Positions 1 through 44,407 of a stretch of DNA of 44,407 bases are shown here, piece after piece; position 1 is the first letter of the stretch, and the number at the start of each line of letters is the position of its first letter. The stretch is from Candidatus Saccharimonadota bacterium (GTDB lineage: Bacteria > Patescibacteriota > Saccharimonadia > Saccharimonadales > Saccharimonadaceae): positions 88,266 to 132,672 of the forward strand of contig JAPUEH010000001.1 in NCBI GenBank assembly GCA_027492635.1, in the 5' to 3' direction. The position numbers and the translations under genes were made by a program. The notes under the pieces were generated by a model. The model was given only the letters and a program-made list of their open reading frames with translations. It did no database searches and was not told where the DNA came from.

Positions 1-974
1 AAGGCTATGGGCAACCACAACAGCTGCCTACTGCACCAGACCAGTCTGGCTATCCCGCTATGCCTCAAGCGATGCCGGGAAGTCAGCCTGTCGATCCTAA
101 TCAGCAGGTGGCCTATGGCCAGCCACAGACCTTAGATCCTATGGCTGGGTATGGGGTAGCCCCACAGACACCTCAAGCAAACCCAACGGTCATTCCAGAC
201 GCCGCCGTACAAGCAACGGCTAAACAAGCCCCGCAGACGCCTGCTCCGCGCCCAAAAAATACCACCCAAAACAGCCTGCTATTCTCTGAAATCCGCGACA
301 ATATGCTCATTATGGCAGATGGGAGCTTTCGTGCGGTCATTGCATGCAAATCCATCAACTTCGACCTCATGAGCTCACGCGAACGCGAAGGTGTAGAATT
401 TAGTTATCAAAATTTCATCAATTCACTCACGCATCCCGTACAAATACTTATTCGCTCGCAAAAAGTTGACATTGGTCCTTATCTGGAACGCCTTATTAAA
501 ATTCGCAAAACTCAAGACAATATGCTTCTTGGTGTACTTATGGACGATTATATTGACTTCATCGAAATCCTCAGCGATGAAGCCAATATCATGGACAAGA
601 GCTTCTATGTTGTCATCCCGTATGCGCCGACTGGCGACCTCAGCAATATCAAAGATGCAGGTAAAGGATTCTTTGCCAAGCTCTTCGGGGGTGGTGGAGG
701 TCCAGCAGTGACAAAAATCGACAAAATTACCTACCAAAAAGCCAAAGATGAAATGAAAAACCGTGTCGATTCAGTATCTAGCGGACTTTTCTCGATGGGA
801 GTACACTGCAAACAACTCACCACCAAACAGCTTGGCGAGCTCTATTTTAGCTATTACAATCCCGATACGGCAATCCGCCAGCCACTTGCTAATTTTGAAG
901 AAAACACCTTTACCTACGTGCGCAAAGGCGAAGGGCAAGCCGACAGACCAAACATCACAGGAGGACTAGAGTAG
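1..974 (+). CDS. VirB4/TraC N-terminal-domain-like protein (5' partial)
   Basis: The reading frame is open from the window edge (first full codon at base 3), so the true start is probably upstream; the ATG at 60 is only the first one visible. The first 70 or so visible residues are rich in Pro, Gln and Ala and look disordered. From about base 270 the protein becomes folded (begins NSLLFSEIRDNMLIMADGSF) and resembles the N-terminal domain that precedes the ATPase in VirB4/TraC proteins. No Walker motif is present. The stop TAG overlaps the GTG start of the VirB4 ATPase gene by one base, so the two are almost certainly co-translated and probably act together at the inner face of a type IV secretion channel. 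Family assignment rests on the sequence pattern and on the neighbour; it could be a Saccharibacteria-specific accessory subunit. Confidence 0.7.
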   Translation, partial: GYGQPQQLPTAPDQSGYPAMPQAMPGSQPVDPNQQVAYGQPQTLDPMAGYGVAPQTPQANPTVIPDAAVQATAKQAPQTPAPRPKNTTQNSLLFSEIRDNMLIMADGSFRAVIACKSINFDLMSSREREGVEFSYQNFINSLTHPVQILIRSQKVDIGPYLERLIKIRKTQDNMLLGVLMDDYIDFIEILSDEANIMDKSFYVVIPYAPTGDLSNIKDAGKGFFAKLFGGGGGPAVTKIDKITYQKAKDEMKNRVDSVSSGLFSMGVHCKQLTTKQLGELYFSYYNPDTAIRQPLANFEENTFTYVRKGEGQADRPNITGGLE

Positions 975-2803
975 TGGCTAAAAAACGAGATGCAGTTGAC
1001 ATCGCCGCGCAGCAGCGCGCCCGCGAACAAGCCGAAGTAGAGGCAGCATTCCTCAAAGGCGTCAATACGCTACGCGACCTTATTGCGCCGAGCAGCTTAG
1101 AGTTTCAGACCGATCATTTCCGACTCGGCACCAAATACGGCCGCACACTGTATATCTATGGTTACCCTCGCCAAATCTACACAGGTTGGCTCAGTAGTAT
1201 CATCAATATGGACGAAGTGCTTGACGTAAGCATGTTCCTGTATCCCGTCGATACACAAGTGATTATGCAAAACCTCAAGAAAAAGGTAACTCAGCTAGAA
1301 GCTAGCATGGCCATTGCGCAGGAAAAAGGTAAAACCCGCGACCCAGGACTCGAAGCCGCACTGCAAGACGCCGAGGAACTTCGCGACGAGCTCCAAGTAG
1401 GAAGCGAGAAGTTTTTCCGCTACGGTCTCTATATCACGCTCTATGCCGACAGTATGGATGATCTTGTGTTTGTGCAAAACAAAATCGAAACGCTTTTCGG
1501 TCAGCAGCTTGTATTTAGCAAGGTTGCCAGCAGTCAGCAGGAGCAGGGCCTCAATAGCACTGTGCCTCAGCTCATGGATCAGCTTCAAATCCGCCGCAAT
1601 ATGAACACGGGTGCAATCTCGACAAGTTTCCCATTCACGAGCGCCGACCTTACTCAGGAAAAAGGCATCCTTTACGGGATCAATATGCACAACAACGGTC
1701 TTGTGATTTTTGACCGTTTCACACTGGAAAATGCCAATATGGTCGTCTTCGCGAAGTCTGGTGCTGGTAAGTCGTTTACCGTCAAGCTTGAGGCTGTACG
1801 CTCCATGATGGTTGGCGCTGATGTGCTCATTATCGACCCAGAAAACGAATATCAACGTCTCTCCGATGCGGTGGGAGGTAGTTATATTCGCCTTAGTCTC
1901 AACTCCGATGTGCGTATCAATCCGTTCGACCTTCCTCGTGTTATCGACACCGAAGACGCCGACGATGCTCTGCGCGCCAATCTCGTCACACTCCACGGCC
2001 TATTGCGCCTCATGCTTGGTGGAGCGACCGCTACCAATACCAACGTAACCCTTAGTCCAGAAGAAGAAGCGGATCTCGACCAAGCACTCATCGACACCTA
2101 CGCCCGCCTCGGCATCACAAGTGACCCGCTCACACACAACAGCGTTCCGCCAACCATGAGTGACCTCTATGACACGCTACTCCACATGGGCGGTACGGGT
2201 CCAAAGCTTGCCCAGCGCCTCCGCAAGTTTACAAGTGGTACATTTGCCGGTATATTCTCGCAGCAGAGCAATATCGAAATCAACAACTCCATGGTCGTCT
2301 TTAACATCCGTGACCTTGAAGATGAACTTCGCCCAATCGCCATGTATATCGTCCTGAGTCACATTTGGAATATTACTCGTTCGCAGCGCAAAAAACGCAT
2401 GCTTATCGTAGACGAGGCATGGCAACTCATGAAATACGAAGACTCAGCCAACTTCCTCTTTAGCCTCGCCAAACGAGCTCGTAAATATTTCCTCGGCATC
2501 ACCACTATCACGCAGGACGTCGAAGACTTTATGAGCAGCAAAATGGGCCGAGCCATCGTGGCAAACAGCTCCATGCAGCTCCTTCTCAAACAATCCGCCA
2601 GCGCAGTCGATGTACTTGGCGACGTCTTCAAGCTCACCGAAGAAGAGCGCAAACGCCTCGGCAACTTCCCGGTTGGACAAGGCCTATTCTTTGCTGGTCA
2701 AAACCACGTCCACATCCAAGTGATTGCCAGTCAGACAGAGACTCAGCTTGTAACGACAAACCCGATGGATCAGATGAAGCAGCAAGCAAGCCAGGATAAA
2801 TAA
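974..2803 (+). CDS. virB4: VirB4/TraC-type secretion ATPase
   Basis: Predicted cytoplasmic ATPase that energises a type IV secretion or conjugation channel. The 609-residue product has an N-terminal VirB4-like region (about 45-230) with a charged, probably coiled-coil segment around 95-140. The P-loop ATPase follows: Walker A SGAGKS at 262-267 (K266) and Walker B LIVDEAW with D480-E481. Downstream, the segment containing ITTITQDVEDF fits the motif region of HerA/VirB4 ATPases. The start is GTG at 974, overlapping the previous stop by one base. The C-terminal 20 residues are Gln-rich. The next gene, a huge membrane protein, begins 17 bases after the stop. The VirB4 family is clear from the two nucleotide-binding motifs and the length; the identity of the transported substrate cannot be told. 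Confidence 0.9.
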   Translation: MAKKRDAVDIAAQQRAREQAEVEAAFLKGVNTLRDLIAPSSLEFQTDHFRLGTKYGRTLYIYGYPRQIYTGWLSSIINMDEVLDVSMFLYPVDTQVIMQNLKKKVTQLEASMAIAQEKGKTRDPGLEAALQDAEELRDELQVGSEKFFRYGLYITLYADSMDDLVFVQNKIETLFGQQLVFSKVASSQQEQGLNSTVPQLMDQLQIRRNMNTGAISTSFPFTSADLTQEKGILYGINMHNNGLVIFDRFTLENANMVVFAKSGAGKSFTVKLEAVRSMMVGADVLIIDPENEYQRLSDAVGGSYIRLSLNSDVRINPFDLPRVIDTEDADDALRANLVTLHGLLRLMLGGATATNTNVTLSPEEEADLDQALIDTYARLGITSDPLTHNSVPPTMSDLYDTLLHMGGTGPKLAQRLRKFTSGTFAGIFSQQSNIEINNSMVVFNIRDLEDELRPIAMYIVLSHIWNITRSQRKKRMLIVDEAWQLMKYEDSANFLFSLAKRARKYFLGITTITQDVEDFMSSKMGRAIVANSSMQLLLKQSASAVDVLGDVFKLTEEERKRLGNFPVGQGLFFAGQNHVHIQVIASQTETQLVTTNPMDQMKQQASQDK

Positions 2804-2820
2804 TCAATCCTTAGAAAATT

Positions 2821-5800
2821 ATGGCATCTCTAGACGACGACCTCAATCCAGCAAAGAAAAGGACTACCTGGGACGACCAAAGGGGTAGGCTTGCAACAGG
2901 TCTATCAAACCGCGAGAACCAAGCAAGTGATGAACCTAGCGGTGCCAACTCTCAGTCGGAGTCTCTTCGTAACGACGAAGATTCTGGCGCAAGTTCAACA
3001 TCTGAAGATACCGAGTCTAGCTCTCGCGGTAAACGCACCATGGCAGGTCATCTAGATGAAGACTTCTTGCCAAAAAGAAGTCGAATGACACTCAATGCTC
3101 TCAAAAAAAAGGGGCCCCTTTCCTTTATCATAGGACTTCTACTCGGCGGAGGAGGTATTTTTGCCTCGCTCCTGTCTCCTGGCGTTGCCCTTGTTCAGAT
3201 TAAAGAAGCATTGATGGACGACATGAACGATGCACTTGCAGCCATGGATTACCGTATGCAGCATATCGTACGCGCAAAAATGAAAAACACCACTTCTGGT
3301 TTTTGCAGCCGCAAGGTGTCTATACGCTGCAACTATCGCAGTATGTCCAAAAAGCAAATAGAAAAGCTTCGCAAGGCAGGAATCCACGTCCAGACAAAAG
3401 GTCGCACCCTTAGTGGAAAGTATAAAATTGACTACCTGGCAGAGATGAAGCCCGATGGCAGTAGACCCGGACCAAACGACAGAATTACCGCCAATAAATT
3501 TGGCAAAGCTTATAATACCAACCCGTCATTTCGTGGCAAACTCCACCAAACATGGGCGCCGCGATGGATGTCCGTCAACGACAAGATGGGTAAAAGTTTT
3601 TCAAAAAAGTTTGGACTTAAGCGGCATCGACTTCTTAATGGAAAGTCCGAAAGCGAAATAAAGAAGCAGTACAACAAAGGCGTCAAGGAGGGTCTTGCGG
3701 AGGATAGTAGCAAGCGAGGACTTCGGCGTTCTCCTGACGGCGAAGGCAACAACGGTAGACTTGTAGACGGCAACAATCAAGAAGTGCGCACAAATGGTCA
3801 ACCCGTCCAAGCAGATAACTTTGAGGCAGAACTAGAGAGAACAAGAGCTCGCTCTGGAGGCAAACTGAAAGGCGGCCTCATGAAAGGTCTTAGAGCAGCA
3901 AATGGTGTCACAGGAACCCAAGCGGAAGCATGCCAGCTTATACGCAAATTACGAATGTTAGGAATGATATCCCGCAATCTTAAGTTTGCTCAGGCATTGC
4001 GATCATTTTATATCGTAGCCAATACAGCCGACTCAATCAAAGACGGATCCGCTACACCCGAAGCCGTATCCGCCCTCATGGCTATGATTACAGAGGTCGA
4101 CACGAGAAAGATGATAGAGCCAGATGATGATGCGCTAACTGGAGCATTTGAAACCATGTTCGGCTCAGCAAGTGGACCGCCAGCCGCAGATAAACTCGTC
4201 GAAAATCCCGATTTTGGTAAGGATGGTTTTTCGTCGCCTGGCATGAAAGCCTCTCTTTACGGTGCGGTTCCAAGCAGCCTATCCACACGAGACTCGGCGG
4301 CATCACTAAACGGCAATATGGGGACACGCCTTAGTAATCTATCGACAAAACTAGCAAACTTCACCGATACGGGTAATTGCGACCTCTACGAAAATCCAGT
4401 CGTAGCAGGAGCAGGGATTATAGCGAGCGTCGCCGCAGGAGTTGGCACAGCAGGTGGATCAGCTGTCGCACAAGGTGTAAAAGCCGCAGCTATGCTAGTC
4501 CTTAGTATGGTGGTCGAGCAGTTTATAGATTCAATGCTAGCGCGCCTATCCGACGGCGACCTGTTTGACTATGACAATGCCAGAGGTTATGACTCTGGTA
4601 ATGTCTGGGCAGCTGGGGCTGGGGCGCTAGGAAGCGTCGCAAGCAGCAGCCACGGCATGTCACCCGTATCTACTCATGCAGAAATTGAAAGTTATCAAAA
4701 AGTGAGCGCAGAGGTCAAGCAGCAAAACATAGAGATTGATCGTATAGCTGCAGCCCAGACACCTTTTGACATATATAACCAGTATTCATTCCTTGGATCG
4801 ATCGTATGGAGTATCAATCCCATCCTCCTCGACTCCACAAAAAATGTAGCCACAGCCCTTAGTGTCCCATCAGGTATTTTTGGCACAGCCTTGCAGTGGC
4901 TCAATCCTACCGTAGACGCAGCCACACCATCTCCTATCGAGCGCTACAAAAAAAACGACTCCAATGAAATCATGAAAGAAATGAATCTCAAAGGCTCCGA
5001 CCTCTTTGGTAACTATCGATTTGCAATGGGCGACGACGAGCTTCATGCCGACCCAGATCAAATCGCCTCATGGATGGCAGATGCACGCCAGGTAGATGCC
5101 GAAACAGGAGAGCCCCTCACGACCTGCAGTGCCATCAACGACGCCGCCAGCCAGACGGGGAAACCTGCATCCGAGCTGCTAGGCATGAACCCTGCCGACA
5201 CATCAGTAATCGCCAAGATGCGCTACACAGATGAAGTAGCTAAGCCAGATACAGCCATCAGTCTCGGTGAGGATAATGCACCTATCGAAGCAGAGACAGC
5301 TAGTGCAACAATACCGACAAGAGAGGATGTTGATATAAAGAGCGAGATAGCAACCTACCCTTGGCAAGGTTTAGACCCGCAATCAAACGACCCTAAGCAT
5401 TGCGACGAAGCACTCACGCGTGACGTTCGCACTTATGCCCACTTCCTCCGCTATTGCCGCTTCGGCCCCTCTCGCGAAGAGGGTGAGCTTGGCCGCACAA
5501 TCAACTTTGGTGATGGTGATGGCGGCGATTATCAGGGCACTGCACTGTCTGGCCTCACCACTACAGCCAAATGGCAATCTACAGGAAAAGAATGTCTTAA
5601 ATCTAATACTTGTCAAGCCGGACAGGTTCCTAATGGTCGGCAAGGAGTTACTCATCCATTTGGAAATAGCGAGCAATACAATGACTTCTGTCGCCCCGCC
5701 TACTACGACATCTATGCTACCTACACAATGGATTACGCAATAGATCAAGGTCTTGAGCAAGACGATGAAGAGGGTGAAGGCGCAGCCGAAAAAGAGGCAG

Positions 5801-6285
5801 AATCATCAGGTAAATACGACTGGCCAATGAAGGGAGAGGGTACGGTAATTACCAGTTGCTTCGCAGCCCGCTGGGGGACATTCCATGCCGCCCTCGATAT
5901 CGCAGCAGGTGGCGAACCGGAGATTGTAGCAGCAGATGGCGGAGAAGTTTCAGCAGTGAGCCACAATGAGGCACCTTTTTCCGGGTTTGGAGAGACAGTC
6001 GTCATAAAACATAGTGACGGCATGTATACTCGCTACTCACATATGAAAGAAGGGTCGATTGCCGTATCAAAGGGGGATAAAGTAAGCAAGGGAGATAAAA
6101 TTGGCATACAAGGTAATACTGGTGCAAGCCAGGGTGCCCACCTCGACTTCGGTATGAGTAAAGACGCATCAGTTCCGAACACCCAGTCTGGTTCAGAAAA
6201 CCCCATGAACTACCTTACTGTGCCATCTGGTGTAAATAATCAGGCAAACTGCACCAAAGACGGAGGGAGTACGGTATCGACATGA
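2821..6285 (+). CDS. Large VirB6-like membrane protein with C-terminal M23 peptidase domain (cassette A)
   Basis: An 1154-residue protein. Residues 1-95 are charged and hydrophilic. A strong membrane segment lies at about 98-125 (FIIGLLLGGGGIFASLL), followed by a long basic region and further Gly/Ala-rich hydrophobic segments at about 525-580, 595-612 and 655-700. This layout resembles a VirB6/TrbL-type channel component, an inference supported by the VirB4 gene 17 bases upstream. The C-terminal 145 residues form an M23 (LytM/lysostaphin-like) domain with H1022xxxD1026, H1074 and H1107, but the second His of the final HxH motif is Asp (HLD, D1109), so zinc binding may be altered. It is a clear paralogue of the 12192 gene: both share a TTSG motif after the first membrane segment and the pattern EIDxIAAxxxPFDxxNQxSFxGS. 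The TGA stop overlaps the next ATG (ATGA). Confidence 0.8.
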   Translation: MASLDDDLNPAKKRTTWDDQRGRLATGLSNRENQASDEPSGANSQSESLRNDEDSGASSTSEDTESSSRGKRTMAGHLDEDFLPKRSRMTLNALKKKGPLSFIIGLLLGGGGIFASLLSPGVALVQIKEALMDDMNDALAAMDYRMQHIVRAKMKNTTSGFCSRKVSIRCNYRSMSKKQIEKLRKAGIHVQTKGRTLSGKYKIDYLAEMKPDGSRPGPNDRITANKFGKAYNTNPSFRGKLHQTWAPRWMSVNDKMGKSFSKKFGLKRHRLLNGKSESEIKKQYNKGVKEGLAEDSSKRGLRRSPDGEGNNGRLVDGNNQEVRTNGQPVQADNFEAELERTRARSGGKLKGGLMKGLRAANGVTGTQAEACQLIRKLRMLGMISRNLKFAQALRSFYIVANTADSIKDGSATPEAVSALMAMITEVDTRKMIEPDDDALTGAFETMFGSASGPPAADKLVENPDFGKDGFSSPGMKASLYGAVPSSLSTRDSAASLNGNMGTRLSNLSTKLANFTDTGNCDLYENPVVAGAGIIASVAAGVGTAGGSAVAQGVKAAAMLVLSMVVEQFIDSMLARLSDGDLFDYDNARGYDSGNVWAAGAGALGSVASSSHGMSPVSTHAEIESYQKVSAEVKQQNIEIDRIAAAQTPFDIYNQYSFLGSIVWSINPILLDSTKNVATALSVPSGIFGTALQWLNPTVDAATPSPIERYKKNDSNEIMKEMNLKGSDLFGNYRFAMGDDELHADPDQIASWMADARQVDAETGEPLTTCSAINDAASQTGKPASELLGMNPADTSVIAKMRYTDEVAKPDTAISLGEDNAPIEAETASATIPTREDVDIKSEIATYPWQGLDPQSNDPKHCDEALTRDVRTYAHFLRYCRFGPSREEGELGRTINFGDGDGGDYQGTALSGLTTTAKWQSTGKECLKSNTCQAGQVPNGRQGVTHPFGNSEQYNDFCRPAYYDIYATYTMDYAIDQGLEQDDEEGEGAAEKEAESSGKYDWPMKGEGTVITSCFAARWGTFHAALDIAAGGEPEIVAADGGEVSAVSHNEAPFSGFGETVVIKHSDGMYTRYSHMKEGSIAVSKGDKVSKGDKIGIQGNTGASQGAHLDFGMSKDASVPNTQSGSENPMNYLTVPSGVNNQANCTKDGGSTVST

Positions 6286-9119
6286 CACACTCTAGATCAC
6301 TTACAGCTAAGATTCATAGGACATTTACGGTTCTTATTCTCGCAATATTCACGTCCATGAATATTGTCGTTTACCTCCCTATGTCAGTGTTTGGCGCGAC
6401 AGAAGGCGCACCACTTAGCCCGCAGGGTGCCGGTATTGGCAGTGGACCTTTTCAACGACTAAACCAGTCAGAGTTTTTCAATGCCTGCGGAGGAGGGGAC
6501 GGGGGATCGACTACACCAACGGCTAGTGGCGATCTTGGTAATGTCTACATGCTAGGAGATTCTATTACACTTGGAGCTCAGCAGAGTGGTATTGAAGATA
6601 AATTTAAAGAAGCGGGCGCAAAAGAAGTTACAATTAGCGCATCTGGTGGTGGCAACCTAGGTAGTCCCGGCACGACCGGTACTCGAAAATCTGGCTATGA
6701 TGCTATTGAAAGTGATAAATCCACTATCAAAGCAGCAAATACCATCATCGTTGCACATGGAACAAACCAGATGGAAAACAACGTTGGCAGTCCATCCGAC
6801 AGTAACGCTTATGTATCAAATTCTCAAGAATCCATCAAAGAAGCAATCAAGAAGATTAAAGCTACCGGCACATCTGGAAAAATCTATTGGGTAGACGTTG
6901 CTATATCTGCAGCTGGTCCAGGAATATACCCTTCATTTGTACATCTTATCGACAAAGCAATTTATGCAAGCGCATCAGAGGAAGGCTATACTACAATCTC
7001 GTGGGCAAAAAAAGTTGATTCCAGCTACGACCCAGCCAATGCCACTGGTCCGGTAAATGACTCGCAAAATTACCTTGCAGATGGCATTCATCCAAGCTCT
7101 GCAGGATACCCAGTATATATGGATACCGTTGTAAATGGCGCAAAGTCTGGAGGAGGGAATGGAAGTGAAGACAACCAGACAACTGGAACCAGTAATGAAG
7201 ATGACACTAACAGCAATAAGGGTTCAGGAGGCAGCCTCCAGCAAATTGCCGATGATGCCGTGCGAGAAGGTGAAGGCAAGAATATTAATGTCGCTATTAA
7301 GATTAGTGGAGATCAATCCGCCTCTGCTGGAGAGCAAGGACAGATGCCGTCGGCCTCGGTGATTAAACTACTAGTAGCCGCAGCCTTATCCAAAAAGAAT
7401 GTACCTCTGGCTAGCGTAAGTAACGACTTAGAATTAATGATTCGTGACTCAAACAATGAAGCTGCAAATAGACTAATAGATAGAGCTGGTGGGGTTGGTG
7501 ATATTAATAATGTAGCGAGCGAATTAGGCATAGGAAGTGATGCGCATATAGGACGCAAAATGCTTGAAAGTGTTGGTGGCGCCGATCCAAATACCATTTC
7601 CTCAAAAGGTTCCGATTCGCTATTAGGAGAATTTAAAAAATCATCAGAAGGAAGTGGACAGATTAGTCAAGACTACGCTAATGCGGTTATTGATGCCATG
7701 AAAGCTCAAACAGTAGCAACAAAGTGGGGTAGCTCTGGCATACCAAAAGAGAACATGGCACACAAGACAGGCGAGCTTAACGGTGCTCAGCATGACGTAG
7801 GGTTTTTTATAAAAGGAGATAAGTGGCTCACAGTAACTACAATGACAAATGAGCCTGGAGGCGACGGATCGCAAGGTGTTGAGCTTGTAAAAACTACCGC
7901 AAAAAAAATATATGATGCGTGGGGAGGGGATTCAGAAACGACAGCTGAAGACGACGGATGCTGTGCAAGCGGTGACAGTAGCGGTACTTCTGGCGGTGGC
8001 GCAGGAGATCCGCTACCGGAATCAGTTCCAGAGCCATGGCGAACCCTTATTAATGATGCTGCCGAAAAGCACCCCGACTCCGATCGTCGCATCGTAGCTG
8101 CTACGCTATGGGCAGAAAACCGAGGCTGGCCAGAATATAAAGAGGGAAGCTCGACAACCTCAGGGGTTGGCGCTGTTGGATTCTGGCAATTTATGCCTCA
8201 ATCTTGGGCAGCAATGGGAGAGGATGGCGATGGCGATGGCGTTAAAGACCCTAAAAACCCTAAAGACGCAGTACATGGCGCCTTCAATCATAGCCCAGAC
8301 TCGGCGGGTAAGCCTATTATTTATGAAGGAACTGGCGACCTAGAGGGTGATTACGAAACAAAAAAATTCTATAGAAATGATGAAGCAAAAAAAAGCTTAC
8401 TCACCTACATGGCTAACTATAACGGAAATGACGGGAGTGCTATCGAGGGATCTACATTACCAAACTTCCAGAGAGCTCAGAATGGAGATTATGTACGCAT
8501 GGGCTACTGGCTCATGGCTAGTAATTTCGAAAAAGGATGGATGCCGGAGGCGGACGAATTAGTAGATGCATCAGCTCAAGGACCAGGTGCAAAAGGTGGT
8601 AGTGCAAGTACACTAACAAGTAGCAATACAAGCGGCAAAAATTGTGCAAAAAAAAGTGACTCCGCCTTTGGCGAAGGAATCGTAGCCGCAGCAAAAGAGA
8701 TGGCAACCTGGGGTGAAAAATATAATTCTTGTTATGTATATGGCTCAGGCCATGGATCCCGAGAGGACCTGGAAAAACGAATTGACAATCACTTTAGTGG
8801 ATCGGAAAACGCAGTTGACTGCTCTGCTTTTGTAACAGCTGTAATACTCAAGGGTACAGGGGAATATGTACCAGGCAATACAAATAGCTTCTGTGATGGA
8901 GGGGAGTTTGAAAAGATACCCATAGCTCAGGCGCAACCTGGTGACCTTTCGATAGACTGTAATGCTCACGTAGAGGTAATAACAGAAGTGAAAGGACCTA
9001 GTGACTTCATCACCTCCGGTTCACATATGGACGGGTGTGGCCCTGATCACGGAGCAAGCCCTGGAACATACAAAGGAACTGAAAGTTTTGTACTAAGATT
9101 TAAAGGGGCTAAGAAATAA
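6282..9119 (+). CDS. Secreted multi-domain cell-wall hydrolase: SGNH, beta-lactamase-like, transglycosylase-like and NlpC/P60-like domains
   Basis: A 945-residue protein with an N-terminal signal or anchor helix (about 14-38). Four domains follow. (1) SGNH/GDSL hydrolase at about 85-285: GDS with S94, a GTN block, and D267GIH270; such domains often deacetylate glycans. (2) Class A beta-lactamase/DD-peptidase-like domain at about 310-540: S359VIK362, SNN at 390-392, K495TG. (3) Lysozyme-like transglycosylase domain at about 575-765: catalytic Glu candidate E612, GFWQFMPQSW, and an MltB-like calcium motif (DGDGDGVKD). (4) NlpC/P60 or CHAP-like cysteine peptidase at about 805-945: C847 in DCSAF, H896. 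Low-complexity Gly/Ser/Thr linkers join them. The start overlaps the upstream gene by 4 bases and the stop overlaps the next ATG by one (TAATG). All predicted activities act on peptidoglycan; whether the target is its own wall or a host wall is inference. Confidence 0.82.
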   Translation: MTHSRSLTAKIHRTFTVLILAIFTSMNIVVYLPMSVFGATEGAPLSPQGAGIGSGPFQRLNQSEFFNACGGGDGGSTTPTASGDLGNVYMLGDSITLGAQQSGIEDKFKEAGAKEVTISASGGGNLGSPGTTGTRKSGYDAIESDKSTIKAANTIIVAHGTNQMENNVGSPSDSNAYVSNSQESIKEAIKKIKATGTSGKIYWVDVAISAAGPGIYPSFVHLIDKAIYASASEEGYTTISWAKKVDSSYDPANATGPVNDSQNYLADGIHPSSAGYPVYMDTVVNGAKSGGGNGSEDNQTTGTSNEDDTNSNKGSGGSLQQIADDAVREGEGKNINVAIKISGDQSASAGEQGQMPSASVIKLLVAAALSKKNVPLASVSNDLELMIRDSNNEAANRLIDRAGGVGDINNVASELGIGSDAHIGRKMLESVGGADPNTISSKGSDSLLGEFKKSSEGSGQISQDYANAVIDAMKAQTVATKWGSSGIPKENMAHKTGELNGAQHDVGFFIKGDKWLTVTTMTNEPGGDGSQGVELVKTTAKKIYDAWGGDSETTAEDDGCCASGDSSGTSGGGAGDPLPESVPEPWRTLINDAAEKHPDSDRRIVAATLWAENRGWPEYKEGSSTTSGVGAVGFWQFMPQSWAAMGEDGDGDGVKDPKNPKDAVHGAFNHSPDSAGKPIIYEGTGDLEGDYETKKFYRNDEAKKSLLTYMANYNGNDGSAIEGSTLPNFQRAQNGDYVRMGYWLMASNFEKGWMPEADELVDASAQGPGAKGGSASTLTSSNTSGKNCAKKSDSAFGEGIVAAAKEMATWGEKYNSCYVYGSGHGSREDLEKRIDNHFSGSENAVDCSAFVTAVILKGTGEYVPGNTNSFCDGGEFEKIPIAQAQPGDLSIDCNAHVEVITEVKGPSDFITSGSHMDGCGPDHGASPGTYKGTESFVLRFKGAKK

Positions 9120-9511
9120 TGATAGACATTAAATACTGGTTGCAAACACACCTCAAACTATCCTTTATACTAGTAGCCTGTCTTTTAGCAATTCCAGCTG
9201 TAGTAATTGTCATTAATAAGCAATCAGATAAGGCAAGCTCCAAATATGTCTTAAGCAAGAAGCTAAATCGTACCGACTTTAACGTAACAAATACCCTTGT
9301 AGATAGCCAGGGCTGGAAGCTTGTAAGAATTGTATCCACTCGTAGTGTAGACAAAGGTAATGCTGCATATGCTATATTTTATAGTGAAGCCAATCAGATG
9401 GTATTGAAGCTAGGACCGGGTACATATTTCTCTAAACAAAGCCTTGCGAAAACAGGCATGCCAGAAGATGTTCAAGAAGAGATGTTAAAAAAACTTGGTC
9501 AAAGGCAATAA
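9119..9511 (+). CDS. Small single-pass membrane protein of cassette A
   Basis: A 130-residue protein with one N-terminal membrane helix (about 13-33, SFILVACLLAIPAVVIVI) and an external soluble domain of about 95 residues. No recognised domain. Its ATG overlaps the TAA of the hydrolase gene by one base, so translation is probably coupled. The C-terminal half (ending in PEDVQEEMLKKLGQRQ) weakly resembles in layout the C-terminal half of the 210-residue protein that ends cassette B, suggesting a shared small domain, but the similarity is too low to be certain by eye. Its position suggests an accessory or anchoring subunit of the secretion or hydrolase complex. Confidence 0.7.
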   Translation: MIDIKYWLQTHLKLSFILVACLLAIPAVVIVINKQSDKASSKYVLSKKLNRTDFNVTNTLVDSQGWKLVRIVSTRSVDKGNAAYAIFYSEANQMVLKLGPGTYFSKQSLAKTGMPEDVQEEMLKKLGQRQ

Positions 9512-9514
9512 TCT

Positions 9515-11107
9515 ATGAATCAAATACCTCAAGAGCTACAGAAACGAATTGTCAAATACAGTATACTAATCGCTATAGTTGCAATATTTTTAATATATTT
9601 CATATTCAACTACGCTTTTATTTATGTACATGTGACAAAGCCAGAAGGAGTGTCAAACGCAAAAGTATACCTCAGTTACGATCTAAATTACAATGAAATA
9701 GGTAAGCCTGGATTACATGTCGTAAAAAGGGGTGCGGATGGTATTATGGTCAAATCTGGGCAAAACATACGCACAGTCGCAAAATTTCAATCACCTTGGT
9801 ATGGATTTACCTACAGAGAGATTCACCTGCAAAGGGATAAAAATGCAGATAAAATAGCCTTTAAGTCAGTGCTCAAACGAGCATGTGGTACATATAGCAA
9901 AAAACTTGATAGACTAGCGCACTACAGCTGCTCAAGCAACCCACAGGCACTTATGTACTACAATACCCCTACGAAGGGTCAGTGGCTCACGGAAACGATT
10001 TCCAGTCTCTATTACCCAAGTAATATCCCTGTCAGTTATATGGGGGGACTAATAGGGGTGTCGAGTGATGAAAAATCATACTTACCAAATAATGAGCTGA
10101 TACGCGTCGTTTCCGATACAGGCGAGACTCGAGTATTTAAATGGCCGACAGAGGACTCTGCGATTGACGAAAAGGAGGATCAAAATCTACCCGCATTTGA
10201 GCGATTAAAACAAAAACGCGAAAGGGATAGGAGTAGGGTTCTCGCTAAAATATTTACAGACACAAAGAACCAAAATAATAATAGGTTCGTGCTAGTATCC
10301 TCCCGTGGCGATATCTATCTAGCAACACCACATTCAGATTCCATAAACTACAAAAAAGTCAATGCCCCAGACTGGTATGACACAAGTAATTCACAAACAA
10401 TTTGTGATATAAATGGCGCAGCTGTTGTCTGCTACAGAGGTCTATCCGATAGTCCAAAAGGTGAGTTGAGCTCAAAGCCAACACAATCGGGAATTACAGA
10501 GTTGAGTTTTAATGACAATTCCCAAAAAGAAATAAAGTTGGAAAACAATCTTATCCTACAAGATTTCGGCGTAACATCGAGTGGGTATATATTCGGCAGA
10601 AACACAGGTAAACTATTTTATTTCAGTAAAGGCTCGGACAGTAAACTACATACAATAGAGATATCCAACAAAATAGACACTCTCAATATCGGTGATAAAG
10701 CCTACTTCATACAAGACAAGGGTGTCTTTGTAGTTGACCCAAAAACACTCTCATCTCATCAAATATTCTACTCAACTAATATCATACCGGAGAGGCTCAC
10801 TGTAGCAGATAGTCATGTGTTCATTATTGGTAAGTCAGCTCAGAGACAAAAAGGCTACACTTACGCGTGGAGGATAAATCAACATGATCATATTGGAGAC
10901 AAGTCAAGGCCAATAGACATGCTACCGTCCTTCCTTGAATCATCAACCTATGGAACGGTAGATTTAGTGGAGGATAGTTTATATGTACAGCCACCCGTCT
11001 ATAGCATTAATAACCCTGAAGATCTTGCACGCCGCCAAAAGGTAACCTTGGAATATCTCCGCAAGTCAGGAATTGACACGACTAAGTTCAATATCGTTAC
11101 GCCATAA
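9515..11107 (+). CDS. Membrane-anchored extracellular protein, possible PEGA-like and beta-propeller regions
   Basis: A 530-residue protein with an N-terminal membrane helix at about 15-37 and a large external part. Residues about 38-115 look like an extracytoplasmic beta-sandwich (PEGA-like). The remainder is rich in beta-strand-like segments with repeated aromatic and Gly positions and could be a divergent propeller; no named family can be assigned. The extreme C-terminus (RRQKVTLEYLRKSGIDTTKF) matches in spacing the C-terminal region of the 17101 gene product (RQVAIDLLRKKG then T-D-F), which supports homology between the anchored proteins of the two cassettes. It starts 3 bases after the preceding stop and ends the + strand unit before a hairpin terminator at 11174. 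Confidence 0.72.
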   Translation: MNQIPQELQKRIVKYSILIAIVAIFLIYFIFNYAFIYVHVTKPEGVSNAKVYLSYDLNYNEIGKPGLHVVKRGADGIMVKSGQNIRTVAKFQSPWYGFTYREIHLQRDKNADKIAFKSVLKRACGTYSKKLDRLAHYSCSSNPQALMYYNTPTKGQWLTETISSLYYPSNIPVSYMGGLIGVSSDEKSYLPNNELIRVVSDTGETRVFKWPTEDSAIDEKEDQNLPAFERLKQKRERDRSRVLAKIFTDTKNQNNNRFVLVSSRGDIYLATPHSDSINYKKVNAPDWYDTSNSQTICDINGAAVVCYRGLSDSPKGELSSKPTQSGITELSFNDNSQKEIKLENNLILQDFGVTSSGYIFGRNTGKLFYFSKGSDSKLHTIEISNKIDTLNIGDKAYFIQDKGVFVVDPKTLSSHQIFYSTNIIPERLTVADSHVFIIGKSAQRQKGYTYAWRINQHDHIGDKSRPIDMLPSFLESSTYGTVDLVEDSLYVQPPVYSINNPEDLARRQKVTLEYLRKSGIDTTKFNIVTP

Positions 11108-11173
11108 GAAATCACCCTAAATAAGAGAGTACGGATATTAAAAAGCTTACCTTTGGCTACTAAAATTGAAATT

Positions 11174-11205
11174 GAAAAGTGTCATACTATAGCATGACAC
11201 TTTTC
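11174..11205. terminator. Bidirectional hairpin terminator between convergent genes
   Basis: A perfect 12-bp inverted repeat (GAAAAGTGTCAT at 11174-11185 with ATGACACTTTTC at 11194-11205) with an 8-base loop. The arms carry A-runs on one side and T-runs on the other, so it could terminate transcription in both directions. It lies between the + strand gene ending at 11107 and the - strand gene ending at 11225. Confidence 0.75.
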
Positions 11206-11224
11206 AGTTTAGTGATTATCGTAA

Positions 11225-12019
11225 CTAGCTAGAGTATCCATCCGACGAATAAGCACAGACATGTTGGTCGCTGTCTAGTGCACCATCGTTATCATTCCCA
11301 TCCCAGCTCAAATCACCTCCATACTTTACAAGAGTAAAGTCGGCCATATCGAACTGCGAATGATACATATCTTGTTGCACTTCCCCGGGCATTGGGGCTC
11401 CGTCATCATCAGCTTTTCGCCTATCTAATATAGCTTGAACACTTGCAACAGTCTCATCTAATTTTACGCCTTCTAGATATAGCGGAGTTCGACCGTCTCC
11501 ATCGGTAAGTTTCGCGCTAGCACCCGGTTGGGCAAGCGCCTCACGAAGTCTACCCTGGATATACTGCTCCCCAGAGACGCCCAGCCCACCGAAATTGTAA
11601 GGTGTCTCAAGGCTACGGCATGCCTCACCAAACACCACATTACCAGCTTGCGCATCACCCGCACCGGGTACGCTCTCGTGGTTACTTTTATTGACAGATA
11701 CTACACCGGTAGAACACGCAGCAATCCCTGCCCCCAGTACACCTATCGCCGCCAGAGGAGCAACGATAAATTTCGCAAGCTTATGGCTCTTTTCCTTACG
11801 TGGCCCTTGGGGTACAGTATTATGATTATAATTTTGTGGGTATTGGGGGTTGACAGGGGGCTGCTGCCCGTAGTAATATGATTGCTGTGCCTGCGGAGGA
11901 TACCCTGCAAAGTTACCTCCTATACCGCCTTGTGTAGTCATGGCATTCGGAGCCATATATTGTTGTACATTTGGTGCGCCAAACGCATCGTTTGGCTGAA
12001 AATCTCCATATCTCTTCAT
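11225..12019 (-). CDS. Hypothetical membrane protein with Pro/Gln/Tyr-rich cytoplasmic tail
   Basis: A 264-residue protein. Residues 1-72 are of low complexity, rich in Gln, Pro, Tyr and Asn. After a basic patch (RKEKSHK) comes one membrane segment at about 82-102, ending in IAAC, which looks like a lipobox with C102; the long N-terminal extension makes classical lipoprotein processing doubtful. The external 160 residues include Cys residues and an acidic C-terminus with SWDGNDNDGALDSD, possibly metal-binding. No known family. It is the only leftward gene in the secretion locus and separates the two paralogous cassettes. A TATGAT element at 12031-12036 (- strand) lies 11 bases before the ATG. 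Confidence 0.65.
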   Translation of the reverse strand: MKRYGDFQPNDAFGAPNVQQYMAPNAMTTQGGIGGNFAGYPPQAQQSYYYGQQPPVNPQYPQNYNHNTVPQGPRKEKSHKLAKFIVAPLAAIGVLGAGIAACSTGVVSVNKSNHESVPGAGDAQAGNVVFGEACRSLETPYNFGGLGVSGEQYIQGRLREALAQPGASAKLTDGDGRTPLYLEGVKLDETVASVQAILDRRKADDDGAPMPGEVQQDMYHSQFDMADFTLVKYGGDLSWDGNDNDGALDSDQHVCAYSSDGYSS

Positions 12020-12040
12020 GGCTAATATATATCATATTTT

Positions 12041-12065
12041 ACTACAAAAATCAATACTTTGTAGT
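12041..12065. repeat. 8-bp inverted repeat in a divergent promoter region
   Basis: ACTACAAA (12041-12048) and TTTGTAGT (12058-12065) are separated by 9 bases, in the 172-bp gap between the leftward gene starting at 12019 and the rightward cassette B. It could be an operator for one or both promoters. Eight-base dyads are not rare in AT-rich DNA, so this is weak. Confidence 0.35.
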
Positions 12066-12113
12066 ATTTTTTACGTTGTCTTACATCTTATTTTTGCCCT
12101 ATATCTATATATA

Positions 12114-12142
12114 TTGCGTAATATGTAAACATAGAGTATACT
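12114..12142 (+). promoter_or_regulatory. Candidate sigma70-type promoter for cassette B
   Basis: TTGCGT at 12114-12119, a 17-base spacer and TATACT at 12137-12142. Initiation would fall near 12149, giving a leader of about 43 bases before the ATG at 12192. GGGAG at about 12176-12180 is a possible ribosome-binding element. Confidence 0.5.
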
Positions 12143-12191
12143 AGACACCGTACTACTCGACTAATCTCACTGGGAGTGTGACGCGTATATA

Positions 12192-15125
12192 ATGGCCACC
12201 GAGCTGCAAGATAGACCTACTGGTAAATCATCGCGCTATGACGATGATTATTTTCGGCATATAGAGCAATCTCCCTCGCGTGAATCTACCGACGAAGAAG
12301 CGGCCATAGAACGGGCGCGCAAGCTGGCACGACCAGCGCATAATCCCGTGTCTAGTTCATCAAAACCAAAGGCGCGCGCGCAGAAGATTATTGCAAACTT
12401 TCGAGGCAACCGCTCAAAATCACCAATCCTACTGATAATTATCCTACTTTTTGGAGGCGGTAGTATTTTCACGGCTATATTGGCACCGGGCGCAACATTA
12501 CTAAGCCTCGCCGACACACTAGAGCGAGACCTCAATAGCCAACTTTCTGCTATGGACAAAACATCTATGCAGGTGTGGCGCACCAAGCTCAAACAAACCA
12601 CTTCTGGCTCCTGCGGCGCAGTAAAGATCAAGTGTAAATTTGCCACAGTCAACAAAACCAAATTCGACAAAGCCGTCCAGCGCGCCAATGCCGCAGGCCC
12701 CGACAAATTCAAGATTAGCTATGATGACAGCAAAGGTTTTGGAGAAAACAGGGCACGCATCAAGGAAATCACGTGGACAAGCGAGGCAGGCGAGGTGCAT
12801 CGTATCAAAGGTGGTGATGAATTTACCAAAATGATGAAAGAAAATCCCAGCTTCCGCGCCAAGATGTTTCTCGTACACAATCCACGCTTCTCACCGTTTA
12901 AAGGCAAGCCTGTCATGGAGTTTCTTGCCAAAAACAAAACAAGCTATGCAAAAAAACTAAAAGGCAAAAACGAAAAAGAAGTTCGCGCCAGCAAAACGCA
13001 AGCTATAAAAGGTGAGTCAACCATAGAAGTGAAAAAGCTCACACCTGTCACAGATGAAGATGGCAACCAAACAGGGGAGTATGAGGATGACAAAGGTAAT
13101 AAGTACAGCGCAGACGAAGCCAAAGGGCTAATCGAGCAAGAAGAGCGTATCAAGAAAATACCTTCAACCCAAAAAATCCTTGGAGGTATGGCCAAAGGCG
13201 TGTTGATCACCGGCCTTGCAGACACAGCCTGCACTGTCTACAACACCTCGCGCGCAGTGAGTGTGGGTGCCAAGACGCTTCGCTCGGCAGAACTCATCCG
13301 TACAAGTATGGTATACACCAACGAAGCCCATGCTATCCGCGCAGAAATGGCTACTCCAGAAACGGTGCAGGTGGCTTCTAATGACATTATGTATATGGAA
13401 CCGCGCTCAAAAGTTGCCGACGAGAATCAACTCGCCACAACCCCAGCGGGGCAAAAACTCCCAGAAATAGATAATCCCAATGGCGGCAAGACTGGTATGG
13501 ATTCGCCAATTTACAAGATATCCAGCAGCCAAGATTATCCCAAAAACCTAAGTGCCAGCACACAGACACTTATGCCAGGTGGTGGACTCACTGGCACACT
13601 CGATAGTGTTAATCTATCTATAGCCAATGCGTTGGGTGCAAGCGACCCGGCGACAATCTCTCAGCGCTGCAAGGTAATCCAAAACCCTATCGTGCGCGGC
13701 GGCTCGCTCATTATCGGTATCGCAGCCGGGCTTGGTAGTTTCGGGACCAGTACGGCCTTTTCTATGGCCGGCAGTATGGCGCTTGCATTGGCATTGCCAT
13801 ACCTTACCGCGCAGCTAGCCGATATGATAGCAGGCAATGTCACAGACAATCTCAAGGGTATGGATCTCGTGAGCGCCGTATCGATTGGCTCTGCGCTGAC
13901 CTACAACGGCATGGCACGCAGTCAAGGTATGATGACGATGAGTCCTGAAGATATGGCGGATTATCAAAATGGCAAACGTCAAGCACTCGTTGCTTACGAT
14001 GAGATTGATCAAATTGCCGCGCGCAAAAATCCCTTTGATGTCACCAATCAATTCTCTTTTGCTGGCAGCCTCATACGCAGCAGCCTGCCTGTCGCCGCAA
14101 CAATTCGTAGCAGCGGAGCAGGAGTACTACAGGCATTGCCGCAAATTGCATCGCTCGCCGCCAGTGCCATAGTACCATCAGCAAATGCCGCCGATACACG
14201 CCGCACACTTGTGAGGCCAGAACGATACACAATGTGCAACGACCAAGACTACAAGGCGCTGGGAGAAAATGTAGCGGTTGACGTGACATGTACGATGAAC
14301 TTCGGCCTGCCGAAAGAAGCGATGAATTTAGAAGTAGACGACGCCGTGGATTATATGGTCGCAAACGACGAGATCGACGCAGCAGACGAATCTGGCGCGC
14401 CAAAAGAAAACGAGCGCAGCTGGAACTATGCAAAATACGTCGAGCAATGCGTAAAAAACCAGCCCGGTGCCACCGAAGACGCCGAAGCAGAGCCTACTAA
14501 TGGCGCGGGATGCACCTCAAAGGCAAACTACGAAAAAAACTGGCACTATGCCAAATTTGAAGTGATCAAAAACAGCAGCGACTATATCGACCAAGAACTG
14601 CCTGGTATGGACGGCGGCTCACGCGAGGAATTTGATGATGGCTCAAAAAGCAGCATCGGCATGGACGGCTGGGCGTATCCGACCGACAAAAACAAGACAA
14701 CAATATCAAGCGGCTTTGGCCCACGTGATGGCGCGCAGCACAACGGTACCGACCTCGCAGGACCGCTTGGCACGCCTATTTATGCCGCAAGAGATGGCGA
14801 AGTGATTGCCGCGGGACCAGCGGACGGCTTCGGCAACTGGATTGTCCTTCAACACGACGCCAATGGCAAGCGCGTCGACACCGTCTATGGCCATATGCAG
14901 CGCAGCGGCGTGCTCGTGCGCGTAGGGCAAAAAGTTAAAGCTGGCGAGATGATTGGACGGATTGGCAATGAGGGCCAGAGCACCGGACCGCACCTTCATT
15001 TTGAAGTCTGGGATGGCGGCCGCAGCGATATGCCCGGCGGCGACGCGGGCAAAGCAGTCGATCCCGCGCCTTTTCTCGAAAAAGCGTCGAGTGGCGATAG
15101 CAGTAGTAATGCGAGGAATATATAG
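12192..15125 (+). CDS. Large VirB6-like membrane protein with C-terminal M23 peptidase domain (cassette B)
   Basis: A 977-residue paralogue of the 2821 gene. A charged N-terminus (1-75) is followed by a membrane segment at about 80-102 (ILLIIILLFGGGSIFTAIL), a soluble Lys-rich part, and Gly/Ala-rich hydrophobic segments at about 500-545, 558-580 and 620-665. The C-terminal M23 domain is complete: H850xxxD854, H901 in YGHMQ, and H934-L-H936-F-E, the expected zinc and catalytic residues of LytM-type endopeptidases. Cutting of peptide cross-bridges in peptidoglycan is therefore plausible. The family resemblance to channel proteins of type IV secretion is inferred from the membrane layout and from the VirB4 gene at 974. 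It precedes its hydrolase partner by 2 bases. Wobble positions appear richer in C and G than in cassette A. Confidence 0.82.
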   Translation: MATELQDRPTGKSSRYDDDYFRHIEQSPSRESTDEEAAIERARKLARPAHNPVSSSSKPKARAQKIIANFRGNRSKSPILLIIILLFGGGSIFTAILAPGATLLSLADTLERDLNSQLSAMDKTSMQVWRTKLKQTTSGSCGAVKIKCKFATVNKTKFDKAVQRANAAGPDKFKISYDDSKGFGENRARIKEITWTSEAGEVHRIKGGDEFTKMMKENPSFRAKMFLVHNPRFSPFKGKPVMEFLAKNKTSYAKKLKGKNEKEVRASKTQAIKGESTIEVKKLTPVTDEDGNQTGEYEDDKGNKYSADEAKGLIEQEERIKKIPSTQKILGGMAKGVLITGLADTACTVYNTSRAVSVGAKTLRSAELIRTSMVYTNEAHAIRAEMATPETVQVASNDIMYMEPRSKVADENQLATTPAGQKLPEIDNPNGGKTGMDSPIYKISSSQDYPKNLSASTQTLMPGGGLTGTLDSVNLSIANALGASDPATISQRCKVIQNPIVRGGSLIIGIAAGLGSFGTSTAFSMAGSMALALALPYLTAQLADMIAGNVTDNLKGMDLVSAVSIGSALTYNGMARSQGMMTMSPEDMADYQNGKRQALVAYDEIDQIAARKNPFDVTNQFSFAGSLIRSSLPVAATIRSSGAGVLQALPQIASLAASAIVPSANAADTRRTLVRPERYTMCNDQDYKALGENVAVDVTCTMNFGLPKEAMNLEVDDAVDYMVANDEIDAADESGAPKENERSWNYAKYVEQCVKNQPGATEDAEAEPTNGAGCTSKANYEKNWHYAKFEVIKNSSDYIDQELPGMDGGSREEFDDGSKSSIGMDGWAYPTDKNKTTISSGFGPRDGAQHNGTDLAGPLGTPIYAARDGEVIAAGPADGFGNWIVLQHDANGKRVDTVYGHMQRSGVLVRVGQKVKAGEMIGRIGNEGQSTGPHLHFEVWDGGRSDMPGGDAGKAVDPAPFLEKASSGDSSSNARNI

Positions 15126-15127
15126 AC

Positions 15128-17101
15128 ATGAAAAAGCTTCGTTTCATCTCACTAGCATTTGCCGCCATTTTACTTGTACAAGAGATGATCTTTCCTGTAG
15201 ATGTCATGGCTATATCTGACCCAAATAGATTTATGCGTCAAGACGCCTGGGGAATTGACGATGAATGCGAAACACCAGACACTGGCGAAGTTGATGGTTT
15301 GCTCGACAAAGTTTATATACTTGGTGATTCCATCACGCTCGGCGCAAAAAGCATCTACGAATCAAAATTCAAAGAAGCAGGCGCAAGTGAGGTAAAAGTA
15401 GTTGCGTCTGGAGGTGGTAATCTTGGCTCGCCAGGAACAGCAGGGGATATCATCTCTGGCTACGACGCGCTCGCTAGAGACAAAGATTATATCAAGCAGG
15501 CGAGTACCATCATCATTGCGCACGGCACCAATCAAATGGAAAATAACAATGCCAATGGCGGCTATGACGACGGCTACGTGACAAGAGCAAGCGACTCAAT
15601 CTCAAAAGCCGTAAAACTCGTCAAAGACAGCGGTACAAACGGAAAATTATATTGGGTAGACGTCGCAATTACCGATGCCGCTAGTAGCAATTATGCAATA
15701 TTTTCACCCCTTATCGACAAAGCAATTTATGCAAGCGCCTCGCAAGGTTATGATGTGTTATCGTGGGCAAAAATAGTAGATCCTAGCTACACGCCAGATA
15801 GCGCACGCGCACCCCCAAAGCAAAATAGCGCGCTTATGCAGCCAGACGGCATTCATCCAAATACAGCGGGTGCAACCAAACTTGTCGATATGGTGACAAA
15901 AAACACATCAGGTGGTACTACAGAAGATAACACTTCCGCCGAAACAGTGAGTAGCGACTCAGCCTCAAACACGACCTGCTGCGCTGATCCAAACGCAGCC
16001 CGCGTCGCGCTCGCTGGCAACAACAATGTCGAAAAAATCCTCAACTTCTACATGAGAAAAGGCCTGAGCCTCGCTCAGGCGAGTGGTATCGTGGGTAATA
16101 TGATGCAAGAGTCTGGCCTCAAGCCAAATATCGTACAAGGCGGCCGCCTGATTGCTCCAGGTGAAGACTATAAAATGCAGAATGGCGTCGGATTTGGGCT
16201 TGTGCAATGGACATTTACAGAACGCCAAAAACCGCTTCAGGACCACATCAACAAAATGGGCGTCAAAAACACAGACCTGAGCGGACAGCTTAGCTTTACA
16301 TGGGTTGAGCTCACCGGCCCCTACCTCTCAACGCTCAACAACCTCAAGCGCGCCAAAGACCCCGTTGAAGCAGCCGTCGTGGTACACGATGGCTACGAAA
16401 AATCAAACGACAGTGCAGGCGAAGTACGGAGTGTTCGAGGTGGCAATGCCAAAAAAGTCTACGACAAATACAAAAATGCACCAGCGCTCGCTGGCAGCAC
16501 GGCGGGTAGTGCGATGAATAATCCATCGGGCGAAGAGAAGGTCAATGAACATGGGCAAGCCGAGATAGATACTGTCGCGAGCGTCGATGAGGATGGCGAG
16601 GCGACTGGTTGTAGTAGCAGTGCCGCAGGTGGTGACTTCAATAGCACTCTCAAAGCTTACGCGTGGCCAGAGTTTAAAGGGCTCGATATCAAACCAACCA
16701 AGGCGTATGGCGACGCTGTTCGTAAATCCATGGGGCAGGGTCTTTATGTCGGCGGTATCTCTCACAAAGGTATAGACTGTGGAGGTTTTGTAACACTTCT
16801 TGTGCGTGATAGTGGTTATGAAAAAGGATACAACTACAATGGCAAAGGTGGCTACACTGGCATTCAGGAGAAATGGATGAAAGAAAACTGGCAATCACTC
16901 GGCTCTAGCTCAAGTATTAGCGCTGGCAAGCTGCAGCCAGGTGATGTAGCGATAAACTCTACTCATACCTTTATTTATGTAGGTGATGTACCTGGATTCA
17001 AAGCAAAAATAGCTTCCGCATCACTTGATGAACGAGCACCGATGGCCGACAATCAACAAAGTCCCACTCAACCAGGCTATAATTGGTATAGGAAAAAATA
17101 A
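15128..17101 (+). CDS. Secreted multi-domain cell-wall hydrolase: SGNH, phage-lysozyme-like and NlpC/P60-like domains
   Basis: A 657-residue protein with an N-terminal signal or anchor helix at about 5-25. An SGNH hydrolase domain at about 55-260 carries GDS (S68), a GTN block and D240GIH243, and is closely similar to the SGNH domain of the 6282 product. A phage-tail-lysozyme-like domain at about 300-450 (MRKGLSLAQASGIVGNMMQE) has E328 as the likely catalytic acid. A C-terminal NlpC/P60-like domain at about 510-657 has C551 in GIDCGGF and H613. Compared with its cassette A counterpart, the beta-lactamase-like domain is absent and a different lysozyme fold replaces the transglycosylase. It begins 2 bases after the upstream stop and overlaps the next gene by one base (TAATG). 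Confidence 0.82.
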   Translation: MKKLRFISLAFAAILLVQEMIFPVDVMAISDPNRFMRQDAWGIDDECETPDTGEVDGLLDKVYILGDSITLGAKSIYESKFKEAGASEVKVVASGGGNLGSPGTAGDIISGYDALARDKDYIKQASTIIIAHGTNQMENNNANGGYDDGYVTRASDSISKAVKLVKDSGTNGKLYWVDVAITDAASSNYAIFSPLIDKAIYASASQGYDVLSWAKIVDPSYTPDSARAPPKQNSALMQPDGIHPNTAGATKLVDMVTKNTSGGTTEDNTSAETVSSDSASNTTCCADPNAARVALAGNNNVEKILNFYMRKGLSLAQASGIVGNMMQESGLKPNIVQGGRLIAPGEDYKMQNGVGFGLVQWTFTERQKPLQDHINKMGVKNTDLSGQLSFTWVELTGPYLSTLNNLKRAKDPVEAAVVVHDGYEKSNDSAGEVRSVRGGNAKKVYDKYKNAPALAGSTAGSAMNNPSGEEKVNEHGQAEIDTVASVDEDGEATGCSSSAAGGDFNSTLKAYAWPEFKGLDIKPTKAYGDAVRKSMGQGLYVGGISHKGIDCGGFVTLLVRDSGYEKGYNYNGKGGYTGIQEKWMKENWQSLGSSSSISAGKLQPGDVAINSTHTFIYVGDVPGFKAKIASASLDERAPMADNQQSPTQPGYNWYRKK

Positions 17102-17760
17102 TGCAATATGAGCCAGCATACTATATCGGTAAGTATCGCAGACACATTTTGGTGTCACTTATAGTATGCGTCGCGGCTATTGCCACTCTAACGATATACA
17201 CGCAATGGAAAAACGCCGCTCAGCGAGCTGGCAAGCTAGCCGTACCTGTCGAAGTGGTGCCTCGCGACGCAACTGTGAAAATTGGTGAGCAGGCTATTAC
17301 AAGTCGTGGTACGGCATGGATCGCACCCGGCGAGCATACAGCTACCGTATCACGCGACGGTTTTGAATCTCAGACGCGAACACTACGCGTCTCTGCTGAT
17401 GCCGAGCCGTATCTCTATATTGCACTCGTAGGCGAAACAAACGATGCGAAAAAGTGGCAAGATTCACACCAATCAGACTACCAGCGTATCGAGCTACTCA
17501 CCGTCCAAAAAGCGCGCGACTACAACACACGATTCAAATCCAACAATCCAATCGTCAATATCCTACCAATCAAAGATCCCTACTATTCTATCGACTACCG
17601 CAATTACGACGACAAGACCATTGAGCTCATTATCGACGGCACATCACCGCGATATCGACAAGTGGCGATAGACCTACTGCGAAAAAAGGGGTACGAACCA
17701 ACGGATTTTCGCGTAACCTACGACAACTTTACAAATCCGCTTGGAGAAAAAAATGAATAA
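17101..17760 (+). CDS. Single-pass membrane protein with PEGA-like domain
   Basis: A 219-residue protein with an N-terminal membrane helix (about 15-35) and a beta-rich domain at about 45-110 whose pattern (VPRDATVKIGEQ, then a turn, then HTATVSRDGFESQTRTL) is typical of PEGA domains, small extracytoplasmic beta-sandwiches linked to surface structures. A second mixed domain follows and ends in a segment (RQVAIDLLRKKG) shared with the C-terminus of the 9515 product. ATG at 17101 overlaps the preceding TAA by one base. Probably an accessory surface subunit of the cassette B complex. Confidence 0.72.
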   Translation: MQYEPAYYIGKYRRHILVSLIVCVAAIATLTIYTQWKNAAQRAGKLAVPVEVVPRDATVKIGEQAITSRGTAWIAPGEHTATVSRDGFESQTRTLRVSADAEPYLYIALVGETNDAKKWQDSHQSDYQRIELLTVQKARDYNTRFKSNNPIVNILPIKDPYYSIDYRNYDDKTIELIIDGTSPRYRQVAIDLLRKKGYEPTDFRVTYDNFTNPLGEKNE

Positions 17761-18373
17761 ATTATTTAGAAATACCTCCGTACAGATAGCATTGGTACTC
17801 AGTATCATGGCAGCACTTATCTATGGTGTCTGGGTATATATACTCTCTTTTCAGACAGTCACATTTAAATTTGACGACACGCTTGGGTATGTCGAAATAC
17901 AGGGGAGCGACACAAAAAAACTGTATCCAAAAAACAATCAGGCTGTACGACTAAAAAAAGGTGAGTATACACTGCAAAATATCGGCCAAAATATCACCAA
18001 AAATACTCGCAAACTCACCCTGGATGAGAGCGTGAATAGTATCAATATATCGTTTAGCTACACCAGAGAGCATCTTGCCAACCTCTATGCATCCGAAGCC
18101 GATACAATCCGTGCAAGCCTTCTCGATGCCTACCCCAAGATTACAGAGCTCTATGAGATCAAGCACGATAAGCTTTATCGCAAGGGTGACATTTTTGGCG
18201 CATCGCTCGTTGCAAAAAATCAAAATGACGACAATGCCGACACACTCAAGGTACTCATGAAGAAACAAAAAGGCTCATGGATTGTAGCATCAAAGCCTCC
18301 TGCGCCACTCCTAAGCGCACCGCTATATCCCGATGTTGATATTGAAATTTTGCGTGCTATCAACAAACAATAA
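17753..18373 (+). CDS. Single-pass membrane protein ending cassette B
   Basis: The start is set at the ATG at 17753 (MNKLFRNTSV), 6 bases after a GGAG at 17743-17746; an in-frame TTG at 17741 is possible but overlaps that site. The 206-residue product has a membrane helix at about 10-32, a PEGA-like beta domain (about 35-100) and a C-terminal domain of about 90 residues with the ending PDVDIEILRAINKQ, which may be related to the 130-residue protein of cassette A. It overlaps the upstream gene by 8 bases. It converges with recF, leaving only 6 bases between the stops. No named family. Confidence 0.68.
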   Translation: MNKLFRNTSVQIALVLSIMAALIYGVWVYILSFQTVTFKFDDTLGYVEIQGSDTKKLYPKNNQAVRLKKGEYTLQNIGQNITKNTRKLTLDESVNSINISFSYTREHLANLYASEADTIRASLLDAYPKITELYEIKHDKLYRKGDIFGASLVAKNQNDDNADTLKVLMKKQKGSWIVASKPPAPLLSAPLYPDVDIEILRAINKQ

Positions 18374-18379
18374 TCACAA

Positions 18380-19420
18380 CTAAAGCTCAATCACCGCTGC
18401 GCTATCTATACCTGTGTACGCGTTTGTACTTGTAATAAACATCTGATTGCCTCGGCATTTTTCCGCGAGACGCTGCTGGCGTGATTCGTCAAGCTCCGCA
18501 AACACGTCATCAAGCAGAACGATAGGCGAGAAGCCTGTCGCTTCTGTTGCCACATCCACCTCGATAAATTTGAGCGCCAGTATTACACTCCGAATCTCCC
18601 CGCGAGATGCTACAGAGATCGCTGGCGACCCGTTAAAATCAGATACAATATCGTGCCGATGCGGGCCGACACTCGTGAAACCAAGATGTGTATCACGCTC
18701 AAACTGCGCATAGAGATCGCTGGCGATCTTCTGCTCGATACCGTCTATCATAGTATTTGAATAGTGGAGCGCAATCGTGTCGTCAGTACCAGAGATGCTC
18801 CTGTATGTATCTGTCAATACAGCATTTATGCGCTCGATTACTTGGGTGCGCTCACGAATCATCTCAGCGCCATACTCTGCCAGTGCCATATCCCACACAA
18901 ACACTCCATCACGCGACACACCCGGCTGTTTAAGTAGTGTATTGCGCTGCTTAAGCGCCCGCTCGTATTTGCGAACTCCGGCTGCGTACTGGGGGTTCAG
19001 TTGGCCGATAAATGTATCGATAAATTGACGCCTGCGAGCTGGTGAACCGGCCAAAAGACGCAGGTCGTCCGGCTCAAAAAGGATAACCGGATATTTCGCG
19101 CTTGGCGGCATGCGATAGTTTGTTTTGCCATGAATATCAAACTGTTTGCGCCCAGACTGCTTCGTCGCGTCAAACTTAATCGTGCGCGTATCATCATCAC
19201 TCATCGCAATATCAATACGCCACCATGATTCGTCCCGCATCAAAAATTCCGCATCTGTACCACGAAATGAACTACCTCGAAGTGCAATATGGATCGCCTC
19301 AAGCAACGTCGTCTTACCCGATCCGTTAAGTCCTGTGATAACGCTTACTCGCGATGTTATACCAAACTGCGCATCATCATGTGAGCGCGTATGCTGTAAT
19401 CGGAGTCCGCGTATCTCCAC
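18380..19420 (-). CDS. recF: DNA replication and repair protein RecF
   Basis: SMC-like ATPase that helps load RecA at single-strand gaps. The 346-residue product starts MEIRGLRLQHTRSHDD and has a Walker A motif GLNGSGKT at 30-37, an ABC-type signature region (ASRGEIRSVILALKF) and a Walker B PIVLLDDVFAELD near the C-terminus. Length is slightly short of the usual 360 or so. It lies 6 bases downstream of dnaN in the same direction, the standard dnaN-recF arrangement near the origin. Confidence 0.95.
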   Translation of the reverse strand: MEIRGLRLQHTRSHDDAQFGITSRVSVITGLNGSGKTTLLEAIHIALRGSSFRGTDAEFLMRDESWWRIDIAMSDDDTRTIKFDATKQSGRKQFDIHGKTNYRMPPSAKYPVILFEPDDLRLLAGSPARRRQFIDTFIGQLNPQYAAGVRKYERALKQRNTLLKQPGVSRDGVFVWDMALAEYGAEMIRERTQVIERINAVLTDTYRSISGTDDTIALHYSNTMIDGIEQKIASDLYAQFERDTHLGFTSVGPHRHDIVSDFNGSPAISVASRGEIRSVILALKFIEVDVATEATGFSPIVLLDDVFAELDESRQQRLAEKCRGNQMFITSTNAYTGIDSAAVIEL

Positions 19421-19426
19421 TTCAAA

Positions 19427-20527
19427 CTAGCTCTTTAACGGCATGACGATATGCTTATAGTCAATATTCTTCACATCGGCCGTAAGCACAGTAGGAGCAA
19501 GTTTGCCAGAGAAACTAAACACCACCGTATCACCATCGACGACAGAAAGGGCTTCGCTCAAATAGCGCGAGTTGAGCGTCACCGTGCCGCCACCCGTCAC
19601 CGACGCATCGGCTTCAGAAGTATTTTCTCCTAGCTCTGACGCGACAGAGTGAAGGGATATGGTATTCGCATCAGCATCAGCCGTAATCGTCACGCTACCG
19701 CCAGAATCTCGCGCAAATAAGCCAGATATCTTGGTAATACGCACAAAATCAGCTTTCGGCAATACGACGCGTGTTTCGGTCTTTTCCGGTATCAGCTGAC
19801 GATAAGGTGGAAAATTACCACTAATCAGCTGGCTTGTCACTTCGGCCTCGTCAATCCGAAACCGTACCTGCGACTCATCAAAAAGTATCTCAATTTCCTT
19901 GATATCTTCGGAAATTGTACGCAGCACCTCTTGGAGAGTAGTTGTTGGGATAATTGCCGCCACTTCGCTTGTTGTATCGACAAGCTTTCGCTCCGCAAGT
20001 CGATACCCATCCGTACCTGCGAGATACAGTGCACCTTCATGGGAATGCCAGTAGACGCCAGTGAGGACTGGCCGTGTGGCATCGTTTGATGTAGTAATGA
20101 TCGTTTGTGCGACAGCCTGCTTGAAATCACCCGTCGCGATACTATAGCGCACAGCAACATCCTCCTCAATCACAGGCAATTCTGGAAAGTCTTCCGCACC
20201 AAGCCCATTGATAACCGAATTATATTTACCCGAGGTGATATGAAGTTGAGTTCCTTTCACCTGAAGTTCAATAGCACCTTTCGGAAGACTTGTCACAAAA
20301 TCTGTCACAAGCCGAGCCGGTACCGTAATGGAGCCTGGTGTGCTAATCTTTGCGCCGACAAACTGTGTCGAGGCAATTTCCATGTTCATAGCAGCTACCA
20401 GTAACCTGTTGCCATCTGTACGCAGTAGGATGTTATTGAGGATGGGAAGTTGCGTGCGACTACTCGCTACCCGACCAACTGCACTAAGTGCTCGCGCTAA
20501 GTTTTCTTGGAGTACAGAGAGTTCCAT
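19427..20527 (-). CDS. dnaN: DNA polymerase III beta subunit (sliding clamp)
   Basis: The 366-residue product begins MELSVLQENLARALSAVGRV and shows the three-fold clamp architecture. The conserved ending (KNIDYKHIVMPLKS) matches the C-terminal tail seen in bacterial clamps. It forms a ring around DNA that tethers the replicative polymerase. It lies downstream of dnaA after a 264-bp spacer rich in DnaA-box-like sequences and 6 bases upstream of recF. Confidence 0.96.
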   Translation of the reverse strand: MELSVLQENLARALSAVGRVASSRTQLPILNNILLRTDGNRLLVAAMNMEIASTQFVGAKISTPGSITVPARLVTDFVTSLPKGAIELQVKGTQLHITSGKYNSVINGLGAEDFPELPVIEEDVAVRYSIATGDFKQAVAQTIITTSNDATRPVLTGVYWHSHEGALYLAGTDGYRLAERKLVDTTSEVAAIIPTTTLQEVLRTISEDIKEIEILFDESQVRFRIDEAEVTSQLISGNFPPYRQLIPEKTETRVVLPKADFVRITKISGLFARDSGGSVTITADADANTISLHSVASELGENTSEADASVTGGGTVTLNSRYLSEALSVVDGDTVVFSFSGKLAPTVLTADVKNIDYKHIVMPLKS

Positions 20528-20791
20528 AATTATAGGTTATTTCCTTTCTTTTCTTTGGCTTTTGTAGTTATAGGTGGTGTGGATAACGTGGAAAAGTTGC
20601 TATATAACAGAGGTGGTGCGATAAGAGGGACTTGTTGAAAACCGTGGGTAAAAGATGTGAGTGAACCTGTTGAAAAAATGTGGTTTTTCCGCAAGTTTTT
20701 TATCGCTGATACGATATACCCACAACCTATAGCTACGAACACACAAGTTATCCAGCGGGTTGTACGCAGTGAATACACAAATTGTCCACAA
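20528..20791. promoter_or_regulatory. dnaA-dnaN intergenic region with DnaA boxes (candidate origin part)
   Basis: A 264-bp spacer without a gene. It contains a perfect DnaA box on the - strand (TTATCCACA at 20578-20586), an 8-of-9 match on the + strand (TTGTCCACA at 20782-20790) and weaker 7-of-9 matches (for example TTATCCAGC at 20748-20756 and ATACCCACA at 20716-20724). It presumably also carries the dnaN promoter. Either it or the dnaA-rpmH gap could hold the unwinding site. Confidence 0.65.
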
Positions 20792-22156
20792 CTAGGCATA
20801 CAATTGCTCCCGTATTTCTGCAATATGCTCCCGTACCGTCAGGTCAAGTTTGCTTGCTTTTTCGATTTTTTCTACGGAATGCATGGCAGTAGTATGGTCT
20901 TTGCGTCCAAGTTCGCTGGCAATAATCGGGAAGCTGAGGTGTAGCTCGCTTCGTAGTAGATACATGGCAATTTGGCGGGGGAGTACGATATGCTTGTCTC
21001 GCTTGGCGCTGCATACCTCGGCGACACTGAGTTGGAAATATCGGGCTGTTTTGTCTACGATTTGTTTGGCGGTGAGATGGCGTGGGCGAGTACGGCGAGC
21101 GCTACCTATGAGCCCTTCGGCAGTGACTACATCAGGATTGACGCCGCGCATTTCGGCGTAGGCAAGTAGTTGATTGAGTGCACCTTCGAGCTCGCGAATA
21201 TTAGTCTTAATGTTTTCTGCTAGGTATTCTACCGTATCTCTTTCGAGCTCTACGCCAGACAGATTTGCCTTGGCCTCGATGATGGCGCAGCGCGTTTCAA
21301 AATCAGGCATCTGAATATCGATCGCCATGCCCCATTCAAAGCGGCTGCGGAGACGCTCGGTGAGTGTTGGTATGCTCTTGGGCGGTTTGTCGCTACTGAT
21401 GATTATCTGCTTGTTGGATTGGTGTAGTTCGTTGAATGTATGGAAGAACTCCTCTTGGGTCTTTTCTTTGCCGGCGATGAATTGCATATCATCGACAATC
21501 AATACATCGGCTGTGCGGTATTTGTCTGACACTTTGCGCTTGAATCGTATAGCATCAGTAAACTCTTTGACAAAAGTGTCTGTGTTGATATAGACGATTC
21601 TCATCGAAGGGTTATTGGCTTTAATCTCGTTGCCCACGGCTTGCATTAGGTGGGTTTTACCAAGACCAACGCCGCCGTAGAGAAAAAGAGGGTTATACTT
21701 ATTGCCCGGATTTGCAGCTACGGTTTGACACGCAGTGTAAGCAAGATCGTTGCTTGAGCCAACGATGAATGTATCGAATGTATAGCGCGGATTGAGTGAT
21801 GCCGAGGTGCTCTCGCTTTTACTCGGGGTGATGATTTGGGCAACTTCTTCCCGCGCGCGCGGCGTGGTATTGCGAGTTGTTTCTCGATTGATCACCGTCT
21901 TCTTGCCTTTGGTGTTGACGACATAGTTGATCTGTTTTACGTCGATACCGTTTTTTTGCAGTATGCCTCGCAGCTGTGCATCGTATTTGATCTGAAATTG
22001 ACGAATAGCAAAAACATTCGGCACGGCGATCGTGATATTGTCCTCGTGATCGTCGAGTAGCTCTGTGTTTTGAAACCATGTAGCAAATGTTGCGTGCGAA
22101 ACAGACAGTTCTATTTCTCCCAATACACTTTGCCACAACGCATGAGCAGTTGCCAT
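20792..22156 (-). CDS. dnaA: Chromosomal replication initiator protein DnaA
   Basis: A 454-residue AAA+ initiator that binds DnaA boxes and melts the origin. Domain I is at about 1-80, with a short linker. The AAA+ core has Walker A GGVGLGKT at 161-168, Walker B VLIVDD at 218-223 and a sensor 1 segment around 253-256. The C-terminal DNA-binding domain has a helix-turn-helix with the signature GRKDHTTAMHS at 417-427, which reads the TTATCCACA box. The ATG at 22156 is preceded by GGGAG 12 bases upstream on its strand. Leader, promoter and DnaA box overlap in a way that suggests autoregulation. Confidence 0.97.
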   Translation of the reverse strand: MATAHALWQSVLGEIELSVSHATFATWFQNTELLDDHEDNITIAVPNVFAIRQFQIKYDAQLRGILQKNGIDVKQINYVVNTKGKKTVINRETTRNTTPRAREEVAQIITPSKSESTSASLNPRYTFDTFIVGSSNDLAYTACQTVAANPGNKYNPLFLYGGVGLGKTHLMQAVGNEIKANNPSMRIVYINTDTFVKEFTDAIRFKRKVSDKYRTADVLIVDDMQFIAGKEKTQEEFFHTFNELHQSNKQIIISSDKPPKSIPTLTERLRSRFEWGMAIDIQMPDFETRCAIIEAKANLSGVELERDTVEYLAENIKTNIRELEGALNQLLAYAEMRGVNPDVVTAEGLIGSARRTRPRHLTAKQIVDKTARYFQLSVAEVCSAKRDKHIVLPRQIAMYLLRSELHLSFPIIASELGRKDHTTAMHSVEKIEKASKLDLTVREHIAEIREQLYA

Positions 22157-22185
22157 ATTGCTTCAGTTCTCCCTCTCTCTTACTT

Positions 22186-22207
22186 ACCAATTTGCCAGTA
22201 AATTGGT
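22186..22207 (-). promoter_or_regulatory. Hairpin in the dnaA leader
   Basis: ACCAATTT (22186-22193) and AAATTGGT (22200-22207) form a perfect 8-bp stem with a 6-base loop, located 30-51 bases upstream of the dnaA ATG and downstream of its predicted promoter. It would be present in the dnaA mRNA leader and could affect translation or stability. Confidence 0.45.
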
Positions 22208-22224
22208 CAACTCTTGTATCTAAA

Positions 22225-22253
22225 ACTATAGCGAATATGTAAGTTTTCCACAA
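22225..22253 (-). promoter_or_regulatory. Candidate dnaA promoter overlapping a DnaA box
   Basis: On the - strand TTGTGG (22253-22248) and TATAGT (22230-22225) are separated by 17 bases. The -35 element overlaps a TTTTCCACA box at 22244-22252, so DnaA binding would be expected to block the promoter. The predicted start near 22218 gives a leader of about 62 bases. Confidence 0.5.
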
Positions 22254-22336
22254 GCAGTAGAGTGATGTAAAAATAGGAGAGAAAAACAAGCTAGTTTTCC
22301 ACAGTAATATTTCTCCTCTAGTAATATTGTGGAAAA
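22244..22336. promoter_or_regulatory. DnaA-box cluster between dnaA and rpmH (candidate oriC)
   Basis: Three copies of TTTTCCACA, an 8-of-9 match to the DnaA box: 22244-22252 (+), 22295-22303 (+) and 22328-22336 (-). The last two are in inverted orientation around an AT-rich core with two AATATT-type segments, and an ATAACC-containing GGGATAACC follows at about 22350. The 285-bp gap has no gene. It lies at the divergence point between the leftward dnaA-dnaN-recF genes and the rightward rpmH-rnpA-yidC-jag genes, the usual site of oriC. Confidence 0.65.
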
Positions 22337-22403
22337 ACGTTGCCAAAAAGGGGATAACCAGATAATGACAGTATGTTTATTGCGTAAATGCAAGTAGGGA
22401 GAC

Positions 22404-22432
22404 TTGAAAAAACAACGATCATAGGGTATCAT
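22404..22432 (+). promoter_or_regulatory. Candidate rpmH promoter
   Basis: TTGAAA (22404-22409), a 17-base spacer and TATCAT (22427-22432). The rpmH ATG is only 9 bases after the -10 element, so the transcript would have almost no leader. Confidence 0.6.
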
Positions 22433-22441
22433 AGAACAGAT

Positions 22442-22579
22442 ATGCCAAAGCGAACACATCAACCACATACTCGCCACCGCGCACGCACACACGGTTTTCG
22501 TGCTCGTGTCTCGACCAAAGCTGGTCGCGCGGTTATCAAGCGCCGCCGCATCAAGGGTCGCGCTCGTCTTACTGTCTAA
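22442..22579 (+). CDS. rpmH: Ribosomal protein L34
   Basis: The 45-residue product starts [19 protein letters not shown] and is the small, highly basic L34 protein of the large ribosomal subunit; length and sequence are typical. The start was set at 22442 rather than at any upstream in-frame codon because the family begins here. It is the first gene of the rightward origin-proximal group and is followed by a hairpin terminator. Confidence 0.97.
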
Positions 22580-22613
22580 GTTACAGTCTAAAGATTAAAT
22601 GTACATGCGAGCG

Positions 22614-22647
22614 ACAACCGCTACTCCAGTTGGATAGCGGTTGTTTT
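22614..22647 (+). terminator. Rho-independent terminator after rpmH
   Basis: A perfect 10-bp stem (ACAACCGCTA at 22614-22623 with TAGCGGTTGT at 22635-22644) has an 11-base loop and is followed by a T-run. It would separate rpmH transcription from rnpA. Confidence 0.75.
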
Positions 22648-22653
22648 AGTAAA

Positions 22654-22662
22654 TGGTATACT
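22654..22662 (+). promoter_or_regulatory. Extended -10 promoter for rnpA
   Basis: TGGTATACT at 22654-22662 is an extended -10 element with no clear -35. The same TGGTATACT recurs before yidC (23030-23038) and TGGTATAAT before the 39622 gene. Initiation would fall around 22669, at or next to the ATG-TGA pair discussed for rnpA. Confidence 0.5.
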
Positions 22663-22735
22663 TTTATATATGTGAGCGCAAACGAATCGTTTTCACGGCC
22701 ATGCCAGCCCCAAATATGTATCCCGCCACGGACAG

Positions 22736-23026
22736 GTGTCTCGTTCGCGGCTCTTTGCGGTGCGCGCTGTAGAAAACACGCGCCGCAAAGAGCCGCGGTG
22801 CAGTGTTGTCGTAAGTAAAAAAGTATTAAAGAGCGCTGTCGGACGCAATCGCATCCGACGTCGTGTCTATCATGTACTTCATGCTGAGCTTGGCGAATTT
22901 GATCATGCGCAAGATATTGTAGTAGGGGTGTGTTCTTCCGAGGTGGCTTTTATGCCGTCTGATGAATTAAAAACACAACTCATAAATCAGTTGGTCGAAG
23001 CTCGGGCTATCGCTCCAAAGATGTAA
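22736..23026 (+). CDS. rnpA: Ribonuclease P protein component (start anomalous)
   Basis: Protein subunit of RNase P, which matures tRNA 5' ends. The core pattern SVVVSKKVLKSAVGRNRIRR is diagnostic of the family. The first standard start codon in frame is GTG at 22736 (96 residues), but the frame is open back to 22676 and reads NRFHGHASPKYVSRHGQ just before it, which fits the usual RnpA N-terminus and length (about 116). In that frame the only upstream ATG (22670) is followed at once by TGA. Alternatively, GTG at 22672 (reading SAN) would join the frame if one base near 22684 were absent. So either a single-base change, a sequencing error or a non-standard start is involved. The coding region also contains a 15-bp perfect inverted repeat (22746-22797). 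Confidence 0.88.
   Translation: MSRSRLFAVRAVENTRRKEPRCSVVVSKKVLKSAVGRNRIRRRVYHVLHAELGEFDHAQDIVVGVCSSEVAFMPSDELKTQLINQLVEARAIAPKM
22746..22797 (+). repeat. 15-bp perfect inverted repeat inside rnpA
   Basis: CGCGGCTCTTTGCGG (22746-22760) and its exact reverse complement (22783-22797) are separated by 22 bases. Both arms are coding (SRLFAVR and RRKEPR regions). In mRNA this would form a stable GC-rich hairpin about 10 bases after the GTG at 22736. Confidence 0.85.
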
Positions 23027-23029
23027 AAA

Positions 23030-23038
23030 TGGTATACT
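23030..23038 (+). promoter_or_regulatory. Extended -10 promoter for yidC-jag
   Basis: TGGTATACT at 23030-23038, just after the rnpA stop and identical to the element before rnpA. A leader of about 32 bases precedes the yidC GTG at 23077. Confidence 0.5.
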
Positions 23039-23076
23039 TGTAAAGAATATACCTAAAAAGAGAGTGTGAGTTTTAC

Positions 23077-24114
23077 GTGAGTCCGTTTGATCTGCTAGTT
23101 GTTCAACCTATATTTAATGCCTTGATGGTGCTTTACGGCCTAATTCCAGGCGGCGATTTTGGTGTTGCCGTCATTATCTTTACTATTTTTATACGTCTTT
23201 TGATGTGGCCGCTGGTTAAAAAGCAGCTCCACCAAGTTAAGATTATGCGTAAACTCCAGCCAGAGCTGGTGAGGATTAAGAAAAAAGCCAAAGGCGACCG
23301 TCGTGTTGAGGGTATGCTTCAGCTCGAGCTTTACAAAAAACACAGCGTGAATCCGTTTCGGACTATCGGTATCCTGTTAGTTCAGCTACCTATTTTTATC
23401 GGTCTATATCACGTGATTCAGATTTTTACCCAGCACCGTGATGAGTTAGCGAAATTTGCCTACTCGTTTATCGAAGGATGGCAGCCTGTAGCACATTTAA
23501 TTGCGAATCCAGATACATTCAATCAGCACTTACTCGGGCTCGTGGATCTTACGAAGCATGCTATTAATTTCAATACTGGCGAGTTTAGTCCGTTTCTTAT
23601 ATTTTTGGCGATAGCAGCAGGTTTGCTTCAATATGTATCAACAAAGCAGACAATGCCCCAACAGCAAACAGGTGAGAAAAAAGGTTTGCGCCAAGTGATG
23701 GCCGAAGCCGCCGAGGGCAAACAGGCTGATCAAGCAGCCATCAATGCCGCGGTGATGGAAAAGATGGTGAAGTTTATGCCGATCATGATGACGTTTATTA
23801 TGTTATCGCTACCTGGTGCGATTGCACTGTACTATGCTGTTTCAACAGCCGTGGCTGTGTTGCAGCAACATATTCTTCTCAAGCGTGACGAAGAGGAGAT
23901 GGAAGAGATAGCTGACATAGCTGATTCGGCTGTAAAAAACGCTGAGACGCAAGCCAAACGACGTGAAGCAAAAGCCAAAAAAGCTGAAGTAGTAACAGAA
24001 GCGACAAAACCTTCTAGGGCGACAGCTAAAACAAAATCAAGCAAAAAGAAGCAGTCCCAAAAAGCAACTGTACGTGTTGTGGCTAAATCGAGCAAGAAAG
24101 GGAAGAAGTCATGA
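23077..24114 (+). CDS. yidC: Membrane protein insertase YidC/OxaA
   Basis: The 345-residue product has the YidC core: a first membrane helix (about 29-48), a cytoplasmic helical hairpin with many charged residues (about 50-95), then helices at about 98-118, 165-190 and 228-262. A basic C-terminal tail of about 80 residues rich in Lys and Ala follows, as seen in ribosome-binding YidC forms. There is no large periplasmic domain, so it resembles the Gram-positive type. It inserts proteins into the cytoplasmic membrane, probably including the large secretion-locus proteins. The start is GTG at 23077. The TGA stop overlaps the jag ATG by 4 bases. Confidence 0.95.
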   Translation: MSPFDLLVVQPIFNALMVLYGLIPGGDFGVAVIIFTIFIRLLMWPLVKKQLHQVKIMRKLQPELVRIKKKAKGDRRVEGMLQLELYKKHSVNPFRTIGILLVQLPIFIGLYHVIQIFTQHRDELAKFAYSFIEGWQPVAHLIANPDTFNQHLLGLVDLTKHAINFNTGEFSPFLIFLAIAAGLLQYVSTKQTMPQQQTGEKKGLRQVMAEAAEGKQADQAAINAAVMEKMVKFMPIMMTFIMLSLPGAIALYYAVSTAVAVLQQHILLKRDEEEMEEIADIADSAVKNAETQAKRREAKAKKAEVVTEATKPSRATAKTKSSKKKQSQKATVRVVAKSSKKGKKS

Positions 24115-24572
24115 ATCAGCAAGCATCTATAGAACTCGCCACCAAAACTGTTCAGGATATCGTATCTTTTTTTGAGATAAATGTCGATGTTGACGCCTAC
24201 GAGGAAGACGGCGTGATTAATATTGCCATTGGCTCAAGTGAACTCAATAGCTTGTTAATTGGCCGCAATGCCGAGACACTGAGAAGTATTCAGTCGCTTG
24301 TGGCGAGTGTCTTACGAAATCAGAATGCAGCGCTTCAGCGCATCAATGTGGACGTGGCTGATTACAAAAAACAGCGTGCTGAAAAACTAGCCGAAAAAGC
24401 CCGCGGTTGGATAGAAGAAGTTCGCCGCACGGGGGATTCGTATGTCGCGAATCTCGGTGCAGCCGATAGGCGTGTTGTGCACCACGTGGCTACAGAGTAT
24501 AGCGATATCAAGACATTTTCTGAGGGCGAAGGTAGGGATCGTCGGCTTATTATCGCTCAGGCGAGCTCGTAG
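24111..24572 (+). CDS. jag: RNA-binding protein Jag/KhpB (KH and R3H domains)
   Basis: The 153-residue product carries a KH domain (about 25-85, with GSSELNSLLIGRNAETLRSI) and an R3H domain (about 90-150, with ERKVH-like RRVVHHVATE and a final GRDRRLIIA). The N-terminal Jag_N domain of longer homologues is missing. It is a small-RNA and mRNA binding protein often linked to cell-wall synthesis control and regularly found after yidC. It overlaps yidC by 4 bases and converges with the next gene, overlapping it by 23 bases. Confidence 0.93.
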   Translation: MNQQASIELATKTVQDIVSFFEINVDVDAYEEDGVINIAIGSSELNSLLIGRNAETLRSIQSLVASVLRNQNAALQRINVDVADYKKQRAEKLAEKARGWIEEVRRTGDSYVANLGAADRRVVHHVATEYSDIKTFSEGEGRDRRLIIAQASS

Positions 24573-25038
24573 TATTGCTACTCGACTCCTTGGATTGACG
24601 AAGTTTAGCCCAGAGGCTTGCACCTAGAAGCGCAGCACTACCAATTGCAATTGTAAGCGGACCTCCGGGCGTATGTTCAAATACTTTTTGTGTTGTTTCA
24701 TAAGCGTCTTGGGTGATACCAGGTTTGATAGTCTCGGCGCCAGCCCACGCAGCACCTCCTACGATAATCATGGCGCGAGCAGCGTTCCCAAAGTCGATAA
24801 TCTTTTGGTTTAATCTAGCGCGCTTACTTTCTTTTGTCTCGATCCTGGTGGTCTCTTGAGAATTTGGGTCGATCATTCCGTATCCATCAGGGGACGGTTC
24901 GAGAGTGCTCTTTACGCCAAATGGCCGCGTGTTTGGTGTTCCGTCTGGATTCCAAATATCAGCTGTAGTTACGACAGGTGCCGCTTCCGGGATAGGCGAC
25001 CATTCATTTGTAGTATTTGTTTTTGGTGAAAATTCCAT
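24550..25038 (-). CDS. Hypothetical membrane protein
   Basis: The 162-residue product has a Pro/Thr/Asn-rich hydrophilic N-terminal half, a basic stretch (KESKRARLNQK), and two weak membrane segments at about 88-105 and 130-148, with a Ser-rich end. No recognised family. Its 3' end overlaps the end of jag by 23 bases on the opposite strand. On its strand TTGACT (25073-25068), 17 bases and TAATAT (25050-25045) form a plausible promoter with the ATG only 6 bases after the -10. Confidence 0.65.
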   Translation of the reverse strand: MEFSPKTNTTNEWSPIPEAAPVVTTADIWNPDGTPNTRPFGVKSTLEPSPDGYGMIDPNSQETTRIETKESKRARLNQKIIDFGNAARAMIIVGGAAWAGAETIKPGITQDAYETTQKVFEHTPGGPLTIAIGSAALLGASLWAKLRQSKESSSNTTSSPER

Positions 25039-25044
25039 ACTTAT

Positions 25045-25073
25045 ATATTATCACACTTTTGATTAAAAGTCAA
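25045..25073 (-). promoter_or_regulatory. Candidate promoter with near-leaderless start
   Basis: TTGACT (25073-25068), a 17-base spacer and TAATAT (25050-25045) on the - strand; the start codon at 25038 follows after 6 bases. Confidence 0.45.
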
Positions 25074-25079
25074 TATCAC

Positions 25080-26174
25080 CTAATGATTCAGAGCATTCTG
25101 GTATTGCTCTAGTGTCTCCTCTGCCATCCTGCGCCATGAGTACTTATTGCGTTGTATCCGTCCTTTTTCTATGAGTTCAGCTCGAAGCGCGTCATCGGTA
25201 AGTACTTCATCGATAGCTTGCACCATACTACCGGTGTCGGTTGGAGTGAAGTATTTCGCCCCGTCGCCGAGTACTTCTGGCATACACGAAGTATTACTGC
25301 TTATGACAGGCGCGTCATACTGCATCGCCTCGAGGGGAGGCAGGCCAAAACCTTCCATAAGAGAAGGGAATACATAGGCTACACAGTTTTCATAAAGCCA
25401 ATCGCGCTGGTCATCGTCGACAAAACCGGTGAAATGAATGTTCTGATAGTTGTTTTTTTCAAAGTAATCTTTGGTGGCTTGGGCACTTTTATTGATTCTC
25501 CCGACGAGAATAAGACCAAGATTGGGATGTTTTTCCAGTAGTTTTTGATGCGCGTCGCCGAGACGTTTGATGTTTTTGTAGTCGCTTTGCTGGCCGACAT
25601 ACAGAAGAAATTGCTTATATGGCGTAGCATAGGGCGTCACCTTGCCCGCTTGAAGTTTGTCGGCGGCTTCGTAGGTGACGACGACTTTGTCTTCAATACC
25701 TTTATGAAATGCCTCTATTTCGCGCTTGACCGTCCATGTTGGCGTAAGAATACGCGCATTGTTCGATAGTGCACTATGAAACACAAACCGCCCAACGAGC
25801 TGTTTGGCGTGAAATACAAGCCAGTTTTTGTCGGAATTGTAAGTATTCAGTAGTGTTAAATCGTGAAAAGTGGTGATTTTTTTGCCGCGATAAAGAATCG
25901 GCTGCTGAGGCATGCAGAAGTGCACTAAGTCGGCATCTAGTTTGCGTAGAAATTTCAAAAAGCCAGTTTGCTCGGCAAATGAATAGTTTTTGAAATCAAC
26001 TGTCTGAACGGAGAAATTAGGATTTACTGGTGTATAGAAGTCTTTATCCTTGCTGGGTACAAGGATGGTATAGGTGTTGTCATGGTCAATTTTTTCGAGG
26101 TAGTGAATCAGGCGTTCAACGTAGCGACCTGTTGAGCTGTTGATGATACGAGCGTCGATGGCGATATGACTCAT
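25080..26174 (-). CDS. GT-B fold glycosyltransferase (GT4 family)
   Basis: The 364-residue product has a two-domain GT-B layout. The C-terminal donor-binding part has VGQQSDYKNIKRL near 195 and the family signature PSLMEGFGLPPLEAM near 275, with the E-x7-E arrangement typical of retaining GT4 enzymes. It would transfer a sugar from a nucleotide-sugar donor to a glycan or lipid at the cytoplasmic face; the acceptor is unknown. Its ATG overlaps the sucD stop by 4 bases (ATGA), so it is expressed with the succinyl-CoA ligase genes. Confidence 0.9.
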   Translation of the reverse strand: MSHIAIDARIINSSTGRYVERLIHYLEKIDHDNTYTILVPSKDKDFYTPVNPNFSVQTVDFKNYSFAEQTGFLKFLRKLDADLVHFCMPQQPILYRGKKITTFHDLTLLNTYNSDKNWLVFHAKQLVGRFVFHSALSNNARILTPTWTVKREIEAFHKGIEDKVVVTYEAADKLQAGKVTPYATPYKQFLLYVGQQSDYKNIKRLGDAHQKLLEKHPNLGLILVGRINKSAQATKDYFEKNNYQNIHFTGFVDDDQRDWLYENCVAYVFPSLMEGFGLPPLEAMQYDAPVISSNTSCMPEVLGDGAKYFTPTDTGSMVQAIDEVLTDDALRAELIEKGRIQRNKYSWRRMAEETLEQYQNALNH

Positions 26175-27049
26175 TTTTTATCCTCCATTATTTTTTTGAC
26201 AGCGGGAGTTATGTGGGTGACACTGTCGCACATTGTGACGCCGGCGCGTTGTAGCTTGGTTGTTTTGTAGCCCGCTGACTCTTGCTCGCTACCTAGGATG
26301 GCCCCGGCATGCCCAAGCTGCACCCCTGCTGGTGCGCTATGGCCGGCAATGTAACCGACGACTGGCTTGGTGGCATATTCCGATATATAGTCGGCGGCCT
26401 TGTTTTCACTTTGTCCGCCAATTTCGCCAATCATTACGATGGCATCAACGGTTTCATCTGATTGGAATTTTTTGAGACAATCAACAAAATCTAAGCCTTT
26501 GATAGGGTCGCCGCCAATACCGATGACGTAGCGTTCACCTAGACCCGATCGAGAAAGAGCCGCGACCACTTCGTAGGTGAGCGTGCCGCTGCGACTCACA
26601 ACACCAATACGGCCAGGGGTGAGGATTTGATTTGGGATGATGCCAAGCTTTGACTGCCCTGGTGTAGCGATACCGGGTGAATTGGGGCCGATGAGTCGCG
26701 AGTTACTTTTGGTTAGTTTGGCGCGTACTGCGAGCATGTCGTGGACGGGAATCCCCTCTGTGACGCAGATAATAAGTGGTATCTCGGCGTCAATAGCTTC
26801 AAACAGTGCCGCGCGTGCGTGCGTGGCAGGTACGAAGATGACACTCGCATCAACAGTGTGGTCTCTCTGGATATCCCGAATTGTTTTGTAGACAGGTACG
26901 TTATCTATATATTGCCCCGCTTTGTTTGGCGACGTGCCAGCGACAATATTAGTACCATATGCGCGCATCGCTTGAGTGTGAAAGGCGCCGTGTGAACCGG
27001 TGATACCTTGAACGATGATATTTTCTGGTGTGAAGATGTTACTATGCAT
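26171..27049 (-). CDS. sucD: Succinate-CoA ligase alpha subunit
   Basis: The start is placed at the ATG at 27049 (MHSNIFTPENIIVQG), preceded by TGGAGG with good spacing; an in-frame TTG at 27061 is less likely. The 292-residue product has the N-terminal CoA-binding fold (GITGSHGAFH) and the C-terminal ligase fold with the phosphorylated histidine, H247 in LGHAGAI. Length matches the family (about 290). With SucC it interconverts succinyl-CoA and succinate with ATP or GTP formation. It overlaps the sucC stop by 8 bases and the downstream glycosyltransferase by 4. Confidence 0.93.
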   Translation of the reverse strand: MHSNIFTPENIIVQGITGSHGAFHTQAMRAYGTNIVAGTSPNKAGQYIDNVPVYKTIRDIQRDHTVDASVIFVPATHARAALFEAIDAEIPLIICVTEGIPVHDMLAVRAKLTKSNSRLIGPNSPGIATPGQSKLGIIPNQILTPGRIGVVSRSGTLTYEVVAALSRSGLGERYVIGIGGDPIKGLDFVDCLKKFQSDETVDAIVMIGEIGGQSENKAADYISEYATKPVVGYIAGHSAPAGVQLGHAGAILGSEQESAGYKTTKLQRAGVTMCDSVTHITPAVKKIMEDKK

Positions 27050-28112
27050 TGTTGCCTCCAATACTCCCGACAGCGTTTTCGAGTGAGGCGTGAAGTGTGA
27101 GTCCGCTCTTACTTAAAATACTTCGGGCTTCATCTATATTAGTACCTTCTAGGCGGACATGAAGCGGCGGTAGGCTGCTAATTTCGTCTCGTGCGGCAAG
27201 GATTGCCCGTGCGACTTCGTCGCAGCGAGTGATACCCGCAAAGATGTTGATTACAATAGCTTCTAGGCGAGGGTAGTTCATGAGTTTACGAAACGAGGCG
27301 AGGATTGATTCTTTGTTGGCGCCGCCGCCCACATCAAGGAAGTTGGCCGGTGTATAGCCAGCTGCTTGCACGGCATCGACGGTTGCCATCGCAAGTCCTG
27401 CGCCATTGGCAATTGTCGCAATAGTGCCATTGCGATGTAGCTCTACGAAATTAGCACTCATAGGTTTGTCATAAAAATCCCAATCGGCGTGGCGAAATGC
27501 GGCGGCGTTGTCGAGCTCCATTTTGCAGTCAGCGGCTACGAGTTTGCCGTCTGCTGTGACGACAAGTGGATTAATTTCGAGTAGTAGCGCGTCGTTGGTG
27601 TGCATGCAATTAAGTAGATTTTGCAGCAGCTCGCCGAGTGCAAATTCTTGATCCTCAAGCCCTAGGTATTCCGCTAGCGTAAGAGCGGTGGCCTCGATGG
27701 GTCGCACGCCAATTACTTCGCGAAAAAAAGCTTCGACAGGCTGCGACTCGATATCTACGCCACCGTCTTTGTGCGCCAGGAGGACGATCGCCTGTTCGTC
27801 ACGATTAACGGTGAGGTTGAGGTATATTTCTTGGTCGATATCTACCAGCTCTTCGGCTAATACGCTGACTGCCTGGTAACCTTCTATGTCTGCACTAAAA
27901 ACCTTAGGAAGTGTTTGCTCAAGCTCGGCTTGTGTTTTTACGATTTGTATACCGCCGTATTTGTTGCGCCGCCCGGTGAGTACTTGGGATTTGAGTATTG
28001 TCGGGAAGATAGATAAAAAATCATCCTCGGGACCGGTAATTAATTGTGACTTTGGGGTTGAAATGCCGCTAGCGGCGAGTAGTTTTTTTGCTTCATATTC
28101 AAGGAGTTTCAT
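27042..28112 (-). CDS. sucC: Succinate-CoA ligase beta subunit
   Basis: The 356-residue product starts MKLLEYEAKKLLAASGI, the typical SucC N-terminus, and has an ATP-grasp domain followed by a C-terminal CoA-ligase domain (FLDVGGGANKESILASF, then INIFAGITRCDEVA). It is about 30 residues shorter than the usual 388, mostly in the ATP-grasp part. No other TCA-cycle gene is in the window. A TATACT on its strand at 28126-28121 lies 8 bases before the ATG, so the mRNA is probably leaderless. Confidence 0.93.
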   Translation of the reverse strand: MKLLEYEAKKLLAASGISTPKSQLITGPEDDFLSIFPTILKSQVLTGRRNKYGGIQIVKTQAELEQTLPKVFSADIEGYQAVSVLAEELVDIDQEIYLNLTVNRDEQAIVLLAHKDGGVDIESQPVEAFFREVIGVRPIEATALTLAEYLGLEDQEFALGELLQNLLNCMHTNDALLLEINPLVVTADGKLVAADCKMELDNAAAFRHADWDFYDKPMSANFVELHRNGTIATIANGAGLAMATVDAVQAAGYTPANFLDVGGGANKESILASFRKLMNYPRLEAIVINIFAGITRCDEVARAILAARDEISSLPPLHVRLEGTNIDEARSILSKSGLTLHASLENAVGSIGGNNA

Positions 28113-28120
28113 CTTCTATT

Positions 28121-28129
28121 AGTATATCA
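28121..28129 (-). promoter_or_regulatory. Extended -10 promoter of the sucCD-GT operon
   Basis: On the - strand TGATATACT occupies 28129-28121, an extended -10 with no clear -35. The sucC ATG follows after 8 bases. Confidence 0.45.
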
Positions 28130-28180
28130 TTGATACTCTAGGTGTATTCTTGGAGTGACACGAGCTGGAGGCTGAAACGG

Positions 28181-28537
28181 CTATTTTTTGGTCGATAGTC
28201 GAATTGAGAGCTCTTGATGCAGGTCGTTGAGACGTTTCTCTGTTTTGTCTAGGCGGCTCGATAGGCTGTTGGTGAGATAAAGCAGGAATACAATGGCAGT
28301 AATTTGCACAACGTCAAATAGACTAAGGGAGTCTGTATCTGTGTAATTGTTGGCGAAAAGCCAGTGATACACTGGCTCGGCGGCAACAAGGCCGCAGAGA
28401 AGTATGAGCCACGCAAGTAGCTGCATAGATGCACGCCGTCGTGTAATACGTTTCATTTTGTAGCGCGTAATAATACCCGTGACAGCAAGTAGTACAAAAG
28501 GAAGATTGAGTAGTAATAGCAAAAGGTAACGACTCAT
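28181..28537 (-). CDS. DUF2304-like membrane protein
   Basis: The 118-residue product has three likely membrane helices (about 3-24, 39-58 and 72-92) and a charged C-terminal helix (LSSRLDKTEKRLNDLHQEL). Size, topology and position directly after a GT2 gene fit the DUF2304 family, thought to be membrane partners of dolichyl-phosphate-mannose-synthase-like transferases. It overlaps the GT2 gene by 4 bases. Confidence 0.8.
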   Translation of the reverse strand: MSRYLLLLLLNLPFVLLAVTGIITRYKMKRITRRRASMQLLAWLILLCGLVAAEPVYHWLFANNYTDTDSLSLFDVVQITAIVFLLYLTNSLSSRLDKTEKRLNDLHQELSIRLSTKK

Positions 28538-29245
28538 CGAAATACCTCCGAAAGTCGGCGAGCCAAAAGACTGCGTATGATATTGAGTGCATTCCAGTTG
28601 CTTTGGCCTTTACCTTTCGAATAGTCGGTATAGATGGCTTGTATAGGGTACTCATCAATAGTAAGTCCAAGTTGATGGGCGCGCCAAAGCATTTCCGAGC
28701 AGAATTCATAGCCATGCGATTTCCATTCGAGTTCTGCAAGAGCTCGCTGCGAAAAAATCCGTAGTCCAGATTGTGAATCGGTCGAGTTGATACCAAATAA
28801 TAAATAGGTAACAGTGCTTAAGCCTTTGTTGCCTAGCACTTTTATACGTGACATACCTTCGCTGTCTATGAGACGACTGCCGATGAGTAAATCTGCGCCG
28901 TTTTCCTCGATTGTTTGGATGCCATGAATCACGTCTTCTGGTGCGTGCTGCCCGTCTGCGTCCATAGTGGCCGCATAATCAAATCCTTGTTGATTTGCGT
29001 AACTAAGACCTGTTGCTGTGGCGCCACCAGCACCAGAGTTAAGGATATGGTCGATAACCGTCACTCCGGCGCGCTTAGCTTCGCTTGAAGTGTTGTCGGG
29101 TGAGCCGTCATTTACGACAACCATTTCGTAGGTGTGAGCCCTATCTTTTTTGAAAGCTTTTTTACTTTTTTTGTAATACGTCGTATAGTACTGCCGCCTC
29201 TTTGTAGGCAGGAATCACAACACACACTTTTGTTGACTTGCTCAT
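28534..29245 (-). pseudogene. GT2 glycosyltransferase (DPM1-like) interrupted by a one-base frameshift
   Basis: The intact part (28534-29124) reads MVVVNDGSPDN at its start, which is the middle of the nucleotide-binding fold, so the N-terminus is missing. It is found upstream in another frame: from the ATG at 29245 the sequence reads SKSTKVCVVIPAYKEAAVLY, then stops at a run of seven A (T on the + strand, 29166-29172). With six A instead of seven the two parts join into one protein of about 236 residues. The body has DADGQ, the metal-binding motif, and a GSR segment. It probably made or makes a polyprenyl-phosphate sugar. A sequencing error in the homopolymer, transcriptional slippage or a true mutation are all possible. 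Confidence 0.85.
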
Positions 29246-29268
29246 TTAAATATTATTTTATCACATAA

Positions 29269-30288
29269 CTAACTTTTGCCAGTGAAGATTTTTCTAAAAT
29301 TACGAAGACCTGTCTGCTCGGGAGGGATATCATGAAGAATAATACTGGATATATAGTCGCTACTCACTTGACGATCTTTTTGGATACGTCGTCTTCCGGC
29401 TATGCTATGCGGGAGTAATAGGATGGATTGCGCCAAGCCTTGCATCGCTGGCCAGCCCTGTCCGCGTACAACTGCATTTCCGAATATTAGCATATAGGCC
29501 AAAGTAAAACGAGGCAGGATAGTAAACATGAGGCGCGTTGGAACGTTTTTTATACATACAACAGGAAGATTTTTGAAGGTTTGTCGTACGGCAAGGCCAG
29601 GCACCTTGTTGGTACTGGCGCTTAGTTTGTGATAGGCGATTGCTTGCGGCGTATAGCGTACTTTGTAGCCTGCGAGTTGCGTACGGAAGCTAAAATCGAC
29701 ATCTTCAAAGTACATAAAAAGCTTCTCGTCCAATATACCTACCTCATGAAACACTTTGCTGCGCGCGATAAAACCACCGCCGGTTGCGCCAAATATATAC
29801 TCAGCCTTATTCGGCGCGTTTACAAGTAGCCCATCGCGTCCGCGCGGCCCGGGAATACCCCATGTTGTATAAAAGTCACCAGTAGTGTCTAGTGTTTTTT
29901 TGTCGGTTCGTGCAAGTATCCCGGTGGCAATGCCAGTTATCTCGTCTTGATCGAGCTCGTTAATAAGAGATGCAACCCATCTCTTATCGGCTACAGCATC
30001 GGGATTGAGGGTTCCTATATACTTGTAGTTGTTTTTAAGCGCTGTTTTTACGCCGACATTTATACCTCCTGTGAAACCAGAGTTTACAGAGTTCTCGATT
30101 AGCTTGATCGAGTCATCTGGCTTACTCTTTATGTATTTTTTTATGATCTCTATGGAGTTGTCTGAGGATGCATTATCGACAATCAGGATATCTGGCACTC
30201 CATCTTCCTGGTCGAGTAAAGAGTCTGCGCACTTAAGTGTGTCTTCGGCGCAGTTCCAGTTGAGTATTACGATAGCGACTCTGTTCAT
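29269..30288 (-). CDS. GT2 glycosyltransferase, rhamnosyltransferase-like
   Basis: The 339-residue product begins VAIVILNWNCAEDTLKCADS, has VDNASSDNS for nucleotide binding, NPDA as the DxD-equivalent, and GGGFIARSKVFHEVGILDE followed by FEDVDFSFR, the catalytic ED motif of WbbL/RfbN-like enzymes. A C-terminal hydrophobic stretch (about 255-290) may attach it to the membrane. It likely adds a deoxyhexose or similar sugar to a surface glycan. It diverges from the ABC exporter, with only 35 bases between the start codons. Confidence 0.9.
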   Translation of the reverse strand: MNRVAIVILNWNCAEDTLKCADSLLDQEDGVPDILIVDNASSDNSIEIIKKYIKSKPDDSIKLIENSVNSGFTGGINVGVKTALKNNYKYIGTLNPDAVADKRWVASLINELDQDEITGIATGILARTDKKTLDTTGDFYTTWGIPGPRGRDGLLVNAPNKAEYIFGATGGGFIARSKVFHEVGILDEKLFMYFEDVDFSFRTQLAGYKVRYTPQAIAYHKLSASTNKVPGLAVRQTFKNLPVVCIKNVPTRLMFTILPRFTLAYMLIFGNAVVRGQGWPAMQGLAQSILLLPHSIAGRRRIQKDRQVSSDYISSIILHDIPPEQTGLRNFRKIFTGKS

Positions 30289-30300
30289 AATCTACTATCT

Positions 30301-30310
30301 ATCATATAAT
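30301..30310. promoter_or_regulatory. Overlapping divergent -10 elements
   Basis: TATAAT on the + strand (30305-30310) and TATGAT on the - strand (30306-30301) share two bases in the 35-bp gap between the GT2 gene and the exporter operon. On the + side GGAG at 30315-30318 precedes the ATG at 30324. Confidence 0.5.
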
Positions 30311-30323
30311 TATTGGAGTAACT

Positions 30324-31142
30324 ATGAAACTATCTAATATTATGAGCCGACAAAATCGCATCCTTTTGCGTGAACTTGTAGTAACTGACTTCAAATTGCG
30401 CTATCAAGGCTCTGTACTTGGGTATGTGTGGTCGCTTCTGAAGCCACTTATGCTTTTTGCGATTATGTTTGTCGTATTTGTTCACTTTTTGCGATTTGGC
30501 GCAGGCGTGCCGCATTTTGCTGTGTCTCTTCTGCTCGGTATAATTCTCTGGTCATTTTTTACAGAGTCTACGACACAGGGCATGCAGGCAATAGTAGGTC
30601 GAGGTGACCTTATTCGAAAGATTAACTTCCCTAAATATATTATTGTTATATCAGGTACAATATCGGCACTTATCAACCTTGTCCTTAATCTGATAGTGGT
30701 ATTTGTATTTATGCTGTTTGACGGAGTGCATTTCACCTGGAGTCTACTGCTATTTCCTGTCACATTGTTTGTTATTTACTCCTTTTCTCTTGGAATCGCC
30801 TTTTTTTTGGCTGCTGCATATGTCAAATATCGAGATATCTCACATCTTTGGGAGGTGTTTCTTCAGGGGCTTTTTTATGCAACTCCGATTATCTACCCCC
30901 TGCAAATGGTCGTCTCTATAGGTGGTCAGTTTGCAGCACAACTACTCATGTTGAGCCCGATAGCTGTGCTTTTTCAGTTAGCACGAGCACAAGTGGTGGG
31001 GCATGAGCATACAATTACTGCCGACCAACTTTTTAGCAATCCAATCTACCTCGCACTTCCCTATGTGATTGTTGCAGGCACTATAGTGCTCGCGACAGTG
31101 TATTTCAGAAAGAGCCAGAAATATTTTGCGGAGAGAGTATAA
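30324..31142 (+). CDS. ABC-2 type polysaccharide export permease
   Basis: The 272-residue product has about six membrane helices and the ABC-2 permease start (FKLRYQGSVLGYVWSLLKP) typical of Wzm/TagG/RfbA exporters. Together with the ATPase encoded next it would move a lipid-linked polysaccharide or teichoic-acid-like polymer across the membrane. GGAG lies 5 bases before the ATG. One base separates its stop from the ATPase start. Confidence 0.92.
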   Translation: MKLSNIMSRQNRILLRELVVTDFKLRYQGSVLGYVWSLLKPLMLFAIMFVVFVHFLRFGAGVPHFAVSLLLGIILWSFFTESTTQGMQAIVGRGDLIRKINFPKYIIVISGTISALINLVLNLIVVFVFMLFDGVHFTWSLLLFPVTLFVIYSFSLGIAFFLAAAYVKYRDISHLWEVFLQGLFYATPIIYPLQMVVSIGGQFAAQLLMLSPIAVLFQLARAQVVGHEHTITADQLFSNPIYLALPYVIVAGTIVLATVYFRKSQKYFAERV

Positions 31143-31143
31143 G

Positions 31144-32346
31144 ATGTCAGACAAAAAAGAAGTTGCAATCTCGGTTAAGAATCTACACAAAACGTTCAAG
31201 TTGCCGCACGAACAACACTCTGGACTGAAGCAATTACTCGTCAGTGTTCTCAACCGAAATAGAAAGAAGGGCTACGAGCTTCAGCACGTACTCAAAGGCC
31301 TTGATTTTGACATAGAGGAAGGCGATTTCTTCGGTATAGTAGGCCGCAACGGCAGCGGTAAAAGTACACTACTTAAGACACTGGCAGGTATCTACAGTCC
31401 GGAAAAAGGTGCCGTACAGATAAATGGTACGCTTGTTCCGTTTATCGAGCTGGGTGTTGGTTTTAATCCCGAGTTAACTGGTCGCGAAAACGTGTTCCTC
31501 AATGGAGCATTGCTCGGATTTAGTCGAGACGAGATGAGTGCGATGTATGACGATATCGTAAAGTTTGCCGAACTCGAAAAGTTTATGGATCAGAAGCTTA
31601 AGAACTATTCGAGTGGCATGCAGGTACGTTTGGCGTTTTCTATCGCTATCCGAGCAGATGCCGACATACTCCTGCTAGACGAAGTACTGGCCGTGGGTGA
31701 CGAAGCGTTCCAACGTAAATGCGTTAACTATTTCTCCGACCTAAAGAAAAACAAGAAAACAGTCATACTGGTTACTCACGATATGAGTTCTGTGAGAAAA
31801 TTTTGCAACAAAGCAATCTTGATAGATAAGGGTGTGGTCATTGCGCAAGGTGACCCAAATGAGGTAGCAGATAGCTATTCAAAACAATTTATTGCCAATA
31901 ACCAGACATCAATCAAAAAGAAACATCGTTTTGGTACGGGTGAAGTCATCTATGACAACATGCAGTATGATCTCTCGGACGATATCTTCAAATTGGAATT
32001 TGACATCATAAACAAAACCGACCAAGCATACAGCGATGTTACTATGGGGTTTGATTTTTGTGTCAATGACGAGATTGTGATAGGCAACGATACGCGTTTT
32101 ATCGGCAAATACAAGAACGGATTGAAGCTCGACGCACATCAGAGAAAACATCTTGTTGTGAAGTTTAAGAACGACTTCGGTAAACATCAGTTTACCTTGA
32201 ACGCAAATATTACCACTGGCCTCGGCATGAATGTCACTGATTATATGCGGTCTGCGCTGCAGTTTGATTCAAATAACGTGCGCTATGCCGACGCCTGGAA
32301 AGTGCTTTCTCATCCAGAGATAATCGAGGTAGAAGAAGGAAGGTGA
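31144..32346 (+). CDS. ABC transporter ATPase with Wzt-like C-terminal domain
   Basis: The start is set at ATG 31144 (MSDKKEVAIS), with GGAGAG about 8 bases upstream; an in-frame TTG at 31126 would overlap the permease. The 400-residue product has Walker A GRNGSGKS at 67-74, signature YSSGMQ near 155-160, Walker B LLLDE at 176-180 and H212. After about residue 255 a beta-rich domain follows, in the position of the carbohydrate-binding domain of Wzt, which selects the exported glycan. Its stop overlaps the next GTG (GTGA). Confidence 0.92.
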   Translation: MSDKKEVAISVKNLHKTFKLPHEQHSGLKQLLVSVLNRNRKKGYELQHVLKGLDFDIEEGDFFGIVGRNGSGKSTLLKTLAGIYSPEKGAVQINGTLVPFIELGVGFNPELTGRENVFLNGALLGFSRDEMSAMYDDIVKFAELEKFMDQKLKNYSSGMQVRLAFSIAIRADADILLLDEVLAVGDEAFQRKCVNYFSDLKKNKKTVILVTHDMSSVRKFCNKAILIDKGVVIAQGDPNEVADSYSKQFIANNQTSIKKKHRFGTGEVIYDNMQYDLSDDIFKLEFDIINKTDQAYSDVTMGFDFCVNDEIVIGNDTRFIGKYKNGLKLDAHQRKHLVVKFKNDFGKHQFTLNANITTGLGMNVTDYMRSALQFDSNNVRYADAWKVLSHPEIIEVEEGR

Positions 32347-34175
32347 AAAGATTTCACCCTCTTGTGTCCTGTGTTATACCGATCTATAACGCCGAGGACT
32401 ATCTAGATCAGGGGATTAGTTCACTTCTTGCGCAAACATATGACAATCTAGAGATTGTTCTAGTGGACGATCATAGTACTGATGAATCGTGGAGTATTTG
32501 TCAAAAATATGTGGCGGATTATCCAAATGTGCATGCGTATAAGACCGAGCAAAATTCCGGAGGTCCTTTGCGTGGACGCGAAAAGGGAATCCGCGAAGCA
32601 AACGGTGAATGGATAACCTTCATGGACTGCGATGATTATGTGAAAGCTGGCTATATTGAGAATTTAGTCAAGACGACGGAAGACGGGAAGTACGATATCG
32701 CGGTAACCGGACATTCAAGGTTATATCCCGATGACAGGGTGGAAGACTTTGTCTGGGAAGATTACTCGCAGACGAGCCAACAGCGGCTTGCGGCGTTTTA
32801 TGAGCATTATTTTCTTGACCAGAATTTTTGGACCGATCCAGCAGATACAGTAGGCCAAAATCTGGTAAGGGCAAGCGTTGCAAAAAGTACTGATTTATCT
32901 AAATATTCCAGTAAGGTATGGGCCGAAGATACTTTGATGGCGTTAGCTTTCCTGGAAAATAGTAAAAATGGCGTTAATTTTGTTGACCATCATGACTTTC
33001 TGTGGCGACAACGAGAAGGGTCTGGATCACACGGTGGGTTCTTGATGACAGCGAATCGGTCTGAGTTTTACGAGGCCTGCAACGATATTTTCAATAGAAA
33101 AAAACTGTTTCCGACAGTATCGATCATCGTGCCCATCTATAAGGTTGAGAAGTATCTTGTCGAGTGCATAGACTCACTGCTCACTCAGACATATTCGAAC
33201 CTAGAGATTATCCTAGTTGACGATGAATCTCCCGATAAATCAGGAGAAATAGCCGATGAATACGCCAAAAAAGATTCGCGAATCACAGTAATCCACAAGC
33301 CAAAAAACGAAGGACTCAATATGGCGAGAGCGACGGGATTTGCGGGCTCGACGGGTGAGTATGTGATGTTTGTGGATAGTGATGATATGTTGGTGTATGA
33401 CTGTGTAGAGAAGACTCTTCGATTGTTGCTTAAGTATAAAGCTGATTTTGTACGATTTGATAAGTCTCATTTTTCTGATAGCACCGAATCTCTTGGTGAA
33501 ATACGCCAGCCGGAAGAGATAGAAGAGAGTGTGGACGGCAAAGGTAATATGCTGACGGTAAATCTCACAAGGGGAACTATAACAGTATGGGGTGCACTCT
33601 ACAAGAGAAGCGTAGTAGAGGCAGTTGACTGGAAGCAAGTCAACTACCGCATTTATGAAGACAACTTCTGGTCGCTAAGTTTACTCGAAACAGCTTCTAG
33701 AGGGGTATATCTTTCATATATTGGTTACTTATATCGATCTGGCGAAGGTACGCTCAGCAGGCGTGTTACGGGCAATAGCTTCAATGGCAAGCCGGTCGGC
33801 TATCTAGAATTTATTGTACTGCTATCTAATAAATTGAGAGATTTCAATACCAGACATCAGTTGGATTGCGAAGATGCAATTCAAGGCGCAGAAAATTGGC
33901 TGTGGAGTCACCGGTTGGAGCAGATATGCAGAGTATCTGACTGGAAACCTGAGAAACATGATGAGGAGTATGTGATTTTTCTACTGAAGTGGATCTTACG
34001 TGACAAGACACTACTGGAGGAAGATGTGCGGCTGCAAGCATCACGAATCACAGAGCTAGAGGGTATACTTACACAGAGGGATATTCAGCTTGCGAGCTAC
34101 CAAGGCTTCAAGAGGTCGGCGCGCTTGCTCGCAGGCAATATGAAACGTCGCATAAAAAAGGATATGGGTGGATGA
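32343..34175 (+). CDS. Tandem GT2 glycosyltransferase
   Basis: The 610-residue product has two GT-A domains. The first (about 6-230) has VSCVIPIYNAEDYL, VDDHSTDES and MDCDD. The second (about 258-500) has VSIIVPIYKVEKYL, VDDESPDKS and VDSDD near 343. A short coiled coil follows, and a basic tail (GFKRSARLLAGNMKRRIKK) that recurs at the end of the next protein. Two transferases in one chain suggest alternating sugar addition to a repeat unit. The start is GTG at 32343, overlapping the ATPase stop by 4 bases, and the stop overlaps the next ATG by 4. Confidence 0.9.
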   Translation: MKRFHPLVSCVIPIYNAEDYLDQGISSLLAQTYDNLEIVLVDDHSTDESWSICQKYVADYPNVHAYKTEQNSGGPLRGREKGIREANGEWITFMDCDDYVKAGYIENLVKTTEDGKYDIAVTGHSRLYPDDRVEDFVWEDYSQTSQQRLAAFYEHYFLDQNFWTDPADTVGQNLVRASVAKSTDLSKYSSKVWAEDTLMALAFLENSKNGVNFVDHHDFLWRQREGSGSHGGFLMTANRSEFYEACNDIFNRKKLFPTVSIIVPIYKVEKYLVECIDSLLTQTYSNLEIILVDDESPDKSGEIADEYAKKDSRITVIHKPKNEGLNMARATGFAGSTGEYVMFVDSDDMLVYDCVEKTLRLLLKYKADFVRFDKSHFSDSTESLGEIRQPEEIEESVDGKGNMLTVNLTRGTITVWGALYKRSVVEAVDWKQVNYRIYEDNFWSLSLLETASRGVYLSYIGYLYRSGEGTLSRRVTGNSFNGKPVGYLEFIVLLSNKLRDFNTRHQLDCEDAIQGAENWLWSHRLEQICRVSDWKPEKHDEEYVIFLLKWILRDKTLLEEDVRLQASRITELEGILTQRDIQLASYQGFKRSARLLAGNMKRRIKKDMGG

Positions 34176-36163
34176 ATCAGAAAAGAGCAGTAGCGTTTGC
34201 TATAAATGACGGATATATTTCTCATCTAGAAGTAGCGCTATTTTCATTGCTCAAAAACAATCAAAATAGCGATTTCAATATATATGTTCTTTCGGATGAT
34301 CTGAAGCAAGCAAACATAAGAAAGCTTGAAAGGATTTGTGACGATCAAAAAAATGCATATATCACAGTCATCAAGCCGCAAGACGGGGTATTTACAAGCC
34401 TGAAGGTAAACGAGCATTTTTCAAAAGATATGTATTCGCGGTACCTACTCCCCGAGCTACTACCCCATGAAAAAAAGGTGCTCTATCTGGATGCGGATAT
34501 ATTAGTAACAGATGATATATCGGAGCTATACGATACGCAGCTGTCAGATATGAGCCTTGCAGCAATTAAAGACATGGGTATTCAGCGGCCGCAGTTCACT
34601 GAATATATGGATTCGCTAGGTCTAGACGGGCAGAATTATTACAATTCAGGTGTCTTACTGATGAATCTAGATAAGATGCGAAAAAATAATACTGTCATAG
34701 CATTAATCGAAACAACCAAGAAATTTGATAATAGGCTGCGTCATCCGGATCAAGACGTGATCAACATTGTGTTTAAGGGTGATATTCAAGAAGTATCAAG
34801 CATATGGAATTTTCAAGACGAAGATAGAAGAATTGAATTGCATCCGCTAGATGACGTGAAGATCGTTCACTATACGACAAACAGTAAGCCTTGGAACACG
34901 CCAAATATTGCACGAGGATACAATAGATCGGCTCATCAGTTGTATGAGCAGTACGAGTACGAATATTATGTTGCGCTCGGCTATACCAGGAAGGTCTCGG
35001 TTATTATACCGATCTACAATACTAAGCAGGAATATATACACGAGTGTATAAGTAGCATCTTGGACCAGGTGTATCGTAATCTAGAAGCCGTAATCGTAGA
35101 TGATGGATCGGACAGGAGAACTGCCGAATATCTCGATAACTTGGCAAAAAAAGATGATCGCATAAAAGTACTGCATAAGAAAAATGCCGGTACAAATCAG
35201 GCTCGAAAAACTGGGTTTATAGAGTCTACTGGAGAATATGTCCTGTTTATGGATGGCGATGATAAAGTGTCGCCAAATATGGTCCTCAAGCTATTCAGGT
35301 CATGTTTGAACAATAGCTCCGACATGGCTGTCTGCGAGTACTGGAGCGAGTATGACACTGAGTCTGTCAGCGCATTTTTGTATGAAGACAGCTTGGTTAT
35401 TGGTAGAGATAATATCTCACGCTGTAGGTATATGGGGTTTCCTGGGGTGCGTCTGGCCGGCGTCGTATGGGCGAAACTATATAAACGAGCCGTAGTTGAG
35501 AAGATAGATTGGGAATTTTCGAACTATGCCTTAGTAGAAGATGAATTTATGAACCTACAGATATTTGCATATACAGAACGTGTCTCACTGGTACGAGATC
35601 AACTCTATTTTTATAGGCAGCAAGTTGCAACGAGTAAAGAGTCGAACTACCCTACTTACAATAAGTTTGATGGAAAAAATATTCCAATGATTCAGACTGC
35701 GGGTGATCTATATGAAAAATCTAAGGTTTTTTATGACAAACATGGCATTCAATATGATGATGGTGAGTTGGCTCTTAATTATGTTGCTATTTTGCACAAG
35801 CACATAAGTAAGCTCATGGATTGCGATGGCTTCAATGATGATAATAGGCAGAGTTTAGCGAAGCAAAAAGAAGAGCATTTTGCGCATGTATATGAGGCGC
35901 TAGACAGTGAATACTACAAGTTGATGGCAGTAATATTGCTTAACGTACCAGACTATATCGGTGACTATACAAAACTGATTCAGGCCTATGAATCCGAAAA
36001 AAGTATATTGCTATCTGATGTGGCAATGCTTCGTGGTGAAAATGCCAGTCTTCGCAAGGAGAATGGGGATTTCCTTGGTGTAAAACGATCTGCTCGATTG
36101 TTTGCGGGTAATATAAAGCGCAAAGTACGTCTTCGCACAAGGCTACGCAATCTACGTCACTAG
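34172..36163 (+). CDS. GT8-GT2 fusion glycosyltransferase
   Basis: The 663-residue product begins with a GT8 domain (about 5-255): LDADI with the DxD at D107-D109, NSGVLLMNL near 158-166 and DQDVIN near 193. A GT2 domain follows (about 273-500): VSVIIPIYNT, VDDGSDR, and MDGDD near 360-364. A coiled coil (about 615-640) and a basic tail GVKRSARLFAGNIKRKVR end the protein. GT8 enzymes are retaining and GT2 enzymes inverting, so the fusion probably makes two different linkages. It overlaps the upstream gene by 4 bases and is the last gene of the exporter operon. Confidence 0.9.
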   Translation: MNQKRAVAFAINDGYISHLEVALFSLLKNNQNSDFNIYVLSDDLKQANIRKLERICDDQKNAYITVIKPQDGVFTSLKVNEHFSKDMYSRYLLPELLPHEKKVLYLDADILVTDDISELYDTQLSDMSLAAIKDMGIQRPQFTEYMDSLGLDGQNYYNSGVLLMNLDKMRKNNTVIALIETTKKFDNRLRHPDQDVINIVFKGDIQEVSSIWNFQDEDRRIELHPLDDVKIVHYTTNSKPWNTPNIARGYNRSAHQLYEQYEYEYYVALGYTRKVSVIIPIYNTKQEYIHECISSILDQVYRNLEAVIVDDGSDRRTAEYLDNLAKKDDRIKVLHKKNAGTNQARKTGFIESTGEYVLFMDGDDKVSPNMVLKLFRSCLNNSSDMAVCEYWSEYDTESVSAFLYEDSLVIGRDNISRCRYMGFPGVRLAGVVWAKLYKRAVVEKIDWEFSNYALVEDEFMNLQIFAYTERVSLVRDQLYFYRQQVATSKESNYPTYNKFDGKNIPMIQTAGDLYEKSKVFYDKHGIQYDDGELALNYVAILHKHISKLMDCDGFNDDNRQSLAKQKEEHFAHVYEALDSEYYKLMAVILLNVPDYIGDYTKLIQAYESEKSILLSDVAMLRGENASLRKENGDFLGVKRSARLFAGNIKRKVRLRTRLRNLRH

Positions 36164-36172
36164 GCCTTTGGT

Positions 36173-37810
36173 TTATTTTAGCTCCACAGTAACCGTAGGG
36201 GATTTACAGGCAGACCAGTAGAGAGTGCCACCCTGAAACTCTTGTTTGATATCATTATAACCTCCACATTTACCACCCGTGTTGGTCTCGCGAGAGATAG
36301 GATAACCGAGTCTTCCGCTTTCCCATCCAAGCTCTGCATATTTATTATCTATCGCCCCTGCGTGTATATCAAATGTACCACTTTCTGGTGAAGAATATAT
36401 CTTACCGCCATCAAACCGCATCCAACAACCGCTATTTTTAATGTTACAGGACATACTATTTGCAGGTAGACCAAGATATCCATTGTATTCACCTGCCGTA
36501 GAGTATGTTGCGGCAAATGTGCTTGACATGTCCATCGCTGCTGACCCCGGTCTCCAGTACATATTGCCGCCTTGAAACTTCTGATATGCACCGTCCTTTG
36601 CCCTTGCTTCGCTAGATGTAGGGAATCCTAGGTATCCACTCTCATGGCCAAGTTGCGAATACCTACTAAACATTGCACCGAGGCGTATTCCTTGTGTGCT
36701 AGTGGGGGCAGTCCAGTATATTTGCCCACCTTCGAATGTCTGGTACACACCTTTTCCTGGAATAGATATCTCGTCTGACCTCGGGTAGCCCAGATAGCCA
36801 CCTTCGTAGCCGTTACTGGCATAGTAATTATCTACCGACCCAGACCTGATAGTCCACGCTCCAGTGTTTCTATGCCAGTATATCTTGCCATTCTGGAAGC
36901 TCTGGTAAATTCCTCCGTTGCCAGCTTGGCGAATACTACTTGTAGGCTCTCCGAGCCAAGAGGATTTGCCTCCGAGAGTATTGTATTTCGCGACTATTTC
37001 CGAAGCACCAGGTTGCTGAGTGCTCCCAAACCAGTCGGTGAAAAGTGCCCAGAAGTTTCGATTACCGTATGCACCACACGAATCCCCTGTGCCGTAGCCA
37101 GCATTGAGCGCTGACTGATTTGGTTGGTAGGGTGTGTAGCGGTAAAGGGCTGAAGTAGCGCGATTTTGGATGTGAACTATCGATCCTCCGCATGCTGTGT
37201 TGGGGTTGTATTGCACATAAGTGTTACCGACTGGATAATTGCTCCAGCCACCATTAAGTACATTTCTAAATAGATTTGCTGCTTGCTGTAACTGGTTTTC
37301 AAGCCCAAAATACTGCGCGTCACATGGTGCGGTATCAGGACATGCGTAGCCCGTTGCGCTTCTATATTGAATATGATTTGGCCACGTGTCGGTCACAAGC
37401 CCCTGTTCTTTTTCGAGTAGTATAATAAGTACTTGTGGATTAATACTGTAATCTTGTGCGACTTGCCAAATTATTTGGGCAGCAGATTTACCGTTAAATG
37501 TGTCTTTTGCCATACACACAAATCGACCATCTCTAATGGTGTATTGTAAATGCGGATACCATGCTGCCATATGAACATTGGTGTTGTTGCAGGAGTTTTT
37601 ACTATCAAGAAATGCTTGAATTTGCTGTACGTTCATAGTGTTTTTGTTAGCCATGACAAAGTCAGACATTATGTTGCCAGCTTCAAACTTACTGTTATCC
37701 GCTGCGCGACCTGTCTGTTGGCTTATGTAACTAATGGCCGTAACGATAAACACAGCGACTACAGCTAGTATGATAAAGGGGGTCTTTTTGTATTTATCGC
37801 GTATAACCAT
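36173..37810 (-). CDS. Secreted LGFP-repeat protein with lysozyme-like N-terminal domain
   Basis: The 545-residue product has a signal or anchor helix at about 11-30. Residues about 45-265 form a Cys-containing domain with a lysozyme-like segment (INPQVLIILLEKEQGLVTD, with candidate catalytic Glu) and the conserved sequence YTPYQPNQSAL then FWALFTDWFG, a combination well known from secreted Actinobacteria proteins. The rest consists of LGFP repeats (LGYPRSDE, LGFPTSSE, LGLPANS, LGYPISRE and a first divergent LGEPTSS) each followed by YQxFxGGxIYW. LGFP repeats are thought to bind actinobacterial cell walls. It may bind or cut the wall of a host. It lies 2 bases downstream of its partner gene and converges with the glycosyltransferase operon. 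Confidence 0.85.
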   Translation of the reverse strand: MVIRDKYKKTPFIILAVVAVFIVTAISYISQQTGRAADNSKFEAGNIMSDFVMANKNTMNVQQIQAFLDSKNSCNNTNVHMAAWYPHLQYTIRDGRFVCMAKDTFNGKSAAQIIWQVAQDYSINPQVLIILLEKEQGLVTDTWPNHIQYRSATGYACPDTAPCDAQYFGLENQLQQAANLFRNVLNGGWSNYPVGNTYVQYNPNTACGGSIVHIQNRATSALYRYTPYQPNQSALNAGYGTGDSCGAYGNRNFWALFTDWFGSTQQPGASEIVAKYNTLGGKSSWLGEPTSSIRQAGNGGIYQSFQNGKIYWHRNTGAWTIRSGSVDNYYASNGYEGGYLGYPRSDEISIPGKGVYQTFEGGQIYWTAPTSTQGIRLGAMFSRYSQLGHESGYLGFPTSSEARAKDGAYQKFQGGNMYWRPGSAAMDMSSTFAATYSTAGEYNGYLGLPANSMSCNIKNSGCWMRFDGGKIYSSPESGTFDIHAGAIDNKYAELGWESGRLGYPISRETNTGGKCGGYNDIKQEFQGGTLYWSACKSPTVTVELK

Positions 37811-37812
37811 GG

Positions 37813-38388
37813 CTATATTTGTACATTCCCACTTAGTTTTCCACTTTGGCTACCGCTGCTGATTGCGATTGATATATTCCAGCTACCGCTACCTATTTCA
37901 GAGACGGGTATATCAAAACCTTCACAAGTGGACGATGAGGGGTTTGGTACTATGTTGCTGCTTTTTGTAATGTTTTTTGAGCTGCTTGAAAGGGTGAGTT
38001 GGCAGGTCCCGGTACTAAGTGATTGGTTGATGGATGTACGGATAACGAGATTTTGTCCGACAACTGCACTATAAGTGATAACACCAGATAAAGAATCCGA
38101 GGAATTGATATCTTCGCCTTCATATTGCGGTTGCGCTTCTTTTTCTTTTTCGCGTGATTCCGGCTGAGTATGATTTGCGCGAGATGATGTAGTGCCGGAG
38201 CTTGTCGATGTATCCGATTTATTATGGTCTGAGTTTTGCTTCGTAGTTTGATCGGCAGGCTTTGAACTGTGTTCTTGTGGTTGTGATTTATGCAACCAAA
38301 AATATCCACAAGCCAAAACTACACCTAATACAACAATGATACAGGCGGCTATTATTGGTTTTTTGTTTGTTTTTTTCTGCAATCTCAT
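37813..38388 (-). CDS. Hypothetical anchored protein upstream of the LGFP protein
   Basis: The 191-residue product has a basic N-terminus, a membrane helix at about 12-32, a Ser/Thr/Gln/Glu-rich linker (about 33-95) and a C-terminal domain of about 95 residues that looks like an all-beta immunoglobulin-like fold with two Cys (in GTCQL and STCEG). No named family. The stop is 2 bases before the start of the LGFP gene, so both are probably made together and displayed on the surface. Confidence 0.7.
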   Translation of the reverse strand: MRLQKKTNKKPIIAACIIVVLGVVLACGYFWLHKSQPQEHSSKPADQTTKQNSDHNKSDTSTSSGTTSSRANHTQPESREKEKEAQPQYEGEDINSSDSLSGVITYSAVVGQNLVIRTSINQSLSTGTCQLTLSSSSKNITKSSNIVPNPSSSTCEGFDIPVSEIGSGSWNISIAISSGSQSGKLSGNVQI

Positions 38389-38564
38389 ATGTGGTGGTTG
38401 AGCTTAATTATACTGTCGCTAGTTATTATAACATAAGTAGTATTGAGTTGGCTAGGTATTGTCTTGATTATTGGCTAGTATGTGGCATTTGTTGAGTAGT
38501 TTCAGTATAATAACTAATACTAAACGGGCGTAATGGACTGTGGAAAATATGAGATTGTATAAAT
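38389..38564. promoter_or_regulatory. Divergent intergenic region
   Basis: A 176-bp AT-rich gap between the leftward anchored-protein gene and the rightward GT2 gene. A TATAAT lies at 38506-38511 on the + strand, without a clear -35. No RNA gene is visible. Confidence 0.35.
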
Positions 38565-39554
38565 ATGTCAGACAATAAAACTCCGCTTGTATCAATTATA
38601 ATCACGAATTACAATTATGCGCGCTATATCGGCGAGACTATAGAGAGTGCACTTGCGCAAACGTATGGCAATATTGAGATTATTGTTATTGATGATGGGT
38701 CGCAAGATGGTAGTGATAGGGTGATATCAAAGTATTCTAAGAAGTACAATGAAATTAACTACATCAAGCAAAAAAATCAAGGCGTGGTTGCATCACGTAA
38801 TCTAGGAATAGAGGAGGCAAAAGGAGCCTATATTGTATTTTTGGACGGTGACGATAGACTCCCCGAAGATTATATAGAAGAAACACTTAAAGTTGCTGTA
38901 AATGATGGTATAGACGTGGTCTATACAGATTTTGAACGTTTCGGTGAAGATGATAGTAAGAGTAATTTTTGTGAGTATGACAAGAGAAAACTGAGAGATA
39001 AAAACTACATTCATGCAAGCTCTCTAATTAGAAGGGGGGCAATAGGTGATATCAGGTTTGATGAGAATCTAAGCGGTTTATCTCATGAGGACTGGGATTT
39101 TATCTTAAATCTGTCATATAAGGGTTTAAAATTTAAAAAAACAGATAAAACATGGCTGCTATATCGAGCACATAACTTATCGAGAAGTGTGACTAATAGT
39201 GAGTACGCCTTAAAAGCTGTTAAGTCATATTTTTACATACTAGATAAATATAGAACTAAATATCCTGGCACAATGGAGATTACCGAAGAGTCAGAGGTGG
39301 TAGAGGCATGGCGGCTAGCAGATGAAAGGCGTGAAATTATAGCTGGCCAAACGAAGCTCATTGATGATCAGCGGCAGCATATTATTGAGCAGCAAAAGTA
39401 TATTAAAAATCTTGAAAGTCAGATTACCGAACTCACGGCAACAATAGATAATATCGTCAGCTCGCGTCGTTATAAAATCGCATCCGCCACTGGCAATGCA
39501 GTTCATAAGGTTGCGCGACTACCGAAAAAAATCAAGAAGCACGTTAGTAAATAA
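38565..39554 (+). CDS. GT2 glycosyltransferase with C-terminal coiled coil
   Basis: The 329-residue product has a GT-A domain at about 8-215 with VSIIITNYNYARYIGE, VIDDGSQDGS, LDGDD and HEDWDF, the last being the catalytic-base region. A predicted coiled coil at about 245-300 (QTKLIDDQRQHIIEQQKYI) and a basic amphipathic tail (KVARLPKKIKKHVSK) follow, resembling the coiled-coil-plus-basic-tail endings of the 32343 and 34172 products. It likely works on the same surface glycan. Confidence 0.9.
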   Translation: MSDNKTPLVSIIITNYNYARYIGETIESALAQTYGNIEIIVIDDGSQDGSDRVISKYSKKYNEINYIKQKNQGVVASRNLGIEEAKGAYIVFLDGDDRLPEDYIEETLKVAVNDGIDVVYTDFERFGEDDSKSNFCEYDKRKLRDKNYIHASSLIRRGAIGDIRFDENLSGLSHEDWDFILNLSYKGLKFKKTDKTWLLYRAHNLSRSVTNSEYALKAVKSYFYILDKYRTKYPGTMEITEESEVVEAWRLADERREIIAGQTKLIDDQRQHIIEQQKYIKNLESQITELTATIDNIVSSRRYKIASATGNAVHKVARLPKKIKKHVSK

Positions 39555-39603
39555 ACCAAGATGATATCTGCACAAGTGAATCGTTATACGAAAACTGTAA
39601 AAA

Positions 39604-39612
39604 TGGTATAAT
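39604..39612 (+). promoter_or_regulatory. Extended -10 promoter
   Basis: TGGTATAAT at 39604-39612, a perfect -10 hexamer with the TGn extension. The ATG at 39622 comes 9 bases later, so the transcript would have almost no leader. Confidence 0.6.
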
Positions 39613-39621
39613 TATCCCTAT

Positions 39622-41808
39622 ATGAAGCGAGCCACGAGGTTGACCCAAAAAAGTTTAGATATCGTAAAAAGCGAAGGGGTTCTCGGTTTTTCAAAAAAGG
39701 CAGCAAAATACGCCTATCGTAAGAAATTCCCCGAAAAAGTAAAAAGAAAATCGGGCGACATACTGTTTATCAATGGTTGCGCACTACCTCACCCTGCAAG
39801 ATACCGGGTGTCGCATCAGCTTGAGCAGCTTCGATCTGCAGGTATTGCGACAGATGAGGTGTTTTTTGAGCAGCTCGATATGTCATATCTTAAATACTAT
39901 AGAGGCTTCGTATTTTACAGGTGTCCTGTGACAGATACGGTACGAGATTTTATACAAGAAGCCAGAAAGCGTAACAAAACATGCTTTTTTGACGTAGATG
40001 ATTTGGTGATCGACACAAAATATACAGATACGATAAAGTTTATCGCCAATATGTCGACCACTGACAAGCGACTCTATGATGACGGTGTGAATAGAATGAA
40101 AGAAACGTTAGAGATGTGCGACTATGGTATAACATCTACTGGTGTATTGGGTGAAGAGTTGTCGCATTATGTAGAAGAAGTATATGTAAATAGAAATGTT
40201 GCTTCGGATGAAATGGTGTACCACTCGTTGAAAGCAGTTGAGGATTATACAAAGAGTGACGGCACGTTTACCATCGGGTATTTTAGCGGTAGTATTACAC
40301 ATAATGATGATTTCAAGATTGTACTACCAGCTATTGTGCGATTGTTTAAGAAATATAACAATGTGCGCCTTAAGGTAGGGGGTATTCTCGACTTACCGCC
40401 AGAGCTGGAGAAATATGCAGATAGAATTACTGCTACTGGCTTTATAGACTGGAGGGAATTGCCTGCCGAAATTGTGAAATGTGACGTCAATATTGCACCC
40501 ATGGAAGATACGCTGTTTAATAGAGCAAAATCGGAAAATAAATGGCTTGAAGCCGCCCTGGTGGGTGTGCCTACAATTGCAACTGACACGGGTGCATTTC
40601 ACGATATTGTTGAACATCACAAGGACGGCGTTTTGGTGGATAACGGTAAGTGGTACGAAGGCCTGGAGGATATGTTGCTTGACAAGGAGCAAACGGCCAC
40701 TATAGGCTGTACTGCGCAAAAAAAAGCAATCAAGCTACATACCACTGTAGGTACATGTAGAGGCATTGCAGATTTTATTATGTCGAAGGTGGCGCCCAAT
40801 ATTGCGTTTGTATTGCCAACGTCGGATATATCTGGCGGAGTGAATGTTATCGTGAAGCATGCCGATATTTTGATGCGTAATGGTTGGGACGTGACGCTTA
40901 TTGACTCTATAGATCATCCTGCCTTGCGTACTGCACAGAAAAGCTATAATTACCGACTGGAACTCCCTGGCTACAATATGTTTATCCATCACCAGACGGA
41001 GATGAAGACGCAGTACGATGTAATGGTTGCGACACTCTGGACCACCCTAAAGGTGATAAAAAACTATCCAAACGTAAAACGAAGAATGTATCTCGTACAG
41101 GGCTTTGAAACAGATTTTTATCAGTGGGGGTCGGGCGAGATAAAGTTTGACGCCAACGCAACATACTCCGATAGGACTGGAGTTGAATATATTACGATTT
41201 CGCCGTGGTGTCAGAGGTGGCTAGATGAGTCATATGGTAAAAAAGCAAAGTATGCTCCAAACGGTATCAACCTGGCTATCTATCCTTTTCACGAGCGTGA
41301 TATGAAAGACCGTATCAAGATATTGGTAGAGGGTGACAGTCATACAAAAACAAAAAACACAGATGAAGCTTTTAGGGTTATACAAAATCTAGATAAGGAT
41401 AATTACCATATCTCATACTTGTCGTATCACAAAGACCCCAAGGACTGGTATAGGGTTGATGAGTTTTATAATCGCATACCTCCAGAGGAAGTGGGTCAGG
41501 TGTACGCAAGTTGTGATATTTTGATTAAAACAAGTCTACTTGAAAGCTTTTCGTATCCGCCGCTGGAGATGATGGCAACTGGTGGATTTGTGGTGGTGAT
41601 CCCAAACGATGGCAATATGGAATATTTGAAGGATGAAGATAACTGTCTAATGTTTGAGTCTGGTGATGAAGACAAGGCGCTTGCAAATATCGAGCGTATC
41701 GCGACAGATGACAAGCTTCGCAAAAAACTGACAAAAAACGGTCGACAGACGGCCCTTGGCTATGACTGGAAAAATCTAGAGCAAGAAGTTCTTAGTCTTT
41801 ATGCCTAA
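39622..41808 (+). CDS. Double GT-B glycosyltransferase
   Basis: The 728-residue product appears to contain two GT-B units. After a basic N-terminal segment (1-45) the first unit (about 46-395) has FDVDDLV, IGYFSGSITHNDDF and a donor-site region ENKWLEAALVGVPTIATD. The second (about 396-728) has FVLPTSDISGGVNVI at its start, similar to WsaF-like rhamnosyltransferases, and the motif SLLESFSYPPLEMMATGG near 640 with the GT4 acidic pair. It probably transfers two sugars in sequence on a surface polysaccharide. It converges with the DUF2142 gene, 14 bases apart. Confidence 0.87.
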   Translation: MKRATRLTQKSLDIVKSEGVLGFSKKAAKYAYRKKFPEKVKRKSGDILFINGCALPHPARYRVSHQLEQLRSAGIATDEVFFEQLDMSYLKYYRGFVFYRCPVTDTVRDFIQEARKRNKTCFFDVDDLVIDTKYTDTIKFIANMSTTDKRLYDDGVNRMKETLEMCDYGITSTGVLGEELSHYVEEVYVNRNVASDEMVYHSLKAVEDYTKSDGTFTIGYFSGSITHNDDFKIVLPAIVRLFKKYNNVRLKVGGILDLPPELEKYADRITATGFIDWRELPAEIVKCDVNIAPMEDTLFNRAKSENKWLEAALVGVPTIATDTGAFHDIVEHHKDGVLVDNGKWYEGLEDMLLDKEQTATIGCTAQKKAIKLHTTVGTCRGIADFIMSKVAPNIAFVLPTSDISGGVNVIVKHADILMRNGWDVTLIDSIDHPALRTAQKSYNYRLELPGYNMFIHHQTEMKTQYDVMVATLWTTLKVIKNYPNVKRRMYLVQGFETDFYQWGSGEIKFDANATYSDRTGVEYITISPWCQRWLDESYGKKAKYAPNGINLAIYPFHERDMKDRIKILVEGDSHTKTKNTDEAFRVIQNLDKDNYHISYLSYHKDPKDWYRVDEFYNRIPPEEVGQVYASCDILIKTSLLESFSYPPLEMMATGGFVVVIPNDGNMEYLKDEDNCLMFESGDEDKALANIERIATDDKLRKKLTKNGRQTALGYDWKNLEQEVLSLYA

Positions 41809-41822
41809 TGGAGCGATAGCTG

Positions 41823-43211
41823 CTAGGTATAAAAAGTGTTGATTGTTTGCGCAACATAGAATAGAAGCGACGATACGCTAATAAATGAGATGATATAAAG
41901 CGGTATAGCGGCGGGCTTTGCTTCTATCTTTATCCATCTGCGTAGATATACGGCGATAGGTACAAGTGCGACAAGCGCGGCTGTGAAGTAACGACCCTGT
42001 ACGCCATCCGCATAAAATGCACCAACACCGAGACGTATTGGCAAAATAGCCCAAGCTGAATACAGAGCAATAGTGATAGCAGTAACTAATAGTATGAGGC
42101 TCGTGGCGCTGAGCAGTGCAAATATCTTTATGTTGCCAAGAATAACGCGGCGTTCGCTCATAGTGGGATAGAAAAGCGCGATTAACAGCCCAACAAACTG
42201 AGCGAATACAATAAACGTTGGTAGATGATAGCGAAAGGCGGAGAATTCACCAACAATACCCCGAATCAGTAGGTCACCGTAGCCTATTGTAGGATTAATG
42301 TAGGTGTTATACGCAATGAGGAAGAATCTCAAAGGGTCATTAAAAAGAGGGTTTTCGGGGCTGTCCGAATAAAAAAGCATAGACCCTAGAAATTTGTACG
42401 CGATAATCACAGTGGCAGCTCCAGCAAAAAGAATAGCACCTATAGCAAGCCACTTCCGGATGTTAAACGGAAGATCAAAGCGAACATCGTTTTTCTTGAA
42501 TAGCTTACTAGGCAGTGCTGCAAGAGGCAAGAGTAGTACAAGGTTTGTTTGTTTTGTGAGTGCGAGCATAACAGACAAGAGTAGCAGCGTGATAAACTGG
42601 TTTCTCGATAGCTTTTTTGACTGTACAAAGAGATTGATTATGTATGCAAGTGTTGCCATGACGATAACATTATTAATAGTATCGGCAGACAACGATCCAG
42701 CAGTATGAATCATGAGTGGGAATACCGCAATCACAAAATATGCCCACTTGCCAATCACGACAAATCGTATAATAAAGAAGATTGCAGCAGCATAAAACAT
42801 AACGTTTGCTAGTCGCCCAAACAACACCAGAAGGTCGGGTGATCCATTGACTGCTTTGGCAGCTATAATACCAGCGGCTTGGGGTAGGTGCATTGTGGGG
42901 GCGTAGCCTGCTGCGCTACCACATCCTTTTGTCGATGTATCTTGATAGTTTATCGGTTGACTACTGCTAGTAGGGATAACTTCTGGTGATGAGCCTGCTT
43001 CTTTGAATATACTTTGAGGAAACACACATGTCTTACCTGACAGCTTGCCTTCGGATAGTGCATAGGCTTTGAGGAAGTGCGCTCCTTCGTCGTTGACTGT
43101 CATTTGCGGCACGATAAAAGCCGAAATGCCGCCAAATACGAGGATAAGCAGAAGTGCTAGATATTCTGGTGTTACGAGAAGTTTTTTTAACTTGTTGAGC
43201 TGTTGTCGCAT
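41823..43211 (-). CDS. DUF2142 polytopic membrane protein, possible GT-C glycosyltransferase
   Basis: The 462-residue product has about 11-12 membrane helices. The first external loop has VPQMTVNDEGAHFLKAYALSEG, in which the DE pair sits where GT-C enzymes carry their catalytic acidic residues. This arrangement and the length fit DUF2142. Such proteins are found in surface-glycan loci and may use polyprenyl-phosphate sugars, which would fit the nearby DPM1-like GT2 and GtrA. TATAAT on its strand at 43227-43222 lies 10 bases before the ATG. Confidence 0.85.
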   Translation of the reverse strand: MRQQLNKLKKLLVTPEYLALLLILVFGGISAFIVPQMTVNDEGAHFLKAYALSEGKLSGKTCVFPQSIFKEAGSSPEVIPTSSSQPINYQDTSTKGCGSAAGYAPTMHLPQAAGIIAAKAVNGSPDLLVLFGRLANVMFYAAAIFFIIRFVVIGKWAYFVIAVFPLMIHTAGSLSADTINNVIVMATLAYIINLFVQSKKLSRNQFITLLLLSVMLALTKQTNLVLLLPLAALPSKLFKKNDVRFDLPFNIRKWLAIGAILFAGAATVIIAYKFLGSMLFYSDSPENPLFNDPLRFFLIAYNTYINPTIGYGDLLIRGIVGEFSAFRYHLPTFIVFAQFVGLLIALFYPTMSERRVILGNIKIFALLSATSLILLVTAITIALYSAWAILPIRLGVGAFYADGVQGRYFTAALVALVPIAVYLRRWIKIEAKPAAIPLYIISFISVSSLLFYVAQTINTFYT

Positions 43212-43221
43212 GGTATGGTCT

Positions 43222-43251
43222 ATTATATAGCACCTATGGGGCTATTGTCAT
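43222..43251 (-). promoter_or_regulatory. Candidate promoter of the DUF2142 gene
   Basis: ATGACA (43251-43246), an 18-base spacer and TATAAT (43227-43222) on the - strand. The ATG at 43211 follows after 10 bases, a near-leaderless layout. Confidence 0.5.
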
Positions 43252-43338
43252 CGATTGTTGGACGTATGATTATAGTAACCAGTGTATAATTGGGATAGTA
43301 GGTGTAAATAAATAAGCAGGGAGCTTGGTGTAAATAGT

Positions 43339-43722
43339 ATGAGTAGCGCTTTGCAGCGGCACAAAAAGGTAGGAAGATATCTTTTTTTTGGCGTGGTGAC
43401 GGCGGGTATTGAGTTTGGTGTGTTTATGGTGCTTGCGCCTTGGACGCATATATATATCGCTTCGACAGTTAGTTTCGGCGTTGGTTTGACGGCTAGTTTT
43501 TTGTTTAATAAGTTTTTTGTGTTTAAAAACTCTAAGCAAGTAGCAAAAACAGAGGCTGGGCAGTTTACTGTGCTTGGTATTGTAAATTCGCAGCTTTCGT
43601 CGCTTGTGACGTACGGACTATCGCTGATGGTGCCTGACTGGGTCGCAAAAATCTTTACGATGGCAATGATTGCTGTATGGAATTATTTGATTATGAATCT
43701 TGTGATATTTAGGAGGCGCTGA
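43339..43722 (+). CDS. GtrA family membrane protein
   Basis: The 127-residue product has four membrane helices (about 13-33, 38-56, 73-93 and 99-120) and the GtrA pattern: RYLFFGVVTAGIEFGVF at the start, FLFNKFFVF in the middle loop and WNYLIMNLVIF near the end. GtrA proteins are thought to flip or handle polyprenyl-phosphate sugars for surface-glycan decoration. A TATAAT at 43285-43290 could be its -10. It precedes another GT2 gene by 52 bases. Confidence 0.9.
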   Translation: MSSALQRHKKVGRYLFFGVVTAGIEFGVFMVLAPWTHIYIASTVSFGVGLTASFLFNKFFVFKNSKQVAKTEAGQFTVLGIVNSQLSSLVTYGLSLMVPDWVAKIFTMAMIAVWNYLIMNLVIFRRR

Positions 43723-43774
43723 ATACTACTAGTAAATCATGTATAGTAGTAGATGGTACTTATAAGGTAGCGAA

Positions 43775-44407
43775 ATGAAAAAGATATCTAAGAAGATTGC
43801 CCGAAAGGGCTTTGACGGTGCAAAGACAATCCTCGGAAAAAACGAGCGTATTAAGAGTTTCACAAAAAGTTTAATCGAGCCATATATCAAAGCTGGGAGG
43901 CTAGGGGTTGATTATGAGTATAATCGATGGGTGCAACGCAATCTTCCTGATTATACGGAACTATATAAACTACATAAGGACCAAGCAAATTTTGCCTACA
44001 GGCCGCTTATCAGTGTAATCATACCGACATACAATACCGATCATCAGTTTCTTGTAGAGTGTCTTGATTCTGTCTTGGGACAGGTGTATGAAAATTGGGA
44101 GCTATGTATTGTTGATGATGCATCACCAGACAGTAGGGTGCGAGAAATTATTCAAGAGTATGCCGACCAAGATAGCCGCATTAAATATAAGTTTTTAGAA
44201 AAAAATCGTCATATTGCTGATGCTACAAATGAAGCGGTGGCTATGGCTACGGGTGAGTTTGTTGCGTTGTTTGATCACGATGATATTTTATGGCCAAATG
44301 CGCTCTACGAAATCACTAAAACGCTCAATGGTGATAAGACAATAGATTTTTTGTATACAGACGAAGACAAAATCACCGAAGATCGTCATAATCACTTGGC
44401 GCCATTT
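43775..44407 (+). CDS. GT2 glycosyltransferase (3' partial)
   Basis: The first 211 codons are in the window; the gene runs off the end. A basic N-terminal helix region (1-70) precedes a GT-A domain with ISVIIPTYNTDHQFLVECLD, VDDASPDS, and FDHDD as the DxD motif, followed by YTDEDK. This long-N-terminus type with DHDD and TDEDK is common in large polysaccharide-synthesising GT2 proteins. AAGGTAG lies about 5 bases before the ATG at 43775. Confidence 0.88.
   Translation, partial: MKKISKKIARKGFDGAKTILGKNERIKSFTKSLIEPYIKAGRLGVDYEYNRWVQRNLPDYTELYKLHKDQANFAYRPLISVIIPTYNTDHQFLVECLDSVLGQVYENWELCIVDDASPDSRVREIIQEYADQDSRIKYKFLEKNRHIADATNEAVAMATGEFVALFDHDDILWPNALYEITKTLNGDKTIDFLYTDEDKITEDRHNHLAPF

Follow-up and report, generated by a model that had tools for sequence, protein, structure and literature searches.

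Two four-gene modules, A1-A2-A3-A4 and B1-B2-B3-B4, lie directly downstream of virB4 in the window (the whole stretch of DNA analysed, 44,407 nucleotides, of a Candidatus Saccharimonadota bacterium). Judged by sequence comparison, the core protein that serves as anchor (A1, B1) is conserved across the lineage, and the enzymes that it bears are replaced by others from one species to the next; a conserved core with swapped enzymes beside VirB4 suggests a role in opening cell walls where secretion takes place. Each module is, with reasonable probability, a modular counterpart, split over separate genes, of the subunit VirB1/PrgK that opens the wall in MPF_FATA type IV secretion systems (T4SS) of monoderms; this reading is built on the observed gene order, homology, catalytic motifs, virB4 linkage and domain swapping. 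The conserved chassis, the payload swapping, the doubled module and a weak VirB8-like candidate are new.

Gene order and coordinates are as first annotated and are detailed in Table 1. Gene calls and homology indicated that both modules are real, so that the same order does occur twice, and the VirB4 placed directly upstream by the first-pass annotation is a CD1110-family protein separated from A1 by 17 bp. The genes recF, dnaN and dnaA follow directly downstream of the modules.

Table 1. Features of the two modules and adjoining genes (coordinates in the window).
Feature	Coordinates	Strand	Support
TrsD-like protein, VirB4 N-terminal half	60..974	+	NCBIfam TrsD 2.6e-5, VirB4_plasma 1.5e-5
VirB4 ATPase, CD1110 family	974..2803	+	NF045971 1.7e-111, 373.8 bits (cut-off 325)
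A1, core protein of module A, C-terminal M23	2821..6285	+	BLASTP to B1 3.7e-50; core profile 1e-165; M23 1.2e-20
A1 core region	2833..5811	+	Iterated core profile
A1 M23 domain, HLD replaces HxH, probably impaired	5881..6168	+	Pfam PF01551, motifs
A2, SGNH + class A beta-lactamase-like + SLT/MltB-like + NlpC/P60-like	6282..9119	+	Pfam; motifs
A2 SGNH domain	6528..7202	+	54% identity to B2 SGNH
A2 class A beta-lactamase-like (DD-peptidase-like) domain, best Pfam stretch	7413..7817	+	PF13354 1.5e-17
A2 lytic-transglycosylase-like domain	8061..8285	+	PF13406 4e-8, PF01464 2.6e-4
A2 NlpC/P60-like domain, sub-threshold	8802..8948	+	PF00877 0.011, Cys motif DCSAF
A3, small single-TM protein	9119..9511	+	No detectable relatives in set
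A4, anchored, 530 aa	9515..11107	+	Own family, 10 members
Terminator-like palindrome with a 15-pair stem, between A4 and minus-strand gene	11173..11206	.	
Orphan gene X between modules, 264 aa, one TM	11225..12019	-	No relatives and no family found
B1, core protein of module B, intact M23	12192..15125	+	AF2 pLDDT 77, pTM 0.74; M23 7.3e-30
B1 core region: TM aa 79-97, eight conserved Cys, hydrophobic stretch aa 505-539	12240..14603	+	
B1 M23 domain, HNGTD + HLHF intact	14736..15023	+	LytM fold: DipM Z 20.1, PrgK LytM Z 12.0
B2, SGNH + phage-tail lysozyme + NlpC/P60-like	15128..17101	+	Phage_lysozyme2 1.5e-30, NlpC 4.2e-4, DUF459 8.8e-4
B2 SGNH domain	15296..15958	+	Missing in relatives' B2
B2 Phage_lysozyme2 domain	16025..16471	+	Pfam
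B2 NlpC/P60-like domain, sub-threshold	16748..17008	+	PF00877 4.2e-4, DCGGF motif
B3, TM + PEGA-like domain + own C-terminal domain	17101..17760	+	PEGA 0.012, CarboxypepD_reg 0.0022
B4, TM + PEGA-like + small NTF2/cystatin-like domain; weak VirB8-like candidate	17741..18373	+	Homology to fused relative L116; AF2 pLDDT 93

The apparatus to which the modules are joined was characterized from its other components. VirB4 is of the MPF_FATA type by its NF045971 score, and the VirB3/PrgI component was found as PrgI (PF12666 4.5e-14, 53.2 bits against a cut-off of 27). Upstream of the window lie a pilin array and five tandem, mutually homologous VirB6/TrbL-like genes, each below the Pfam cut-off, and one TrbL-like gene at C7 exceeded it. 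The genes of pCF10 run in the order prgH-I-J-K-L, and the locus here follows that order. For the coupling protein, two TraG-D_C matches over the cut-off were detected, unlinked, on other contigs. A relaxase, a component of conjugative systems only, is reported to be usually absent in Patescibacteria (PMC12102498). S. epibionticum cannot do without its T4SS cluster (PMC10633639).

A1 and B1 are full-length paralogs (27% identity over 704 aa, BLASTP E 3.7e-50), their M23 domains matching at 8e-13. The motif EIDxIAAxxxPFDxxNQxSF, reported at first as common to this pair, is present in both and belongs to a stretch that is conserved family-wide. Both proteins had been described as VirB6-like membrane proteins with M23; M23 is found in each, and a profile relationship to VirB6 is not. 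When the genome itself was searched for TrbL, neither A1 nor B1 was matched, comparison with the true VirB6/TrbL-like paralogs gave a profile-profile probability of 1.1% with no cross-hits at E<10, and, in place of a polytopic core of at least five helices, family-averaged hydropathy indicated one strong N-terminal TM and one conserved hydrophobic stretch. Eight Cys are conserved in the core. The M23 domain of B1 has both HxxxD and HxH (HNGTD, HLHF); that of A1 has HLD in place of HxH, lacks one metal ligand and, from its sequence, is probably impaired. When the B1 model was compared using Foldseek and VIA-align, only M23 was matched, with LytM folds (Table 1), and the core gave no outstanding row, a result that gives no ground for claiming a new fold. 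A third copy of the core, without enzyme, is located elsewhere in the genome, and the core thus has a role beyond carrying hydrolases.

To follow the distribution of the core, 80 Saccharibacteria loci were picked by VirB4 alone, which removes bias towards the cassette, and 74 were testable for the next gene. The A1/B1 core is the gene right after virB4 in 54 of these 74, within 130 bp in 53; its tail and the gene behind it carry swapped wall enzymes. In most relatives, then, the core does not stand apart from virB4, and the linkage first put forward holds. The remaining 20 loci have no recognised core at that position, and about nine of them, mostly of gut lineages, have no recognisable module there. 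The core profile was present in 133 of 148 family genomes; in the phylum sample it was detected in 14 of 15 genomes of the family and three of seven in the order's other families, and in none of the other classes. At other loci, core copies also adjoin VirB6-like genes.

The enzymes are diverse. Catalytic motifs are intact in the module enzymes with the exception of the A1 M23, those of A2 being GDSI/GTN/DGIHP, SVIK/SNN/KTG, ENR and DCSAF. The Pfam domain search yielded nine wall-active domains, exceeding the minimum of seven initially proposed: M23 in A1 and in B1; SGNH, class A beta-lactamase-like, SLT and a weak NlpC/P60 in A2; SGNH, Phage_lysozyme2 and a weak NlpC/P60 in B2. Across relatives, slot 2 was occupied nearly always by wall enzymes (Pfam tally of 52 proteins), and the C-terminal tails of the core (n=54) included M23 (14), VanY (6), Exo_endo_phos (4), CHAP (2) and Amidase_2 (1). 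Within the genus VirB4 is 94-95% identical, whereas A1 is only 24-36% identical, and each of four genomes has a different A2 domain set.

The history of the modules is more complex than the duplication first supposed. The A1-B1 paralogy stands, but a simple recent tandem duplication was rejected, since the A copies do not form one clade (AU test, carried out after a first FastTree with A and B copies defined by gene position: p 5e-52 against one A clade and 3.5e-7 against A+B). The SGNH blocks of the second pair, formerly cited in support, reflect a later domain copy and lend none, because their 54% identity is far above that of the remaining A/B sequence and relatives' B2 have no SGNH domain. 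The LRKxG and T-x-F endings of the small proteins, also cited, proved to be a match of only 12 columns at E 0.28 and were discarded as evidence of common origin.

B3 and B4 are related to each other (profile comparison, E 8e-41). A3 and A4 were considered as divergent B3/B4 and rejected, with no detectable homology: A3 has no homolog in the compared set, and A4 forms a separate family of 10 members that is also found in one-cassette loci. The claimed pairing of the small proteins across cassettes is therefore lost, while the four-gene cassette is retained as a real unit, because cassette A of a same-genus relative (L039) carries B3- and B4-like genes (1e-30 and 3e-26). A PDB sequence search with the B3/B4 profile gave nothing significant. 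The NTF2/cystatin-like domain of a B4-type relative matched TraM with Z 4.7 (rmsd 4.0 over 69), level with unrelated NTF2/cystatin folds, and TcpC-type 3ub1 with Z 4.5; on these models B4 may be a weak VirB8-like candidate.

In the mechanism proposed, the core protein would be anchored by its single N-terminal TM helix, and its Cys-rich outer part, probably disulfide-bonded, would bear the swappable C-terminal enzyme. A2 and B2, N-terminally anchored or secreted, are predicted to cleave glycan strands as well as stem peptides, with removal of acyl groups as a probable further activity; B3, B4 and probably A3/A4 would act as bitopic envelope scaffolds, possibly standing in for VirB8. Assembled with the channel, the module proteins would jointly open peptidoglycan where it is built, in the cell's own wall and probably in that of the host at the contact site, and the two modules may supply two complementary enzyme sets. 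Several observations weigh against this reading: the 20 loci with no recognised core right after virB4, the division over two chains of what PrgK has on one, the absence of a fold match for the core outside M23, the weakness of the VirB8-like match and the third core copy that has no enzyme. The episymbiont setting and the specialised wall-active role first put forward hold up, and passage through a host wall is plausible as a hypothesis. The modules bear on how host-dependent Patescibacteria, whose T4SS is essential, get through the envelopes of their bacterial hosts. If a chassis with swappable wall enzymes acts on the host, the set of payloads would be expected to follow the chemistry of the host wall. 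The weak VirB8-like candidate bears on a subunit reported missing.

Action on the own wall also accounts for much of the data. The enzymes could serve it exclusively, like an ordinary VirB1 that lets the apparatus through the producer's peptidoglycan, with swapping that tracks changes of the producer's wall. The established role of VirB1/PrgK (PMC12857230) and an anchored topology that holds the enzymes near the producer agree with this, but the contrast between VirB4 and A1 within the genus, the differing A2 sets and a range of bond types (acyl ester, D-Ala, glycan, stem peptide, GH43, GH3) in excess of one small wall's need argue, not decisively, against it, and we grant it a minor though real chance. 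A role of A2/B2 and of the core tails as effectors, or as weapons of the endolysin kind, that the T4SS or Sec exports towards host cells, with the core as a delivery scaffold and not a channel part, seems decidedly improbable: phage endolysin and tape-measure families do match the same domains, and the swappable C-terminal enzyme resembles polymorphic effectors, but the proteins carry N-terminal TM or signal segments, not a known T4SS signal, and their genes sit within the apparatus locus.

Wall-growth or division genes placed near dnaA by chance, unconnected to secretion, would fit the recF-dnaN-dnaA neighbourhood; the short distance to virB4 in 53 loci and the core copies beside VirB6-like genes elsewhere make this very improbable indeed. 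A bolder extension has a small chance of being right: the core would be a new envelope-spanning element, a chassis bridging the gap, with lytic tips that can be exchanged to suit the host wall and with a hydrophobic stretch inserting into the host membrane, forming a phage-tail-like T4SS conduit in which tip swapping means host change.

The split VirB1/PrgK counterpart that we favour was compared with known systems. PrgK of pCF10, a DELTA-class VirB1, bears LytM, muramidase and CHAP domains (PMC12857230), and the generalization of a single small transglycosylase per type IV system is inapplicable to monoderm T4SSs. The modules resemble PrgK/VirB1-like hydrolases of MPF_FATA systems (pCF10 PrgK, pIP501 TraG) in their position directly after VirB4, the membrane anchor, the combination of M23, SLT or lysozyme and NlpC/P60-like domains across both genes of each module, and a degenerate LytM-type domain, here in A1. 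In contrast, the domains on one chain in PrgK are split here between A1 and A2 and between B1 and B2. Also distinctive are the large core rich in Cys, which in the searched sample was confined to this order, the swapping of domains, the tandem arrangement of two modules and the additional SGNH and beta-lactamase-like domains. The T4SS of S. epibionticum ML1 and TM7x shares VirB4, TrsD-like, PrgI, VirB6 and the pilin array (PMC10633639, PMC12102498, PMC7739484), as well as genes of the peptidase and lysozyme type that follow virB4 immediately, described for S. epibionticum (PMC12102498); an M23 gene in the VirB4/VirB6 operon was reported in 2020. This genus differs by its two modules, and the present locus by five VirB6 paralogs. 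Lineage-wide payload swapping was not found in the literature searched.

The same enzyme domains occur, freely recombined, in phage endolysins and tape-measure proteins that contain M23 or Phage_lysozyme2, and modularity is reported for endolysins (PMC13284279). Unlike these phage proteins, the modules are chromosomal and VirB4-linked, and the core had no detectable phage homolog. The T4SS of Rickettsiales has extended VirB6 arrays (rvhB6a-e). It is a different T4SS class, for which we know of no wall-enzyme modules of this kind; the likeness lies in the enlarged VirB6 paralogs arranged in tandem, which here precede the window.

On the best-supported reading, each of the two modules is a modular wall-opening unit of the VirB1/PrgK type, split over two genes, and this lineage carries the unit twice. 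The entire locus is a monoderm type IV secretion system (T4SS) locus adjoining dnaA, a position known for Patescibacteria (PMC12102498), and a comparable locus with an essential T4SS was described in S. epibionticum (PMC10633639). The genome (1.01 Mb, 96% complete; window C1:88266-132672) has Saccharibacteria as nearest named relatives. From the window start, the plus strand encodes a TrsD-like protein corresponding to the N-terminal half of VirB4, then VirB4 itself and A1–A4 (core, multi-domain wall enzyme and two small anchored proteins of module A), followed by an orphan minus-strand gene, the corresponding B1–B4 and convergent recF, dnaN and dnaA. In locus L038, a different small minus-strand gene occupies the orphan position. 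The window is preceded, in order, by a T4SS pilin array, five tandem TrbL/VirB6-like genes and PrgI. The tandem paralogs resemble the VirB6 arrays of Rickettsiales.

Coordinates of features in the window, elsewhere in the genome (contigs C1, C4, C7, C9) and in fetched loci (L)
Feature	Location	Strand	Remarks
T4SS pilin matches (PF18895)	C1:65808-72970		outside window; about ten, nine over cut-off and one below; adjoin VirB6 genes
Large VirB6/TrbL-like paralogs	L004 (C1:74000-88400); L037:17039-19000		upstream of window
Orphan gene between modules	window 11225-12019	minus	single-TM protein
Third core copy	L035:5699-12918 (C7)		without enzyme; after TrbL-like gene and ClpC-like AAA gene
VirD4/TraG-like coupling-protein candidates (two)	C4:10185; C9:8572		outside window, apart from T4SS locus
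Core tail with endonuclease/exonuclease/phosphatase domain plus M23	L082:11955-16577		such domain in four core tails

A1 and B1 were 27% identical over 704 aa (E 3.7e-50), with most of their length aligned, and their M23 domains matched in addition. The core has a single N-terminal transmembrane segment (TM), one more conserved hydrophobic stretch (B1 505–539) and eight conserved cysteines, every one C-terminal to the TM; this topology and cysteine placement suit an anchored outer protein. The first-pass annotation had considered both proteins VirB6-like, which was ruled out: profiles of VirB6-like (101 sequences) and core (85 proteins) sequences were unrelated (1.1% probability in the profile comparison, and no cross-hits below E 10), and a TrbL search of the genome matched six places, neither A1 nor B1 among them. 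Fold searches with the B1 AlphaFold model (pLDDT 77, pTM 0.74) matched the M23 domain only, the PrgK LytM domain being among the matches (Z 12.0), and gave no match for the rest of the core. Both M23 motifs are present in B1; A1 has HLD instead of HxH and its M23 domain is probably impaired, a parallel to the PrgK LytM domain, described as more regulatory (PMC12857230).

Relatives' loci were selected by VirB4 alone. The core was the next same-strand gene after virB4 in 54 of the 74 loci with at least 1 kb of downstream sequence (53 at ≤130 bp). The other 20 comprised six with an unrecognised large gene (~750–1500 aa, three with M23), four with hydrolase or B3-type genes without core, one with the core 4.9 kb off and nine, mostly from gut lineages, with no core, large gene, hydrolase or B3-type gene. 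VirB6-PrgI-TrsD-VirB4 was kept with no recognisable module downstream in L101, L104, L111, L114, L117, L119, L123 and L132, of a mostly gut-associated lineage. The core was found in 133/148 genomes of the family; a phylum sample contained it in 14/15 family genomes, 3/7 other genomes of the order and none from other classes.

A single module is the state in most relatives. All four genomes of the genus, as well as three other genera (g32, g58 and g47), have modules in tandem, and a few further genomes have two core copies close together. Cassette A of L039, from the same genus, retains B3-like and B4-like genes, and thus a four-gene unit exists. In the core tree the B copies formed one clade (support 100), as did the third, VirB6-linked copies; a core copy adjoining a VirB6-like gene was seen again in L052, L043 and L053. 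The A copies were scattered over several places, a single A clade being rejected (AU p 5e-52), and would therefore have been either replaced repeatedly or retained unevenly from old copies, with no preference between the two.

A2 contains SGNH, class A beta-lactamase-like (SxxK, SxN and KTG present, deacylation Glu not evident from the sequence), SLT/MltB-like and NlpC/P60-like domains; B2 contains SGNH, Phage_lysozyme2 and NlpC/P60-like domains, both NlpC/P60 matches being under the Pfam cut-off. The SGNH similarity, previously cited as support for cassette duplication, reflects copying within the locus, since the A2 and B2 domains are 54% identical (A1/B1, 27%; nearest SGNH elsewhere, about 30%) and SGNH is absent from B2 of relatives. 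Their DNA identity of 66% over 434 bases indicates that this copying was not very recent.

Among 52 proteins at the A2/B2 position, Pfam domains were Phage_lysozyme2 (38), CHAP (9), NlpC (8), C39 (7), GDSL (7), Glucosaminidase (5) and SLT (4), besides M15/VanY, M23, Amidase_3, GH43, beta-lactamase and others; two additional proteins carried GH3. The C-terminal tails of 54 cores held M23 (14), VanY (6), Exo_endo_phos (4), CHAP (2) or Amidase_2 (1), the remainder having no recognised domain. Within the genus, identity was 94–95% for VirB4, 49–54% for B1 and 24–36% for A1, and the A2 domain set differed in each of the four genomes. Fast divergence of VirB6-like proteins was noted earlier (PMC7739484), and rapid change is thus common to the outer parts of the machine. 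M23 and lysozyme genes beside saccharibacterial virB4 are already published (PMC7739484, PMC12102498); neither the constant core with swapped enzymes nor the doubled module was found in the open-licence papers searched. From the lifestyle and the enzyme diversity we infer, as the first-pass annotation did, action at the host wall; remodelling of the cell's own wall is a serious rival.

Common to B3 and B4 are a TM and a PEGA-like domain (E 8e-41 in profile comparison), and the two are fused into one protein of ~300 aa in L096, L100, L102, L106, L116, L126 and L128. In the predicted structure of the fused protein (pLDDT 93), a TM is accompanied by a PEGA domain of transthyretin-like fold (Z about 6) and an alpha-beta domain, and the C-terminal domain is NTF2/cystatin-like. 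VirB8 is reported missing (PMC12102498), and the B4 type is a weak candidate for it: two conjugation proteins, TraM (Z 4.7) and the NTF2-like 3ub1 (Z 4.5), are among the fold matches, unrelated NTF2 folds scoring at least as well. A4 is a separate family that occupies the same place in other loci.
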